From: Geodermatophilus poikilotrophus
Lineage (GTDB): Bacteria > Actinomycetota > Actinomycetes > Mycobacteriales > Geodermatophilaceae
Assembly (NCBI RefSeq): GCF_900111455.1
Contig: NZ_FOIE01000001.1
Span: 62,001-126,000, forward strand
Direction: 5' to 3'
Length of the DNA stretch: 64,000 bases
Shown: one piece after another, positions 1-64,000 of the stretch
How the letters are laid out: each line of letters opens with the position of its first letter
Position numbering within the stretch: the first letter of the stretch is position 1
Notes under the pieces: model-generated
Seen by the model: the letters and a program-made list of their open reading frames with translations, nothing else
What the model was told of the DNA's origin: nothing
Database searches by the model: none
Translations under genes and position numbers: made by a program

Positions 1-93
1 CGCGCCCCGGACCGTGTGACGGTCTGTCCGCAGCGGATCAAGGCGATTGTCGCCGCCGCTCTCGTCCTGATTATACTCGACCGCGGCCAGTGA
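1..93 (+). pseudogene. 3' end of IS5-family transposase (partial at window edge)
   Basis: The last 30 codons of a DDE transposase run in from the left edge and stop at TGA 91-93. They align with the C-terminus of the transposase ending at 1154: RAPDRVTVCPQRIKAIVAAA here, RALDRVTVSPHRIGAIAAAA there. This is therefore a related but diverged element. A degenerate right terminal repeat (gtgagtagacc, compared with gtgagaaaacc in the other copy) ends at about 100, directly against the next insertion sequence. Whether the upstream part is intact cannot be seen. Confidence 0.75.
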
Positions 94-217
94 GTAGACC
101 TCACTAAGAAGACGTTGCAGAAGTACGTCGTCGGGCTTTGTTCGGTTCTGGCGGCTCGGCGCAGGCTGCAGGCATGTTGTTGTCGGCGTCTTCCTTGCCG
201 CCCCGGCTGATCAGTGA

Positions 218-1161
218 GGTTTTCTCACCAGCATTGCCGGCTTGACTGACGTCGTCGCTGGTCGTGGCCGGGGTGGAAGAACAGGGCGCGGGCTCTCGGG
301 GTTAAAGATCGACTCGCCAAAGACCGATCTCCTCTTCCCCGGGAGCCCGCTGTGTCTCATCGTGCCAGCCTGGATGTGTCCGCACCGGTGTTGAAGGCGG
401 TGACCGGCTGGATCGCCCGGGACCGCCGTCGGCCGGGGACCCGTCCGGCGCAGCGGGTCGGCACGGTGCACGCTCAAGTCGTGCTGGCGCTGCGCTGGCT
501 GCGCCACCGTCTGGATGTGCGCACCCTGGCCGCAGACGCCGGGGTCAGCATCGCCACCGCCTACCGCTACCTGCACGAAGCGCTCGACGTGATCGCCGCG
601 CACGCTCCCGCCCTGGGCGCCGTGCTGACCCATGCGCGCGCCGCCGGCCTGCCCTTCCTCTGCCTGGACGGCACGCTGATCCCGACCGACCGGGTGGCCG
701 CCCACGCCGAGCGCGGCCATCACCTGTGGTCTCCGGCGAACACCACGCCTTTGGCGGCAGCGTGCAGGTCATCTGCGACCCCGGTGGCTTCCCGCTGTGG
801 GTCTCCGACGTCCGGCCCGGCTCGACCCACGATCTGACCGCCGCCCGCGAGCTGGTCCTGCCGGCGCTGTACCCGCACGCCGCCCGCGGGCTGCCCGTGC
901 TGGCCGACAAGGGCTACCCCGGTGCCGGCATCGGGGTGCACGTCCCGATCAAGCACCAGCCCGACGGGCCGCTGCACGCCGACAACCGCTGCTACAACCG
1001 ACTGATCACCGCACTACGCGCACCCGCCGAACGAGGCCATGCCCTGCTCGGCCGCTGGCGCGCTCTCGACCGGGTCACCGTCAGCCCGCACCGCATCGGC
1101 GCAATCGCCGCCGCCGCATTGGTGCTCACCTCACTCGACCGCGGAACCAGGTGAGAAAACC
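218..1161 (+). mobile_element. IS5-family element inserted into another IS transposase
   Basis: The element is bounded by perfect 12-bp inverted repeats, ggttttctcacc (218-229) and ggtgagaaaacc (1150-1161). It is flanked by the 7-bp direct repeat tcagtga (211-217 and 1162-1168). Length is 944 bp with one transposase on the + strand. Excision of the element plus one repeat rebuilds the host transposase frame, which fixes both ends to the base. Confidence 0.88.
352..1154 (+). pseudogene. IS5-family DDE transposase, frameshifted
   Basis: This is a DDE transposase of the inner IS. The first frame (352-~730, GTG start) has the N-terminal HTH region and the first catalytic segment (LCLDGTLIPTDRVAA). 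The second frame (~731-1154) continues with GEHHAFGGSVQVICDPGG, LADKGYPGAG and a normal C-terminus. The junction reads tgg-tc-tcc, where tgg-tac-tcc would give the expected W-Y-S-G, so one base appears to be missing at about 730-731. I see no poly-A/G slippery run there, so a deletion is more likely than programmed frameshifting. The gene is probably inactive unless this is a sequencing error. Confidence 0.78.
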
Positions 1162-1481
1162 TCAGTGACGAGCTGTGGGCGCTGGTCGAGCCGCTGATCC
1201 CGCCACAGCCGCCGGCGGTGCACGGCCGCACCGGCCGCCCGCGCGTGTCCGACCGCGATGTGCTCGAGGGCATCGCCTTCGTGCTGTCCACCGGCATCGG
1301 CTGGACCAAGCTGCCCGCCGAGCTGGGCTACGGCTCGGGCTGGACCTGCTGGCGCCGGCTGCACGAGTGGGCCGAGGCCGGCGTGTTCGACCGCGTCCAC
1401 CAGACCGTGCTCGACCGCCTCGGTGAGCAAGGCGAGCTGGACTGGTCACGGGCGGCCCTGGACTCGGTCAGCGTCCGGGCT

Positions 1482-1491
1482 AAAAGGGGGG
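1482..1491 (+). other. Candidate -1 ribosomal frameshift site of IS transposase
   Basis: A run of four A then six G (codons aaa agg ggg g..) lies just before the first-frame stop at 1497. It is at the point where the protein similarity moves to the -1 frame (..VRAKRG / GALTGPNP..). A/G slippery runs at this place are typical of two-frame IS5 transposases. Confidence 0.55.
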
Positions 1492-2179
1492 TGCGCTGAC
1501 CGGCCCGAACCCCACCGACCGCGGCAAGGCCGGCAGCAAGTACCACCTGCTCGTCGACGCGCACGGACTGCCGCTCAACGTGCTGGTCTCGGCGGCCAAC
1601 CGGCACGACAGCCTGTTCGTCGAACCGATCCTGGACTCGATGCCGGCAATCAGGATCGGTGGCCGCGGCCATCCCCGTCGGCGGCCGGTCAAGCTGCACG
1701 GCGACAAGGGCTACGACAACCCTCGCGTGCGCCGGTACCTGCGCCGCCGCGGCATCACCGCCCGCATCGCCCGCATCGGCGTCGACTCCAGCCAGCGGCT
1801 CGGCCGGCACCGCTGGGTGGTCGAGCGCACCCTGGGCTGGCTGCTGTCCTACAACCGTCTCGCCCTGCGCTACGACCGCACCGCCACGACAATCATCGCC
1901 CTGGTCCGCCTTGCCGTCGTCCTCATCTGTGCCCCACGCCTAACCACGGACTAATGCAACGTCTTGTAAGGGCTGGTCGCGGCTTCTGCCGACTTTGCAA
2001 ACCTTTCCGTCCATGGCTTATAGGATGATTGTCGCGCTATTGAACCTGAACAAGCGGTCAGTCGAACGGAAGGATCCCGTTGGTGTGCTGGGCTGTACAC
2101 GAGTGTGCGCAGTCTTCTGAGGCGCGCATGGCGGGCCACGTGGTGATCGGTCGGCGATGAACAACTGCCGTCGTGACGG

Positions 2180-3034
2180 TCAGGCGAGTAGGTGCTCAAG
2201 GTACGGCTTCTGCGGCACAAGGTGACCCCGTCCTGCAAGGCACTCGATACGTCCGGGTTGCTGCAGTGCTTGAAGACGCCTCGCAGCGCCTGGCCCATCC
2301 AGCATGCGATCTCTTTCTCCTAGCACCACGGTGAGCGCCTGCGGCAGTCGGCGCAACGCCTCGTCCGAGAACGTTGGAATGGCATCGGTGCGCGGCTTGA
2401 AGTGACGGAAGGTAGCCAGGGCGAGTGCTCCAAGGTCTTCGTGAAACGGCGAGGACCACGCGGGGGCGTTGGGCCCTAGGAGGTACGCCAAGGCACGCCT
2501 GCGTCCCGCGTCGCCGAGGGTGCTCAACAACACGGCAATGAGAAGTGGACCCACTCTTCGGGCGCCGATCCCGCTCGGAGAGAACAGCGCAAGCTCCTGC
2601 ACGTTGACCGGGAAGGACGAGGCATAGTCCATCGCGACCCAGGCTCCCAAAGACACACCCACCACGACGGCCCGCTCGGCCCCGAGTGCGGACGTCACCT
2701 CGTGCAGCCAGCCCGCATGGGTACCGGGTTGGAGAGCGAGACGCTCGGAGGTGCTTAGCCCGCTCTCGCCGGGAAGATCGACGGCGTGCACGCGGTAGCT
2801 GCGGCTGAACTCGCGCATCTCCGGCGCCCACGACGCTGCCACTGACCCCGACCCGGCGAGCAGGATGATAGGCGAACCTTCAACGGGTCCGGCTGACAGA
2901 ACGAAGGTCGACCCGGCACTGGTCGAGATTATGTGCGACTCGGCGAAAGGCAGGTGAGTCTTGATGAGTCGCCGGTAGGAATCGTGAACCTCTCGAGCGC
3001 CGGCCGCTGAACGAAACTGCGTAGCTTGGCTCAT
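2180..3034 (-). CDS. Alpha/beta hydrolase
   Basis: A 284-aa protein with the alpha/beta hydrolase fold: oxyanion region around ILLAGSGS (residues 57-64), nucleophile elbow G126-V-S128-L-G, acid-bearing segment LGERDRML and a C-terminal catalytic His in GRGHLVP. It has no signal peptide, so it is presumably a cytoplasmic esterase or related hydrolase of unknown substrate. The ATG at 3034 follows an AAGGAGG Shine-Dalgarno with 11-nt spacing. It is co-oriented with the hydrolase at 3334-4236 but separated by 299 bp in which I see no gene. Its substrate cannot be named from sequence. Confidence 0.8.
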   Translation of the reverse strand: MSQATQFRSAAGAREVHDSYRRLIKTHLPFAESHIISTSAGSTFVLSAGPVEGSPIILLAGSGSVAASWAPEMREFSRSYRVHAVDLPGESGLSTSERLALQPGTHAGWLHEVTSALGAERAVVVGVSLGAWVAMDYASSFPVNVQELALFSPSGIGARRVGPLLIAVLLSTLGDAGRRRALAYLLGPNAPAWSSPFHEDLGALALATFRHFKPRTDAIPTFSDEALRRLPQALTVVLGERDRMLDGPGAARRLQALQQPGRIECLAGRGHLVPQKPYLEHLLA

Positions 3035-3333
3035 CGGCTAACGACCTCCTTTCGGGAAGGTGCAGGGGCGATGACGTCGTGGCAGCGATGGAGCGGACCG
3101 AACCCGCGAAGTGAAGAATTCGCAACCACGAAGGTGGGTCCACCCTCCACCTCGGGCCTGCTCGCGGGTTGCATGCCGGCGGAGTCGGAAGGGGAGTGAC
3201 CGGCGTAGACATCGCGTCCTTCAGTGCGAACTCCAGTTCTCCACCTAGTGAAAGAGGAGGTCATCAAGAGGGTCCGGAATGAAGGGTTTCGGAGCACGGA
3301 GCCGGCGTTCGTGGACGCGGGCATTGTGGTCGA

Positions 3334-4236
3334 TCAGATTCTCCGCTGGGCTTGATGGCGACCGCTCGGACGCGGCCGCTCGAGGGCGTGTTCGCGGACG
3401 ACCGCAGCGACAGCTGCTGGGTTGTCTTCGTGAACGAGGTGTGAGGCGTCGGGGATGACGACGTCGCGGGCATCCGGGATGAGTTTGGCGAGGCGCTGGT
3501 TGATGCGTCGCTGGAAGTGGGCAGTGTGCTCGCCACGGATCAGCTGGGCGGAGACCCGGAGCGCCCTTGCCTGGTCGGCCGTGAAGGTCGGGAGACCGGA
3601 TCGCAGAAGTGTTGCGCGGTGCGCGGCCACGTTGTCCAGCATTTGGTGTCGACGGGCGGTCGAGATGCGTGCAAAGGCCTCAGTTCCTAGGACGCCTTTG
3701 CCGAACGCGTCGAGCGCCTTTTCGTCGTCTCCCTCCTTGAATGCTTTGGTGGCCGGCCCGATGGCGCCGGCACCGAACTTCACGAAGGCTGCGAAGGCCC
3801 CTGGCGCCGTGACGAGCAGCTTGATCAACTCTGCTGGAGCCGGCGGAAGAGTCCGCACGAAGATCGACACGACCGGTGGTTCCTCGAGCGAGAGGCTGCG
3901 GACCAGGTCCGGCCTGCTGGCCGCCGCTAGGAGCGCGATGAAGGCACCCGACGAGTTGCCCAGCAGGTGCACTCGACCCAGTTCCTGGCTCTCGATCAGC
4001 GCGATGAGGTCCTGGACGTGGACGTCGAAGGGGTCGTCCCCTCCGTCCGCGATGGGACTGTTGGGGTGGGCGTACCTCCGGCTGTAACTGACGACCTTGA
4101 ACGAGTCCGCGAGCAGACCCTCGAGCGGTTCCCAGGAACGGATGTCGCTGATATTCGCGTGGACGAGGACGAGTGGTTCGCCCTTTCCGGAGACTCGGTA
4201 GGCCAGGCGCTCGCCTCGGATGCTGAGGGTGGGCAT
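3334..4236 (-). CDS. Alpha/beta hydrolase, divergent from tetR
   Basis: A 300-aa alpha/beta hydrolase. HxNxS oxyanion region LVHANIS (24-30), nucleophile motif G93-N-S95-S-G97 and a C-terminal His in DASHLVHEDNP are visible. The frame is open further upstream, but the ATG at 4236 is chosen because it carries a GAGGAG Shine-Dalgarno and starts the conserved MPTLSIRGERLAY beta strand. It is divergently transcribed from the TetR gene at 4575. The palindromes between them suggest that TetR controls both directions (inference). Substrate unknown. The last ~15 residues are Arg-rich and may be poorly conserved. Confidence 0.82.
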   Translation of the reverse strand: MPTLSIRGERLAYRVSGKGEPLVLVHANISDIRSWEPLEGLLADSFKVVSYSRRYAHPNSPIADGGDDPFDVHVQDLIALIESQELGRVHLLGNSSGAFIALLAAASRPDLVRSLSLEEPPVVSIFVRTLPPAPAELIKLLVTAPGAFAAFVKFGAGAIGPATKAFKEGDDEKALDAFGKGVLGTEAFARISTARRHQMLDNVAAHRATLLRSGLPTFTADQARALRVSAQLIRGEHTAHFQRRINQRLAKLIPDARDVVIPDASHLVHEDNPAAVAAVVREHALERPRPSGRHQAQRRI

Positions 4237-4400
4237 GTCACTCCTCGTGTCGCTGGTATGTCGTGTCGGACGGTCGGACGACGCGGAGCGTCCGGTCCGA
4301 CCGCGTGGTGTCTGCCGGCACCGAGGGTTCCTGGCTCTTCGGTGCCAACTGAGCGCAGCGCGCGGCGCCGCCATCGACCGCTTGCGCAACCCGGCGCACC

Positions 4401-4549
4401 GCTTGAGTGACACTCAAGCAATCAGCTTGATCGGTTGTCAAGCATCCGCGCGGTTCGCGTCGCGGTCCCGCCTACGCCCCGGCGTGCCTGAGGCGGAGCA
4501 ACGAGTTGGCTTGACAGTGACTCAGGACTCACGCTTGACTGTCACTCAA
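4401..4549. promoter_or_regulatory. Three TetR-type operator-like palindromes
   Basis: The divergent intergenic region holds a perfect 19-bp palindrome, GCTTGAGTGACACTCAAGC (4401-4419). Two related sites follow: gcttgacagtgactca (4509-4524) and gcttgactgtcactcaa (4533-4549). All fit a TTGA-N7-TCAA-like pattern. The position between the hydrolase (starts 4236, minus) and tetR (starts 4575, plus) fits autoregulation plus control of the divergent gene. Binding is inferred, not shown. Confidence 0.7.
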
Positions 4550-4574
4550 CCGCGAGCGAGGACGGTGGTGTGGC

Positions 4575-5171
4575 ATGGGGGCAAGGGCCGACGAAGTCGC
4601 GGCGACCAGGGAGCGGATTGCGCGCGCGGCGCAGGGGTTGCTGCTGGCGCGGCCGTACGAGGACATCACATTGGCTGACATCGCCACCGGCGCAGGTGTC
4701 TCCCACCAGACCGTGCTGAACCACTTCGACTCGAAGGAGGGAGCTGCTGTGGCCGCCCTCGAGCTGCTGAGGTCGGAGATCCAGGGGTTGCGCAGGTCAG
4801 TGCGGCACGGCAGTGCGTCCCACGTCGTCGAGGTCCTGGTCGAGCAGTACGAGCAATTCGGTGACCTGAACGTTCGTTGGGCAATGTCGGCTGAACGTCT
4901 CGGGCGCCTCGCGTTGCTCCTCGACCAGGCTCGCGCGGGCCATCGCATCTGGTTGGAGACGGTTTTCGGGACCCTTCTGCCTGATGCGCCGACAGCCCGG
5001 CGTCGCTGCCTCAACGCCTTGCACGCAGCCACCGACGTCTATACCTGGAAGTTGCTGCGTCGGGATCTGCTGCTGAGCCGAGCCGAGACCACTCGCACGA
5101 TGAAGGCGTTGGTTGGCGGCGTCCTGGAGCCCCACCGCGGCGACGACGAGAAGGCCGTCGATGAACACTGA
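4575..5171 (+). CDS. TetR/AcrR family transcriptional regulator
   Basis: A 198-aa one-component regulator. The N-terminal TetR HTH is clear at about residues 10-55 (ARAAQGLLL..ITLADIATGAGVSHQTVLNHFDSKEG). The remainder is a helical ligand-binding domain with no recognisable specificity. It is the first gene of a four-gene operon, since its stop (5169-5171) overlaps the glycosyltransferase start at 5161. Three palindromes upstream are likely its operators. The context (glycosyltransferase and membrane proteins) suggests it senses a small hydrophobic compound. That is inference. Confidence 0.88.
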   Translation: MGARADEVAATRERIARAAQGLLLARPYEDITLADIATGAGVSHQTVLNHFDSKEGAAVAALELLRSEIQGLRRSVRHGSASHVVEVLVEQYEQFGDLNVRWAMSAERLGRLALLLDQARAGHRIWLETVFGTLLPDAPTARRRCLNALHAATDVYTWKLLRRDLLLSRAETTRTMKALVGGVLEPHRGDDEKAVDEH

Positions 5172-6672
5172 GGACCTGGTCGCCGGCGCCTTCCGCTGCA
5201 ACGCCGGCTCCACGGACGCGCTGGCCGAGGCCGCTCGCGCAGGCGAATCAGTGCCGACCTCCACGCCGATGGGGCTTCTGCTGTGCGCGATGCCGTTGGT
5301 CGGACATGTGACGCCCCTGCTCCCGCTGGCGCGAGAGCTCGTGGGACGCGGCCACACCGTGCACTTCTACACCGGAGCTCGCTTCCGCGAGCAGGTCGAG
5401 AACACCGGCGCTCAGTTCGAGACGATGTCGGACGCTCTCGACCCGGGCAAGCGACCACTGGAAAGCTTCCTGCCCGAGCTGCGCGAGCTCACCGGCATCG
5501 CTCAGTTGAAGTACGCGCTCAAGCGCTTCTTCATCGACTCTGGGCACGGTCAAGTCAGCGACCTGCGGCGCATCGTGCCCCGCGTACAACCCCACGCGCT
5601 GGTGGTCGACTCCTCGTTCCGCGGCGCGGCACTCCTCCACGAGCTCGGCGAGGGGCCGCCCTGGGTAGCGGTCAACATCTTCCCGCTGATGCTCTCCAGC
5701 CGGGACACCGCACCGTTTGGACCCGGGTTCCTGCCCATGCCTGGTCGCCTCGGGCGACTCCGCAACGCGGTCCTGCAGGAGCTCGCCGCCCGCATCCTCA
5801 TGCGCGACGTGGTCCTACATGCCAATGCCCAGCGGGCGACCCTCGGCCTGCCGCCTCGAACAGAGCTCGTCTTCGACGCCGCTCTCTCTCCGTTCCTCTA
5901 CCTGCAAGCCGGGGTCGCGTCGCTGGAATACCCGCGCTCGGACCTGGCTCCCCAGGTCCACTTCGTCGGCCCGATGACCGATCCACCGTCCGGCGACCCC
6001 CAGGACCTGCCGCCGTGGTGGGAGGACCTCGTGTCCAGCGACCGACCAGTCATCCACATCACGCAAGGAACGGCGAACACCGATCCTGAGGAGCTGCTAA
6101 TCCCGGCCCTGCGAGCGCTGGCCGACGAGAACGTCCTCGTCGTGGCGACCACAGGCGGCCCGGGAATCGACACCTTGGGGCCCCTACCCGCGAATGCCCG
6201 AGCTGCCCAGTTCATCCCACACGCCGCGCTCCTCCCGCACATCGGGGTCATGGTCACCAACGGCGGGTACGGCGGCGTGCTCAGAGCGCTCGCGCACGGC
6301 ATCCCGCTCGTGGTAGCCGGCGCGACCCAGGACAAGCCCGAGGTCGCCAACCGGGTGCAGTTCGCCAGGGCCGGGGTCAATCTCCGCACGGGAACGCCGA
6401 CACAAGCGGCCATCCGGCAGGCGGTTCGCCGAGTGCTCACCGACCCGAGCTTCCGGCGTGGAGCCCAGGCGATCGCAGATGACATCGCCCGTCATCGCGG
6501 CGCTCGAGCCGCCGCAGATCTCATCGGATCCCTGGTCGCCACTGGCCGTCCCGTCCACCGATCACCTGCGGTCACCAGCGACCCAGTGCCTGACCAACAC
6601 CCGCGCCGCGGCACACGCAAGAGGGCGATCCGTCAGGCAGCCCGACGCCAGGCTGGAGGAGCATCACGATGA
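5161..6672 (+). CDS. MGT-type glycosyltransferase (GT1 family)
   Basis: A 503-aa GT-B fold UDP-glycosyltransferase-like protein. The N-terminal acceptor domain begins at about residue 37 with LLLCAMPLVGHVTPLLPLA, the usual GHV/I-P motif. The C-terminal nucleotide-sugar domain contains VTNGGYGGVLRALAHGIPLV and the DKPEVANRV loop, matching the macrolide/zeaxanthin-glucosyltransferase-like family. The ATG at 5161 overlaps the tetR stop by 11 bp. About 36 residues before the first conserved strand are extra, so an internal start is possible. The C-terminus overlaps the next gene by 4 bp (ATGA). Its likely role is glycosylating a small lipophilic acceptor, for example in detoxification. The acceptor is unknown. 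Confidence 0.85.
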   Translation: MNTEDLVAGAFRCNAGSTDALAEAARAGESVPTSTPMGLLLCAMPLVGHVTPLLPLARELVGRGHTVHFYTGARFREQVENTGAQFETMSDALDPGKRPLESFLPELRELTGIAQLKYALKRFFIDSGHGQVSDLRRIVPRVQPHALVVDSSFRGAALLHELGEGPPWVAVNIFPLMLSSRDTAPFGPGFLPMPGRLGRLRNAVLQELAARILMRDVVLHANAQRATLGLPPRTELVFDAALSPFLYLQAGVASLEYPRSDLAPQVHFVGPMTDPPSGDPQDLPPWWEDLVSSDRPVIHITQGTANTDPEELLIPALRALADENVLVVATTGGPGIDTLGPLPANARAAQFIPHAALLPHIGVMVTNGGYGGVLRALAHGIPLVVAGATQDKPEVANRVQFARAGVNLRTGTPTQAAIRQAVRRVLTDPSFRRGAQAIADDIARHRGARAAADLIGSLVATGRPVHRSPAVTSDPVPDQHPRRGTRKRAIRQAARRQAGGASR

Positions 6673-7322
6673 CTTCCACCGAAGCGACATCGCCGTCCAC
6701 CAGCACTCGGCGAGTCGGGGCACTCGGCTTCATCGGCGCCCTGGGCGTGGGCGCGGGTCTGCTAGGGGCGCTGCACGCCGTGTTGCTGATTACCTACCTG
6801 CCAGCGGTCGCCGACGGGAGCTACAGCTTCCCCTTCCCACCCGGGGCGTTCCTGGTGTCCCAGGGCTTCCTCGCTGCGCGTGACGTCGCGCTCGCCGTCC
6901 TCATCGCCGGCCTCCTCTGGACGCCGATGGCGCGCAGCCGGGTCGCCCGAGTGGGCCTCGCAGGTGGCGCCGTCTCAATGCTGCTGCTGGCGGCACTGGA
7001 GATCGTCTCGGTCGCAGTCGACGACACCGTCGACCCGGGGGGGTGGTACGGCCTCGCCTCCTTCGGCGTGGGAGTCGCCCTCACCATGGCCGGTGTCTCG
7101 GCGGCGCGGACACCGGCCCGCTCTGCGACGCTCCGCCTCCTGCCGCTCTTCATCGGCCTCTACGTCTTCGCCGTTCTCACGCCCGGCATCCTGGCCGGCT
7201 TCAGAGCCGGTCAGGTCGTGATCGCCGGGTGGATGTTGCTCTTCGCCCGTGTTGGCTGGGCGCTGCTCACCACATCCCGAAGCTCGACCCGGCAGCCGGA
7301 CCAGCTTCTCGAGGCGGCGTGA
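6669..7322 (+). CDS. Multi-pass membrane protein of unknown function
   Basis: A 217-aa protein with about six hydrophobic segments: residues ~18-45, 62-85, 95-117, 125-145, 155-175 and 183-200. Short charged tails flank them. It starts in a 4-bp ATGA overlap with the glycosyltransferase and ends in another TGATG overlap with the next gene, so the genes are translationally coupled. I recognise no family motif. Context suggests a membrane partner of the tetR-glycosyltransferase operon. Confidence 0.75.
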   Translation: MTSTEATSPSTSTRRVGALGFIGALGVGAGLLGALHAVLLITYLPAVADGSYSFPFPPGAFLVSQGFLAARDVALAVLIAGLLWTPMARSRVARVGLAGGAVSMLLLAALEIVSVAVDDTVDPGGWYGLASFGVGVALTMAGVSAARTPARSATLRLLPLFIGLYVFAVLTPGILAGFRAGQVVIAGWMLLFARVGWALLTTSRSSTRQPDQLLEAA

Positions 7323-7906
7323 TGAGGACCGTCGTTGTCGGAGCCCTGGTGGGTCTCACGTGGTCCGCCAGTCTTCGCGGCTGGATGGTCAACCTCGCCG
7401 GCGACGAATCCACGTTCACCTGGACAGGTACCTTTCTCTGCCTCCTGCTCCCAGGCGCCATCGTGGGCGGTCTGCTCGGGCGAGCCCTCGACCTGCAACG
7501 AGCGGGCAGACAACCACGGTGGCTCACGCTCGCACCGTTCATCTTCCCGCTCGGGCCCCTCATGATCCCGGGCGCTCTCGGGCACCTGTTCAAAACGGGC
7601 GAGGGCAGCGCATCGATCATCATGGTCCTGCTGGCGATGCTGGCCGGTCGATCGCTGTCCGGTCGCGGGCGGCTGGTCGCACGGGTCCCCGCCGGCATCA
7701 TCGGCTTCGCCTTGGTGCCGCTGCTACTCAGCTCGGCCCGCACCCCGCAGGAGACCTGGGCGGCCACACTGTTCGCCAGCCTGTTCGTGGTGCTCGCCCT
7801 CGCCTGCTCGGTGCCGATGCGCGCTGTCAACCCCTCTGGACACCCCGTCGCGGAACACCCCACGCAGTCAACCAGCACGCGAACTGTGGATCGGCGACAG
7901 GCATAG
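7322..7906 (+). CDS. Membrane protein of unknown function
   Basis: A 194-aa protein starting at an ATG that overlaps the preceding stop. It contains about five hydrophobic stretches (LLLPGAIVGGLLG, LAPFIFPLGPLMIPGALG, IIMVLLAMLAG, VPAGIIGFALVPLLL, LFASLFVVLALACSVP) and a polar C-terminal tail. This is the last gene of the tetR operon. No domain is recognised. The G+C-rich third positions match those of its neighbours. Confidence 0.72.
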   Translation: MRTVVVGALVGLTWSASLRGWMVNLAGDESTFTWTGTFLCLLLPGAIVGGLLGRALDLQRAGRQPRWLTLAPFIFPLGPLMIPGALGHLFKTGEGSASIIMVLLAMLAGRSLSGRGRLVARVPAGIIGFALVPLLLSSARTPQETWAATLFASLFVVLALACSVPMRAVNPSGHPVAEHPTQSTSTRTVDRRQA

Positions 7907-8191
7907 CACAAGGGTCCAGGTGCCTATGCAGGGGCTCGTGAGCTGCGGAAACGGACGTAGTTCAACAGCAAGAGCGGTGGTCCGGCCGGTCCCCCCGCTA
8001 CTCAACCGGCTCCGGCACGGGTGCGATCCGAGGGAGACCGCTACTCGGCGGCGGCGGCCTCGAGTTCGTCGGCGTTTCTGCAACCGTCGACGAGCGTCGC
8101 TAATGCGGCCTGGCCGCTAAGGACGTCTGCTCATAGGAGTAGCGACGGAGGTCCGCCGAGCGGCACAGAGGGGCGTCGGCCCGACCAAGCG

Positions 8192-8240
8192 TGGAGCGGG
8201 TGACGGGAATCGAACCCGCATGGCCAGCTTGGCCAGCTGG
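8192..8240 (-). pseudogene. tRNA-Gly 3' fragment (anticodon arm to CCA)
   Basis: On the minus strand this reads an anticodon arm CCAGC-tggccaa-GCTGG (GCC in the loop), a T arm GCGGG-TTCGATT-CCCGT, the acceptor strand CACCCGC and an encoded CCA. Loop position 33 is G instead of the invariant T. The D arm and the 5' acceptor strand are absent: the sequence upstream is unrelated. This is a truncated tRNA gene, as left by site-specific integration into tRNA 3' ends. Confidence 0.75.
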
Positions 8241-8775
8241 AGATCGTCGTCATCGATGCTGGGCTCGGCTTCGACCGGCCGACCGGGTGTTCCCTCACTC
8301 GCGGGTGATGCTGTGTGCCAGCGTGTGTGCCGCCACGGGGCGTTCACAGTCGTCCGCAGCCATGCGCGGATGACCGCATCATCCGTTTGACCTGGGTGTC
8401 CGTACGACGGCGGACGACCGCGAACCCCACACCGGGGAACTGTCAGTTGCAGGGTAGGCAGGGAGGGAGGGGAAGGGACGGGAGCGCCGCACTATCCATG
8501 GCGGACGTGCGCTCTCAAGGCGCCGGGGGCTTATCCGCGTTGGCCGCGATCCAGATAACGCGAGCCATCCAGCCATGACCTTTCGAGACATCGTCACGCT
8601 CAGCACCAGAACGGTTGGCGACGCGAGGGCCGTGTTCGTACAGGTCAGGACCGCGGTTCTTGACCACCATTGGGGGGTCTGTTCAGGGCGTTCTCACCCG
8701 TTCGTCCGCGTTCTGTACACTGATTGACCTGCGCAAACGGACTTCGGCGGACGATGCTGCACACGCTGCCTACGC

Positions 8776-8817
8776 CTGGGGTCAAGGGGTCGCAGGTTCA
8801 AATCCTGTCAGCCCGAC
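8776..8817 (+). repeat. tRNA-Pro(GGG) 3' end, copy 1 (att-like repeat)
   Basis: Contains half of an anticodon arm (ctggggtcaag), the variable loop, the T arm GCAGG-TTCAAAT-CCTGT and the acceptor strand CAGCCCG-A. Forty bases (8778-8817) are identical to 20662-20701. No 5' half of the tRNA precedes it, so it cannot be functional. It is a likely attachment-site copy of an integrative element. Confidence 0.78.
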
Positions 8818-8940
8818 CGTGGAACCGCAGGTCAGGGACCGTGCTCGAAGAAGTCCGGAACGGCCCGTGACCGCTTCCCGAGGCGGTTCGACCCCCAATC
8901 TGACCACCATCAGGTCACCCTGAGGCCGTGCACGTTCGCC

Positions 8941-9116
8941 GTGTGGGTGCACAGCGTGTTCCTCGGTAACAAGCACGGAGCCCGGGCCATGCAGGCCGCC
9001 GGGCGGGGCGGGTCGATCGTCGACGGCCTCGGCGGCAGCGTTCAGCGGGGAGCCGGCCCGCAGGCGTACTGGGCCGCCAAGGCTGCGGTGCTCAACCTCG
9101 GTCGGGATCCCGCTTG
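8941..9116 (+). pseudogene. Short-chain dehydrogenase fragment
   Basis: About 58 codons resemble the middle of an SDR: VHSVFLGNKHGARAMQAAGR, GGSIVD and the active-site stretch GPQAYWAAKAAVLNLGR, which retains YxxxK. The serine-containing VSS strand is damaged (SIVDGLGGSVQ). The N-terminal Rossmann half and the C-terminal half are both missing. It lies directly before the acyltransferase gene and begins just after the tRNA-Pro repeat. Confidence 0.65.
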
Positions 9117-9149
9117 TCGGCACCAGCCCGGCACCGGCAGGCTGCTGCC

Positions 9150-10436
9150 GTGGAGGTCTCGCTGACCGCCGAGGACCGGGCGATCCTCGCACTGGAGGAT
9201 GCCCGGCTGGTCGGGCACACGGCCACGGTGGTCCACCTGCCGGCGGGCGCGCCGGACCTGCGGCAGCTCCGCGACGCGGTCACCTGCCGGCTGCCGGACG
9301 CGCCGCGGCTGACCTGGCGGCTGAGCGGGACGTCCGACGAGCCGGTGTGGCGCCCGGACGAGGTGGACGTCGCGGCGCACGTCCGGGCCGTCGACGCGGC
9401 CGGCCCGCTCGACGGGTCCGGACTGCGCACCGAGCTGGTCCGGCTGTTCGGGCAGCGCCTCGACCGGAGCCGGCCGCTGTGGCGGATGGATGTGGTCGGC
9501 CCGGTGGCGGGCGGGGGTGCGGTCCTGGTGTGGCGGGTGCACCACGCCCTGGCCGACGGCGGAACGGTGATGCGCCTGGCCGAGGACGTGCTCTGGGACC
9601 CGGCGCCGGCCAGCGCAGGCCCGGGCGGGCGCGGCTCCCGGACCGCGGCGGCGGGCACCCCGGGCCGGGACCCGGGGCGCTCCTCCCTGGCCGGCGTGCT
9701 CACCGGTGAACTCCTCCCCGGGCTGCGGCGCTCGCCGTTCGACGCGGAGGTGGGGCGCGAGCGCGAGGTCGCCCTCGCCGTAACCCCGGTGTCGGCTCTG
9801 CGCGAGGCCGCCGGCAGGCTGGCCGGCGCGACGGTGAACGACGCCGTGCTCGCGGTGGTGGCAGGTGCGCTGCGCCGGTGGCTGGAGCACCGGCACGGGC
9901 CGCTCCACGAGCTGAGGGTCAAGGTGCCGGTGACCCTGCACCACGACGGCGATCAGGCCGGCAACCGCGACTCGTACTTCCGGGTGGACCTGCCGGTAGA
10001 CGAGCCGGATCCCGTGGCCCGGCTGGCCGCCGTCCGCCGGGAGACGGCGCAGCGGAAGGCCCGCCACGACGCCCAGGAACTGGACGAGCTCGCGGACCGG
10101 ATGGCCCGGTTCTCGCCGCGCCTGGCGAACTGGTCGCAGCGGTTGCAGCGCTGCGGGCGGTCGTTCGCGCTCAACGTGTCCAACGTGCGCGGCCCCGACC
10201 GGGCGGTCACCGTGCTCGACGCGCCGGTCGCCGCCGTCCAGCCGCTCGTCGAGGTCGCGCAGCACCACGCGCTACGCGTAGCGGTGCTGTCGGTCGCCGA
10301 CCGGCTGGGCTTCGGGCTGGTCGCCGACCCGTCGGTGGTCGGGGACCTCGACCTGCTCGCCGAGGCGGTGGAGCGCGGGGCAGCCGAGCTCTTGTGCGCC
10401 GAACGGGAGGGTGGCGCGGGCGGACCTTCCGGGTGA
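9150..10436 (+). CDS. WS/DGAT-type acyltransferase
   Basis: A ~428-aa protein of the wax ester synthase/diacylglycerol acyltransferase family, which transfers acyl groups from acyl-CoA to alcohols or diacylglycerol. The catalytic HHxxxDG motif is present as HHALADGG, with the usual N-terminal LEDAR region. Two further conserved blocks follow: ATVNDAVLAVVAGALRRWL and the C-terminal NVSNVRGP. It is slightly shorter than typical members. The start is uncertain: GTG 9150 is taken because it begins the conserved region, while TTG 9114 is in frame and lies in the SDR remnant. No good Shine-Dalgarno is visible for either. It heads a + strand run of lipid/aromatic-oxidation genes. Confidence 0.75.
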   Translation: MEVSLTAEDRAILALEDARLVGHTATVVHLPAGAPDLRQLRDAVTCRLPDAPRLTWRLSGTSDEPVWRPDEVDVAAHVRAVDAAGPLDGSGLRTELVRLFGQRLDRSRPLWRMDVVGPVAGGGAVLVWRVHHALADGGTVMRLAEDVLWDPAPASAGPGGRGSRTAAAGTPGRDPGRSSLAGVLTGELLPGLRRSPFDAEVGREREVALAVTPVSALREAAGRLAGATVNDAVLAVVAGALRRWLEHRHGPLHELRVKVPVTLHHDGDQAGNRDSYFRVDLPVDEPDPVARLAAVRRETAQRKARHDAQELDELADRMARFSPRLANWSQRLQRCGRSFALNVSNVRGPDRAVTVLDAPVAAVQPLVEVAQHHALRVAVLSVADRLGFGLVADPSVVGDLDLLAEAVERGAAELLCAEREGGAGGPSG

Positions 10437-10562
10437 GCCCGGACGGGGCCTGCGGCTCGTCCACCCCGGCTGCCGGGGCGATTGCAGCCCGTTGGGCCGG
10501 GAGCCTCGACCGTCTCTCGCACCGGGCCCGCCGCGGGCCCCGACCTCGACAGGAGGACGATC

Positions 10563-12188
10563 ACGTCCACCAACTCCGCCTCTCTCGACGGCGTCTTCTC
10601 CGACCGGAGCCACCTGCCGGGCACGGCCGGTTATGACGCAGCGCGCGACGGGTTCGACCTGTCCGCGATCCCCGCCCCCGACGTGGCGGTCTCGGCGACC
10701 GACGAGGCCGACGTGGCCGCCGCGGTGCGGTTCGCGGCCGGCCGCGGGCTGCCCGTCGCCGTCCGGGCGACCGGCCACGGCCCCGTCCCCGGCGTCGATC
10801 AGGGGCTGCTGATCGACACCCGGGCACTGTCGACGGTGACGGTCGACCCGGAACGCCGCACCGCCACCGTCGGCGCGGGTGTTCCGTGGGCCCGTGTGCT
10901 GGAGAAGTGCGCACCCCTCGGGCTGGTCCCGCTGTGCGGGTCCTCGCCGGACGTCGGCGTCGCGGCGTACACGCTCGGCGGGGGCCTGGGTCCGCTGGGT
11001 CGGCGGCACGGCTGGGCGGCCGACCACGCCCGGCGGGTGCGGCTGGTCACCGCCGACGGTGAGGCGCGGGAGATCACCGCGGACACCGAACCGGAGCTGT
11101 TCTGGGCGGTCCGGGGCGGCGGCGGCAACTTCGGGGTCGCGACCGAGCTCGAGTTCGACCTCATGCCCGCCGACGCCCTCTACGGCGGCGGGCTCTACCT
11201 GCCGGGGGAGTCGGCGTCGGAACTGCTCGCCGCCTTCGGCCGGTGCACGGCCACCGCGCCGGACGAGCTGAGCCTCTCGGTCGCCTTCCTGACCTTCCCC
11301 GACGTCGATGCGGTCCCCGCGCCGGTGCGCGGCCGGTTCGTGGCCCACCTGCGGGTGACCCACCTCGGGCCCGCCGAGGGGGCGGAGCGGCTGATCGCGC
11401 CGTTGCGCGCGGTCGCGGTACCGCTGCTGGACACGGTGCGCCCGCTCTCGATCGACCAACTCGGCACGGTCCACGGTGATCCCACCCGGCCGCAGCCGGT
11501 CAGCTGTGGTGGGGCGGTCCTGCCGCGCTGGGACGAGGGGGTGATCGACGTCCTGCTCGCCGAGATCGGCGCGACCACGCCGCACATGCTGGAGCTGCGG
11601 CACTTGGGCGGCGCGCTCGCCCGTCCGCTGGCAATGCCGGACGCGGTCGGCCACCGCGACGCGGGGTTCAACCTCTTCACCTCCGCCTACCCCGGCGCTG
11701 GCTTCAGCGGGGCCATGGCGATGCAGAACGAGCTGTACCGTCGGCTGCTGCCCTGGAGCGGCGGACGGGCGGTCTACAACTTCACAGCGCGCCCCGACGG
11801 CCGACCCGCCGACGCCCGCGGCGCCTTTGAAGCTCCCGTCCTCAGCAGGCTCCAGGCCGTCAAGGCGGCATGGGACCCGCAGGACCTGTTTCGCTTCACG
11901 GTCACGATCCCGCCGGCCGGGACCACCAACCGGGCCGACAGTGACTCACCGCGGACCGGCACCGCACCCTCCCGGGCTCCGCATGAGGCAGGCCATGGCC
12001 CCTCGTCCGTGCCAGTGGGCGGGGGAACCCAGTACGTCGGCGCTGTCCCTGCACACCCACGACGCCACGCTGGACCACATCCACGGGGCCCGCGCCGGCA
12101 CGTACGCCGAGCCGCTGGCCGAGAACCTCGACCGCGGGCAGGGGGTCGCCCTGCGGCGGGCCACGACGCCGACCCCAACGTCCGATGA
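10563..12188 (+). CDS. BBE-like FAD-linked oxidoreductase
   Basis: About 541 aa. It has the PCMH-type FAD-binding domain (VAVRATGHGPVPGVDQGLLIDTR, then CGSSPDVGVAAYTLGGGLGPLGRRHG) and the C-terminal berberine-bridge motif WDPQDLFRF. In the family this means oxidation of a small molecule using covalently held flavin. The usual 6-S-cysteinyl motif is replaced by CGSSPDVGV. A strong AGGAGG (10551-10556) sits 6 nt before an in-frame ACG at 10563 and no ATG/GTG is nearby, so the start seems to be ACG or a mutated ATG. After DPQDLFRFTVTIPP about 75 residues are low-complexity Arg/Pro-rich and look like read-through of a former stop. Confidence 0.7.
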   Translation, partial: TSTNSASLDGVFSDRSHLPGTAGYDAARDGFDLSAIPAPDVAVSATDEADVAAAVRFAAGRGLPVAVRATGHGPVPGVDQGLLIDTRALSTVTVDPERRTATVGAGVPWARVLEKCAPLGLVPLCGSSPDVGVAAYTLGGGLGPLGRRHGWAADHARRVRLVTADGEAREITADTEPELFWAVRGGGGNFGVATELEFDLMPADALYGGGLYLPGESASELLAAFGRCTATAPDELSLSVAFLTFPDVDAVPAPVRGRFVAHLRVTHLGPAEGAERLIAPLRAVAVPLLDTVRPLSIDQLGTVHGDPTRPQPVSCGGAVLPRWDEGVIDVLLAEIGATTPHMLELRHLGGALARPLAMPDAVGHRDAGFNLFTSAYPGAGFSGAMAMQNELYRRLLPWSGGRAVYNFTARPDGRPADARGAFEAPVLSRLQAVKAAWDPQDLFRFTVTIPPAGTTNRADSDSPRTGTAPSRAPHEAGHGPSSVPVGGGTQYVGAVPAHPRRHAGPHPRGPRRHVRRAAGREPRPRAGGRPAAGHDADPNVR

Positions 12189-12242
12189 ACGCACACCAGG
12201 TGGCACGGGACGGCCTAACGCACCGCGACAGGAGAGACGACC

Positions 12243-13847
12243 ATGACCACGACGGATGAGGTGCTGGTGGTGGGGGCCGGCCCGGTGGGGCTCACGGCCG
12301 CCTGCCAGTTGGCCCGCCATGGCGTGCCCGTACGCGTCATCGACACCCTTGAGCAGCCGACCACCGAGTCGCGCGCGGTGGGCGTGCACGCCCGCAGCAT
12401 GGAGATGCTCGCCGCCCTGGGGGTCCTGCCCCGGCTGCAGGCACGGGGCCGGCGCATCGGCGCGCTGGCCATGCTCGACGGCCGCACCGGTGCCACCCGG
12501 GCCCGCCTCGACGTCACCGGCGTACCGAGCCGCCACCCCTACGTCCTCGACGTCGCCCAGCCCGACACCGAGGCCGTCCTGGCCGAACGGGCCGGCGAGC
12601 TCGGCATCGTCGTCGAACGCGGCGTCACGCTCACCGCGCTCGCCCAGGACGCCGACGGCGTCGACGTCACCCTCCGCTCCCGCGCCGGGGAGGAGACCGC
12701 GCGCGTCGGCTGGGTCGTCGGCGCCGACGGCGGCCACAGCACCACCCGCGCCCTCGCCGGCACGAAGCTGGAGGGCGGGTTCCACGGCCAGCACTTCGCC
12801 ATGGCCGACGTCGACGTCGACACGACGTGGTCGCCGGACACCATCCGCATGTTCACCCACCCCGATGGCATGGGGATCCTGTTCCCGCTGGCCGGGAGCC
12901 GCGCCCGGATCATGTTCCTCGTCGACGACCCCGGTGCCGGTGCGCCCGACCCCACCCTGGAGCAGATCCAGGCCCTCGCCGACGCGCGCATGGGCGGCGG
13001 CGTGACGGTGCGCAACCCGCGCTGGCTCGCGTACTTCGAGGTCCACCACGCCCAGGTCCCGCAGTACCGTCTCGGGCGCGTCCTGCTCGCGGGCGACGCC
13101 GCCCACATCCACAGCCCGGCCGGCGCCCAGGGCATGAACACCGGCATCCAGGACGCCGCCAACCTCGCCTGGAAGCTCGCCCTCGTGGCCTACCGCCGGG
13201 CGGCCCCGGAGCTGCTGGACACCTATCAGGACGAACGCCACCCCGTCGGAGCCATGGTCGTCCGGGACACGACGACGCTGACCGACGTTGGCACCGCCAC
13301 TGGTCCCGAGGCTGCGATCCGCAATTGCGTCCTGTTCCTCGTCGGCCACCTCCCACGGCTCGCCGACACCGGCGCCGCGACGATGGCCGAGACGACGATC
13401 CGCTACCGCGATAGCGTCCTCTCGGTGCAGCACGGCGCCCACCACCGCGGCGCGAGCCGGACGGGAGACCATGCACCCGACCCCGACGGCCTGCTCCGCC
13501 CCGACGGCACCCCGGTGACCGTGGAGGACCTGCTGACCCGACCCGGCATGCTGCTGCTGGTCCGGAGCGACGACTCCGACACGCTCGACGAGCTGCGCGA
13601 CACCCTCGGCGACCTCGGCACGGTGATCCGAGTCGTGTACGGCGACGACGGGGCGACCGAGGACTGCGTGGTCGACCCGGACGACGTGATCGGTCGGGCG
13701 TACGGCCTGGGCGCAGCGGGATCCGCGGGGTTCGCCCTGATCCGCCCGGACGGGTACCTCGGCCTCGTGGCGGACTCGGCCGACGCCGGCGTGCTGCGCA
13801 CCTATCTGGCCGACGCGCTGCGCATCACGCAGCTGTCGACGATCTGA
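12243..13847 (+). CDS. FAD-dependent aromatic-hydroxylase-type monooxygenase
   Basis: A 534-aa class A flavoprotein monooxygenase of the PheA/TfdB (PCP hydroxylase) type, which hydroxylates aromatic or polyketide substrates with NAD(P)H and O2. Visible motifs are the GxGxxG Rossmann motif VVGAGPVGL (about 9-17), the DG motif VVGADGGHSTTR (~159-170) and the GD motif GDAAHIHSPAGAQGMNTGIQ. The C-terminal thioredoxin-like extension is complete to LITQL-type ending (ALRITQLSTI). The ATG at 12243 is preceded by GACAGGAGAGACGACC. A strong hairpin follows the stop. It lies in a run with the FAD oxidase and hydrolase, suggesting one catabolic or tailoring pathway. Confidence 0.88.
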   Translation: MTTTDEVLVVGAGPVGLTAACQLARHGVPVRVIDTLEQPTTESRAVGVHARSMEMLAALGVLPRLQARGRRIGALAMLDGRTGATRARLDVTGVPSRHPYVLDVAQPDTEAVLAERAGELGIVVERGVTLTALAQDADGVDVTLRSRAGEETARVGWVVGADGGHSTTRALAGTKLEGGFHGQHFAMADVDVDTTWSPDTIRMFTHPDGMGILFPLAGSRARIMFLVDDPGAGAPDPTLEQIQALADARMGGGVTVRNPRWLAYFEVHHAQVPQYRLGRVLLAGDAAHIHSPAGAQGMNTGIQDAANLAWKLALVAYRRAAPELLDTYQDERHPVGAMVVRDTTTLTDVGTATGPEAAIRNCVLFLVGHLPRLADTGAATMAETTIRYRDSVLSVQHGAHHRGASRTGDHAPDPDGLLRPDGTPVTVEDLLTRPGMLLLVRSDDSDTLDELRDTLGDLGTVIRVVYGDDGATEDCVVDPDDVIGRAYGLGAAGSAGFALIRPDGYLGLVADSADAGVLRTYLADALRITQLSTI

Positions 13848-13850
13848 CCA

Positions 13851-13880
13851 GCCCAGCCGGCCGTCGCGGGCCGGCTGGGC
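13851..13880 (+). terminator. Hairpin terminator after the monooxygenase
   Basis: A perfect 12-bp stem (gcccagccggcc / ggccggctgggc) with a 6-nt loop starts 4 nt after the stop codon. No T-run follows, as is common in high-GC actinobacteria. Confidence 0.65.
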
Positions 13881-14363
13881 GCCTGCGCCTGTCGATCGGT
13901 GTGACGACCGCCGACCGCTCACGGTGGCCGGACCCACCCCGGGAGTTGATCGTCCTGGAACCGGACGCGGCGGAGGGCAGCCGGCCGCCGGCGCGGCCGT
14001 GAGGGCGGCCCGGGCGGTGGTCGCGGCTGCGGGCGGGGGTGGGTCGCAGGCGCCCGGCACCGTCAGCCGCGGGGCTGGGGACGAAGGGCCCGGACCACCG
14101 ACGGAGGAGTGGCAACGGTCGCGTTCGCCGCCACGGTCGTGACCCCGTGGGGACCGGCGCCGCGTCGTCGAGCCCCGGCACACGGTCGTCGGTGCGTAAG
14201 CCGCCGATCCGCACCGCGCGTGTAACCGGCGGGGCGGTCGCCGCGCGAGCGGTGGCCTGGGGCGAGGGGTACCTGGGCGGGTGCCGTCTGTCAGATGGCG
14301 GATGTCCGCGAGACCCCCGGCTGCGAGGCTCGGCTCCCGAGCAGCTCGAGCCGAGGAGGACGC
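13881..14363. other. Gene-free stretch
   Basis: About 480 bp with no reading frame showing conserved protein features on either strand. A GAGGAGG ribosome-binding site at its right end belongs to the hydrolase starting at 14364. Confidence 0.5.
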
Positions 14364-15620
14364 ATGACCGCGCAGCAGACGGTCCCGACCACCGCGACCG
14401 GTTCCCACGTGCTGGAGGAGGGATTCTTCGCCAGCCAGAGCTTCGACTACGGGATACGCATCACACTCGGCGCCACTGCCTACGGGGTGGGTGACGTCGG
14501 AACGGTGCTGGCGACCGCGGCGCGGATCACCGACGGCGACTGGGCGAGCTGGTTCTCGGCGTGGACGGATCGGGCCGACCAGCTCGCGGCACTCGCTGTG
14601 CAGCACCGCCAGGCGGGCGACCTCCGGGGAGCGAGCTGGGCCTTTCTCGCGGCGGCCGACGCCTGGTCCCGCTCGCTCGATGCCGTCGACGGCCTGCCGG
14701 CCGAGCAGGCCGAGGCCGTTCTGCTGCCGACGTTCCGCAAGGGACGCGACTGCTGGGAGGCGTGGATCGACTGCGCGGGCTCCCGGTACGTGCGGGTCGA
14801 CGTCCCGTACGAGGACACCACCCTGCCCGGGTACCTGCTACGGCCCGACGCCTCCGGTAGGGCGCGGCCGACCCTGGTGATCACCAACGGCAGCGACGGC
14901 CCGATCACCGACATGTGGTGGGCCGGCGCGGCGGAGGCCCTGGACCGCGGCTGGAACGCGTTCGTCTACGACGGCCCGGGGCAGCAGTCGATGCTCTTCG
15001 AGCGGGGGACGACCTTCCGTCCGGACTGGGAGGCGGTGCTGACCCCGGTGGTGGACGCCCTCGTCGGGCGCCCAGACGTCGACGCCGCCGCCCTCACAGC
15101 CTCCGGGATCAGCCAGGCCGGGTACTGGGTGCCGCGTGCGTTGGCGTTCGAGCACAGGTTCGTCGCGGCGGTCGCCGATCCAGGGGTCGTCGACGTGTCG
15201 ACGTCCTGGGTGGAGTACCTGCCGGCCGAGATGCTCCAGCTGCTCGACGCCGGCCGCAAGGACGACTTCGACCGGTACATGGCCCAGGCGGGCGGGGATC
15301 CGGAGACGGGGCGCACCTTCGCCTACCGGGCCCGTCCCTACGGGGCGAGCAGCCCGTTCGACCTGTTCACCGAGGTCCGCCGCTACCAGCTGCGGGACGT
15401 GGCGGAGCGGATCCGGACCCCGCTGCTGATCACCGAACCCGAGGACGAGCAGTTCTGGCCCGGGCAGTCCGAGCAACTGGCCCGGCTGCTCACCGCACCG
15501 CACGAGGTGGCCCGCTTCGGCGTGGTGGACGGCGCCAACTGGCACTGCCAGCCGCTGGGGCGGCGGCTGACCGCGCTGCGCGCGTTCGAGTGGCTGGAGG
15601 CCCACCTGCCGAGCCGCTGA
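14364..15620 (+). CDS. Alpha/beta hydrolase, FrsA/DUF1100-like
   Basis: A 418-aa protein with an N-terminal helical region followed by an alpha/beta hydrolase domain. Features are the oxyanion region LVITNGSDGPITDMWW, the strand NAFVYDGPGQQ, the nucleophile elbow G-I-S-Q-A-G, the acid region LLITEPEDEQFWPGQS and a terminal His in ANWHCQPLG. This arrangement resembles 2,6-dihydroxypseudooxynicotine hydrolase and FrsA-like proteins, including C-C bond hydrolases of aromatic catabolism. The ATG 14364 has a GAGGAGG 6 nt upstream. It follows the FAD monooxygenase, so it may act on a ring-cleavage or oxidised product (inference). Confidence 0.82.
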   Translation: MTAQQTVPTTATGSHVLEEGFFASQSFDYGIRITLGATAYGVGDVGTVLATAARITDGDWASWFSAWTDRADQLAALAVQHRQAGDLRGASWAFLAAADAWSRSLDAVDGLPAEQAEAVLLPTFRKGRDCWEAWIDCAGSRYVRVDVPYEDTTLPGYLLRPDASGRARPTLVITNGSDGPITDMWWAGAAEALDRGWNAFVYDGPGQQSMLFERGTTFRPDWEAVLTPVVDALVGRPDVDAAALTASGISQAGYWVPRALAFEHRFVAAVADPGVVDVSTSWVEYLPAEMLQLLDAGRKDDFDRYMAQAGGDPETGRTFAYRARPYGASSPFDLFTEVRRYQLRDVAERIRTPLLITEPEDEQFWPGQSEQLARLLTAPHEVARFGVVDGANWHCQPLGRRLTALRAFEWLEAHLPSR

Positions 15621-15678
15621 CGTCCAGGCCGCGATCCGTGCTTCCCGGCCTGTACCGAACCCGGGTTCCTACAGTGCC

Positions 15679-16335
15679 GTGGGTGTCCTGCTGGACCGGC
15701 TGGCCGCCGATGCCCTCGTCGCCGGCGACGTGGTGCGCCGCGCGAGTGGGGACGACCGCGGCCTGCGGCACGGCCTCGCGATCGCCGCGCAGCTGCTGGC
15801 GCCCCGCCGGACGGCACCCACCCGGTTGACTTCGCTCGCACAGGTGGACGCCTGGTGCCAGGCCGGGCCGGTCCTGTCGTGCGTCGACGACGCCCACCGG
15901 CTGGACAACGCGTCGATCGGCCTGCCCCGCCGCCTGGCGTGGGCCAGCCGCTCTACTCCCTCCGCGGTTTCGGGACCCTGCCACGTCCTCCCACCCGTGG
16001 ACCCGCTGGACGTCGGGGAGCTCGTGCGCGAGCGGCTGGGCGCATGGCGCTCTGCGGACCCTCTCCGCCGTTCTCGACCGAGCCGCGGCGACCCGCTCTT
16101 CGTCCTCCTGCTGTGGGGGACCCGTAGACCCGGGGCCTGCCCGTCCGGTCGGGTCGCGACCGGATCGCCGTGTCGAGCGACGCGGGTACCGTCCCAGCAT
16201 CTGTACGCCTCGCCGCGGACGGTCCAGAGCCACGTCCCGCACATCCTCGCCAAAGCTCGACCTTCGCTCCCGGATGGGGATCGCCGCGCAGTGCGCCGAT
16301 GTCGCTCCCGCCTGGACCGAACATCGGCACGATGG
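15679..16335 (+). pseudogene. Decayed LAL-type LuxR regulator
   Basis: Pieces of a large ATP-binding LuxR regulator lie in order in one frame: a Walker-B-like VLSCVDDAHRLD, then VDPLDVGELVRERLGA and GDPLFVLLL. After a large internal deletion comes a C-terminal HTH remnant, LYASPRTVQSHVPHILAKARP. The P-loop and most of the 900-residue body are missing, and the HTH ends in unrelated sequence. An intact homologue lies nearby at 17456-20161. This copy cannot be functional as it stands. Confidence 0.65.
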
Positions 16336-16374
16336 CGGATGTCTGCTCGGTGGCGGCTTCCTAGCGTCGCTGCC

Positions 16375-17010
16375 ATGAAGCCACTGTCCTTCGTCCTCGA
16401 CTTCCTCCCGTGGATCGTCTTCACGGTCGTGGCGCGTCGTTCGGCCGCGGACGCCGTAGCGTGGAGCGCGCTGCTCGCGGTCGTCCTCACAGCCGTCCTG
16501 TTGATCAGGGCCAGGCAGCGGGGCGACCCCACGACGCTGAACGCCGTGTCCCTCGGCATCTTCGGGGTGATCGCCGTCCTCGGGTTCGTCGGCGGCCCTC
16601 CGGTCGACGACTGGCTCTACACCTGGGGTCGGCCCCTCGTGGGCGTGGTCCTCGGCGTGTACGTCCTGGCCACAGCCTCGGCGCGCCCCTTCACCGAGCA
16701 GTACGCCCGGCAGTCGACCCCGCGTCAGTACTGGGGATCACCGACGTTCCACTCCATCAACCGGGTCATCAGCGCGGCCTGGGGACTCGGCCTGGTCGTC
16801 ATAGGGGGGTGCTCTCTGCTCCTCACGGCCCTCGACCAGCAGCACACCACCTTCTCCTCGGTCCACCTCGTGGAGCTGCTCCTCAACTGGGTGATCCCGA
16901 TCGCGGTCATCTGGGGACTGGTGAAGTTCACGGCTGCCTACCCCGACCACGTCACCGGAAGGGAGCAGACGGTCCCGACGCCGGCGCAGGACCACGACCG
17001 CAGGACGTGA
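16375..17010 (+). CDS. Multi-pass membrane protein of unknown function
   Basis: A 211-aa protein with about six transmembrane segments (residues 5-21, 27-46, 57-73, 81-104, 133-160 and 168-192) and a charged C-terminal tail. It resembles intracellular septation/DUF-type small membrane proteins in layout only, and I do not recognise the family. The ATG at 16375 begins the first hydrophobic segment. No clear Shine-Dalgarno is visible. It lies between the decayed and the intact LuxR regulator genes and is convergent with the latter. Confidence 0.7.
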   Translation: MKPLSFVLDFLPWIVFTVVARRSAADAVAWSALLAVVLTAVLLIRARQRGDPTTLNAVSLGIFGVIAVLGFVGGPPVDDWLYTWGRPLVGVVLGVYVLATASARPFTEQYARQSTPRQYWGSPTFHSINRVISAAWGLGLVVIGGCSLLLTALDQQHTTFSSVHLVELLLNWVIPIAVIWGLVKFTAAYPDHVTGREQTVPTPAQDHDRRT

Positions 17011-17455
17011 CCCGTGTCGGGGGACCCGGCGTACCAGGACGGGGGTGATGTCGGCTGCCGGCTCACACGACCTGTCGGCCGCAGGACGGGCCTGACCGCG
17101 AGTTCGTCGGGCGTCGGCGCTGGGGCGACCGCAATGCGGGCAGCACCTCCGTGGCGACCAGGCGGTCCGAGCGCTCCCGCACGGCGGGGTCGATGTCGCG
17201 GGACCGATGGGGTCGACGGCGGCTCCCGGCCGGGGGGATGTCACCGGGAGCCGGTGACCCCCGGCGCCGGTGTCCCCGGTCGGTCAGCCCCATCGGGATG
17301 GGCACAGGGAGGCCGCGGTGGGGACCATCGACGGGGGTCTGCCTGCCCAGGCGGTCCGGCGTGCGGCGGCGCGACCGGCCGGACCGGGCACGCGGTCCCC
17401 GGGGGAGCAGGGTCGGTCAAGGCCCATGTCCGCGCCGTCGCCCGTCCGCTTGGGG
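17011..17455. other. Gene-free stretch between convergent genes
   Basis: About 445 bp between the membrane protein and the LuxR gene. No frame on either strand shows conserved features. No strong simple terminator stands out. Confidence 0.45.
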
Positions 17456-20161
17456 TCAACGGTGCCGCGCCACCGTGGTGGCCAGCTCGACCCGGGAGCC
17501 GAGGCCGAGCTTGCGCAGGCTGTGCGAGATGTGGGTCTGCACAGTGCGGGGTGAGACGTAGAGCCGGGCGGCGATCTGCGGGCTGGTCAGCCCCCGCCCG
17601 ACGAGCTTGGCGACCTGCAGTTCCGTGGGCGTGAGGCTGTTCCACCCCGACGACGGACGTCGCCGTCGGCCGGTCACACCCAGCCGGATCTCGTGCTCGC
17701 GCAGCCGGGCGGTCAGCCGTCGCTCGACGGTGGTGGCGCCGAGCAGGTCGGCCATGTTCGTGCACCGGGCCGCGCAACTGCGGGCCCGTTCGGTGTCTCC
17801 GCGGGCCGCGGCGGCCACGGCGGCCTCCTCCCAGGCACCGAGCTCACCGGGGACGTGCCCGCGCCCGGCGAACGCCGACGCGGCCGCCATCGCCCGGTCC
17901 GGGTCCCGCTCCGCGATCGCCCGGATCAGGTCGGTCGCCGGAGCCATGCCGGGCATCTCCTGGACGGGCGCCGCCGCGGAGTCGGCCGTGACACGGGCGA
18001 GCAGGTCGGTGTCCCCGACCTGCAGAGCGATGCGGGCGGTGTCCGGACCGGCGTACACCGCCCACACCAGGCGGCCGGAGCCAAGGGTCTCGATCCAGCT
18101 CCGCCGCGCCAGGGCGATGGCGCCGGCGAGGTCGCCACAGGCCTCGTGCAGCAGCATCTCCGCGTGTCCGACGGCCGGCAACCCGTACTGCTCGGGCAGC
18201 GCCCGCAGCTTCCACCGGGAGAGCCCCGTCGCGGCGGTGTCGAGCTCGCCGCGCCGCACCCGCATGCCGAGGCCGAGGCCGACCGCGCGGGAGAGCCATC
18301 CCGTCCCGGTGACTGCGGTCGCCTCGAGACCGGAGTCGAGAAAGGCGAGCGCGTCGTCCCAGCGGCCTGCGACGTATTCGATCGAAGCCGCGACGAACAG
18401 GTGGTACGGCAGTTGCCAGCCGCGCCCCGACTGCTGTGCCTGCCGGCGCAGCTCCATCGACCGTGCACGGGCGACCTCGATCCCGTCGGCGTACAGGGCG
18501 AACCACGGTGGCAGGACCGGAGCCGTCGGCCCGTCCGCCCAGTCCGGGGAGCCGGCGTCCACACGCGCGCGCACCGCGTCGTCGATCATGTGCAGGGCCC
18601 GGCGGCAGCGGCCCGACAGGAACAGGTTCACCGCGGCCGGCAGCAGTGCGGCGCCGCTGCTGCCTGTGGGGACCCCGTCCCCGACCGGCTCGCGTCCCCC
18701 GAGCACGACCACCCACCGGCGCAGCTGGGTCAGCGCCTCGCGGGCGCTGTCGGGGAGCTCGCCAGCCAGATGACGGTCGATCTCGCTGAGTGCGCCGGGG
18801 ACGTCGGCGGTGCTCACGATGTGGTGCAGGCGAAGCCGCACGAGCCCCGCGCGCACCGCGGGATCGGACGTGCGGTCCAGGGCCTCACTCGCCACGTGCA
18901 TCGCCTCCGCCATCCTGCCCGCCGTTGCCAGCACCCCCGTCCGGGCGAGGGCGATCCGGTCCTCCAGCTGCGTCCGCTCCGGGCCCGCGGGGAGCGCGGC
19001 CACCTGCTCCGCGGCGGTGGCGAGCAGATCGGCCGCTTGCGCAGGAGCGTGGGCGAGATCGGTCTCGGCGACCTGCAGCGCGACCTCCGCCTCCGATGTC
19101 GCGGACAGAGCCGCGGCGGCGGATTGCTGCAGCACCTGCGACGGGATCTCCCCGCCTGTCCGCAGCTCCGCCGCGCACGCCGCATGCAGCATCTTCCGCA
19201 GCGGAGGCTCGAGATCGGCATAGACGACGTCGCGGTAGAGGTCGTGCCGGAAGGCGAGCAGCCCGTCGTCGGTCCAGCGGGCCACACCCGAGCCGACGGC
19301 GGCCTGGATGGCGCCGAGCAGGGCGGCTGGTCTGCTGCCGGTCACCGCCGCGAGCTGGTCCGGCGCCGCGGGCCTGCCCCACACGGCCAGCACCTGCAAC
19401 AGGTCCCGGGACGCCGGGTCGAGCATCGCCAGGTGCGTCCGCGCCCCGGCTTGCACCGACGCGGGCGTGTCGGCGGCGGTGGCCGAGGTGGTGAGCAGCT
19501 CTCGTCCGGCGTCGAGCAGCCCGCGCCGCTGCAGGTCATCGAGCATGACGCGCGCGTGGAACGGGTTGCCGCCGGTCACGGCGAGCAGCTCCTGGACCTG
19601 CAGGCCTGGTGGCGCGCCGTAGCGGGCGGTGACCAGGGTGTCCAGCTCCTCCGGGGCGAGCCCGCTGAGCTCCACCTCGTGCACATCGGGGCGGGCCGCC
19701 AGCACGGCCAGGCCCTCACGGACGGGCAGCGGCCGCCGCGTGAGCAGCAACGACAGCGGCAGGTACCGGGACATGTCGACGAGCCACCCGAGCAGGTCGA
19801 GCGAGTCCCCGTCGGCCTGGTGTAGATCGTCCGCGCACAACAGCACCGGGCCCTCGGCGCACAACCTCTCCGCCGCCCCCACCATCCGGTCCACGGTGTC
19901 CGGCCCCGGCGGGTAGACCGCCTCGACCCCCAGCAGGCCCGCGATCAGGCCGAACGGCCGGCTGCGGCTCATGTCGTCCGCTTCCACCCGGTGCACGGAC
20001 GTCCCGGCACGGGCGAACCTGGCCGCCAGGAGGCCGACCGTCGTGGACTTCCCGATCCCTGGTAGCCCGGTGAGCAGGACTGCCCGATCCGCGTCCCCGC
20101 TCAGTCGCCGGAAGAGCTCGTCGACGACGGTGGCGTGAGCACGGGACGGTACGGGGGCCAC
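17456..20161 (-). CDS. LAL-family LuxR transcriptional regulator (ATP-binding)
   Basis: A 901-aa large ATP-binding LuxR protein. The N-terminal STAND/AAA-type ATPase has Walker A GLPGIGKST (about 32-40) and Walker B VLLCADDLH. A long helical TPR-like middle follows. The last 65 residues are a GerE/LuxR HTH (LTPTELQVAKLVGRGLTSPQ..YVSPRTVQTHISHSLRKLG). Such proteins activate large metabolic or antibiotic clusters in response to a ligand. GTG 20161 is the start used; the N-terminus before the P-loop is short. It faces the oxidoreductase gene run and may regulate it (inference). Confidence 0.9.
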   Translation of the reverse strand: MAPVPSRAHATVVDELFRRLSGDADRAVLLTGLPGIGKSTTVGLLAARFARAGTSVHRVEADDMSRSRPFGLIAGLLGVEAVYPPGPDTVDRMVGAAERLCAEGPVLLCADDLHQADGDSLDLLGWLVDMSRYLPLSLLLTRRPLPVREGLAVLAARPDVHEVELSGLAPEELDTLVTARYGAPPGLQVQELLAVTGGNPFHARVMLDDLQRRGLLDAGRELLTTSATAADTPASVQAGARTHLAMLDPASRDLLQVLAVWGRPAAPDQLAAVTGSRPAALLGAIQAAVGSGVARWTDDGLLAFRHDLYRDVVYADLEPPLRKMLHAACAAELRTGGEIPSQVLQQSAAAALSATSEAEVALQVAETDLAHAPAQAADLLATAAEQVAALPAGPERTQLEDRIALARTGVLATAGRMAEAMHVASEALDRTSDPAVRAGLVRLRLHHIVSTADVPGALSEIDRHLAGELPDSAREALTQLRRWVVVLGGREPVGDGVPTGSSGAALLPAAVNLFLSGRCRRALHMIDDAVRARVDAGSPDWADGPTAPVLPPWFALYADGIEVARARSMELRRQAQQSGRGWQLPYHLFVAASIEYVAGRWDDALAFLDSGLEATAVTGTGWLSRAVGLGLGMRVRRGELDTAATGLSRWKLRALPEQYGLPAVGHAEMLLHEACGDLAGAIALARRSWIETLGSGRLVWAVYAGPDTARIALQVGDTDLLARVTADSAAAPVQEMPGMAPATDLIRAIAERDPDRAMAAASAFAGRGHVPGELGAWEEAAVAAAARGDTERARSCAARCTNMADLLGATTVERRLTARLREHEIRLGVTGRRRRPSSGWNSLTPTELQVAKLVGRGLTSPQIAARLYVSPRTVQTHISHSLRKLGLGSRVELATTVARHR

Positions 20162-20658
20162 CGCGGCAGGCTATTGGCCGCCTACCCGTCGCTCGTGCTC
20201 CTTGCGCATGGTCTCTGGTGCCGAGGAGGAACGCCCGGACGCCGGTGAGGAAGCGGTCCGGCGCCTCTGCGTCGCAGTCGGAGACCGAGGCCGGCCTGTG
20301 CGCACGGTCGGGGTCGTCGGGCGGCCCTCGACGGTGTCGTCGCCTCCGGCCCAGCCGCGGGACCACGTCACCGCGGTGCCGTGTCGGTGCTAGCAATCGA
20401 CCTCGGAGAGCCGACTGGAGAAGTACTGGAGGATGTATCCGTCCTGCCAGCCCGGAGTGCATCAGGCATCCCCCGGGCTCAGCGCTGGAGTGCTGGGCAC
20501 AGTGGACGACACTCCCGGGCGCAGGGGAGGACTACAGCAACCGTTACAGCAACGCGGTCCGAACGAGCCCGTACCCGGCCGAACGCCGGCGCACGCTGCA
20601 AGCTTGTGGCCTGCGCGAACAGCACGACCGCGGACGATCGCGAATCCCGCGAACGTGA
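20162..20658. other. Gene-free stretch upstream of the tRNA-Pro repeat
   Basis: About 500 bp with no gene. It contains a tandem acagcaac motif (ctacagcaaccgttacagcaacg, about 20531-20553). A similar block, (a)cggcaacgcggtgcgaacgag, recurs near 61170, and ctacagcaacgcgg recurs near 23511. The right end runs into the tRNA-Pro fragment. Confidence 0.45.
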
Positions 20659-20701
20659 CTGGGGGTCAAGGGGTCGCAGGTTCAAATCCTGTCAGCCCGA
20701 C
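20659..20701 (+). repeat. tRNA-Pro(GGG) 3' end, copy 2 (att-like repeat)
   Basis: Carries ctgggggtcaag (the GGG anticodon loop and 3' anticodon stem), the T arm and the acceptor 3' strand. Identical over 40 bp to copy 1 at 8778-8817. The 5' half is missing here too: gaacgtga precedes the loop where a stem sequence like ctTGA is expected. A hairpin terminator and the broken integrase gene follow. Confidence 0.78.
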
Positions 20702-20707
20702 AGTGCA

Positions 20708-20750
20708 GGTCAGGGGCCGTTTCCGGAGAGATCCGGAACGGCCCCTGACC
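20708..20750. terminator. Strong hairpin after tRNA-Pro repeat
   Basis: A 19-bp stem with a single bulged T (ggtcaggggccgtt.ccgga paired with its complement) and a 4-nt loop lies 7 nt past the tRNA end. A decayed version of the same hairpin and of the following gaccaccat..ccctgag sequence is found after copy 1 (8829-8925). Confidence 0.7.
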
Positions 20751-20859
20751 GCTTTCGGGACGGTCCGACCACCATCGGCCGACCCTGAGTTCCCGCGACT
20801 GGCTGCTGCGAGCGCCGGGTCGAGACCGTGGTGACCCGTTGTGACAGGTCCGACGGTCA

Positions 20860-21340
20860 CGGGGAGCGGCGGCCGCTCGGTGTCGTGGCGCGATGGACCA
20901 TCGATCCAAGGCGTCGCCGAGCGTGTCCTTGGCTCGGCGGGCGACGTCGGGGGAGACGTGGCCGTAGGTGTCGCCGGTGATCGCGATCGACGAGTGGCCG
21001 AGGATGTCCGAGACGACCTCGAGCGGGACACCCCTGGTGAGCATCACGCTGGCCGCCGCGTGGCGGAGTGTGCAGCCCGGCGTGCGGACGGCCTGCCTTC
21101 GTCGCGGCGGCGCGCAGGGCCCGGAAGGCGTTGCGGGGATCGCACGGCTCCCCGAACGCGGTGGTGAGAACGGATCCGGTCCGCCGCCACGCCGCGCCGG
21201 CCAGCCGTCGTTCCTCTGCCTGGGCGGCGTGGACGCGGCGGAGCACCCGCTCGGCCGGCTCGGAGAAAGGTACCAAGCGCTCGGACCTGGCGGTCTCGGG
21301 CTCGGTGACCGTGAGCGATGTGCAGGGGGCTTGACGGGGA
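20860..21340 (-). pseudogene. Tyrosine recombinase (integrase), C-terminal fragment, frameshifted
   Basis: The upstream frame reads LVPFSEPAERVLRRVHAAQA and FGEPCDPRNAFRALRAAATK. After a frameshift near 21085 the catalytic part continues: LRHAAASVMLTRGVPLEVVS, DILGHSSIAITGDTYGHVSP. This includes the active-site R-H, the second His box and the Tyr. The N-terminal arm- and core-binding domains are absent. It sits next to the tRNA-Pro repeat with its 3' end facing it, as expected for the integrase of a tRNA-targeted element. It is inactive as read. Confidence 0.78.
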
Positions 21341-21386
21341 GCGCCGGGAGGTATAGACAACCATTCGGTTGATTAACCGGTCGGTT
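21331..21386 (+). promoter_or_regulatory. Promoter with iterated AACC-N4-GGTT operator
   Basis: TTGACG (21331-21336), a 17-bp spacer and TAGACA (21354-21359) form a plausible promoter. Immediately downstream, AACC-attc-GGTT-gatt-AACC-ggtc-GGTT (21359-21386) gives two AACC-N4-GGTT palindromes 16 bp apart, with a third inverted pair between them. The Shine-Dalgarno of the next gene follows at 21391. A repressor bound here would block transcription start. The ArsR remnant downstream is a candidate former ligand. Confidence 0.6.
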
Positions 21387-21404
21387 TAGCAAGAGGAGGG
21401 TGAT

Positions 21405-21953
21405 GTGACGACAGCGCAGCGGTGGGAGGAGCTGTCGGCGGGGTTGACCCGCCGGATCGAGGGGGTGCCCGAGGGCCGCTGGGAGTCCCCGGCCCCGCCG
21501 GAGGGCTGGGTGGCGCGCGACGTCGTCCGGCACCTCGTGGAGTGGATGCCGGGGCTCCACTTCGGCAGCACCGGGCTGCCGGTGCCCGAGGCGCCGTCGG
21601 TCGACGAGGACCCGGCGGGGGCCTGGCGGGCGGTCGACCGCGCCGTCGCGGCGGTGCTTGCGGACCCGGAGCTCGGCAAGCTGCCCACCCGCACGGCGGC
21701 CGGCGAGATGACCCTCGAGGAGCTGGTGGCCATGACCGGCCTGATGGACCTGCTCGTGCACACCTGGGACCTCGCCCGGGCGACCGGGCAGGACGAGCGG
21801 CTCCCGCCGGACGAGGTGCACGACTTCCTCGTCGGCATCGAGCCGTGGGACGCGGCGCTGCGCGCGAGCGGGCAGTACGGCCCGCGGGTCGCCGTGCCGG
21901 ACGACGCCGATGAGCAGACCCGGCTGCTGGCCTTCACCGGGCGGCAGCCGTGA
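21405..21953 (+). CDS. TIGR03086/DinB-like family protein
   Basis: A 182-aa protein of the mycothiol-dependent maleylpyruvate isomerase/DinB four-helix group. WEELSAGLTRRIEGVPEGRW begins helix 1, GWVARDVVRHLVEW supplies the first histidine, and GLMDLLVHTWDLARATG contains the H-x3-D that normally binds a divalent metal. GTG 21405 is preceded by AAGAGGAGG at 6-nt spacing. These genes are commonly paired with ArsR regulators, and an ArsR remnant follows directly. The substrate is unknown. Confidence 0.85.
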   Translation: MTTAQRWEELSAGLTRRIEGVPEGRWESPAPPEGWVARDVVRHLVEWMPGLHFGSTGLPVPEAPSVDEDPAGAWRAVDRAVAAVLADPELGKLPTRTAAGEMTLEELVAMTGLMDLLVHTWDLARATGQDERLPPDEVHDFLVGIEPWDAALRASGQYGPRVAVPDDADEQTRLLAFTGRQP

Positions 21954-21999
21954 AGGCGGTGACCGCCGCTGCCCCGGACACCGGGACGCTCGCGGACGC

Positions 22000-22212
22000 G
22001 ACCCGCTCAGTGCGGAGTTCGCCGCGCTCGCCGACCCCACCCGGCGGGCCGTCTTCGCCCGGCTGACCCAGGGCGAGGCGTCGGTGGGGGCGCTGGCCCC
22101 GCCGTTCGCGATGAGCGGTCCGGCGATCAGCAAGCGCCCGCGGGTGCTGGAGCGCGGGAGCGGCGGCCATCTCGTCGGTACCTCCCCTCACGGTCATCGA
22201 CGCCAACGCTGA
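22000..22212 (+). pseudogene. ArsR-family regulator, degraded
   Basis: About 50 codons resemble the ArsR winged helix: LSAEFAALADPTRRAVFARL, TQGEASVGALAPPFAMSGPA, ISKRPRVLERG. The recognition helix has KR-P where KHL is usual, and similarity stops immediately after VLERG. There is no start codon in a sensible place: the frame is open back into the preceding gene only via the ATG at 21910. The wing and C-terminal helix are lost. Confidence 0.6.
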
Positions 22213-22565
22213 CCGGGCGCCAGCACGGCCACATGGCGCTGCGACGAGCACGCCACTCACCAGACGTTGCGGGAGTCCAGCTCGGCCCACCCCGCCGACA
22301 GGCAGCCCAGGTGAGGCGGCCGTGGGACCGGTCGCCAACCCCGCCGACGTACTTCCGCAACGACTTCTCAACGCTGCAAGTCACCCCCGGGCCCTTCTGA
22401 ACTTCGTCGTAGCGGGATCCACCGCGGAGACACAGGCGCCGGGCTGGCCAGATCGCGCGAGCACGGCCGGAGCGGGTTCGGCTCACGGGATCCCGGCAGC
22501 GACCCGGCGGGCTGTGTCGGATCGAGGGCGAGGCGACCCGATCTGAGCCCTGCGAGGATCGTCGG
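22213..22565. other. Gene-free stretch
   Basis: About 350 bp with no supported gene. It probably contains the decayed 3' part of the ArsR gene and the promoter region of the following hydrolase. Confidence 0.4.
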
Positions 22566-23396
22566 GTGCGACTCGAGCAGACGTTCGCCTGGCGAGGACG
22601 TCGGGTGCGGTGGGACGTCTGGGGCGATGGCCCACCGGTGGTCTTCTGCCACGGCACCCCGTGGTCCTCGGCGCTCTGGCGCCCCTTCGCCGACGCGCTG
22701 AGCTCCGGGTTCCGGGTCCACCTGTGGGACATGCCCGGATACGGCCAGTCCTCGATGGAGGCCGAGCACCGGGTCTCGCTCGACGTGCAAGGCGAGCTGC
22801 TCTCCGATCTCGTCGGTCACTGGGGACTGGACCGGCCGCACCTCATCGCCCACGACTACGGCGGGGCCGTCGCACTGCGGGCACACCTGCTCCACGGCGC
22901 GCTCTACGGCTCCCTGACCCTGGTCGACGTCGTGGCGCTCGCGCCGTGGGGCTCGGAGTTCTTCCGTCTGGTCCGCGACAACGCTGAGGTCTTCGCCGCT
23001 CTGCCGGCCGCTGTGCACGAGGGCGCAGTGCGCGCGTACATCAAGGGGGCCAGCCATCGCGGCCTCGACGAGCGCCGGATGGGCATGCTGGTCGAGCCGT
23101 GGCTCGGATCGCTGGGCCAGGCGGCGTTCTATCGGCAGATCGCGCAGGCCGACCAGGCCTACACCGACGAGGTGGAGCCGCTGTACGGCTCGCTGGCGCT
23201 GCCGGTCCTCATCGTCTGGGGTGTCGAGGACACCTGGATCCCGGTCGACCGGGCTCACGCCCTGGCCGAGGCGATACCTGGGGCCCGTCTGCAGCTCGTC
23301 CGAGATGCGGGGCACCTGATCCAGTTGGACGCTCCCGAGGGACTTGCCACCGTCCTGCACGGTTGGCTCGTCGAGCAAGGGCAGCGCCGGGCCTGA
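22566..23396 (+). CDS. Alpha/beta hydrolase, haloalkane dehalogenase-like
   Basis: A 276-aa alpha/beta hydrolase whose nucleophile is Asp: LIAHD97YGG, as in haloalkane dehalogenases, fluoroacetate dehalogenases and epoxide hydrolases. The oxyanion motif HGTPWSS (29-35) and a second Trp near the cap fit the dehalogenase-like branch. The acid region is VWGVEDTWIPV and the catalytic His is in AGHLIQLDAPE. GTG 22566 is the start used. No operon partner is present. The actual halide or epoxide specificity cannot be decided from sequence. Confidence 0.83.
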   Translation: MRLEQTFAWRGRRVRWDVWGDGPPVVFCHGTPWSSALWRPFADALSSGFRVHLWDMPGYGQSSMEAEHRVSLDVQGELLSDLVGHWGLDRPHLIAHDYGGAVALRAHLLHGALYGSLTLVDVVALAPWGSEFFRLVRDNAEVFAALPAAVHEGAVRAYIKGASHRGLDERRMGMLVEPWLGSLGQAAFYRQIAQADQAYTDEVEPLYGSLALPVLIVWGVEDTWIPVDRAHALAEAIPGARLQLVRDAGHLIQLDAPEGLATVLHGWLVEQGQRRA

Positions 23397-23631
23397 GTGA
23401 GGCCTCGGCGTCTCCCGCAACCGGATCCCTCGCGGACACCGGGCTGCGGCCGCCGGAACGGCAGGTCAGGGGCGGGTCGGCCGTGAGGGCCGGCCTGCCT
23501 CTTGCACGACTACAGCAACGCGGCCCGAGGGACACCACAGCCACGGACGCGATCAGGCCCACTGGCTGCTGGTGGGCCTGGACCTGGCTCGTCGACTGTT
23601 CGGAGGCCGACCGGCCAGGCTCTTCGTCGTC
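23397..23631. other. Intergenic hairpin-rich stretch
   Basis: Contains aggtcaggggc (23464-23474), recalling the hairpin arm near the tRNA-Pro repeat, then ggccggcctgcc forming an imperfect stem with ggcaggtcag..ggcc. The motif ctacagcaacgcgg lies near 23511. No gene is seen. Confidence 0.4.
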
Positions 23632-23877
23632 TCAGGACGGACCGGCGACTGCAGCCTCGTACTCGGTCGTCACCGACGGGGGCAGCTCGCCGGTGACACG
23701 GACGAGGATCGGGCCGGTCAGGTGGTGGTACTCCGTGCCAGCGATCGGGCCGAGGCTCTGCAGGGTCTCCTGGGTGCAGTGGGTCGTCGCGCTCGTCTCG
23801 GTGTGCCCCCTCCAGGACCGGCATCTGCCCGAGGCGGCACGCGCCCCCGGCCGGGTGGCCGAGGGCGCGTCGAGCAC
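23632..23877 (-). CDS. Possible small ORF downstream of the iron-binding protein
   Basis: An 81-codon frame begins with GTG directly after the TGA of the substrate-binding protein, so it could be translationally coupled. The distal part (HTETSATTHCTQETLQ.., TEYHHLTGPILVRVTGELPP) has strongly G/C-ending codons typical of real genes here. The first 25 residues look random. It may be a small gene or the tail of a decayed one. I recognise no family. Confidence 0.3.
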   Translation of the reverse strand: MLDAPSATRPGARAASGRCRSWRGHTETSATTHCTQETLQSLGPIAGTEYHHLTGPILVRVTGELPPSVTTEYEAAVAGPS

Positions 23878-24903
23878 TCAGCCGAGGGCCGGGACCACGG
23901 TGGAGGGGTCGCCGTCGGCGGCGGCGGCCAGGGCCGGCACGGCCTGGTCCAGCAGGTAGGGCAGCGACAGCGGGCTGCCGAAACCGAGCGCGGCGGACAC
24001 ATCGCCGGAGTAGCCACCGAGCAGGACCGTGCGGCCCTGGGTCACCACGTCGAGGCTGGAGAGCAGCGTGTCGGCATCGGCGTCTTCCTGGTCGTACCCG
24101 TTCACCGCCAGCACGTCTGCGTTCAGCAGGTCCAGCCGCTCCTGGCTGAGGTCGGTGCTGGCGTCGGGGACGGTGAAGCCGAGATCGGTGAAGAACTGGG
24201 TGCGCAGGTCGTCCTCACCCAGCAGGTAGTGGCCTGAGCCGACGCCTGTCAGGTCCACGGCGATCGAGCTGCCGGCGAAACCGGGGTTCTCCTCGACCGC
24301 CTGCTCGACCTGGCCCTCGACGTCCTCGACGAGCTGCTGCGCCTCCTCCGCACGGCCGAGCGCCTGACCGATGAGGCGGGTCTGCTCCTGCCACGGGGTG
24401 GCACCGTCGGCGTACTCGTCGGTCTGCGCGAGCGTCGGCGCGATGCCGGACAGCTGGTCGTAGACGGTCCGGTCCATGAAGGAGTACACGCCCACGATCA
24501 GATCGGGCTGCAGGGCGGCGACGGCCTCGAGGTTGATCTCCTCGCCTCCCACGGTCGGGATGTCCTCCGCCGGGAGCAGTTCCTCCGCCCACGGACGGGT
24601 CGTGGCGTCGTACTCGCCCAGGTTCTCGCGTTCGCCGACCGGGGTCAGGCCCAGGGCCAGCACGAAGTCCTGGTCGTTGAAGCCGACGGTGACCACGCGC
24701 TGTGGCTCCGCGGGGATCTCGGTGGTGCCGAACCTGTTCTCGATGGTGACCGGGAAGGCGCCCGATGAGGAGGACGGTTCCGCGACGGGCGGGGAGCCGT
24801 CGTCCTCCGAGCCGCCGCAGGCGGCAAGCGCTCCGGACAGGGTCAGGACGGCGAGGGGGACGGCGAGACGGGACGGGCGCGGCGGGCCCGCTCTCTTCGA
24901 CAT
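23878..24903 (-). CDS. Iron-siderophore ABC transporter substrate-binding lipoprotein
   Basis: A 341-aa periplasmic-binding-type lipoprotein. The signal peptide ends in the lipobox LAACGG (Cys at about 28) and is followed by an acidic/Ser-rich linker. The FecB/FepB-like fold is recognisable from EPQRVVTVGFNDQDFVLALG, LGLTPVG, LQPDLIVG and a C-terminal YLLDQAVPAL helix. It should bind ferric siderophores outside the membrane and hand them to a FecCD-type permease. No permease or ATPase gene is adjacent, so it must work with components encoded elsewhere. An iron-box-like palindrome overlaps its promoter/start region. Confidence 0.88.
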   Translation of the reverse strand: MSKRAGPPRPSRLAVPLAVLTLSGALAACGGSEDDGSPPVAEPSSSSGAFPVTIENRFGTTEIPAEPQRVVTVGFNDQDFVLALGLTPVGERENLGEYDATTRPWAEELLPAEDIPTVGGEEINLEAVAALQPDLIVGVYSFMDRTVYDQLSGIAPTLAQTDEYADGATPWQEQTRLIGQALGRAEEAQQLVEDVEGQVEQAVEENPGFAGSSIAVDLTGVGSGHYLLGEDDLRTQFFTDLGFTVPDASTDLSQERLDLLNADVLAVNGYDQEDADADTLLSSLDVVTQGRTVLLGGYSGDVSAALGFGSPLSLPYLLDQAVPALAAAADGDPSTVVPALG

Positions 24904-24909
24904 CAGGCG

Positions 24910-24929
24910 AGGTTAGCCTGCCCTAACCT
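24910..24929 (-). promoter_or_regulatory. IdeR/DtxR-type iron box
   Basis: AGGTTAG-cctgcc-CTAACCT is a perfect 7-bp inverted repeat matching the DtxR/IdeR consensus core (TTAGGTTAG..CTAACCTAA). It ends 6 bp before the ATG of the siderophore-binding protein. No Shine-Dalgarno fits in that gap, so the mRNA may be leaderless. Expected behaviour: repression when iron is sufficient. Confidence 0.75.
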
Positions 24930-25385
24930 TGCTGCCCGCCTGGCACCCCCCTGATCGCCTCGAGGGCGAGGCGCGGGATGGAGCTGACTGAGCTGGAGAG
25001 CGACGGCTGCTGACGGCGCTGGACCGGACCGCGCTGCCGAGGCAGCGAGCGAGGGCGTCGGTCATGGCCTGTCGGGAGGGCCGAACAGGAGCGGTGTGCC
25101 GCCTGATCTCTCGAGGGCCGTGTACAGCGACACCAGGGGAGGCGCTCGCGGCGGTCGGTGCGAGCGACGTCCGCCCACACGCGACCGTCGCGTGTCCACC
25201 GTCGCCTCCATGACGGTACGGCTGCGGCGCGGGTGGAGCACGCAGCCGGGCTCAGGCCACAGCCAGCGCCGGCGACGAGGGCCGGGCGCCCGGCCGGCGT
25301 GGTGGCGATCCTGGTCGCAGCCGTGCGCGCCGGCTGTCACCTGAGACTGCGCCCGGCACCCCTATCGTGAGCGAGGGGAGGCGCC
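24930..25385. other. Divergent intergenic stretch
   Basis: About 455 bp between the iron-binding protein and the radical SAM gene. Overlapping short frames on both strands show no conserved features. It ends in the ribosome-binding site gaggggaggcgcc of the next gene. Confidence 0.45.
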
Positions 25386-26486
25386 ATGACGGCCGACATC
25401 AGTCTCCAGGACCCCTTCACGGTGCCTGGACGGTTCTGGCAGCGGCTCCATGACGGTCGCGTGCAGTGCGACGTCTGCCCGCGGGAGTGTCGCCTGCACG
25501 AGGGGCAGCGGGGCCTGTGCTTCGTGCGCGGCCGCGTCGACGACCAGGTCGTGCTGACCTCCTACGGGCGCTCGAGCGGGTTCTGCGTGGACCCCATCGA
25601 GAAGAAGCCGCTCAACCACTTCCTGCCGGGCAGCGCGGTCCTGTCGTTCGGCACCGCGGGGTGCAACCTGTCCTGCCGGTTCTGCCAGAACTGGGACATC
25701 TCCAAGTCGCGGGAGATCGACCGGCTCTCCGACGCCGCCGGGCCGGAGGACATCGCCGCGGCCGCCCAGCGGTTGGGCTGCCGCAGCGTCGCGATGACGT
25801 ACAACGACCCGACCGTCTTCCTCGAGTACGCGGTGGACGTCGCCGACGCCTGCCGGGCACGGGGGGTCAGGTCCGTCCTGGTCACCGCCGGCTACGTCGG
25901 CGACGGGGCGCGACGGGAGCTGTACGCGCACGTCGACGCGGCCAACGTCGACCTCAAGGCGTTCACCGACGACTTCTACCGGCGGGTGTCGGCCGCTCAC
26001 CTGCAGCCGGTGCTCGACACCCTGGTGTACCTGCGGCACGAGACCGACGTGTGGTTCGAGATCACCACGCTCCTCATCCCGGGGCACAACGACTCCGACG
26101 CCGAGATCGGCGCCGAGTGCGCGTGGATCGCCGAGAACCTGGGTCCCGACGTCCCGCTGCACTTCACCGCCTTCCACCCGGACTTCAAGATGCGCGACGT
26201 CCCGCCCACCCCGCCGGCGACGCTGACCCGCGCGCGGCGGATCGCCCGGGACCACGGGCTGCAGTTCGTCTACACGGGCAACGTGCACGACGCGGACGGC
26301 GGCCGGACCACCTGCCCGGCCTGCGGCGAGGCGCTCGTGGAGCGGGACTGGTACGTCATCGGGCGCTACCGGCTCGCCGACGACGGGCGCTGCGCCTCCT
26401 GCGGCACCGCCGTCCCGGGCCGCTTCGACGGGCCGGTCGGCCGGTGGGGAGCGCGGCGGCTGCCGGTGTCCCTGGCCGGGAGCTGA
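25386..26486 (+). CDS. amrS: AmmeMemoRadiSam system radical SAM enzyme
   Basis: A 366-aa radical SAM protein. The [4Fe-4S]-SAM motif CxxxCxxC is C93-NLS-C97-RF-C100 inside FGTAGCNLSCRFCQNWDIS. Four cysteines (C28, C31, C35, C45) precede the barrel, as is typical of AmrS and pyruvate-formate-lyase-activase-like proteins. Family landmarks include MTYNDPTVFLEYA, NVDLKAFTDDFY and HFTAFHPDFKM. A C-terminal CPAC..CASC pair adds a zinc-ribbon-like tail. The ATG has a good Shine-Dalgarno. The usual partners (AmrA/MEMO-like, AMMECR1-like) are not in this window. The substrate of the system is unknown. Confidence 0.88.
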   Translation: MTADISLQDPFTVPGRFWQRLHDGRVQCDVCPRECRLHEGQRGLCFVRGRVDDQVVLTSYGRSSGFCVDPIEKKPLNHFLPGSAVLSFGTAGCNLSCRFCQNWDISKSREIDRLSDAAGPEDIAAAAQRLGCRSVAMTYNDPTVFLEYAVDVADACRARGVRSVLVTAGYVGDGARRELYAHVDAANVDLKAFTDDFYRRVSAAHLQPVLDTLVYLRHETDVWFEITTLLIPGHNDSDAEIGAECAWIAENLGPDVPLHFTAFHPDFKMRDVPPTPPATLTRARRIARDHGLQFVYTGNVHDADGGRTTCPACGEALVERDWYVIGRYRLADDGRCASCGTAVPGRFDGPVGRWGARRLPVSLAGS

Positions 26487-26600
26487 TCGGTGTGCGTGCG
26501 CACATCCGCGGTCGCCGGCCGGTTCCACCCCGCTGATTCGGCGCAGCCGGCGGCCCGTGTCGCCCGGTGCGCCGGCAGACCGGACTCGGAGGGGAGAGGC

Positions 26601-28556
26601 ATGACGGGTCTTCTGCGGTTCCGGCGGAGAACCACCGCACTGCTCGCTTCGGCAGCCATGGTGGGGTCGGCCTTCGTGCTCACCGCGGCGGCCCAGCCGT
26701 CGGACGACGACGGCTGGCAGCTGGGCCGGCCGCGGCTGACGACGCCGTGGACCGGCCAGGTCTCGCCGAGCAACGCCCTGCCGGAGTACCCGAGGCCACA
26801 GCTGACGCGGGCCAGCTGGCAGAACCTCAACGGGGTGTGGCAGTTCGCCGGTGCCGCGGCGGGGGAGGTGCCGCCCTTCGGTGAGGACCTCGCCGAGAGC
26901 ATCCTGGTGCCCTACCCGATCGAGTCGGCGCTGTCCGGCATCGAGCGGCACGAGGACCACATGTGGTATCGGCGGACGTTCGAGGTCCCGGCGTCCTGGC
27001 AGGTGGGAGACGGTCAGCGGCTGCGTCTCCACTTCGGCGCCGTCGACCACGCGGCCACCGTGTGGGTGAACGGCACCGAGGTCGCCGAGCACACCGGCGG
27101 CTACACCGTATTCTCCGTCGACGTCACCGATGCCCTGGCGCCCTCGGGTCCTCAGGAGATCGTCGTCGGTGTCGAGGACCGCACCGACGCGACGTGGCAG
27201 CCGGTCGGCAAACAGCGCAACGTCCCGGACCGCGGCGTCTTCTACACCGGCTCCTCCGGGATCTGGCAGACGGTGTGGATGGAACCTGTCGCCGCCCGCG
27301 CGTACGTGGCGGACCTCGACACGGCCACGGACGTCGACACCGACACGCTCGCGCTGACCGTCGACACCGGCGGGAACGCCTCCGGCATCACGGTCCGGGC
27401 CGTGGTCAGGGACGGCGACGTGCAGGTCGCGACCGCGGAGGGAGTGCCCGGCCGGCCCCTGGACGTGCACGTCCCGGACGCCCACCTGTGGTCACCCGAC
27501 GACCCGTTCCTCTACGAGCTGGAGGTGACCCTGCTGGACGGCGACCAGGAGGTCGACCGGGTCGGGTCCTACGTCGGCATGCGGGAGATCGGGACCGTGC
27601 ACGGCGCGGACGGCCGCCTCCGCATCACGCTCAACCACGAGATCCGCTTCCTGATGTCGACCCTGGACCAGGGCTTCTGGCCGGACGGCATCTACACCGC
27701 ACCGACGGACGAGGCGCTGCGGTTCGACGTGGCCGAGGCCAAGCGCCTCGGGTTCAACGCCATCCGCAAGCACGTCAAGGTCGAGCCCGACCGCTGGTAC
27801 CACCACGCCGACACGCTGGGCGTGCTGGTCTGGCAGGACATGCCGTCCATGCGGACGGGCGGGATCCCGCCGCCGGATGCACAGGCCGAGTTCGAGCGCC
27901 AGCTGCACGAGGTCGTCGACCAGCACGACAGCTGGACCTCGGTGATCGGGTGGATCCCCTTCAACGAGGGCTGGGGCGAGTGGAGCAGGGAGGCCACGGG
28001 GCGGATCGCCGACTCGGTCGCGGCTCAGGACCCCACCCGGCTCGTGGACGCCCACAGCGGCGTCAACTGCTGCGCCTCGCACGGCGACAGCGGCCGCGGC
28101 GACGTCATCGACTGGCACGACTACACCGGTCCCGCGGACCCCACGCCCGACGGCCACCGCGTGGCGGTCGACGGTGAGCACGGTGGGTTCGGGCTCGAGG
28201 TACCCGGCCACATGTGGTTCGAGGACGGCCACGGGTACCAGATGGCGCAGGACAGCGAGGAGCTCACCAGGCTGTACGTGGAGAACCAGCGCGAGCTGAT
28301 CCCGTTGGCGCAGCAGCGCGGCATCAGCGGCGCCGTCTACACCCAGATCACCGACATCGAACACGAGGTCAACGGCTTCTTCACCTATGACCGGCGGGTG
28401 GAGAAGATGCGCGTCGACCAGGTCAGGGCGGTCAACGACGCGGTCGTCCGCAACGCGAACCGCCCCGCTGTCCCGCCGACGGCCATCGACCCCGGCACAG
28501 CCGTTCCCGCCGGTGTGCACTCCTCCGGCGGGTCATCGGACCAGCGTCGCGGATGA
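26601..28556 (+). CDS. Secreted glycoside hydrolase family 2 protein
   Basis: About 651 aa. An N-terminal signal (RFRRRTTALLASAAMVGSAF..TAAAQ) suggests export. The GH2 sugar-binding jelly roll (WYRRTFEVPASW..WVNGTEVAEHTGGY), Ig-like domain and TIM barrel follow. Acid/base Glu456 is in PFNEGWGEW and the likely nucleophile Glu526 in VDGEHGGFG. Family enzymes are beta-galactosidase, beta-glucuronidase or beta-mannosidase; specificity is not evident. The ATG at 26601 follows GGAGGGGAGAGGC. The last few codons run into an IS remnant (28540 onward), so the native C-terminus may have been altered. Confidence 0.88.
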   Translation: MTGLLRFRRRTTALLASAAMVGSAFVLTAAAQPSDDDGWQLGRPRLTTPWTGQVSPSNALPEYPRPQLTRASWQNLNGVWQFAGAAAGEVPPFGEDLAESILVPYPIESALSGIERHEDHMWYRRTFEVPASWQVGDGQRLRLHFGAVDHAATVWVNGTEVAEHTGGYTVFSVDVTDALAPSGPQEIVVGVEDRTDATWQPVGKQRNVPDRGVFYTGSSGIWQTVWMEPVAARAYVADLDTATDVDTDTLALTVDTGGNASGITVRAVVRDGDVQVATAEGVPGRPLDVHVPDAHLWSPDDPFLYELEVTLLDGDQEVDRVGSYVGMREIGTVHGADGRLRITLNHEIRFLMSTLDQGFWPDGIYTAPTDEALRFDVAEAKRLGFNAIRKHVKVEPDRWYHHADTLGVLVWQDMPSMRTGGIPPPDAQAEFERQLHEVVDQHDSWTSVIGWIPFNEGWGEWSREATGRIADSVAAQDPTRLVDAHSGVNCCASHGDSGRGDVIDWHDYTGPADPTPDGHRVAVDGEHGGFGLEVPGHMWFEDGHGYQMAQDSEELTRLYVENQRELIPLAQQRGISGAVYTQITDIEHEVNGFFTYDRRVEKMRVDQVRAVNDAVVRNANRPAVPPTAIDPGTAVPAGVHSSGGSSDQRRG

Positions 28557-28880
28557 CCTCGGCCACCGATCCGGACAGCCGGCATCGAGTCCAGGATCGG
28601 TTCGACGTACGGGCGGTCGTGCCGGTTCCCGGCGGGGACCAGCACGTCGAGCGGCACCCCGCGGGCGTCGACGAGCGGGTGGTACGGGCTGGGGAGGCCT
28701 TGCCCGGTCGGTCGGCTTGCGGCCGGTCGGCTCGACTCCCTCCTCGCCCGGGTGCTGACCGAGTCCGGGACGGCTCGCGACCGGTCCCGGTCGGCCTGCC
28801 GGCCGAGGCGGTCGAGCAACCCCTGGTGCACCCGGTCGAACACGCCGGCCCCGGCCCACTCGCGCGTGCGCCGCCGGTCA
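28540..28880 (-). pseudogene. IS5-family transposase remnant
   Basis: Read on the minus strand, scattered frames match the two-frame transposase at 174-1954: EWAGAGVFDRVHQGLLDRLG, then SPYHPLVDARGVPLDVLVPA and GNRHDRPYVEPILDSMPAVR..GRGHPRR. The N- and C-terminal ends are missing and several frameshifts are present. Its 3' edge overlaps the last codons of the GH2 gene. No terminal repeats were identified. Confidence 0.7.
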
Positions 28881-29157
28881 CCGGATCCAGAACGCCCACA
28901 ATTGGCCGATGTGCCGCAACCCCGGGATGCTGTCGCCGGAGATCGCGCAGCAAGGGGGTGACCATGGCCTGCACCGTCGTCCGTGGGCCCTGCCCGCGCC
29001 CCTGCCCCGCCGAGCTCTGCGCCGCCGCTGCACCCGTCCCGAACGCTGAGCCGGCCGCCCGGAGGCGGGCGGCCACCGCGATCGCCGGGGGTTCCCGTCC
29101 CTCGGCCGGAGACATCCGCAACCTCCACAGATTCTGCACACGCGAAGGGGATGAGCC
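28881..29157. other. Intergenic stretch before the MHS transporter
   Basis: About 280 bp without a gene. It contains the upstream region of the transporter and its AAGGGG ribosome-binding site (29145-29150). Confidence 0.4.
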
Positions 29158-30522
29158 TTGTCCAGTTCCCACCAGGAAGCCGCTGTCCCGCCGGCGTCCC
29201 GCACGTCCATCGTCAAGGTCGTCGGTGCCAGCCTCGTCGGGACGACCGTGGAGTGGTATGACTTCTTCCTCTACGGCTCGGCCGCCGCGCTGGTGTTCAA
29301 CACGCTGTTCTTCCCCGACTTCGATCCGCTCGTCGGCACGCTGCTCGCGTTCGCCACGTACGCCGTGGGCTTCGCGGCCCGCCCCATCGGTGGGGTGATC
29401 TTCGGGCACTTCGGCGACAAGGTCGGCCGCAAGCAGATGCTGGTCATCACGCTCATGCTGATGGGCGGCGCGACGTTCCTGATCGGCCTGCTGCCGACCT
29501 ACGCCCAGATCGGCATCTGGGCACCGATCCTGCTGATCGTCCTCCGGCTGGTGCAGGGCTTCGCCCTCGGTGGCGAGTGGGGCGGTGCGGTGCTGATGGC
29601 CGCCGAGTACGGCACGCCGGAGCGACGCGGGTACTGGGCCTCCTGGCCGCAGGCCGGTGCGCCGGCGGGCAACCTCCTCGCCGTCGCCGTCCTCGCGCTG
29701 GTCTCGGCGCTGACCACCGACGAGCAGTTCGAGTCCTGGGGTTGGCGCATCCCGTTCCTGCTCAGCGCGGTGCTGGTGGGTGTGGGCCTCTGGATCCGGG
29801 TCTCGATCGAGGAGTCGCCGGTCTTCCGGGCCGCCCGCGAGCAGTCCGCCAAGGCGGAGGAGGCTCCCAAGCTGCCCGTCGTCCAGGTCCTGCGCGACTA
29901 CCCCCGCGAGATCATCCTGGCGATCGGCGCCCGCCTGGCGGAGAACATCGGCTACTACATCTTCACGGCTTTCGCGCTCAGTTATGCCACCCAGCAGCTG
30001 GGCGTCCCGCAGAGCACGGCGCTGAACGCGGCGCTCATCGCCTCCGCGATCCACTTCGCCGCCATCCCGACCATGGGGGCACTCTCCGACCGGTTCGGCC
30101 GCCGGCCGGTCTACCTCCTCGGTGCGGTCGGCGTGGGGGTCTGGGGGTTCGTCTTCTTCCGCATGTACGACTCCGAGTCGTTCGTGCTGCTGGCGCTCGC
30201 AGGCACCATCGCGTTGGTCTTCCACGGCGCGATGTACGGGCCGCAGGCGTCCTTCTTCTCCGAGCTGTTCTCCACCCAGGTGCGCTACAGCGGCCTGTCG
30301 GTGGCCGGTCAGGTGTCCTCCATCGTGGCGGGCAGCCTGGCACCCGTCATCGCCACGGCGCTGCTGATCGAGTACGGCAGTTCCGTGCCGATCTCGCTGT
30401 ACCTCGCCGGTGCCGCGGTGCTCACGGTGATCGCCGTCGTGCTCAGCCGGGAGACCGCCCGCAGCGACCTGACGCGGGACCCCGCCGCCGATCGGGCGAC
30501 GGTCGGCGCCGGTCGGCGCTGA
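29158..30522 (+). CDS. MFS transporter, metabolite:H+ symporter (MHS) type
   Basis: A 454-aa, 12-TM major facilitator. The MHS signatures are present: [20 protein letters not shown] near the N-terminus, [15 protein letters not shown] between TM2 and TM3, and [20 protein letters not shown] in TM4/5. [14 protein letters not shown] repeats the loop motif in the second half. MHS members import organic acids, shikimate, proline or betaine with protons. TTG 29158 is the start, 7 nt after AAGGGG; an ATG at 29151 is out of frame. The stop lies 13 bp before the CoA-transferase, so the two are probably co-transcribed and may use the same carboxylate. Confidence 0.9.
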
Positions 30523-30535
30523 GCCCCGCCGTCCG

Positions 30536-32437
30536 GTGCGACGCAACAAGGTCATCTCGGCCGACGCCGCGGCGCAGATCGTCCTCGACGGCGACACCGT
30601 CGCCACCGGGGGGTTCGTCGGCGTCGGGTTCGCCGAGGAGCTGGCGCTCGCGCTGGAACGGCGGTTCGAGGCCACTGGCTCGCCGCGGGACCTCACGCTG
30701 GTCTACGCGGCGGGCCAGGGCGACGGCGGCACCCGTGGGTTGAACCACTTCGGGGCCGACGGCATGGTGCGCCGGGTCATCGGCGGGCACTGGGGCCTCG
30801 TGCCGGGCCTCGGAGCGCTCGCGCTCGACGACCGCATCGAGGCCTACTGCTGGCCGCAGGGCGTGATCAGCCACCTGTTCCGGGAGATCGCCGGCGGGCG
30901 CCCGGGCGTGGTGACCAAGGTCGGGCTCGGCACGTTCGTCGATCCGCGCCACGGGGGCGGCCGGATGAACGAGTGCACCAGGGAGGACCTGGTCGAGCTG
31001 GTGACGCTGCGCGGGGAGGAGCACCTGTTCTTCCCCGCGCAGCCGGTGCACGTGGCGCTGCTGCGCGGGACGACGGCCGACCCCGAGGGCAACATCACCA
31101 TGGAGCGGGAGGCGCTCACGCTCGAGGTGCTGTCGATGGCGCAGGCGGCCAAGAACTCCGGCGGCGTCGTGATCGTGCAGGTCGAGCGGGTCACCGAGCA
31201 CCGGACGCTGAGCCCGCGCGAGGTGAAGGTCCCCGGCATCCTGGTCGACGCGGTCGTCGTCGCGCAGCCCGCCAACCACGGTCAGACCTTCGCCGAGGCC
31301 CACAACCCCGCCTACACCGGGGAGATCACCGCGCCCAGCACCGGGCTGGCCCCGATGCCCCTCGACGCGCGCAAGGTGATCGCCCGTCGCGCCGCGATGT
31401 TCCTGTCGACCAACGCGGTGGTGAACCTCGGGATCGGCATCCCCGAGGGCGTGGCGGCAGTCGCTGCCGAGGAGCGGATCCTCGACCTGATCACGCTGAC
31501 CGTCGAGCCCGGCGGTGTCGGTGGCATCCCGGCCGGCGGGCTGAGCTTCGGCGCCGTCGCCAACCCGCAGGCCATCATCGACCAGCCGTACCAGTTCGAC
31601 TTCTACGACGGCGGCGGGCTGGACCAGGCGTTCCTGGGCATGGCCGAGGCCGACGCGGAGGGGAACGTCAACGTCAGCCGGTTCGGTCGCCGGCTCGCCG
31701 GTGCCGGCGGCTTCATCAACATCAGCCAGAACGCCAAGGTGGTCTTCTTCCTCGGCACGTTCACCGCCCGCTCGCAGGTGGCGGTGCGCGACGGCGCGCT
31801 GGTCGTCGACGACACCGGCGCGGTCGCCAAGTTCCGCGACCGGGTGGGGCAGGTGACCTTCAACGGGCGCCTGGCTGCGGAGCGCGGGCAGCCCGTCTAC
31901 TACGTCACCGAGCGGTGCGTCCTGCGGCTGACCGAGCGGGGCCTCGAGCTGGTCGAGGTCGCCCCGGGCGTCGACGTGGAACGGGACGTGCTGGCCCACA
32001 TGGACGTCGCTCCCGTCATCGGGGACGACCTGTGCACGATGGACGCGGTGATCTTCCGCGACCGGCCGATGGGGCTGCGCGACCGGCCTCCCGTCGACAT
32101 GGCGGAGCGTTTCCGGTTCGACGGGGCCACCGACACCGTCTACGTCAACTTCGAGGGGCTGCGGCTGGGAACGGCGCAGGACGCCGACGACCTGGCCCGG
32201 GAGCTCGACCGCCGGTTCTCCGCGCTCGACCGGCGGGTGCACGTCGTCGTGAACTACGACAACTTCGACCTCGGCCCGGATGCGGCGGATCCCTTCTTCG
32301 CCATGGTCAGGAGCAACGAGGAGCGCTTCTTCCTGTCCTCCACCCGCTACTCGACCAACGCGTTCTTCCGCCGCCAGCTGGGCCGGGAGTTCACCGAGCA
32401 CGACCTCTACGCCAACTTCAGCGAGCACCCTCGCTGA
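30536..32437 (+). CDS. Fused acyl-CoA:carboxylate CoA-transferase
   Basis: A 633-aa family I CoA-transferase with the alpha and beta halves fused. The alpha-like half starts at [20 protein letters not shown] with [13 protein letters not shown]. The beta-like half begins near [14 protein letters not shown] and holds the catalytic Glu324 in [14 protein letters not shown]. Propionate/acetate CoA-transferases of this layout are usually about 520-550 residues. Here a further ~95 residues (from about [17 protein letters not shown]) form a C-terminal domain known in some family members. Start GTG 30536. It is likely co-transcribed with the MHS transporter and may activate the imported acid. Confidence 0.85.
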
Positions 32438-32608
32438 GCGCGTTCCCCCACCACCGTGGGCACGCCCGGAGCGCCACCGACCGGGACGGCGGCCACGCGC
32501 TCCCCGACCGCCTCGGCGGCGGACCAGCCGGCAGGACAGGGAGGCGGCCGACGGCTGACGGGTCGGCAGCGCCGGCTCGCCCGGTCGCCCGGTCGCCGGC
32601 GTCCGTGC

Positions 32609-33847
32609 TCAGTCCAGGATCTCCCGTCCCTTGCCGACCACGGTGATGCCCGCCTCCGAGACGACGAGACCCCGGGCGCGGTCGTCGTCCTTGTCGACGC
32701 CGATCTCGACGCCCTCGCCGATGCGGACGTTCTTGTCGACGATCGCATCGCGGACCACGGCCCGGCGGCCGACGTGCGTGCCGTCGAGGACCACGGACCG
32801 CTCGACGGACGCCCAGCTGTGCACGACCACGCCGGGGGACAGCACCGACTCGTGGACGCAGCCGCCGGAGACGATGACGCCGTTGGACACGATGCTGCTG
32901 ATCGCCCGGCCGACCCGGTCGCCGTCGTCGTGCACGAACTTCGCCGGCGGCCGGGACGGGATGTGGGTGAGGATCGGCCAGCGCTCGTTGTAGAGGTCGA
33001 ACGCCGGGATCGTCGCGCAGAGGTCCATGTGGGCGTCGAAGTAGGAGTCCAGCGTGCCGACGTCACGCCAGTAGCGCTCGGTGCCGGCCTTCTCCCCGGG
33101 GACGTCGTTGCCGTTGAAGTCGTACACCTGCGCCGCACCCTGCCCGACCAGCATCGGGACGATGTTGCCGCCCATGTCGTGCTTGCTGTCCTCGTCGGCG
33201 GCGTCCGTCCGCAGCGCGTCGAGCAGCGCCTCGGTGCTGAAGACGTAGTTGCCCATGGACGCGAAGGTCTCGTCGGGGCGGCCGGGCAGCGCGGGCGGAT
33301 CGGCGGGCTTCTCCAGGAACGCCTCGATCCGCTGCCCGTCGTCCGCGGTCTGGATGACGCCGAAGGCGGTGGCCTCCCGGCGGGGCACGGGGATGCCCGC
33401 CACCGTCACCCCGGCACCCCCGTCGAGGTGCTGGCGCCACATCTGCCCCGGGTCCATGCGGTACACGTGGTCGGCACCGAAGACGACGACGAGGTCGGGG
33501 CGCTCGTCGTTGATGAGGTTCAGCGACTGGAGGATCGCGTCGGCCGAGCCGGTGTACCAGCGCGGGCCGAGGCGCTGCTGCGCCGGCACCGTGGTGACGT
33601 AGTTGCCGAGCAGGTTCGACAGTCGCCACGTCGTCGTGATGTGCCGGTCGAGGCTGTGGCTCTTGTACTGCGTGAGCACAGCGATCTTGAGGATGCCGGC
33701 GTTGACGAGGTTGGACAGGGCAAAGTCGATCAGCCGGTAGAGGCCACCGAACGGCACGGCGGGCTTGGCCCGGTCCTCGGTCAACGGCGCGAGCCGTGTG
33801 CCTGCACCACCGGCCAGCACGATCCCGAGGATCTTCGGCTCCGCCAT
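32609..33847 (-). CDS. glgC: Glucose-1-phosphate adenylyltransferase
   Basis: A 412-aa ADP-glucose pyrophosphorylase, the committed step of glycogen synthesis (ATP + glucose-1-P to ADP-glucose). It has the nucleotide-binding signature [14 protein letters not shown], the Lys in [32 protein letters not shown]-type [10 protein letters not shown] and [10 protein letters not shown]. The C-terminal half is a left-handed beta-helix with hexapeptide repeats ([20 protein letters not shown]). Length is normal for the family. It is divergently oriented to the glucokinase gene, separated by about 340 bp. Confidence 0.95.
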
Positions 33848-34185
33848 CCCACACCTCCTGAGTCACCCACCAGCGCCTCGACGACCTGTCGTCCCGTGGT
33901 GGACGGGCGGGTGGCTCCGAGCCCCGAGCGGGGCTCTGCGGTGAGCCGCGTCACATCATGCTCGTCGGGGCTCCGGATCGGAACCGGAGCCGGGGACACC
34001 CGTGGGCGTCGCCGGAGCGGTCGTCCCGGAGCACTCCGGTCCGTCCGCCGGACGGTGGACCGGCAGCCCGAGCAGGCCCGGGGGTCGCCGGCCTGCTCGA
34101 CCCGCTTCCGGTGGCACCGGGTGCGGAGTTGGAGCAGAGTCCACAGTGCTCTGGATCACACCGCACCCAGGACCGGGGGGCGACC
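33848..34185. other. glgC-glucokinase divergent promoter region
   Basis: 338 bp with no supported gene. A small 7-bp-stem hairpin (gagcccc/ggggctc, 33919-33936) lies near glgC. It should hold promoters for both divergent genes; no clear operator is seen. Confidence 0.45.
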
Positions 34186-35130
34186 ATGTCGCTCGCGATC
34201 GGCGTCGACATCGGCGGCACCAAGGTCGCCGCCGGTCTGGTCGACGAGCAGGGCGGCGTCGTCGCCGGCGCCCGGCGCGACACACCGTCGCACGACCCGG
34301 CCAGGATCGAGGAGATCATCGCCGACGTCGTGCGGGAGCTGCAGGCATCCCACGAGGTCGAGGCCGTCGGCATCGGGGCGGCCGGGTTCGTCGACGCCGC
34401 CCGGTCCACCGTGGTGTTCGCGCCCAACCTGGCCTGGCGCGACGAGCCGCTGCGCGTCAACGTCGAGAAGCGGTGCAGGCTGCCGGTCGTCGTGGAGAAC
34501 GACGCCAACGCGGCGGCCTGGGCCGAGGCCCGCTTCGGTGCCGGGCGGGGGCAGCAGTACCTCGTCGTCCTCACCGTCGGGACCGGCCTCGGCGGCGGGT
34601 TGGTGACCGGCGGGGAGCTGTACCGGGGGCGGCAGGGCATCGCCGCGGAGTTCGGCCACGTGACGGTGGAGCCGGGCGGACGGCGGTGCGGCTGCGGCGG
34701 CCGCGGCTGCTGGGAGCGCTACGCCAGCGGCCGGGCGCTGATCCTCGAGGCCCAGGAGCTCGCCACGGTCTCGCCGGCCATCGCCGGTCGGTTGCTGGAG
34801 CTGGCCGGTGGCCGGCCGGAGGCGATCACCGGGCTGCACGTGACCCGCGCGGCCCAGGACGGGGACGAGGCCGCGCTGGAGGCGTTCCGGGTGATCGGCA
34901 CCTGGCTCGGTCAGGGCATGGCCGCCCTCACCGCGGCCCTGGACCCGGAGGTGTTCGTCCTCGGCGGCGGGGTCTCCGCCGCCGGGGAGCTGCTGCGCGA
35001 GCCGGCGGAGCGGTCGCTGCAGGAGCGGGTCACGGCGCGCGCGTACCGGGAGGTGCCGGCCGTGCGGCTCGCGCAGTTCGGTCCCGAGGCCGGGATCGTC
35101 GGCGCTGCGGACCTCGCCCGACGCCGGTGA
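34186..35130 (+). CDS. ROK-family glucokinase
   Basis: A 314-aa ROK sugar kinase. The N-terminal phosphate loop is IGVDIGGTKVAAGLVD, the catalytic base region VVENDANAAAWAEA, then TVGTGLGGGLVTGGEL. The ROK zinc motif is CGCGGRGCWERYASG with the upstream His in EFGHVTVEPGG. It phosphorylates glucose to glucose-6-phosphate using ATP. It precedes a sugar:H+ symporter by 90 bp and diverges from glgC, giving a glucose import-phosphorylation-storage neighbourhood. The ATG 34186 follows a G-rich ribosome-binding region. Confidence 0.92.
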   Translation: MSLAIGVDIGGTKVAAGLVDEQGGVVAGARRDTPSHDPARIEEIIADVVRELQASHEVEAVGIGAAGFVDAARSTVVFAPNLAWRDEPLRVNVEKRCRLPVVVENDANAAAWAEARFGAGRGQQYLVVLTVGTGLGGGLVTGGELYRGRQGIAAEFGHVTVEPGGRRCGCGGRGCWERYASGRALILEAQELATVSPAIAGRLLELAGGRPEAITGLHVTRAAQDGDEAALEAFRVIGTWLGQGMAALTAALDPEVFVLGGGVSAAGELLREPAERSLQERVTARAYREVPAVRLAQFGPEAGIVGAADLARRR

Positions 35131-35220
35131 GGCACGACGGGGGAGAGGACTCGCGGGGGTGCCAGACGGCACGGCCGGGCGACACAGGGTGGAGTGCAGG
35201 GGACGGCGGAGGGGGATCCG

Positions 35221-36696
35221 GTGAGCGAGCACGGTTCGTTTGATCAGCACGCGTCCATCTACGACGACACGGACACCGGGAGCGGTCGCAGCGCGGTGCG
35301 GATCGCCTCCGTGGCCGCGCTCGGCGGCTTCCTCTTCGGCTACGACAGCGCGGTGATCAACGGCGCCGTCGCCGCCATCGAGGACCGGTTCGAGGTCCCC
35401 TCCGCCACGCTGGGCTTCGCCGTGGCCTCGGCCCTGCTGGGAGCGGCGGCGGGCGCGCTGACGGCCGGGAGGTTCGCCGACCGCTTCGGCCGGCTGTTCA
35501 CGATGAAGGTCGCCGCGGTGCTGTTCCTCATCAGCGCCCTGGTCACCGGACTGGCCCCCAACCTGCTGATCCTGATCATCGGGCGGATCATCGGCGGCGT
35601 CGGTGTCGGCGTCGCATCCGTCATCGCCCCCGCCTACATCGCGGAGGTCGCCCCCGCCCGGATCCGGGGTCGCCTGGGGTCGCTGCAGCAACTGGCCATC
35701 GTCACCGGCATCTTCCTGTCCCTGCTGGTGGACTTCGCCTTCGCCAGCGCCGCGGGCGGATCACGGAACGAGTTCTGGTTCGGCCTCGAGGCGTGGCGGT
35801 GGATGTTCCTCGCCATGGCCGTCCCTGCCGTGATCTACGGCGTGCTGACCCTGACCATCCCCGAGTCGCCGCGGTACCTCATCGCCACCCACCGGATCCC
35901 GGAGGCGCGGCGGATCCTCAGCACCCTGCTGGGCGAGCGTGGCCTCGACATCAAGATCGAGCGGATCCGGGAGACGATGGAGCGGGAGACCCGGCCGTCC
36001 TGGGCCGACCTCCGCGCCCCGCGGTCCGGTCTCCTGCCGATCGTCTGGGTGGGCCTGGGCCTGTCGGTCTTCCAGCAGTTCGTCGGGATCAACGTCATCT
36101 TCTACTACTCCAACGTCCTGTGGGAGGCCGTCGGCTTCAGCGAGAACGACTCGTTCATCATCACGGTCATCACGTCCGTGGTGAACATCGCGACCACGCT
36201 GATCGCCATCGCCAGCGTCGACCGCTTCGGCCGGCGGCCGCTGCTGCTGATCGGCTCGGTCGGGATGGCGGTCACGCTCGGCACGCTGGCCGTCGTCTTC
36301 GGCACCGCACCGCTGAACGCCGACGGCGCACCGGTGCTGTCGGACGTCACCGGGCCCATCGCGCTGATCGCCGCGAACCTGTTCGTGGTCGCGTTCGGCA
36401 TGTCGTGGGGGCCGGTGGTGTGGGTGCTGCTGGGGGAGGCGTTCCCCAACCGGATCCGCGCCGCGGCGCTGGCCTTCGCGGCGGGCGGTCAGTGGGTGGC
36501 GAACTGGCTGATCACGGTGAGCTTCCCCTCGCTCTCGGACATCTCCCTCAGCCTGGCCTACGGCCTGTACACCGTCTTCGCGATCCTCTCGCTGCTCTTC
36601 GTGCTGCGCTGGGTGCGGGAGACCAAGGGCGTGGAGTTGGAGGACATGCACGGCGACACCAGTGCAGTCGCCGGCGACGTGCGTCGCTCCGGCTGA
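35221..36696 (+). CDS. Sugar porter family MFS transporter
   Basis: A 491-aa, 12-TM sugar:H+ symporter. Family signatures: GGFLFGYDSAVINGA in TM1, GRFADRFGRLFTM in the TM2-3 loop, IAEVAPARIRGRLGSLQQL, PESPRYL at the end of TM6, QQFVGINVIFYYSNVLW in TM7 and DRFGRRPLLL in TM8-9. GTG 35221 is preceded by CGGAGGGGGATCCG. It probably imports glucose or a similar hexose for the glucokinase directly upstream. Confidence 0.92.
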   Translation: MSEHGSFDQHASIYDDTDTGSGRSAVRIASVAALGGFLFGYDSAVINGAVAAIEDRFEVPSATLGFAVASALLGAAAGALTAGRFADRFGRLFTMKVAAVLFLISALVTGLAPNLLILIIGRIIGGVGVGVASVIAPAYIAEVAPARIRGRLGSLQQLAIVTGIFLSLLVDFAFASAAGGSRNEFWFGLEAWRWMFLAMAVPAVIYGVLTLTIPESPRYLIATHRIPEARRILSTLLGERGLDIKIERIRETMERETRPSWADLRAPRSGLLPIVWVGLGLSVFQQFVGINVIFYYSNVLWEAVGFSENDSFIITVITSVVNIATTLIAIASVDRFGRRPLLLIGSVGMAVTLGTLAVVFGTAPLNADGAPVLSDVTGPIALIAANLFVVAFGMSWGPVVWVLLGEAFPNRIRAAALAFAAGGQWVANWLITVSFPSLSDISLSLAYGLYTVFAILSLLFVLRWVRETKGVELEDMHGDTSAVAGDVRRSG

Positions 36697-36804
36697 CGGC
36701 CGTTCCTGCGTTCGCTCCCCGGACGGTGTGCGGATCCGTGGTCCGGCGGCCGGTCGGTTGCCTAGACTCTCCTCCCCGGAGGTCGACGCGCGGAGGTCGA
36801 TCAC

Positions 36805-37272
36805 ATGCGCAGGTATCTCGTCGTCGCGAACCAGACCCTGGGCGGTCGGGAACTCCGGGAGGAGCTCCGCAGACGTGCGGTGGCGGGGGAGTCCTCGTTC
36901 TACGTGCTCGTGCCCAACACCCGGGCGGCGCACTACCACGTCGTGCCGGCCGCCGGTGGCCTGGTCCCCATGCCGAGCATGGCCACGGGCTACGGCGGGC
37001 CCGAGACCGACGAGGAGGCGACCGAGGAGGCCCGGGGGCGGCTGTCCCGGATCCTGGCCGAACTGGCCGAGCTGGGGGTCGAGGCCGAGGGGCACCTGGG
37101 CAGTCCTCAGCCGATGGCGGCCATCGAGGACGCCCTCAGCGGCCACCGCTTCGACGAGGTCATCGTGGCGACCCTGCCCAAACGGGTCTCGCGCTGGCTC
37201 GGCTCGGACGTGCCGCACCAGGTCGAGCGCCGCTTCGGGCTGCCGGTCACCACGGTCGTGGGTCGAGCCTGA
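36805..37272 (+). CDS. Universal-stress-like small protein
   Basis: A 155-aa protein with a USP/nucleotide-binding-like alternation of strands and helices. MRRYLVVANQTLGG is the first strand, SSFYVLVPNTRAAHYH the second, FDEVIVATLPKRVSRWLGSD a later strand-loop resembling the USP phosphate loop, and GLPVTTVVGRA the last strand. Similar short proteins are common in actinobacteria and uncharacterised. ATG 36805 with a weak upstream purine stretch (cggagg). Confidence 0.75.
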   Translation: MRRYLVVANQTLGGRELREELRRRAVAGESSFYVLVPNTRAAHYHVVPAAGGLVPMPSMATGYGGPETDEEATEEARGRLSRILAELAELGVEAEGHLGSPQPMAAIEDALSGHRFDEVIVATLPKRVSRWLGSDVPHQVERRFGLPVTTVVGRA

Positions 37273-37771
37273 CCGGGAGACCCGACGCGGGCGGCACCAC
37301 CGCCGCCACCGGAGTGATCGGGAGGGATCGCCGTCGCCGCCTGCCGTGCAGGCACCAGCCCCCGTCTCCACCCGCCGACCCACGGGCGGAGCGGACCGGA
37401 GCCCCCGGCCACCACGTGCGTCACCGCGCCGACGTGCACGGTGGCGCACGTGGCTGCCGAGCGGTGCGCGAGTCGTCCCCGTCGCTCCGGAGCGCCCGGA
37501 CGCCTCGAGCCGGCGGGGCGGGGAGACACGAAGTGCCCGGTGACCGTGGGCCGGGTCGTCCGCAGACTGGGGTCATGCCGACGGCGACCGCAGCGACCGC
37601 GAGGCGCAGGTCCGGCGCGCACACTGCACCACCTCGGGGCGAGGACCGACCACGTGGGCCCAGGACGACCGCCCTGCGCGTGGCGGTGCGACGCGGTTCC
37701 GCCCGGCGTGACCGCGCGGGCTCCCCGAGGGCCGTTCGACGCCTCCGACCCGACGTCACGAGGAGCCTGGG
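37273..37771. other. Gene-free stretch
   Basis: About 500 bp with no frame showing conserved features. It contains the ribosome-binding and promoter region of the aminotransferase gene at its right end. Confidence 0.45.
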
Positions 37772-39166
37772 ATGACCACCTCGATCGAACAGCCTCCGGC
37801 CGGTGTACCGGACGCGACGGCGGCCCGCGCCGCTGACCACCTCTGGATGCACTTCGCCCGCCAGGGCCGCCACCCGGAGACGCCCGTCCCGGTGATCACC
37901 CGCGGGGAGGGGGCCTACATCTGGGACAACCGGGGCCGGAAGGTCCTCGACGGCCTGTCCGGGCTGTTCGTCGTCCAGGTCGGGCACGGGCGCCGGGAGC
38001 TGGCCGAGGCGGCGGCGAAGCAGGCGGCCGAGCTGGCGTACTTCCCGGTGTGGGGCTACACCACACCGGTGCAGGCCGAGCTGGCCGAGCGGGTGGCCGA
38101 CCTCGCGCCCGGCGACCTGAACCGCGTCTTCTTCACGACCGGCGGCGGAGAGGCCGTGGAGTCGGCGTGGAAGGCCGCGAAGCAGTACTTCAAGCTGATC
38201 GGCAAGCCCCAGAAGCACAAGGTGATCAGCCGGGCGGTGGCCTACCACGGGACCCCGCACGGTGCCCTGGCCATCACCGGGCTGCCCGCCATGAAGAAGG
38301 ACTTCGAGCCGCTGGCCCCGGGCGGCTTCCGGGTGCCCAACACCAACCTCTACCGCCACCCCGAGTTCGCCGAGGACCCCAAGGCCTTCGGCCGCTGGGC
38401 CGCCGACCGGATCGAGGAGGCGATCCTCTTCGAGGGCGCCGACACCGTCGCCGCGGTGTTCCTGGAGCCGGTGCAGAACTCCGGCGGCTGCCTCACGCCT
38501 CCGCCGGGCTACTTCGAGCGGGTCAGGGAGATCTGCGACAGGCACGACGTCCTGCTCGTCTCCGACGAGGTCATCTGCGCCTTCGGCCGGCACGGCGTGA
38601 CCTTCGCCTGCGAGAAGTTCGGCTACACGCCCGACCTGATCACCTGCGCCAAGGGCATGAGCTCCGGCTACGGCCCGATCGGCGCGATGATCGCCTCGGA
38701 GAAGGTCGTCGAGCCCTTCCTGCGCCCAGGAGTGGCGTTCCCGCACGGGTACACGTTCGGCGGCCACCCCGTGGCGGCGGCCGTCTCGCTGGCCAACCTG
38801 GACCTCATGGAGAGCGAGGGGCTCAACCAGCGCGTGCTCGACAACGAGGCGGCGCTGGGTGCCACCCTGCGCGAGCTGCTCGACCTGCCGATCGTCGGCG
38901 ACGTCCGCGGCGACGGCTACTTCTGGGCCGTCGAGCTGGTCAAGGACAAGGCCACCCGGGAGACGTTCGGCGCCGCGGAGCGGGAACGGCTCGTCCGCGG
39001 CTTCCTGCCCGGCGCGCTGTTCGACAACGGCCTGTACTGCCGCCCCGACGACCGCGGCGACGTGGTCGTCCAGGTCGCTCCGCCGCTCATCTGCGGCCAG
39101 GCGGAGTTCGACGAGATGGAGCAGATCCTGCGGCACACGCTGACCGAGGCCCAGGGCCTGGTCTGA
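37772..39166 (+). CDS. Class III (omega) aminotransferase
   Basis: A 464-aa PLP-dependent fold-type I transaminase, close to the omega-amino acid/beta-alanine:pyruvate and putrescine group. It shows the cofactor loop FTTGGGEAVESAWKAAKQYF, the PLP Asp in LVSDEVICAFGR and the Schiff-base Lys294 in TCAKGMSSGYGPIGA. Such enzymes move a terminal amino group from a diamine or omega-amino acid to pyruvate, giving L-alanine and a semialdehyde. The next gene is alanine dehydrogenase, which would regenerate pyruvate; this supports pyruvate as the acceptor. Confidence 0.88.
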   Translation: MTTSIEQPPAGVPDATAARAADHLWMHFARQGRHPETPVPVITRGEGAYIWDNRGRKVLDGLSGLFVVQVGHGRRELAEAAAKQAAELAYFPVWGYTTPVQAELAERVADLAPGDLNRVFFTTGGGEAVESAWKAAKQYFKLIGKPQKHKVISRAVAYHGTPHGALAITGLPAMKKDFEPLAPGGFRVPNTNLYRHPEFAEDPKAFGRWAADRIEEAILFEGADTVAAVFLEPVQNSGGCLTPPPGYFERVREICDRHDVLLVSDEVICAFGRHGVTFACEKFGYTPDLITCAKGMSSGYGPIGAMIASEKVVEPFLRPGVAFPHGYTFGGHPVAAAVSLANLDLMESEGLNQRVLDNEAALGATLRELLDLPIVGDVRGDGYFWAVELVKDKATRETFGAAERERLVRGFLPGALFDNGLYCRPDDRGDVVVQVAPPLICGQAEFDEMEQILRHTLTEAQGLV

Positions 39167-39273
39167 GGAAGGACCTCCCTGCCCCCCACCGCGCCGCGAC
39201 CGCACCCGACGTCCCGACCCGCGACAACCGCCCCGGTGCGACCGCACCGGCCCTCGACCGGAGGAGATCGGCC

Positions 39274-40404
39274 ATGAGCACGCCCGTCGTCGGAGTACCG
39301 ACCGAGATCAAGGACAACGAGCGGCGGGTGGCGCTCACCCCCGACGGTGTCGTGGAGCTGGTGCACGACGGTCACCAGGTCGTCGTGCAGGCCGGTGCCG
39401 GCGTCGGGTCCCGGTTCGCCGACGACGAGTACGCCGCGGCCGGCGCCAAGGTCGTGCCGACCGGCGACGAGGTGTTCGACGCCGCCGACCTCATCGTCAA
39501 GGTCAAGGAGCCGGTGCCCGCGGAGTACGACCGCTTCCGCCCGGGCCAGCAGCTGTTCACCTACCTGCACCTCGCTGCCGACCGCGGTCTCACCGAGTTC
39601 CTGCTCGAGCGGCGGATCGACTCCATCGCCTACGAGACCGTGCAGACCGCCGACGGCAAGCTGCCGCTGTTGACCCCCATGAGCGAGGTCGCGGGCCGGA
39701 TGGCCGTGCAGGCCGCCGCCCACCACCTGGAGAACCCGGCAGGTGGAGCGGGGATCCTGCTGGGCGGCGTCCCCGGCACCCCCGCGGCGAAGGTCCTCAT
39801 CATCGGCGGTGGGGTGGCCGGCACGGAGGCGGCGAAGATCGCGCTGGGGATGCGGGCCATCGTCCGGGTCCTCGACACCAACCCCAGTCGACTGGCCTAC
39901 CTGTCCGACATCTTCGGCGGGCGGCTGGACCTGGTGACGCCCAACCGCGCCCGGACGGCGGCCTACGTCGCCGAGGCCGACGTCGTGATCGGCGCGGTCC
40001 TCGTGCCCGGCGCCAAGGCACCCAAGCTCGTCAGCAGGGAGATGATCGCCGCGATGCGCCCGGGCAGCGTGGTCGTCGACATCGCGATCGACCAGGGCGG
40101 CTGCTTCGAGACCAGCCGGCCGACCACCCACTCCGACCCGACCTACGTCGAAGAGGGCGTCGTCCACTACTGCGTGGCCAACATCCCCGGGGCGGTGGCC
40201 CGTACCTCCACCCTGGCCCTGACCTCGGCCACGCTGCCGTACCTGGTCCGGGTCGCACGGCACGGCGTGACCGGTGCGGCCCAGGCCGACCCCGCCCTGC
40301 GTCTCGGCCTCAGCACGCTCGACGGGCGGCTCGTCAACCAGTCGGTCGCCGAGGCCCACGACGTGCCCTTCACCGACCCCGCCGAGCTCCTCGCTGCCCG
40401 GTGA
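39274..40404 (+). CDS. ald: Alanine dehydrogenase
   Basis: A 376-aa NAD-dependent L-alanine dehydrogenase (L-alanine to pyruvate + NH4+ + NADH). N-terminal VGVPTEIKDNERRVALTPDG, catalytic Lys in VKVKEPV and His in YLHLAAD are present. The NAD-binding GGGVAGTEAAKIALGMRA and the conserved VVDIAIDQGGCFETSRPTTH and ANIPGAVARTST segments follow. Length is typical. ATG 39274 has GGAGGAGATCGGCC upstream. It sits 107 bp after the aminotransferase in the same direction. Confidence 0.95.
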   Translation: MSTPVVGVPTEIKDNERRVALTPDGVVELVHDGHQVVVQAGAGVGSRFADDEYAAAGAKVVPTGDEVFDAADLIVKVKEPVPAEYDRFRPGQQLFTYLHLAADRGLTEFLLERRIDSIAYETVQTADGKLPLLTPMSEVAGRMAVQAAAHHLENPAGGAGILLGGVPGTPAAKVLIIGGGVAGTEAAKIALGMRAIVRVLDTNPSRLAYLSDIFGGRLDLVTPNRARTAAYVAEADVVIGAVLVPGAKAPKLVSREMIAAMRPGSVVVDIAIDQGGCFETSRPTTHSDPTYVEEGVVHYCVANIPGAVARTSTLALTSATLPYLVRVARHGVTGAAQADPALRLGLSTLDGRLVNQSVAEAHDVPFTDPAELLAAR

Positions 40405-40704
40405 GACGTCGAACGGGTATCCCGGTCACGGTCGAGGAGGGAGGGGAACGCACCGGGATCCTGCTGGCTCGAGCGACGGCACGGCTCGGTGCCGCGGTGG
40501 GCGAGGAGCGGGCGGACGGCGTGGTGACGACACGCGGCTGCGCTCACCGGGCAGGCCCTGGTCCACTGGCGGGGGCTCCGGGGTTCCGGTAGGCCTGCTG
40601 CTGGCGAGACGATCCGTCGGGACGACACATCGTGCACACGAGGAGCTGCCGGGCGAGGCGGGTTCCGGCCGCCCCCGGGTGGCCTGGCATGAGAGGGCGC
40701 TGCC
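40405..40704. other. Intergenic stretch between ald and the NADH dehydrogenase
   Basis: 300 bp. Short overlapping frames show no conserved features. No strong hairpin separates the genes, so read-through transcription remains possible. Confidence 0.4.
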
Positions 40705-42123
40705 ATGGGTGCGAAGGAGACCGGGAGGCACCGGGTCGTCGTCGTGGGGGGCGGCTTCGCCGGGCTGAACGTCACCCGCGGCCTCGCCCGCGCCGACGTC
40801 GACGTGACGCTGGTGGACCGGGCCAACCACCACCTCTTCCAGCCGCTGCTGTACCAGGTGGCGACGGGCATCCTGCCGCCCGGGCTCATCGCGCCGGCGC
40901 TGCGGGCCGTGGTCAAGCGGGAGAAGAACACGCGCGTGCTCCTCGCGGAGGTGCAGGACCTCGACCTGGACCGGCAGGTGGTCGGCGCCCGGGCACCGGA
41001 CGGGCGGCTGGTCGAGCTGCCCTACGACACCCTCGTCGTCGCGGCCGGGGCGACGCACTCCTACTTCGGCAAGGACCAGCTGGCCGAGTACGCGCCGGGC
41101 ATGAAGACCATCGAGGACGCCCGGTACCTGCGCGACGGGATCCTGGCCAAGTTCGAGATGGCCGAGATCGCCACCGACCCCACCGAGCGGGCGGAGTGGC
41201 TGACCTTCGTGGTGGTCGGGGCCGGACCGACGGGCGTCGAGCTCGTCGGGCAGATCGCGGAGCTGGCCCACACCGTCCTCCCGCGGGACTACCGCTCCGC
41301 GGACACCCGCCAGGCCCGGATCATCCTGCTGGAGGGGGCCGGGGCCGTGCTGCCCCCCTTCGCGCCCAAGCTCCAGGCGTACACCCAGCGGCGCCTGGAG
41401 GAGATGGGGGTGGAGGTGCGGCTCAACACCCTCGCCGTCGACATGGACCACGAGTCGATCACGGTCCAGGGACCGGGCGGGCGGGAGACGATCCGGACGC
41501 GCACGCGCATCTGGGCCGCCGGTGTCCAGGCGTCCCCGCTGGCCCGGGCACTGGCCGAGGCCGCCGGCGTCGAGACCGACCGGGCCGGCCGGGTCCCGGT
41601 GGGTCCCGACTGCACCGTGCCGGGCCACCCGGAGGTCTTCGCCATCGGCGACATGGCGTCGCTCGACAAGCTGCCCGGGGTCGCCCAGCCGGCCATCCAG
41701 GAGGGCAAGTACGTCGCCCGGGTCGTCAAGGACCGCCTCGCCGGCCGGCAGACGCCGCCGTTCCGGTACTTCGACAAGGGCACCATGGCCACGATCGGCT
41801 ACCGCTCGGCCGTCGCCGACGCCTTCGGGGTGAAGGTGACCGGCTTCCTCGCCTACGCCATGTGGGTCTTCATCCACGTGCTGTACCTGGTGGGCTGGGG
41901 CAACCGGTTCGGCACCCTCTACACCTGGGTCCGCGCGCTGTGGCTGTCCCACAACCGGGGCAACCGGATCATCGCGTTCCAGGGGGCACAGCAGGAGGTG
42001 GCCGGGGGCGAGGCACCGGCGGCCCGGCCCCCGACGATCCTGCCCCGGACAGCGCCCAGGGCCGCCCCCGATGCCGAGGAGGCCATTCCTGGCGCCCCCC
42101 GGGAGGCCGGCGGCGCCGGGTGA
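40705..42123 (+). CDS. ndh: Type II NADH dehydrogenase (NDH-2)
   Basis: A 472-aa FAD-containing membrane-associated NADH:quinone oxidoreductase. FAD-binding VVVGGGFAGLNVTRGLA near the N-terminus, NAD-binding VVVGAGPTGVELVGQIAELA mid-protein and the FAD-contact FAIGDMASLDKLPGVAQPAI are clear. The C-terminal amphipathic region (AMWVFIHVLYLVGWGNRFGT) is the usual membrane anchor. After residue ~440 a Pro/Ala-rich tail is added. It oxidises NADH without proton pumping. Placement after ald and before an aldehyde dehydrogenase suggests it drains NADH from those reactions. Confidence 0.9.
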   Translation: MGAKETGRHRVVVVGGGFAGLNVTRGLARADVDVTLVDRANHHLFQPLLYQVATGILPPGLIAPALRAVVKREKNTRVLLAEVQDLDLDRQVVGARAPDGRLVELPYDTLVVAAGATHSYFGKDQLAEYAPGMKTIEDARYLRDGILAKFEMAEIATDPTERAEWLTFVVVGAGPTGVELVGQIAELAHTVLPRDYRSADTRQARIILLEGAGAVLPPFAPKLQAYTQRRLEEMGVEVRLNTLAVDMDHESITVQGPGGRETIRTRTRIWAAGVQASPLARALAEAAGVETDRAGRVPVGPDCTVPGHPEVFAIGDMASLDKLPGVAQPAIQEGKYVARVVKDRLAGRQTPPFRYFDKGTMATIGYRSAVADAFGVKVTGFLAYAMWVFIHVLYLVGWGNRFGTLYTWVRALWLSHNRGNRIIAFQGAQQEVAGGEAPAARPPTILPRTAPRAAPDAEEAIPGAPREAGGAG

Positions 42124-42382
42124 CCCGGGGGCTCTGGGGCTCGGAGGACCATGCTCGCCCGGTGGGTCAGCCGGGTGGCCCAGCCCGGCGTGGCCGCCTG
42201 CGGCACCTGCTCACGGGTCCCGCTGCTGGGGCCCGGAGCACCGCGGCCGACGAGGGGCCCCGACGCCGGAGGCATCCCCACGGCCGTCGACCGTGGGTCC
42301 GTGCGGACGGTCCGACGCACGGCACACCGAGCGGCCCGGCTCGGCCGGCCGACCCCGCCCCACCGAGGCACTGGAGCAGTCC

Positions 42383-43912
42383 ATGTCCGAGCAGAGCGTC
42401 CTGAGCCCGCCCTCCGGCGCGACGTCCCCGCCTACCCGGCTGATGCTGATCGGCGGGAACTGGGTCGAGGCCGCCGACAGCGAGTGGCGTGAGATCACCA
42501 GCCCGGGTCGCCGCGGCCACGTCCTCGCGCGCGTCCCGCGCGGCAGCGCCACCGACGTCGACCGTGCCGTGACCGCCGCCCGGGAGGCGTTCCCCGCCTG
42601 GCGCGACCAGCACTTCACGGAGCGCCAACGGGTGCTGCTGAGGATCGCCGACGCCCTCGAGGGCCGCGGCGAGGAGCTCGCCCGGGTCACCGCTGCCGAC
42701 ACCGGGAACGCGCTGCGCACCCAGGCGCGACCGGAGGCGGCGCTGCTGGTCGACCTGTTCCGCTACTTCGGCGGGGTCGCCGGTGAGGTCAAGGGCACGA
42801 CCCTGCCGGCCGGGGCGTCGCAGCTGCAGTACACGCGGCAGGAGCCGCTGGGGGTGGTCGGCGCGATCCTGCCGTGGAACTCGCCGCTGATGATCGCCGG
42901 GTTCAAGGTCCCGGCCGCCCTGGCCGCGGGGAACACCATCGTGCTCAAGGCCGCCGAGGACGCCCCGCTGTCGATCCTGCTGATGGCCGAGGTGTGCGAG
43001 GAGTTCCTGCCCCCGGGCGTCCTCAACGTGGTCACCGGTACCGGCCGGGCCGCGGGCAACGCCCTGGTCGAGCACCCCGGCGTCGACAAGATCTCCTTCA
43101 CCGGCTCCACCGAGGTGGGGCGGGGCATCGCCGCCAAGGCAGGGGAGCGGCTGGCCCACCTGTCCCTGGAGCTGGGCGGCAAGAACCCGTCGATCGTGTT
43201 CCCCGGTGCGGTGACCGACGAGCTGATCGAGGGGCTGGTGCTGTCCTCGCGGATCAGCCGCCAGGGCCAGAGCTGCACCGCCGGCTCGCGGCTCTTCCTG
43301 CACCGCGAGGTCCACGACGAGGTGCTGGCCCGGCTGAGCGAGCGGCTGGGTGCGATGACGGTCGGGGACCCGCTCGACGAGGCCAGCGACATCGGCGCGG
43401 TCATCAACGAGACCCAGTTCGACTCGATCCGGGGCTACCTGGAGGACGGGCTGGCCAATCCCGCGCTGCACGTCGAGGTGGGCGGGCTGCCACCGGAGAG
43501 CGGTCCGCTGGCCGAGGGGTTCTTCCACGTGCCCACGCTGTTCTCCGGCGGCGACAACAGCTTCCGGCTCGCCCGCGAGGAGATCTTCGGCCCCGTCGTC
43601 GTCGCCATCGCCTGGACCGACGTCGACGACGTCGTCCGCATGGCCAACGACACCGCCTACGGACTGGGGGCCTACGTCTGGAGCCACGACATCGACCTGG
43701 CGATCACCACCGCGCACCGCCTCGAGGCCGGCTGGGTGCAGGTCAACCAGGGCGGGGGACAGGTCGTCGGCCAGTCCTACGGCGGCTACAAGCAGAGCGG
43801 GATCGGCCGGGAGGTGTCCCTCGAGGGCATGATCGCCGGCTTCACCCAGACCAAGCAGGTCAACGTGCGCCTGGGCTCCGGAGCGACCCCCGCGCCGCGC
43901 ACGGGACCCTGA
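42383..43912 (+). CDS. Aldehyde dehydrogenase
   Basis: A 509-aa NAD(P)-dependent aldehyde dehydrogenase. Landmarks are PWNSPLMIAGFKVPAALAAG, FTGSTEVGRGI (nucleotide binding), catalytic Glu263 in LELGGKNPSIVF, nucleophile Cys298 in GQSCTAGSRLF and EEIFGPVV. The overall pattern (..QVNQGGGQVVGQSYGGYKQSG) suits enzymes oxidising semialdehydes or aryl/alkyl aldehydes; the exact substrate is open. ATG 42383 has only a weak Shine-Dalgarno. In context it probably oxidises the semialdehyde formed by the class III aminotransferase. Confidence 0.9.
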   Translation: MSEQSVLSPPSGATSPPTRLMLIGGNWVEAADSEWREITSPGRRGHVLARVPRGSATDVDRAVTAAREAFPAWRDQHFTERQRVLLRIADALEGRGEELARVTAADTGNALRTQARPEAALLVDLFRYFGGVAGEVKGTTLPAGASQLQYTRQEPLGVVGAILPWNSPLMIAGFKVPAALAAGNTIVLKAAEDAPLSILLMAEVCEEFLPPGVLNVVTGTGRAAGNALVEHPGVDKISFTGSTEVGRGIAAKAGERLAHLSLELGGKNPSIVFPGAVTDELIEGLVLSSRISRQGQSCTAGSRLFLHREVHDEVLARLSERLGAMTVGDPLDEASDIGAVINETQFDSIRGYLEDGLANPALHVEVGGLPPESGPLAEGFFHVPTLFSGGDNSFRLAREEIFGPVVVAIAWTDVDDVVRMANDTAYGLGAYVWSHDIDLAITTAHRLEAGWVQVNQGGGQVVGQSYGGYKQSGIGREVSLEGMIAGFTQTKQVNVRLGSGATPAPRTGP

Positions 43913-43951
43913 CGGGCGCCGCACCACCGTCGACCGGACCGAGGAGGACCG

Positions 43952-44131
43952 ATGGCCAGCTACACCGCGACCGCGATCTGCGAGGGCGACCACTGGGTCA
44001 TCGACGTCCCGGGTGTCGGTACGACCCGGGCCGACAGCGTCGACGACATCGAGGAGATGGCTCTCGACCTGGTCGTCGCGATGACCCACACCGCCCCCGA
44101 GGAGGTGCACGTCCAGACGCGCATCGTCTGA
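43952..44131 (+). CDS. Small HicB-like protein
   Basis: A 59-aa protein, ATG 43952 with a strong GAGGAGG upstream. The sequence ICEGDHWVIDVPGVGTTRAD followed by SVDDIEEMALDLVVAM matches the strand-strand-helix of HicB-like antitoxins (substrate-like W-x-V-x-V-P, then T-x-AD-S-x-x-E helix). No DNA-binding tail and no HicA-like toxin gene are next to it. It follows the aldehyde dehydrogenase by 39 bp. It may be a stand-alone regulator of unknown function. Confidence 0.7.
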   Translation: MASYTATAICEGDHWVIDVPGVGTTRADSVDDIEEMALDLVVAMTHTAPEEVHVQTRIV

Positions 44132-44365
44132 CCCGGCCAGCCGCGGTCGGGCCACGGCGCCGGAAACGGGGCCGGACTGCTCCGATGGCGTGGTGGGGGC
44201 GGGCGCACACGTGGTGCCGCCGGTGGTGGGACCGGGGCGTGCGGACCGTCACGCCCCGACGTGCGACCCGGACGCCCAGCGCGGTCGTACGGTGGAGGCA
44301 GCCGTCGAGACGCCGACCCGTCTCCGGCGTTCCACCACACCGACGAGAAGCGCAGAAGAGCGACA

Positions 44366-44662
44366 GTGTCCAGCGAACCCGAAGACCTCGGCACCACCGG
44401 GTCCGGTCCCTCCGGGCCAGGGCAGACCCCGGCCGGGCCGGCGGACGGGACGTCCGGATCGGCAGCCGCACCGGGCTGGACCTGGCGCCTGGTGCGCAGC
44501 CTGGTGCTCCTCGACTCCTGGTCCCCGGACAGCCACCGGCTGAGCTCCCCGCAGGCCGCACGGAGGCACCTGCGCACCGAGTGGACCTGCTCCGGCGACC
44601 TCACCGAGGCCCAGGCTGCCGCCCTGGTGGCCCTCGACGAGACGACGGCCTGGAAGGCCTGA
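44366..44662 (+). CDS. Small uncharacterised protein
   Basis: About 98 aa from GTG 44366. The N-terminal 35 residues are Gly/Pro/Ser-rich and probably disordered. The C-terminal part (WTWRLVRSLVLLDSWSPDSH..EAQAAALVALDETTAWKA) is predicted to be helical. The start is uncertain, with a weak Shine-Dalgarno. Codon third positions are G/C as in neighbours. No family recognised. Confidence 0.5.
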   Translation: MSSEPEDLGTTGSGPSGPGQTPAGPADGTSGSAAAPGWTWRLVRSLVLLDSWSPDSHRLSSPQAARRHLRTEWTCSGDLTEAQAAALVALDETTAWKA

Positions 44663-44700
44663 CCCGCCGCCGCGGGTGAGGAGGCCGGGCGCCCGGCGAC

Positions 44701-44764
44701 CGGTGCACGCGCACCAGCAGGTCCTCCTGGGCGGCCCGCCCGCGCGCCGGGCGGTGCACGCGCA
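44701..44764. repeat. Direct repeat upstream of the permease
   Basis: Two identical 13-bp copies of cggtgcacgcgca (44701-44713 and 44752-44764) stand 51 bp apart, about 115-175 bp before the permease start. Each contains the palindrome gtgcac. They could be regulator-binding half-sites. Confidence 0.45.
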
Positions 44765-44877
44765 TGCCGCGTCACCGAGCGGAGTCGTTGTAGTAGCGCG
44801 GTGCTGATGGCCCCCCCATGCTTCTTGCGAGTTCACGCCTGACCCCCACCCACTCGTACTCACACGAGGGAGCGGAC

Positions 44878-46401
44878 ATGGCACACGGCCCCTCCGCGAA
44901 CGGCAACCTCCACAAGGGCCTCAAGCAGCGGCACCTCACGATGATCGCGATCGGCGGTGTCATCGGCGCGGGCCTGTTCGTCGGCTCCGGCGCGATCATC
45001 GGTGAGGTCGGTCCCGGGGCGTTCCTGACCTACGCCCTCACCGGCGTCCTGATCGTCATGGTCATGCGGATGCTCGGGGAGATGGCGGTGGCCAACCCCT
45101 CGACGGGGTCCTTCGCCGATTACGCCCGGCAGTCGCTCGGCGGCTGGGCCGGCTTCAGCGTGGGCTGGCTGTACTGGTACTTCTGGGTGATCGTGGTCGG
45201 CTTCGAGGCCGTGGCCGGGGCGGCCATCCTGCAGCGCTGGCTGCCCGACGTCCCGCTGTGGATCATGGCGCTCGTCCTGATGGTGCTCATGACGGCGACC
45301 AACCTGTTCTCGGTGGCCTCCTACGGGGAGTTCGAGTACTGGTTCGCCGGCGTCAAGGTCCTGGCGATCATCACGTTCATCAGCCTCGGCGCGCTGTTCG
45401 TCCTGGGACTGTGGCCGGGCCGCGACCTCGACTTCTCGAACCTCACCGAGCACGGCGGACTGTTTCCCAACGGCGTCAGCACGCTCTTCTCGGGCATCGT
45501 CATCGTGGTCTTCTCGATGGTCGGCGCCGAGATCGCCACCATCGCCGCCGCGGAGTCCGACGAGCCGGAACGGGGGATCGCGCGGGCGACGAACTCCGTC
45601 GTCTTCCGGATCCTGATCTTCTACGTCGGCTCCATCTTCCTGCTGGCCACCATCCTGCCGTGGAACTCCACGGAGCTCGGTGACTCGCCGTACGTCGCCG
45701 CGATGGAGGAGATGGGCATCCCGGCGGCGGCCGACATCATGAACGCGGTCGTGCTCACCGCCGTCCTGTCCTGCCTGAACTCCGGCCTCTACACGGCCTC
45801 CCGCATGCTGTTCGTGCTCGCCGCCCGGCACGAGGCACCCGGCCGGATGCTCTCGATCAACCGGCGTGGTGTGCCCGCGTGGGCGATCCTCTCGTCCAGC
45901 GTCGTCGGGTTCCTCTGCGTGATCGCGGCCTACGTCTCGCCGGACACGGTCTTCCTGTTCCTGCTGAACTCCTCCGGCGCGATCATCCTGTTCGTCTACC
46001 TGCTGATCAGCCTCTCGCAGCTGCGGATGCGGCCGACGATCCCGCCGGAGCGGCTGCGGGTGAAGATGTGGTTCTACCCCGTCCTGACCCTGCTCACGGC
46101 GGCCGCGATCGTCGCGATCCTCGTGCAGATGTTCGTCCGGGAGAGCACCCGGTCGCAGCTCCTGCTCAGCCTGCTGGCCTGGGCGCTCGTGCTCGTCGCC
46201 TACGCCGTCCGGCGCAGGGCCATCGGCGAGGCCCACGTGACCGAGGAGGGGGTCGCCGCTGAGTCCCGCGCCGACCAGTGGATGCACGAGCACGGCGCCG
46301 TCGTCGACGTCGAGGTCGACGCCGCCGTGGGGGAGGGGCGGCTCGACCCCCGCGTCATCCGGCGGATGGACGAGGAGGGCTATCCCAACGAGGCGCCGTG
46401 A
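44878..46401 (+). CDS. Amino acid permease (APC family, GabP/ProY-like)
   Basis: A 507-aa, 12-TM amino acid:H+ symporter. The start of the AAT domain LKQRHLTMIAIGGVIGAGLFVGSG, the conserved GEMAVANPSTGSFADYA and the TM6 region GAEIATIAAAESDEP are typical of GABA/aromatic/proline permeases. A ~60-residue acidic C-terminal tail follows TM12. ATG 44878 is chosen (GAGGGAGCGGAC upstream); an in-frame ATG 60 bp further up lacks such a site. It is convergent with pruA. Its neighbours would fit GABA or proline uptake. Confidence 0.88.
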   Translation: MAHGPSANGNLHKGLKQRHLTMIAIGGVIGAGLFVGSGAIIGEVGPGAFLTYALTGVLIVMVMRMLGEMAVANPSTGSFADYARQSLGGWAGFSVGWLYWYFWVIVVGFEAVAGAAILQRWLPDVPLWIMALVLMVLMTATNLFSVASYGEFEYWFAGVKVLAIITFISLGALFVLGLWPGRDLDFSNLTEHGGLFPNGVSTLFSGIVIVVFSMVGAEIATIAAAESDEPERGIARATNSVVFRILIFYVGSIFLLATILPWNSTELGDSPYVAAMEEMGIPAAADIMNAVVLTAVLSCLNSGLYTASRMLFVLAARHEAPGRMLSINRRGVPAWAILSSSVVGFLCVIAAYVSPDTVFLFLLNSSGAIILFVYLLISLSQLRMRPTIPPERLRVKMWFYPVLTLLTAAAIVAILVQMFVRESTRSQLLLSLLAWALVLVAYAVRRRAIGEAHVTEEGVAAESRADQWMHEHGAVVDVEVDAAVGEGRLDPRVIRRMDEEGYPNEAP

Positions 46402-46406
46402 CCGCC

Positions 46407-46442
46407 GCGCCCCCGGCCGCCGGTGGCGGCGACCGGGGGCGC
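46407..46442. terminator. Bidirectional hairpin between permease and pruA
   Basis: gcgcccccgg (46407-46416) pairs perfectly with ccgggggcgc (46433-46442), with an inner ccgcc/ggcgg stem. It lies 5 bp after one stop and 7 bp after the other convergent stop. Confidence 0.7.
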
Positions 46443-46449
46443 GCCGGCG

Positions 46450-48078
<1,629 letters not shown>

Positions 48079-48106
48079 CGTGATCACGCTCCTTGTGTCT
48101 GGCGGT

Positions 48107-49018
48107 TCATCGACCGACGAGGGCGCGCAGGAAGAACAGCAGGTTGGCGGGGCGCTCGGCCATCCGGCGGGTCAGGTACGGGTACCAGGCGGAACCGAAC
48201 GGGATGTACACGCGGACCCGGTGACCGCTGTCCACGAGTTCCTGCTGGAGGTCGCGGCGGATGCCGTAGAGGAACTGGAACTCGTACTCCTGCGGCCCCT
48301 TGCCGGCCCTGGCGGCGGCCTGGTGCGCGTGGGCGACGAGCTCGTCGTCGTGCGTCCCGAACGCGGGATCGGAGCCGTGCTCGAACAGCCAGTCGGTGAG
48401 GTACCGGTACTGGGCCCTGATCTCGGCCTTGCCCTGGTGGGCGTGCTCGAGGGGCTCGGCGTAGGCGCCCTTCACCAGCCGGACCCGCGGCCGCAAGGAC
48501 GCCAGTGCCTCCAGGTCCACCGGGGTGCGGCGGAGCGCTGCCTGCACGGCGAGCCGGGTCTGCGGGTGCGCGGTCGCGGCGTCCCGGAAGAGCGCCACCG
48601 TGTCGGGGACCAGGCTGCTGTCCTCCATGTCGATCTCGACGGGGACGCCCACGGCCGCGGCCTGGTCGAGGATCTCGGTCAGGTTCGCCACGCAGGCATC
48701 CCGGTCCACGGTCTGGCCCAGCTGGGAGAGCTTGATGGAGATCCGGGCGTCCAGGCCGCGCGCGGCGATCGCCTTCGCCGCCGCCTCGTACTCCGCGACG
48801 GCGGCGCCCGCGCCGGACAGATCGGTGACCCCCTCCCCGAGCAGGTCGAGGATGCTGCCGATCCCCCGGGAAGCGAGCGCCGCAGCCGCGTCGAGCGCCT
48901 CGTCGAGGCGCTCTCCCGCGACGAACCGGTGCGCGGCCCGGCGGGCGACCGGGTTCTGCGTCACCTGCCGCTGGAGCCTCGGGCTGGCGGCGGCCCACAT
49001 GAGCACGCGGTTGACCAT
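48107..49018 (-). CDS. putB: Proline dehydrogenase (monofunctional)
   Basis: A 303-aa FAD-dependent (beta-alpha)8 proline dehydrogenase converting L-proline to P5C. Typical stretches are ARISIKLSQLGQTVD, EIDMEDSSLVPDT, RVRLVKGAYAEP and the C-terminal YIPFGSAWYPYLTRRMAERP that binds substrate and flavin. The length is normal for actinobacterial stand-alone PRODH. ATG 49018 is the start. Its stop is about 30 bp before pruA in the same direction, forming the complete proline-to-glutamate pair downstream of the betaine genes. Confidence 0.95.
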   Translation of the reverse strand: MVNRVLMWAAASPRLQRQVTQNPVARRAAHRFVAGERLDEALDAAAALASRGIGSILDLLGEGVTDLSGAGAAVAEYEAAAKAIAARGLDARISIKLSQLGQTVDRDACVANLTEILDQAAAVGVPVEIDMEDSSLVPDTVALFRDAATAHPQTRLAVQAALRRTPVDLEALASLRPRVRLVKGAYAEPLEHAHQGKAEIRAQYRYLTDWLFEHGSDPAFGTHDDELVAHAHQAAARAGKGPQEYEFQFLYGIRRDLQQELVDSGHRVRVYIPFGSAWYPYLTRRMAERPANLLFFLRALVGR

Positions 49019-49213
49019 CGCGTTCCCCGTTCCGGGGGTCGGCGGGCGCTCGGGTGGCTGCGAGGAGGCGACTCTACTGGAGAGTGACCCCGGTCACACC
49101 CGTGGGAAGGTGCTCGGGCGGCGGTCCTGGTCCGGCGGTGGACGCGGTGCGCCTCCCGGAGGCAGGGAGGCCACGAGCCGGGCGGCCGCCGACTGCACTG
49201 GCGGCGACCGTGC

Positions 49214-49417
49214 TCAGACCTCGACGGCGGTGCCGCAGATCCCGCAGATCTCGAGCTGCCGACGTCCCCACCGGGCGATCGGCACGAAGAACACCGTGAA
49301 CTGCCTGACCTGCCGGACGCGCGCCCACTGCGTGGTGTTGCCGCAGCGCGGGCAGGTGCGGACCTCCCCGGAGCCCAGGTCCTGCTGCTTGGTGCCGAGA
49401 CCGAAGAGGAAGAACAC
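49214..49417 (-). CDS. Zinc-ribbon protein
   Basis: A 67-aa protein: MFFLFGLGTKQQDLG, then CPRCGN (first CxxC), a hydrophobic WARVRQVRQFTVFFVPIARW strand-loop and CGICGTAVEV (second CxxC). The four cysteines would bind one zinc. Similar small zinc-ribbon proteins are widespread in actinobacteria with no known function. It has G/C-rich third positions and lies between putB and the reductase gene on the same strand. Confidence 0.82.
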   Translation of the reverse strand: MFFLFGLGTKQQDLGSGEVRTCPRCGNTTQWARVRQVRQFTVFFVPIARWGRRQLEICGICGTAVEV

Positions 49418-49492
49418 GCCGCCAGCTTAGGCAGCGGCCGCTTCAGCGCAGGGAGGCCGGCGCTGGGCCGGTCACCTGTGCGGACGGGCGGG

Positions 49493-50671
49493 TCAGGCGT
49501 CGATCCGCAGGTCGCTGAGCGGCTTGGAGCAGCAGATGAGCAGCTTGTCCTGCGCGATCTCGCGCGGCCGGATCCCACCCTGGTGCTGCATGTCCACGGT
49601 GCCCGAGAGCACGGTCGTCTTGCAGGTGCCGCACATCCCCTGGCCGCACGACGAGGGAGGGGTCAACCCAGCCTCCCACGCGGCGTCCAGGACGTTCTCG
49701 TCGGCGCCGCAGGGGAACGTGCGACCGCTGCGGACGAACTCGACCGAGAAGACGACGGGCCGTGCCCCAGCGCTCGACGGCCGGGATCCGTCGGCACCCG
49801 CGGGGTCCGCCGGTTCGGGAGCCGCCTCCACCATGAGGTCCTCGAACGAGAACGACTCCTCGTGGTACCGCGTCATGTCGAAGCCTGCCGCGACGAGCAT
49901 CCGACGGACCGCGGCCATGTACGGGGCGGGTCCGCAGCAGAACACCTCGCGCTCGTGGAGGTCGGGGGCGAGCACCCGCAGCATCTCGTCGGTCAGGAAG
50001 CCCCGGAGCCCGACCCACGGCTCCCGAGGGGAGTCCCGCTCGCAGACGTGGGCGACGCGGATGGTCGGCGCCACGCTCGCCATCACGTCGAGCTCGCGCC
50101 GGAAGATGATGTCGGACGGCGTCCGGGCGCTGTGCACGAACAGGACGTCGGTGTCCGCGCCGAGGTCGTGCAACGTGCGCGTCATGGACATGAGCGGGGT
50201 GATGCCGCTGCCCGCGGACAGGAACAGGTACTTGGCTGCCGGGTGCCGGGCGGCCGAGAACAGCCCGAACGGTCCGTCGGCCGAGACGCGCTGCCCGGGG
50301 CCCATGGTGTCGTGCAGCCAGGTGGAGACGAGCCCTCCGGGCTGGCGCTTGACCGTGATCCCGATCAGGTGGGGCCGCGTCGGTGGCGTGGAGATCGTGT
50401 AGCACCGGTCGATCGGGCGGCCGCCGATCTGCAGTCGCAGGGTGATGAACTGGCCCGGGTCGTAGTGGAACAGCGCGGGTTCCTCGGACTCGAAGAGGAA
50501 CGTCTTGACGTCGTGGGTGATGTCGAGGACCTGCCGGCACACCAGCGTGCAGTTGTCCGTCTCGCCCCAGACCGGCAGCACGGACGGGTGGGCTGTCAGG
50601 CCGACCTGCCCAGCAGCAGGGGCCGGCGGGACTGCGTCCGGTACCGCCACGGGGCTGGGGCGCGCGGTCAT
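49493..50671 (-). CDS. Betaine N-demethylase reductase (FAD/2Fe-2S)
   Basis: A 392-aa electron-transfer reductase. It has a FAD-binding ferredoxin-reductase barrel (PGQFITLRLQIGG, then RCYTISTPPT), an NAD domain (YLFLSAGSGITPLMSMTRTL and FCCGPAPYM) and a C-terminal plant-type 2Fe-2S ferredoxin. The ferredoxin cysteines are in SSCGQGMCGTC and CCSKP. The architecture is that of GbcB, Stc4 and HpbC, the reductases of Rieske-type betaine demethylases. The start ATG 50671 is taken; the frame is open further upstream without conserved sequence. The partner oxygenase lies two genes upstream, beyond the IclR gene. Confidence 0.88.
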   Translation of the reverse strand: MTARPSPVAVPDAVPPAPAAGQVGLTAHPSVLPVWGETDNCTLVCRQVLDITHDVKTFLFESEEPALFHYDPGQFITLRLQIGGRPIDRCYTISTPPTRPHLIGITVKRQPGGLVSTWLHDTMGPGQRVSADGPFGLFSAARHPAAKYLFLSAGSGITPLMSMTRTLHDLGADTDVLFVHSARTPSDIIFRRELDVMASVAPTIRVAHVCERDSPREPWVGLRGFLTDEMLRVLAPDLHEREVFCCGPAPYMAAVRRMLVAAGFDMTRYHEESFSFEDLMVEAAPEPADPAGADGSRPSSAGARPVVFSVEFVRSGRTFPCGADENVLDAAWEAGLTPPSSCGQGMCGTCKTTVLSGTVDMQHQGGIRPREIAQDKLLICCSKPLSDLRIDA

Positions 50672-50791
50672 CGTGGAGCCTCTCGACGTACGGGGTCGGT
50701 CACCGGGGTGTCGGCCGGCGACGGGTCGGGTGTGGGGCGTCGGGCGCAGGCCCGGGTCGCGCCGCCGCGTGCGGGTCCGCACGGCGTCGGC

Positions 50792-51649
50792 TCAGAGGGC
50801 GCGGGCGCGCTCCCGGTCCCGGTGGAGTGCTGACTCGATGCGGCCGGCCGCGCGCGCCAGGTGGTCGGCCGCGGATCGCGCCCGGCGCCCGTCGAGTCGC
50901 TGCGTGGGGCCGCTGACGGTGAGGACGCCGACGAGCTCGTCCGCCTGTCCGTAGATGCCCGTGGCGACGCCGGACAGGCCTTCTTCCGCCTCGTCGACGG
51001 AGAAGGCGTGCCCGCGCTCGCGGACGCGGCCGAGGTCGGCGCGCAGCTCGTCGGCCGTCACGATCGTCGCCGGCGTGAGACGAGCGAGCGGCTCGCGCAG
51101 GAAGCGCTCGAGCTGCTCGTCGTCGAACGTGGCGAGCAGCACCTTGCCGCTGGCGCTGGCGTGGAGCGGGAACCGTTGTCCGACCCAGGATCCCGGTCGG
51201 AGGTGGTGCGGTGCGTCGACCTGGTGCACGAGGTCCAGGCCCCCGTCGGAGGCCACCACGCTCAGCGTCCCGGTCTCCCTGACCGCGGCCACCAGCTCGG
51301 CGATGACCGGGCGAGCGGCTTCCAGCAGGAGGAGCCCTTCGTCGGTGTTCCGGGCGAGGCGCAGCAGTTCCGGCCCCAGGAGCACCCGGTCGTCACCGGC
51401 TACCCGGAGGAGGAAGCCCTCCTGCTCCAGCGTCTGGATCATCCGGAGCGCCGTGGCCCGCGGGAGCCCGGCGGCCCGGGCCAGCGACGACACGTTGGCC
51501 CTGTCGTCGTCGGCGGTCGCGCGGAGCAGTGTGATCGCCTTCCTGACCGACTGGTTGAGCTTGGCTCCCTCGTCACCGGTCGCCGTGCGGCCACGTGACC
51601 CCGGGCCCGGCAGGGCCGATGGCCTGGTCCGGTCGTCCGTCTCGTCCAT
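50792..51649 (-). CDS. IclR-family transcriptional regulator
   Basis: A 285-aa regulator with an N-terminal winged HTH (SVRKAITLLRAT..VSSLARAAGLPRATALRMIQ) and the IclR effector domain (GQRFPLHASASGKVLLATFD, RGHAFSVDEAEEGLSGVATG). IclR proteins usually sense small carboxylates or aromatic compounds. It lies between the Rieske oxygenase (44 bp upstream) and the reductase (120 bp downstream), all in one direction. It is therefore probably co-expressed with, and controls, the betaine demethylase genes. Confidence 0.9.
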   Translation of the reverse strand: MDETDDRTRPSALPGPGSRGRTATGDEGAKLNQSVRKAITLLRATADDDRANVSSLARAAGLPRATALRMIQTLEQEGFLLRVAGDDRVLLGPELLRLARNTDEGLLLLEAARPVIAELVAAVRETGTLSVVASDGGLDLVHQVDAPHHLRPGSWVGQRFPLHASASGKVLLATFDDEQLERFLREPLARLTPATIVTADELRADLGRVRERGHAFSVDEAEEGLSGVATGIYGQADELVGVLTVSGPTQRLDGRRARSAADHLARAAGRIESALHRDRERARAL

Positions 51650-51692
51650 GTCCCACCTCTGCGGTTCTGCGGCCCCGACCGTCCGTGCGTCC

Positions 51693-52955
51693 CTAGCGGG
51701 ACAGGTGAGCGGCCAGCCGGGAGACGTACCAGGTCACGAAGGCCTCGACGTCCCCCTCGACCGTCGAGTACGGGCCCGGCTGGTAGCCGGGGTCCGCGAC
51801 GCCCTCCTGGGTGCGGGCCACCAGGACCCCGTCCTGCTGGTTCGTCGCCTGCCAGACCCTGGTCAGGGTGGCCACGTCGTAGTCCACGCCCTCGACCGCG
51901 TCCGGGTGGACCAGCCACGTCGTCCGCAGCAGGGTCCGGTCCGGCGCGAGCGGCAGCACGGAGAACAGCACCGCGTGGTCGGCCAGCAGGTGGAACCACG
52001 AGTTCGGCTGCATGTGCAGGGACAGGTCACCGAAGCGGTCCGTGGTCACGGATCCCATCAGCCTGCCGCACACCGACTCGCCGTTCGTGTTGAACGACTT
52101 GCCGGCACCGTCGAGGGGGGCGTGGGAGAGCTGGAAGCCCGTGGCACGGGTGTCGAGCTCCCGCGCTCCCTCGAGGGGGAAGCCCTGCCGGACGCACGCC
52201 GACCGGAGTGCGGCGGCGGCCTGGGTGTAGCGCTGGTGGACGGGCCGCAGCCGCGGCGGGACGTCCTCGGCGGAGTAACCGAACAGGGGGAAGTAGGCGC
52301 TCAGCAGCTCGGGGTGGCCGTCGCAGTGGTAGCACTCGCGGTTGTTCTCCATGACGAGCTTCCAGTTGCCGGTCTCGACGATGTCGTCCTGGTGGGCGAT
52401 CTTCGCCCGGCTCAGCCCGTACGGGGCCAGAAAGGGCTCGATGCGCGCGGCGACCTCGTCGAAGTCGGCCGGTGGGTCGTCGGCGAGGCACAGGAACACC
52501 AGACCGCCGGTGCTGCGCACGTGCACCGGCCTCAGGCCGAAGCAGCTGCGGTCGAACGAGGCCGGCTGGTTGTCGGCGTGCATCAGGCGACCGTCGACGC
52601 CGTAGGTCCAGTGGTGGTACGGGCAGACGAGGTTCCCCACGCTGCCCCGTACGTCGTCGAGCAGCCGCGATCCCCGGTGCCGGCACACGTTGTGGAAGGC
52701 GCGCACCTCGTCGTCGTCGTCCCGGACGATGATCACGGAGTAGCCGCCCACCGCGACGGTGACGAAGTCGCCCGGTTCGGGGAGTTCCGCCTCGGCCGCC
52801 GCGAAGAGCCAGTGCCCGGCGAAGATCGCGCGCAGGTCCAGGTCGAAGACCTCCTGGCTCGTGTAGAAGGGCGCCTCCAGGCTGTACCCGGGAACGCGAC
52901 GCGCCACCAGGTCGACCAGGTCGTGACCGGTGGGGCGCTCGAGCTGCATGGTCAT
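51693..52955 (-). CDS. Rieske-type betaine N-demethylase, oxygenase subunit
   Basis: A 420-aa ring-hydroxylating-type oxygenase alpha subunit. The Rieske [2Fe-2S] ligands are C91-R-H93 and C111-PY-H114 (NVCRHRGSR / CPYHHWTYG). The mononuclear iron ligands are His210 and His214 in ENNRECYHCDGHPEL. The ENNRECYHC..HPEL signature is typical of GbcA, Stc2 and HpbB, which remove a methyl group from quaternary amines. ATG 52955 with GGAG 8 nt upstream; the frame continues further up but without conserved sequence. With the HpbD homologue nearby, its likely substrate is proline betaine or hydroxyproline betaine, with glycine betaine as the alternative. Confidence 0.9.
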   Translation of the reverse strand: MTMQLERPTGHDLVDLVARRVPGYSLEAPFYTSQEVFDLDLRAIFAGHWLFAAAEAELPEPGDFVTVAVGGYSVIIVRDDDDEVRAFHNVCRHRGSRLLDDVRGSVGNLVCPYHHWTYGVDGRLMHADNQPASFDRSCFGLRPVHVRSTGGLVFLCLADDPPADFDEVAARIEPFLAPYGLSRAKIAHQDDIVETGNWKLVMENNRECYHCDGHPELLSAYFPLFGYSAEDVPPRLRPVHQRYTQAAAALRSACVRQGFPLEGARELDTRATGFQLSHAPLDGAGKSFNTNGESVCGRLMGSVTTDRFGDLSLHMQPNSWFHLLADHAVLFSVLPLAPDRTLLRTTWLVHPDAVEGVDYDVATLTRVWQATNQQDGVLVARTQEGVADPGYQPGPYSTVEGDVEAFVTWYVSRLAAHLSR

Positions 52956-53538
52956 GGTGCGTCTCCTGGGAGGGGACGAGCTCTCGATCTCTGCTGGTGC
53001 GGCGTGGACCTGCTCGGGTGTCGGCCCGGCGTCGTGGTGACCACTGAGTGGATGGACCTGCCCACCTGGTGAGTGGAGCACGATGCCTCGAGGGGAGTCA
53101 AGGGCTCGGGAGCCCGTCGACCGCCCGGACAGGTGCTCGTCGTGGTGCGACGGTCGGAGGTGCAGGCCGGCCGTCGGGAGAGCAGGAGCCCGTACGCGTC
53201 GAGTCGGTCCACCCCGGTCCGGGCGCCGTGGACCGCACGCTCCTGCAGCACGTCGGCCACCGCCGCTGCGAACGGCTCGGCTCGGCCCTGGGCTCGCTCC
53301 GCAGGCCCGAGGACCGATCAGCTCGTCGCCGTCCACGTCCCGAGGTGCGGCAGCGGGGACACCGGCTCGGCCGGTGTCCCCGCTGCCGACCGCGGGACGT
53401 CGTACCCGGTCCTGGTGGCCTGGCGGGACGACGGGCCCGGTGTGCCGGTCACGAGCGGCTCCCCGCAGCAGGAGTGCGGGCAGGGGCCGATCAGGTCCGG
53501 CGGCACGGCCCGCCGACGCACGCTGGGCGCTGCGCTCG
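52956..53538. other. Intergenic region between Rieske gene and BCCT transporter
   Basis: About 580 bp without a supported gene. It contains a strong terminator for the BCCT gene (53350-53386). The remaining ~390 bp upstream of the Rieske gene should hold its own promoter. Frames present on both strands lack conserved features. Confidence 0.5.
53350..53386 (-). terminator. Strong hairpin downstream of BCCT gene
   Basis: A perfect 16-bp stem (gcagcggggacaccgg and complement) with a 5-nt loop, about 150 bp after the BCCT stop on the minus strand. It would separate BCCT transcription from the Rieske gene. Confidence 0.65.
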
Positions 53539-55344
53539 TCAGGTCGGTGTCTGTGACGCCGCCGGTTCGCGGGTGGGAGCGGCGACGCCGTTCTCCGGGT
53601 CGGCCGGGGTCGGCTGCCGGGCGGGGTCGGGTTGGGAGACCGTGCCCTGTCGCATCTCCGCGACCACCGTGCGGACACCGGGCGGGACGGTGGTGACCAC
53701 CGGCTCGCTGCGCAGTTGCTTGAGCAGGCTGTAGCAGACACCGAGCATGACGACCAGGAACGGGACGCCGAACACGATGACCGTGGTCTGGATCGCGTCC
53801 AGACCCCCGGCGAGCAGCAGGGCGATCGCGACCGCGCCGATCATCGATCCCCAGGTCACCACCAGCCAGGTCCGGGGGTGCAGCGAGCCGCCCTGGGAGA
53901 GCATCCCGAGCACCAGGGACGCCGCGTCGGCGCCGGCGACGTAGAACAGCATGATCAGGACGACGACGAGCACCGCGGTGAGGGTCGAGAACGGCAGCGC
54001 GTCGAGCAACGTGAACAGGGTGTTCTCGACACCCGTGGCCAGCGAGCCGGCCATGTCGGTGACCCCGCTCAGCTGGAACCGGATGGCGGTGCCACCCATC
54101 ACCACGAACCAGACCGTGCTGACGAGCGTCGGGACGATCAACACGCAGATCACGAACTCGCGGATGGTGCGTCCCCGGGAGATCCGGGCCATGAAGGTGC
54201 CCACGAACGGGGCCCACGACATCCACCACGCCCAGTAGAAGATCGTCCAGCCGGCGAGCCACTCGCCGCCACCGTTGGCACCGGTGCGGAACGACATGGG
54301 CACGAAGTGGGCCAGGTAGCCGCCGAAGGACTCGACGAAGGTGTTCATCAGGAAGATCGTGGGCCCGAAGGCGAACACGAAGAGCAGGATCCCGACGGCC
54401 AACCCGGCGTTGATGTTCGCCATCCACTTGACGCCGCGCTCGGTCCCGCTGACCGCCGACACCACGAACAGGGCGGTCAGCACGACGATCACCACGATGG
54501 AGACGGTGTTGCTCTGGGGGGCGTCGAAGACCCGCGTCAGCCCGCTGTTGATCTGCAGGGCGCCCAGGCCCAGGGACGTGGCCGCCCCGAAGGTGGTGAT
54601 GAACAGGCCGAAGATGTCGACGGCCCGGCGGGCAGGGTGCGCGGGGTCCTTCCGCGGGAAGACGATCGAGCTGAGCAGGTTGGGCAGGCCCTTGCGGAAC
54701 GTCGCGTAGGCCAGGGCGAGCCCGACCACGCCGTACAGCGCCCACGGGTGCAGGCCCCAGTGGAAGATCGTGTACTCCATGCCGAGCTGGGCGGACTCCG
54801 GCGTCGCGGCCTCGGCGAGCCCCAACGGCGGCGTGAGCAGGTGCGACAGCGGCTCGGCGACGCCCCAGAAGATCAGCCCGATGCCCATCCCGGTGGCGAA
54901 CATCATCGAGATCCACGAGACGGTGCTGAACTCCGGCCGCTCGTCGTCGCGGCCCAACCGGATCCGCCCGTAGCGCGAGAGCGCGAGCAGCAGCATGAGT
55001 GCGACGAAGCCGACCGTCACGAGCACGTACACCCAGCCGGTGGCGTCGATCATCTTGGCCAGGACCGAGGAGGCAGCCGTGGCCAACGACGTCGGCGAGA
55101 GCACACCCCACAGCACGAACGCCACGGTCACAGCGAGGCCGGAGACGAAGACGGTCTTGTCGACCGGGTGGTCCACGTCGGCGGCTCGCGGGTGCATCCG
55201 GTCGTCATCGGGCGCGGCGTGGACGTAGCGGGGGGTGACGAGGACCGTCTCCTCGACCGTCACGTCGCCGTCGACGGCTCGGGTGTGCTCCCGGGGGTCT
55301 CGGGGAGCGGCAGGGGCGGCGCGCTCGGGGTCGTCGGGGCTCAT
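53539..55344 (-). CDS. BCCT-family betaine transporter
   Basis: A 601-aa, 12-TM betaine/choline/carnitine transporter. After a ~50-residue acidic N-terminal tail, TM1 begins at DKTVFVSGLAVTVAFVLWG. The glycine-rich TM3 (MMFATGMGIGLIFWGVAEPL) and the family signature in TM8 (WTIFYWAWWMSWAPFVGTFM followed by ARISRGRTIREF) are clear. The Trp-rich segment forms the quaternary-ammonium aromatic box. ATG 55344 has GGAAGG 7 nt upstream. In this locus it would import (hydroxy)proline betaine. Several BCCTs also act as osmotic-stress transporters, which is not excluded. Confidence 0.92.
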   Translation of the reverse strand: MSPDDPERAAPAAPRDPREHTRAVDGDVTVEETVLVTPRYVHAAPDDDRMHPRAADVDHPVDKTVFVSGLAVTVAFVLWGVLSPTSLATAASSVLAKMIDATGWVYVLVTVGFVALMLLLALSRYGRIRLGRDDERPEFSTVSWISMMFATGMGIGLIFWGVAEPLSHLLTPPLGLAEAATPESAQLGMEYTIFHWGLHPWALYGVVGLALAYATFRKGLPNLLSSIVFPRKDPAHPARRAVDIFGLFITTFGAATSLGLGALQINSGLTRVFDAPQSNTVSIVVIVVLTALFVVSAVSGTERGVKWMANINAGLAVGILLFVFAFGPTIFLMNTFVESFGGYLAHFVPMSFRTGANGGGEWLAGWTIFYWAWWMSWAPFVGTFMARISRGRTIREFVICVLIVPTLVSTVWFVVMGGTAIRFQLSGVTDMAGSLATGVENTLFTLLDALPFSTLTAVLVVVLIMLFYVAGADAASLVLGMLSQGGSLHPRTWLVVTWGSMIGAVAIALLLAGGLDAIQTTVIVFGVPFLVVMLGVCYSLLKQLRSEPVVTTVPPGVRTVVAEMRQGTVSQPDPARQPTPADPENGVAAPTREPAASQTPT

Positions 55345-55389
55345 GGCACACCTTCCGTTCCGCACGGCGCTTCGGTAGCGCCACACGAA

Positions 55390-55411
55390 ACAGTGCTACG
55401 TGGACCACTGT
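55390..55411 (-). promoter_or_regulatory. Operator-like inverted repeat upstream of BCCT gene
   Basis: acagtg-N10-cactgt, 46 bp before the BCCT start, overlaps a minus-strand TTGACA (-35-like, 55414-55409). No clear -10 is seen. It could be a regulator-binding site for the adjacent GntR-type fusion or the IclR protein. Confidence 0.5.
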
Positions 55412-55532
55412 CAACGGTCAGCCGGCGGCAGCAGCCGCCCTGCGGTCCGCCCTCACGGCGGATGGCTCCGGCCAGGACGCGCCACGGCACGGTGGCCCGG
55501 GTGTTCGTCGCCAGGTCGTCCTCCGCCCGCGC

Positions 55533-57095
55533 TCACGTGCTCCCGCTCGGCCGTGATCTGGTGGCGGGGAGCTGGCCGAGCATGTAGGTGGCGGCGTCGT
55601 CGATCTTGCGGCGCCAGCGTTCCACCGCGACCTCACCGTCCCCGGTGTCGATGGCCTCGAAGATGGCGCGGTCGTCGCGCACGATCGCGTCGATCGGATA
55701 CGCGTACTCCAGCCCCATCACGGCGATGAACACGCGCAGGTGGTCCGCCAGGACCTCCAGCATGGGCGCGATGCGGACCAGGCCCGAGGCTTCGGCGAGG
55801 GTGTTCTGGAAGGCGATGTCCGCCTCGCCGGTCCGGTGGACGTCGCCGGTCGCGGCGCACCTCTCCAGCGCGTCCAGCGACTCCGCGACCGACTGCCGTT
55901 CCTGCGGGGACCAGCGGACGGCGGCTCGGATCACCAGGGCTCCCAGCGCTCGCCGAGCGGCGTACGTCTCGACGACGTCGCTCCTCGTCAGGACGGGGAC
56001 CACCGCCGCGTGCCCCGTCGTGATCGTCAGCAGGCCGTCCCGCTCCAGGAGTCGCATCGCCGTCCTGACCTGGGCCCGCGACGTCCGCAAGCGACCCGCC
56101 AGGAAGCGCTCGGTGACGCGGTCCCCGCCGGCGATCCGGCCCTCCGCGATGCCCTGCCGGATCGTTCCGACGATCTCGTCGGCGAGAGCTCGTTCCGGTC
56201 CGAGGTGACGCACCGGGGACCGGGCCGCGGATCCGCGGCTCCGTGCCGTCCCGGTGGCGGGACGCACCCAGGTGAACGCGCGGCGGGGCCCCCGCGCCCA
56301 CGAGCGGAGTTCGCCCTCCAGCTGCAGTGCCGACGCGGGCGGGAGGAGCGGCCCCCAGCCGAGGAGGAGCGGGAAGAGGGACAGCCACTCGTCGACGTCC
56401 CGGCACACCCCTCGAACCGACACCTCGGCCGGCACGGGAGCCTCCTGGGACGCGAGGGTCATCAGGGTCGCGTCCGGGTCGGCCGCGTCCACCACCTCGT
56501 CCCAGAACGGCCTCGTGTCAGCGGGGGAGGTCGCCGGGACCTGAGGGCGCACCAGTTCGGAGGCCAGGACGGTGCGCAGTGACCGGTGCACCGCCGGGTC
56601 GACCCGTGCCCGTGGGGCGGGGTCCTGCCCCCGGGGGACGGCCGTGAGCTGGCAGGCCAGGACGGCGTACTCCGCCGTCACCAGGAGGCCGAGGACCGCC
56701 GGCTGGCGCCCGGCCGTCGCGGCGGTCAGGTCGGCGCTGAACGCGGTGCCGGCCCGCATGGCCTCCCAAGCGCGCGCCACGAAGGACTGGCTGACGCCGA
56801 GAGCGTCAGCGATGGAGCGACTGGACCACTTGGTGGTGGGCATCCACAGCGGCGCGGTGAGGGTGGCGTGCCTCAGCTCCAGCGTCGTCCGGCGTCGGTG
56901 GGCGGGCCGGCTCAGCCGTGCCGCCCCGCCCGTGCGGTACCGCTGCGCCCACTTCGCGGCGGTCTGCCTGGTGACGCCGTGTTCCCGGGCGGCGCGCGCG
57001 GGCCCGAGCGACAGCACGTCCTGCACCAGCCGTGCACGCACGCGGACCGCCTCGTCGACGTCCCGCGACAGGGCCTCGAGCTCCGGATCGCCCAC
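55533..57095 (-). CDS. Fusion regulator: transposase-like HTHs + GntR/FCD
   Basis: A 520-aa protein with an uncommon layout. Residues ~20-70 form an HTH of the IS630/helix-turn-helix-29 type (PARAAREHGVTRQTAAKWAQ), and ~88-113 a second HTH (SSRSIADALGVSQSFVARAW). Residues 130-295 form an uncharacterised domain. Residues ~300-365 are a complete GntR winged helix (ADEIVGTIRQGIAEGRI..RTSRAQVRTAMRLLERDGLL) and ~370-505 an FCD-like helical domain. FCD metal-ligand His positions appear changed: FQNTL in place of FHxxL, and DDRAIFEAI in place of EHRAI. GTG 57095 has GAGGAG upstream. It is divergent from the demethylase at 57264 and upstream of BCCT, so it probably regulates both. Confidence 0.8.
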   Translation of the reverse strand: MGDPELEALSRDVDEAVRVRARLVQDVLSLGPARAAREHGVTRQTAAKWAQRYRTGGAARLSRPAHRRRTTLELRHATLTAPLWMPTTKWSSRSIADALGVSQSFVARAWEAMRAGTAFSADLTAATAGRQPAVLGLLVTAEYAVLACQLTAVPRGQDPAPRARVDPAVHRSLRTVLASELVRPQVPATSPADTRPFWDEVVDAADPDATLMTLASQEAPVPAEVSVRGVCRDVDEWLSLFPLLLGWGPLLPPASALQLEGELRSWARGPRRAFTWVRPATGTARSRGSAARSPVRHLGPERALADEIVGTIRQGIAEGRIAGGDRVTERFLAGRLRTSRAQVRTAMRLLERDGLLTITTGHAAVVPVLTRSDVVETYAARRALGALVIRAAVRWSPQERQSVAESLDALERCAATGDVHRTGEADIAFQNTLAEASGLVRIAPMLEVLADHLRVFIAVMGLEYAYPIDAIVRDDRAIFEAIDTGDGEVAVERWRRKIDDAATYMLGQLPATRSRPSGST

Positions 57096-57263
57096 CTGGC
57101 TCCTCGACCGTAGGTGCGCAGTGTAACTCGGTGACTCACGCCCGGTACCGGTCCCGACGTCGTGCTACCGGACCGGTGGACGCCGCTGCACTCTTCCTCC
57201 CGACGCGACCGGGGCCCGCCGGCCTCGAGGACGCCCTCTGCCGCCGCTGCTCCTGGAGGCACC

Positions 57264-59297
57264 ATGCAGTCTGCAGACCCGTTGCTGAGCCCCTTCACGA
57301 TCAAGAACGTCACGTTGCGCAACCGGATCGTCAGCACGTCCCACGAACCCGCGTACAGCGAGGACGGGCTGCCCGGGGACCGGTACCGGGCCTACCACGT
57401 CGAGAAGGCGAGGGGCGGGGTCGGGCTCACGATGATCGGCGGCAGCGCCATCGTCAGCCCGGAGAGCGCGCCGGCGTTCGGCAACCTGCAGCTGTTCAAG
57501 GACGAAGCGGTCCCGCTGCTGCATCGTCTCGCGGACGAGGTCCACGAACACGGCACCGCGGTCATGACCCAGCTGACCCACCTCGGCCACCGGACCAGCA
57601 ACTACACCCACGACTGGCTACCGGCTCTGTCGGTCAGCGCCCTCCGTGAGTCCTCGCACCGGGCGTTCACGCGGCCGGCCGACCGGTGGGACCTCGACCG
57701 CATCGTCCGTGACTTCGCCGACGCGGCCGTGCGGTGCAGGGAGGGTGGGCTGGACGGCATCGAGCTCATGGCGTACGGGCACCTGCTGGACGCCTTCTGG
57801 ACCCCGGCCCGGAACCGCCGCGAGGACGAGTACGGAGGATCGTTCGAGAACCGCATGCGTTTCCCGCTGCAGGTCGTCCGTGCCATCCGCGCCGCCGTCG
57901 GGGAGGACTTCGTCGTCGGCGTGCGCATGACCTTCGACGAGGGCCGCACGAACGGTCTCCGGACGGAGGAGGCCCTGCGGATCGCGCACGAGCTGACCGG
58001 TGCGGGCATCGACTTCTTCAGCGTGATCAAGGGGTTCATCGACACCGACGCCGAGTTGGCGCAGATGATCCCCCCGATGGGCACGCCGGCGGCGCCGCAC
58101 CTGGCGTTCACGGGCTGGGTGAAGGAGAACGTCGACGTCCCGGTCATGCACGCCGCCAAGATCGGGGACGTGGCGACGGCGCGGTACGCCGTGACGGAGG
58201 GCCTCGTGGACCTGGTCGGGATGACCCGGGCGCTGATCGCCGACCCTCATCTGCCGAACAAGGTCGCAGCCCGGCAGACGGACCGGATCCGACCCTGTGT
58301 CGGCGCCAACATGTGCATCGACGGCATCTACAGCTCCGGGTCGGCCATGTGCGCCCACAACCCGTCGACCGGTCGGGAACTGCACCTCCCGCACACGGTC
58401 CGCAAGGCGACCGAGCGGAAGGAGGTCGCCGTCGTCGGCGGTGGACCCGCGGGACTGGAGGCCGCCCGGACCCTCGCCGAGCGAGGACACACGGTCGTCC
58501 TCTTCGAGGCGAACCCGAGCCTGGGCGGCCAGATCGCCCTCGCCGCGAAGTCCCCGCGGCGACGTGACCTGATCGGGATCGTCGACTGGCGGATCGAGGA
58601 GTGCAAGCGGCTCGGTGTCCACCTGGAGCTCAACCACTTCGCGGAACCGGACGAGCTCGCCGGCGGGGACTTCGACGTCGTCGTGGTCGCGACCGGCGGC
58701 CTGCCCGACGTCGGGGTCGCCGAGGGCAGCCACCTCGCCGTCGACTCCTGGGACGTGATGTCGGGAGCGGTCAAGCCCACCGGCGCCGTGCTCGTCTACG
58801 ACGACCACGGCGGGCACCAGGCGCTCGACGCCATCGAGATGGTCGCGCCTGCCGCCGCCTCGGTCGAACTCGTCACGCCGGAGCGGACCATCTCGCCCGA
58901 CGTCGGTGCGCTGACGATGGCCGGCTACCTGCAGATGCTCGCCGAGCACGACGTGACGGTGACGCCGGCTCACCGCCTGGTCCGCGTCGAACGATCGGAC
59001 GGACGACTCAAGGCGACGTTCGCCGTGGACGGTGCTCGGCGGTCGATCGAGCGGTACGCCGACACCATCGTGATCGAGCACGGGACGCTACCGGTGACCG
59101 ACCTGTACGACGCACTCGTGGACGCGTCGACCAACTGCGGCGAGATCGACACCAGGGAGCTCCTGGCGCTGTCGCCCCAGTCGCCGACCCACAACGACGA
59201 CGGCCGGTTCCGCATCTACCGCGTCGGCGATGCGGTCAGCAGCCGCAACATCCACGCGGCCGTGCTCGACTCCTTCCGCCTGTGCAGTGCGATCTGA
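57264..59297 (+). CDS. TMADH/DgcA-like N-methyl(hydroxy)proline demethylase
   Basis: A 677-aa flavoprotein of the OYE/trimethylamine dehydrogenase family. It has an N-terminal FMN barrel (NRIVSTSHEP..FWTPARNRREDEYGGSFENR), a central Cys segment C345-VGA-NM-C351 and C363, and FAD/NAD-type Rossmann folds (VAVVGGGPAGLEAARTLAE). Of the four TMADH 4Fe-4S cysteines (345, 348, 351, 364) the second is Ala348. I recall the same CVGAxxC pattern in DgcA/HpbA-like demethylases, but could not check it. These remove the last N-methyl group from dimethylglycine or N-methylproline. ATG 57264 with CTGGAGG upstream. It lies beside hpbD, completing a betaine-to-proline route. Confidence 0.88.
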   Translation: MQSADPLLSPFTIKNVTLRNRIVSTSHEPAYSEDGLPGDRYRAYHVEKARGGVGLTMIGGSAIVSPESAPAFGNLQLFKDEAVPLLHRLADEVHEHGTAVMTQLTHLGHRTSNYTHDWLPALSVSALRESSHRAFTRPADRWDLDRIVRDFADAAVRCREGGLDGIELMAYGHLLDAFWTPARNRREDEYGGSFENRMRFPLQVVRAIRAAVGEDFVVGVRMTFDEGRTNGLRTEEALRIAHELTGAGIDFFSVIKGFIDTDAELAQMIPPMGTPAAPHLAFTGWVKENVDVPVMHAAKIGDVATARYAVTEGLVDLVGMTRALIADPHLPNKVAARQTDRIRPCVGANMCIDGIYSSGSAMCAHNPSTGRELHLPHTVRKATERKEVAVVGGGPAGLEAARTLAERGHTVVLFEANPSLGGQIALAAKSPRRRDLIGIVDWRIEECKRLGVHLELNHFAEPDELAGGDFDVVVVATGGLPDVGVAEGSHLAVDSWDVMSGAVKPTGAVLVYDDHGGHQALDAIEMVAPAAASVELVTPERTISPDVGALTMAGYLQMLAEHDVTVTPAHRLVRVERSDGRLKATFAVDGARRSIERYADTIVIEHGTLPVTDLYDALVDASTNCGEIDTRELLALSPQSPTHNDDGRFRIYRVGDAVSSRNIHAAVLDSFRLCSAI

Positions 59298-59540
59298 CCC
59301 GTCACCTCACCCGGCGGTCCGGGTCGGGAGCACGTCCGCGACCGCGACTGTGGGAGGCGACGTGTCCGCGCGTCAGGCGCACCGCGGCGCACGTCGTCCG
59401 AGCGCCTGCCGGTGAGCACCACCGCGTCCCCTCCCGGCTGCCGGTGGGCCGGCGGTCGGCGGAGGTGCTCCAGGGCCGTCGACGACCCCGCGCACCCCTG
59501 ATCGCCCGACCCCTGCGTCAGGCACATCGGAGGAGCCCGC

Positions 59541-59705
59541 ATGTCGTTGCCGCGCACGATGGCCGCCGTCCTCCTCACCGGACCCGGCGGGCTGGAGGAG
59601 CTCGAGTACCGGACGGACGTACCCGTCCCTCGCCCACGGCAGGGTGAGGTGCTCATCCACGTCGCAGCCGCCGCGATCGACAACACGGATGCGAACACGC
59701 GGATC
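59541..59705 (+). pseudogene. Truncated zinc-type/quinone oxidoreductase (MDR) N-terminus
   Basis: About 55 codons match the start of a medium-chain dehydrogenase: MAAVLLTGPGGLEELEYRTD, VPVPRPRQGEVLIHVAAAAI, DNTDANTRIG. Similarity stops abruptly at about 59705, and what follows is the 3' flank of the epimerase gene on the other strand. ATG 59541 with cggaggagcccgc upstream is a good start. The rest of the gene (~270 codons) is missing, which marks a recombination or deletion breakpoint. Confidence 0.75.
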
Positions 59706-59760
59706 GGTGCGGCGCCTCCAGGGTGCGGCCGCCGGCCATGGAGCCGCTCCGGCGCTGCCG

Positions 59761-60864
59761 TCAGAAGGACGCCACTGGAGTGCCGAAGAGGCTCTCATCG
59801 GGCTCGACGCCCAGGCCGGCGCCTTGCGGTCGCTTGATGTGGCCCCCTTCGGCGCGGATGCCGTTCTCCGGGTCGTAGTGCCCCTCGATGTAGGGGGCCG
59901 CCAGCCAGACGCCTTCGAGGAGCTCAGGTGCCACCGTTGCGCCGATGTGGGTGCAGGCGGCGGCGATGATGTCTCCGCCCCAGGAGTCGTCGCAGGTGTG
60001 CGGCAGGTTCCGTGCGGCGCAGACGTCGCGGAATGCGCGCATCGGGTGCAGCCCACCGATCCGGGTGACCTTCATCCCGAAGCCATCGACCAGTCCGGTG
60101 CCGGCGGCGGTGATCGCCGTGTTCAGGCTGGTGCTGTTCTCGTCCATGTAGATGCCGTGACCGACCTGCGGACGGATCTTCTGCAGGTCCTCGATGGTGT
60201 TGCAGGGTTGCTCCATGATGAAGGGGATGTCCGGGCACTCCCGGCTGAGCCGCAGCGCATCGCGCGTCGTGAGGCTGCGGTTGCCATCGACCGCCAGACG
60301 CATCCCCGACCCGCGGATGACCTCCCAGACCTTGCGGACGGTCTCGATGTCCTCCTCGACCGGCCGCCCACCGACCTTGACCTGCAGGCGCGGGTATCCC
60401 TCGGCGCGTTTCTCCGCTGCGAGGCGTGCGGTCTCGTCCGGCGGGCCCACAACGGTGGAGTAGTAGGACGGCACTCGATCTGTCACGGCGCCGCCGAGGA
60501 GGTCGGACACGCTGACGCCGAAGTGTCTGCCCAGGAGGTCGTGGGCGGCGATGTCGACGGCGGCCTTGGCGTAGTTGTGGCCGTTCAGCAAGCCGTCCAT
60601 GCGCCGGTGCAGCGGTATCGGCAGCACCTCGGCGCCCCTCAGTCCCGGCGCCATCTCGCTCAGTGCCGCCACGGCCCCGGCTGCGTGGGACTCGGCATAG
60701 GTGGGCCCGACCGGGCAGGTCTCGCCCCAGCCGACGTGTCCGGTGTCGGCCACCAGCTTGACGAGTGTCGTGGACAGGGACCGGACTTCTGCGAGGGCCA
60801 ACTTGTAGGGACCGTCGAGGACCGGCAGTTCGTGCCGGTAGACGTGGATCTCTGCGATCCTCAT
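59761..60864 (-). CDS. hpbD: 4-hydroxyproline betaine 2-epimerase (enolase superfamily)
   Basis: A 367-aa mandelate-racemase/muconate-lactonising enzyme-type protein. Catalytic Lys163 (QVKVGG) and Lys265 ([10 protein letters not shown]) occupy the positions known for HpbD. Metal ligands Asp193, Glu218 and Asp241 are in VDGNRS, MEQP and MDEN. The sequence follows HpbD along its length as I remember it, for example [46 protein letters not shown] and the C-terminal PDESLFG.PVASF. The enzyme inverts C2 of trans-4-hydroxy-L-proline betaine and also racemises proline betaine. ATG 60864. Placement beside demethylases and BCCT supports the betaine role. Confidence 0.92.
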
Positions 60865-61421
60865 CGTCCGATTCCCTGAGTGGTGGGTGGAACTCGCCCG
60901 TGCTCGTCTCGCTGGGGAACCGTTGCCGTGTCCCCGTCGATGTCGTGAGCCATTCCTCGGAGGGAGACTAGCGATCCGGACACGTCCGGCGCGCCGAGCG
61001 TGCGGCATCGCGCGTGTGGGAGACGGGAGCCTGCCGTCCGAGGTGCCGGTCGGAGGACGCGGTCGATCAGGGGACACCGGGCTCGGCTGGACCTGCGTCG
61101 CGACACGTCCCTGACTCTGGTCGGGTCGGGGACGTGTCGCGCCCCGTTGCGGGGGACGACCACGGCAACCGGCACACGGCAACGCGGTGCGAACGAGGCC
61201 GTGCCGGGCGGGACGACGGCGGAGGTCGCAGCCACCTGACCCGTGGAGACCGAACAGCCCCGCACCTCGACCAGCAACACCGCGGACGGGCAACCGGCCG
61301 GCCGCCGACCGCATCGACCTGCGCCGGACCGCCCGCGGCGCCCGATCGGTGCCAAGGTGTGGGGTCGACGTGGCGACGGTGCCGCTGACCTCGCCACTCC
61401 CCGTACCCCGAGGAGCAGGTC
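60865..61421. other. Divergent region between hpbD and gntP-like gene
   Basis: About 560 bp with no supported gene. It holds a hairpin (61100-61140). It also holds a block (about 61160-61200: ccacggcaaccg..cggcaacgcggtgcgaacgag) similar to the sequence upstream of the tRNA-Pro repeat near 20531-20566. The gntP ribosome-binding site GAGGAG lies at the right end. Confidence 0.5.
61100..61140. repeat. Inverted repeat / hairpin between hpbD and gntP-like gene
   Basis: gcgacacgtccc (61100-61111) pairs perfectly with gggacgtgtcgc (61129-61140) across a 17-nt loop. With that loop it could be a regulator site for the divergent promoters or a structured leader. Confidence 0.55.
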
Positions 61422-62765
61422 ATGGTCGTGCTTCACACCGCGATAGCCATCGCCGTCATCGTCCTGCTCATCATCAGGGTCAAGGTCGACCCGGTGATCT
61501 CGCTGATCATCGGGTCGCTCTACCTGGGCCTCGCGACCGGTGTCGGCTTCACGGCGACGCTGACGGCGATCGCCACCGGCTTCGGCGAGATCATGGGCGA
61601 GGTCGGCCTGCTCATCGGCTTCGGCGTGCTCATCGGCGCGATGCTCCATGCGATGGGCGCCTTCCGGAAGATGGTCACGATGCTCGTCGACCGCGTCGGC
61701 GCGCACCGGCTCCCGTATGCAATGACGGCGGCGATGTCGACGATCTTCCCGTCGATCTACGTGGACGTGCAGGTCGTGCTGGCCTCTCCGGTGGCGCGTT
61801 CGACCGCGCCGTTCATCGGCCGGACCGGCCTGCCGCACATGTCCGGGGCGCTCGGGACCGGGATCTTCGCCGGCTACGTCTTCGTGATCCCCGGACTGGC
61901 CGCGGTCTCCATCGCGGGCCTGCTCGGCATCCCACTGGGCACCTGGCTGCTCTACGGCCTCGTGCTGGGGCCGTTGACCGCGATCGTGACGACCCTGGTC
62001 TTCCGGTTGCTCCTGCGCGGCCGCTACTGGAACTCGGTCAAGGACGAGCACGTCGACGAGGCCATGGTCGAGCAGGAGACCACCGAGCTGGTCGAGTCGG
62101 ACAGCGCGACGCCGCCGCTGGTCGTCTGCCTGCTGCCCATCCTGGTGCCGCTGGTGATGATCGCGTTCGGTGCCTTCGCTGAGCTGTTGGAGTTCTCCAA
62201 CGACTTCATCGCCTTCCTCGGCGACGCCAACTTCGCGCTCTTCGTCGGCCTGATCGGTGCCTACGTGCTCTGCCGGCGCACCCTGGGCTCGGAGGGCACG
62301 GACACGGCGATGGGCGAGGGTTTCCACACCACCGGCGCCATCCTCCTCATCACCGGCATCGGCGGGTCCCTGGGCGCCGTCATCGGGGAGACCGGGCTGG
62401 ACACGATCCTGGCCGGCCTGTTCACCGCCGATGCCGGGGCACCGGTCATCCTCAGCATCCTGCTCGCATGGCTCATCGCGGCGGTGCTGCACCTGGCGAT
62501 CGGGTCGGTGTCGGTGGCCGCCATCACAGCCGCCGGCATCATCGGCCCGGTGCTCGGGTCGATCGACGTCTCGCCGCTCGTCATCGGCCTCGCCATCGCC
62601 TCGGGCGCGATGTTCGCGCTCCAGGTCAACAGCAACTTCTTCTGGATGTTCAAGTCGTTGCTGGGACTGTCGACCCAGGGCACCTTCAAGACCCTGACGA
62701 TGGTCACCTCCGTCGCTTCGGTCGTCTCGCTGCCGATGGTCATGGCGGTGGCGCTCATCGCGTAG
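61422..62765 (+). CDS. GntP-family (gluconate:H+ symporter-like) permease
   Basis: A 447-aa polytopic membrane protein of the GntP family, which imports gluconate or related hydroxy-acids with protons. Family-like segments: the N-terminal VIVLLIIRVKVDPVISLIIG, GFGVLIGAMLHAMGAFRKM, PVARSTAPFIGRTGLPHMSG, ITGIGGSLGAVIGETGLDTI and the C-terminal SNFFWMFKSLLGLSTQGTFK. GAGGAG precedes ATG 61422. It is divergent from hpbD. It could import an acid related to betaine breakdown, but no sugar-acid kinase or dehydratase is beside it, so the substrate is open. Confidence 0.9.
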   Translation: MVVLHTAIAIAVIVLLIIRVKVDPVISLIIGSLYLGLATGVGFTATLTAIATGFGEIMGEVGLLIGFGVLIGAMLHAMGAFRKMVTMLVDRVGAHRLPYAMTAAMSTIFPSIYVDVQVVLASPVARSTAPFIGRTGLPHMSGALGTGIFAGYVFVIPGLAAVSIAGLLGIPLGTWLLYGLVLGPLTAIVTTLVFRLLLRGRYWNSVKDEHVDEAMVEQETTELVESDSATPPLVVCLLPILVPLVMIAFGAFAELLEFSNDFIAFLGDANFALFVGLIGAYVLCRRTLGSEGTDTAMGEGFHTTGAILLITGIGGSLGAVIGETGLDTILAGLFTADAGAPVILSILLAWLIAAVLHLAIGSVSVAAITAAGIIGPVLGSIDVSPLVIGLAIASGAMFALQVNSNFFWMFKSLLGLSTQGTFKTLTMVTSVASVVSLPMVMAVALIA

Positions 62766-62769
62766 GGCG

Positions 62770-62793
62770 GCGGCCGGCCGGCGGGCCGGCCGC
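62770..62793 (+). terminator. Hairpin terminator after gntP-like gene
   Basis: A perfect 10-bp GC stem (gcggccggcc / ggccggccgc) with a 4-nt loop, 5 bp after the stop. Confidence 0.65.
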
Positions 62794-62927
62794 AACCGGG
62801 TGTGGGCGGCGACGAGCGGCCACGTCCCGCACAGCGGCGGGACGCGGTGCACCCGGTGCGTCCGCCGGTGCCGACCGCGGGGTCGTGACCCGGGACCGGC
62901 GCAGCCGACGCCGGCTGACGTGCTGCC

Positions 62928-63692
62928 TCAGGACCGGGGACGGTCCTGCTGGACCTCGCGTGCGGGGAGTTCCTCGACGGTCACCGGCGCCTGCGCGGCG
63001 GGCCCGAAGACCCTCGCGGCAGCCGTGACCGTGCCCTTGAGGACGTGTTGCACGTAGTTCGCGGCGGCCATGGGACCCAAGCCGAAGGGCAGCAGCCCGG
63101 CCAGGAGCGGCGGTCCGACCGCCAGCGCCCACGCCCGGAGCATCTCCGACTGCGAGGCGGCGACCTCCTGCCGCTCCTCTGCCGTCAGCGCTGCCAGAGC
63201 GTCGTACGCAGCGGCCTGCCCCAGCAGGTGCGCGTGGGGTCCCAGGATCGCGGCCGGACGGATCCGCCCGGTCTTGTCCAGCTCGACCGCGCCGTCCGTG
63301 AGGACCAGGAGGACGGCGGTGCGGGTCAGCTCGGGGTCGGTGAGGTCCCTGCCGTAGAGCAGTCCGACCTTGACCGCCGCACTCACCGCCTCCTTCAGGA
63401 CCTCCCGCAACGCGACCGGGAGTGCGGCAGCCGAGATCGCCGTCCCGTAACCCGGGAGGATCGACGGCAGGGAGTAGGAGACCGCTCGCGCCGCCCTGAT
63501 CCGGTTTCCGCGCGTCACCTGGCCGACCAGCTCTCCCGGTGCGACCAGGGGCTTGCCCGCACGGACCTTGTCGACGGCCTGCTGGGCCTCCTCGAGGGAG
63601 GGTTGGAGAGTCCGGTTGATCAGCGCCATCGCACGCTCGACGGTCGACTCGATGTCGAACTCCGGCTTGGGGAAGGTGAAACCGCTGCTCAT
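62928..63692 (-). CDS. Uncharacterised EcsC/DUF697-like protein
   Basis: A 254-aa protein with a helical N-terminal part (DIESTVERAMALINRTLQPSLEEAQ). Two hydrophobic segments follow, SYSLPSILPGYGTAISAAALPVALREV and WALAVGPPLLAGLLPFGLGPMAAANYV. The layout recalls EcsC or DUF697 membrane-associated proteins, but I am not certain of the family. ATG 63692 has a good GGAG Shine-Dalgarno. It converges on the gntP-like gene and has no obvious link to betaine metabolism. Confidence 0.7.
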   Translation of the reverse strand: MSSGFTFPKPEFDIESTVERAMALINRTLQPSLEEAQQAVDKVRAGKPLVAPGELVGQVTRGNRIRAARAVSYSLPSILPGYGTAISAAALPVALREVLKEAVSAAVKVGLLYGRDLTDPELTRTAVLLVLTDGAVELDKTGRIRPAAILGPHAHLLGQAAAYDALAALTAEERQEVAASQSEMLRAWALAVGPPLLAGLLPFGLGPMAAANYVQHVLKGTVTAAARVFGPAAQAPVTVEELPAREVQQDRPRS

Positions 63693-64000
63693 GTCGGTCT
63701 CCTGTCCGTTGGCGACTCCCGAGGATGCCAGCGGGCCGCGCCGAAGAGGGGGCGACGGCGTCCGGCTCGTGGACCGGATCCCCGACTGCTGCGAGGCTGC
63801 CGCACACCGCTCGTGGCCGACCACGAGCACGGCTGCTCCGCCGCCCGGGCCGCACCGTGCCGTGGGCATCCAGGATGTCGCGAACGGCTCGGCACGACCG
63901 GGCGGTGAGCTCGGCGATCTCGCGCCGCAGGCGACCGGCGGCGTCCTCGTCGTCCCCGAAGGGACCGCTCACCCGGCGTCACGCGGAAGGCGCGAGAACG
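63693..64000. other. Right edge, no gene assigned
   Basis: About 300 bp. A minus-strand frame starting near 63972 (MSGPFGDDEDAAGRLRREIA) looks protein-like for about 35 residues and then becomes random. It may be a small gene or the broken start of one; it cannot be resolved here. Confidence 0.3.

Follow-up and report, generated by a model that had tools for sequence, protein, structure and literature searches.

Regulators made by fusing a transposase to a host gene are known from animals (SETMAR; F-box capture). SETMAR/Metnase joins the human Hsmar1 mariner transposase to a SET domain. SETMAR is reported to target transposon ends by preference, repression being stronger where the repeats are of higher fidelity (PMC8327481). 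FadR-type GntR/FCD regulators, among them the solved protein 2hs5 and the PhnR-type family TIGR03338, combine a GntR winged helix with an FCD domain. Here we describe a gene that carries both kinds of part, an IS630-type transposase half and a GntR/FCD half; it lies in a 64,000-nucleotide stretch of Geodermatophilus poikilotrophus DNA (contig NZ_FOIE01000001.1), hereafter the window. No published description of this architecture was recognised among the titles and abstract openings returned by searches of open-licence literature.

The likeness to SETMAR is the capture of a Tc1/mariner-type transposase by fusion to a host domain: the profile of the fusion family (A3) matches SETMAR PDB chain 7s03 over columns 52-125 (E 1.1e-4), and we find an orthologous locus, catalytic decay and purifying selection on the DNA-binding part, as expected of a SETMAR-kind protein. 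However, SETMAR is a eukaryotic histone methyltransferase whereas the partner here is a bacterial ligand-sensing DNA-binding regulator, and here, unlike in SETMAR, it is the fusion gene itself that the retained repeat precedes. With FadR-type regulators the protein shares the winged helix and the FCD domain, both over their Pfam cut-offs, but it adds a transposase half of ~300 residues, has Q430 and K497 in place of FCD histidines, and reaches 69 of the 271.5 bits of TIGR03338. With IS630 it shares the order of the helix-turn-helices (HTHs), a probable DDE domain traceable via intermediates, and a left repeat, joined in some relatives by a right-end relic; unlike IS630, it has one full-length genomic copy, an unrecognisable catalytic triad, no outermost TAGTGT and no separate transposase stop.

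A single frame with two halves

The gene and its parts are:

55533..57095, minus strand: fusion gene, IS630-type transposase (HTH1, HTH2, eroded DDE) followed by a GntR winged helix and FCD; 520 aa, GTG start
56751..57095, minus strand: residues 1-115, two transposase HTHs (HTH1 ~17-69, HTH2 ~90-114), by Pfam and profile comparison
56226..56744, minus strand: residues 118-290, probable eroded IS630 DDE (RNase H-like) domain, catalytic triad unrecognisable, assigned via relatives
55998..56183, minus strand: GntR winged helix, residues 305-366 (PF00392)
55602..55970, minus strand: FCD effector domain lacking the usual metal-binding histidines, residues 376-498 (PF07729)

From the GTG at 57095 to the stop at 55533 the frame comprises 520 codons and no internal stops. 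This check and the Pfam matches bear out the initial annotation, which had read here one frame with transposase-type HTHs, a middle part, put then at ~165 residues and now at ~170, and a GntR/FCD module. HTH1 exceeds the curated cut-offs of HTH_28 (residues 20-69, 36.0 vs 25), HTH_23 (residues 17-61, 33.0 vs 24.6) and HTH_29 (residues 31-68, 30.7 vs 28.1), as do the GntR (43.6 bits vs 27) and FCD (56.2 bits vs 24.3) domains theirs; the NCBIfam IS481/IS630 transposase matches of the N-terminus lie far under their equivalog cut-offs (31.1 vs 224, and 24.0 vs 100 for IS630). The annotation had also counted two N-terminal HTHs. Pfam upholds the first, but HTH2 (~90-110) is under the cut-off in the window protein (HTH_32, 17.8 vs 33.7) and over it in five relatives (L069, L071, L142, L143, L144). 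A profile of residues 1-117 matches 31 IS630 transposases at E 6e-17, which makes the paired HTHs homologous; the 31 remained of 44 transposase-like frames once 11 degenerate, interrupted or partial ones and 2 duplicates had been removed. HTH2 is still recognisable by eye in all 16 fusions found, and HTH1 is missing in two (G846, G1254). AlphaFold modelling of the window protein and three named relatives gave a mean pLDDT of 44.9 and a pTM of 0.35, too poor for use.

If residues 118-290 have no Pfam match, what are they? In calling the middle domain unknown the initial annotation was right as regards Pfam, but intermediate relatives connect it to the IS630 DDE domain. A direct comparison with IS630 transposases is weak, collinear and confined to the last 63-64 columns (E 0.016-0.036), and the homology of the window protein is for that reason drawn through intermediates. 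The long-form fusions (G377, G359, G910, G134) match the IS630 DDE domain across 177 columns at E 4.1e-26; the middle domain of G846/G279 reaches 3.9e-8 against IS630 and 1.7e-12 against the long forms; the Geodermatophilus-type middle domain matches G846/G279 across 130 columns at 4.6e-7 and the long form poorly (0.018); and that of G845, a single sequence, gives 0.0018 against IS630 and 0.27 and 0.42 against two fusion groups, the controls with the GntR/FCD part giving 0.87 and 0.12, each of these E-values being that of one pair among 13 comparisons altogether. Compared with intact transposases, the profile built from 14 fusions spans their columns 3-305 (E 1.3e-58). By these sequence comparisons residues 118-290 are probably an eroded IS630 DDE domain, linked through intermediate relatives. 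The domesticated transposase domain proposed initially is supported and exceeded: what precedes the regulator appears to be an entire IS630-type transposase, HTHs and eroded DDE domain.

By the usual DDE catalytic-residue conventions, the window protein has no acidic residues at the triad places of the A3 alignment, which is uncertain there; the four long forms retain some acidic triad residues, the final E having become D in all four. The fusion gene is present in one full-length copy in its own genome, where the N-terminal query found no further match at E 0.001 (6 candidates scored). A search of the plasmid collection with residues 1-292 returned 2 records, both IS630 transposases, neither covering 80% of the query.

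In the C-terminal half, the closest solved relative of which is 2hs5 (E 9.5e-14), the stretch that we take to be the GntR recognition-helix region reads SRAQVRTAMRLL in the window protein and SRGPVREALRVL in the long forms G377, G910 and G134. Metal-binding histidines are typical of FCD domains, and some FCD proteins are without them. Their replacement, suspected from the start, is apparent against the solved FCD proteins 2hs5 and 7xp0: the F-H of 2hs5 corresponds to F-Q430, the H of R-R-H-I in 7xp0 to K497, and the middle histidine position falls within a D/N/T/G stretch. Q430 and K497 are invariant in all 14 aligned fusion proteins. Since the histidines are replaced, the FCD domain probably binds its ligand with no need of the metal that such domains normally carry.

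Distribution, origin and selection

The initial annotation would have yielded to homologues whose first 300 residues are always a separate gene, or to a sequencing artefact joining two genes. Neither is the case: the single frame recurs, fused, in 16 genomes of four actinobacterial families (f1, f15, f17, f124), and an assembly artefact is excluded because, of 26 genomes from the genus, 5 have the full-length fusion, the other four copies being 83-87% identical to that of the window. The relatives include G. siccatus, G. sabuli and G. saharensis. In wider sets, which overlap one another and the genus set, 9 fusion-bearing genomes were found in a 397-genome sample of the order, 8 among 249 f15 family members, 3 (2 of them new) in a sample of 394 for the class and 1 in a sample of 396 for the phylum; absence from the larger sets is weak evidence because 3-6 candidates were scored per genome. 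A tenth order-level match, G115, covers columns 3-305 only and is a transposase rather than a fusion. G377 carries in addition a broken second copy (L145, G377:C10, minus strand), in pieces 9461-11068 and 9014-9457, split by an in-frame TAG.

In a GntR/FCD tree of 62 sequences, 14 fusions form one clade (100/100), and in a transposase-type tree of 55 sequences, for which fewer frames were dropped than for the 31-sequence alignment, the same 14 fall on one side of a branch (99/97), with long branches; G1139 and G1254, found later, are not in the trees. The transposase and the GntR/FCD regulator were apparently fused once in evolution, as judged from these trees. A possible donor was sought among eroded standalone IS630 proteins of genus g43 (L048 and others) and rejected: the tree sets them apart from the fusions. 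These proteins (L048, L049, L054, L060, L064, L068) are of IS630 type, their DDE residues being degenerate and a GntR half absent; the five included in the tree group by themselves (100/100), the genes flanking L048 and L049 look alike, and the group is probably a separate domesticated transposase.

Over the 15 pairs of six close relatives (the distant G882 being omitted), mean dN/dS is 0.185 in the HTH part, 0.200 in GntR, 0.242 in FCD and 0.602 (range 0.311-0.876) in the DDE-like part. The HTHs and the GntR/FCD half are under purifying selection, and the DDE-like part is relaxed in Geodermatophilus.

Relics of the element ends

Three intergenic elements recur in this account:

57120..57139, minus strand: GTGAGTCACCGAGTTACACT, left-repeat relic of an IS630 end and probable operator (end-matrix scan)
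57162..57174, plus strand: GTGCTACCGGACC, a second conserved block ahead of the divergent gene, reading GGTACTACC in G025 and G394 (intergenic alignment, by eye)
55390..55411, no strand assigned: inverted repeat ACAGTG-N10-CACTGT, upstream of the BCCT gene (intergenic alignment)

Upstream of most fusion genes lies the pattern TGAGTC-N3-A[AG]TT, oriented as the left end of the IS. When copies were compared, active IS630 elements could be delimited cleanly in five of the six genomes examined. Their ends open with [G]CTAG-T/C-GT, and a common [TC]G[AC]GT[CT], in most cases TGAGTC, stands seven to eight bases inward. Both ends were available for 28 rows representing 26 distinct elements; 26 rows passed the matrix cut (pairs matching at least 17 of 24 bases), and the resulting end matrix of 44 distinct IS630 ends includes no fusion sequence. 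A 24-mer scan that includes the outer TAGTGT reached ranks of 1-4 in only six loci, those of the four long forms plus G279 and G846, the good-ranking site of G846 being at a different place, and failed in the 7 Geodermatophilus-type loci and G845 (ranks 16-215). With the 16-base core, the relic ranks 1 in G377, G359, G910 and G279, 2 in G134, 6 in G845 and 8 in G846, among 31,664-39,772 positions in these 7 loci not of Geodermatophilus type. None of 200 column-permuted matrices did as well over the 7, a rank that is not a probability because loci of one clade are not independent. Of two other loci, L172, found afterwards and with an uncertain start codon, ranks 1 of 39,772 and L173 only 83; no left-repeat relic was found upstream of the broken copy L145 (rank 101).

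The Geodermatophilus core carries one extra spacer base, GTGAGTCACCGAGTTAC. In a variant of the scan that allows this base, introduced after the sequences had been seen, the Geodermatophilus-type loci rank 2 (the window), 3, 46, 1, 11 and 8, as against 38 for the window relic scanned without it; the relic of G882 was recovered neither with nor without the base. The geometry is as follows: from the repeat core to the RARIV codon the IS elements measure 132-151 nt in 24 of 28 rows (22 of the 26 distinct elements; the others 63, 160, 169 and 178), and the fusions 132-134 nt in four, 117-120 in three and 101-102 in six. The outermost TAGTGT is lost from the relic, and the two TA-ended repeats and several copies of a mobile IS were not found; the 20-base relic of the window occurs once in its own 4.83 Mb genome with up to 3 mismatches allowed. 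From its sequence and position, the relic at 57120-57139 is probably a DNA docking site of the fusion protein, that is, its predicted operator. The new operator specificity that the initial annotation had suggested for the transposase domain is accordingly plausible, with the upstream repeat as candidate site.

The other end appears inside the protein. IS630 proteins terminate in RINDSGH in five of seven cases and in RIKNSGH and RINDSAH in the others, and the right repeat itself translates as INDSGH; the linkers of the long forms and of G846/G279 contain NDS, KDS or TDS. The best site of the end matrix lies there, with ranks 1, 1, 4, 11, 50 and 97 (rank 1 in G134 and G846), and 1 of 200 permuted matrices was as good over the 6 loci. 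The matrix scan found no such relic in the window, in the other Geodermatophilus-type loci or in G845. Because a left repeat lies upstream and some linkers hold a right-end relic, the IS630 element was apparently captured with both ends, loss of the stop at the right end fusing it to the regulator.

A possible second operator

In 6 of the 16 loci (G377, G910, G359, G134, G846, G279), a palindrome TTGTnnACRA lies beyond the repeat core, at 34 bp in five and 35 bp in one, the bases between being little conserved. The palindrome, which with its six loci was chosen by eye, has an expected frequency of 0.0028 in shuffled 200-base regions, and its conservation and spacing may be partly those of a promoter, since it shares bases with what may be the -35 box of the divergent gene. 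The six loci group together in the C-terminal tree (94/89). The palindrome is absent within 250 bp in the other ten, including the window, and in these the GntR recognition-helix region differs too. In the window the block at 57162..57174 may, as a weak candidate, be the site of the GntR wing. The inverted repeat ACAGTG-N10-CACTGT, exact in five of six aligned loci and with one mismatch in G004, does not clearly resemble the relic terminal repeat when the two are compared by eye.

Catabolic neighbours

The neighbouring genes of the window are:

57264..59297, plus strand: divergent Oxidored_FMN (old-yellow-enzyme type) plus NAD(P)/FAD oxidoreductase (Pfam Oxidored_FMN, 191.7 bits)
53539..55386, minus strand: frame of a betaine-type BCCT transporter with a probable ATG at 55344, co-oriented with the fusion gene and downstream of it (NCBIfam)
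51693..52958, minus strand: Rieske oxygenase, glycine-betaine monooxygenase GbcA-like (421 vs cut-off 670)
49493..50782, minus strand: Rieske reductase, GbcB-like (379.5 vs cut-off 500)

The catabolic neighbours of the fusion genes, of proline, betaine or hydroxyproline type, are usually divergent. Eleven of the 16 loci have a divergently placed oxidoreductase of the old-yellow-enzyme type, adjoining or one gene off behind an MFS transporter; that of the window scores 478 against the cut-off of 793 for mycofact_OYE_2 and is, from sequence, probably an N-demethylase of presumptive substrate. On the other side, six Geodermatophilaceae loci share a BCCT transporter (the window frame scoring 498.7 vs 407.55 for bcct and 578 vs 650 for the glycine betaine BCCT family), a Rieske oxygenase, an IclR regulator and a glycine-betaine-monooxygenase-type reductase. 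Elsewhere the neighbours are proline-racemase/hydroxyproline-type enzymes (L144), a DapA-family enzyme and an amine oxidase (L140), P5C and aminobutyraldehyde dehydrogenases (the broken copy L145) and, in two loci (L172, L173), a PutA-like proline dehydrogenase. As many of these neighbours score under their NCBIfam cut-offs, the theme, catabolism of proline-type compounds and quaternary amines, is firmer than any one substrate.

Two further differences between the loci were seen. A gene resembling DddP-type DMSP lyases lies between the BCCT and Rieske genes in four of five relatives' loci (L036, L037, L038 and L075, the copy of the last scoring 290 vs 600) and is not listed in L076; the window has ~580 bases there. 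At 59761-60870 the window carries a gene of the enolase superfamily that resembles cis-3-hydroxyproline dehydratase (227 vs 500), and at 61422-62765 a GntP-type transporter gene; within the lengths fetched, the window and L076 alone among the Geodermatophilaceae loci compared have them.

A model of the fusion and its alternatives

The homology of the parts, the single clade and the relics of the ends are read directly from the sequences; the model that connects them goes further. We give a probability of about two in three to the reading in which a captured IS630 element, joined to a GntR/FCD gene, yielded a regulator with two DNA-binding specificities and a proline-type ligand. A whole IS630-family insertion sequence would have come to lie upstream of a GntR/FCD regulator gene, the stop codon in its right terminal repeat would have been lost, joining the two frames, and its left terminal repeat would have remained in front of the fused gene; catalysis was apparently lost and the DDE part left to decay, while the transposase HTHs were retained. 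The product would dimerise through FCD and contact DNA by two different modules. Its transposase HTHs, mainly HTH2, may hold the relic at 57120-57139 beside the gene's own promoter, and the GntR wing may occupy a further operator, a palindrome that covers the divergent promoter. A proline-type ligand, whether proline betaine, N-methylproline or proline itself, would be recognised by the FCD domain, in which Q430 and K497 replace metal-binding histidines, presumably in keeping with proline-betaine pathway logic; it would release or rearrange the complex, switching on uptake and demethylation.

Must the transposase half bind DNA at all? It might be a decaying passenger, the GntR wing alone binding DNA, the TGAGTCA palindrome included. 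The relaxed DDE-like part (dN/dS 0.60) and the missing HTH1 of G846 and G1254 would fit such a protein; however, its HTHs, at 0.185, evolve no more loosely than GntR or FCD, HTH2 can be made out by eye in 16 fusions, and the promoter element persists both where GntR falls under its Pfam cut-off (G845, 22.4 vs 27) and where it is not listed (L172 and L173, the latter ranking only 83). We regard this explanation as unlikely, which still places it well above the two others.

One of these sees the fusion as a silencer of IS630 elements that occupies terminal repeats and blocks transposition, regulation being a side effect. A silencer would be expected to keep its transposase HTHs and to face an element resembling IS630 ends, as this one does, but its own genome offers little to silence: no other match to the N-terminal query turned up there at E 0.001 among 6 scored candidates, its 4.83 Mb contain the element a single time when up to 3 mismatches are allowed, and the gene sits stably beside catabolic genes, so that this role seems very improbable. 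Just as improbable is convergence, in which the N-terminus of an ordinary GntR/FCD regulator came to resemble transposase HTHs and the promoter repeat, an operator of other origin, just looks like IS630 ends. One HTH family is readily mistaken for another, and the window's middle domain is only weakly similar to DDE domains directly; yet the intermediates carry DDE homology over 177 columns (4.1e-26) in collinear order, the left-repeat matrix has its ranks and geometry, and some linkers hold a right-end relic. Convergence is largely excluded by the DDE intermediates, the repeat ranks and the relics of the ends.

Within the preferred reading, that of a captured element turned dual regulator, we lean towards a bacterial counterpart of SETMAR, at rather better than even odds: a single event would have supplied both protein and site, the repeat being kept as an operator in four families as the GntR wing or HTH1 eroded in some members. 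That the captured repeat is paired in one group with a second, GntR operator at fixed spacing belongs to the same proposal, and we hold it slightly more probable than its opposite.

Implications

The fusion would be an unusual regulator of dual specificity, and its two DNA sites can be tested separately. As a bacterial case with intermediates at different stages of decay, relics of both ends and a recurring pathway, it may allow the origin of a regulator to be traced step by step; in the fusion family one could follow which part is kept, which part decays, and how an operator and its protein stay matched.
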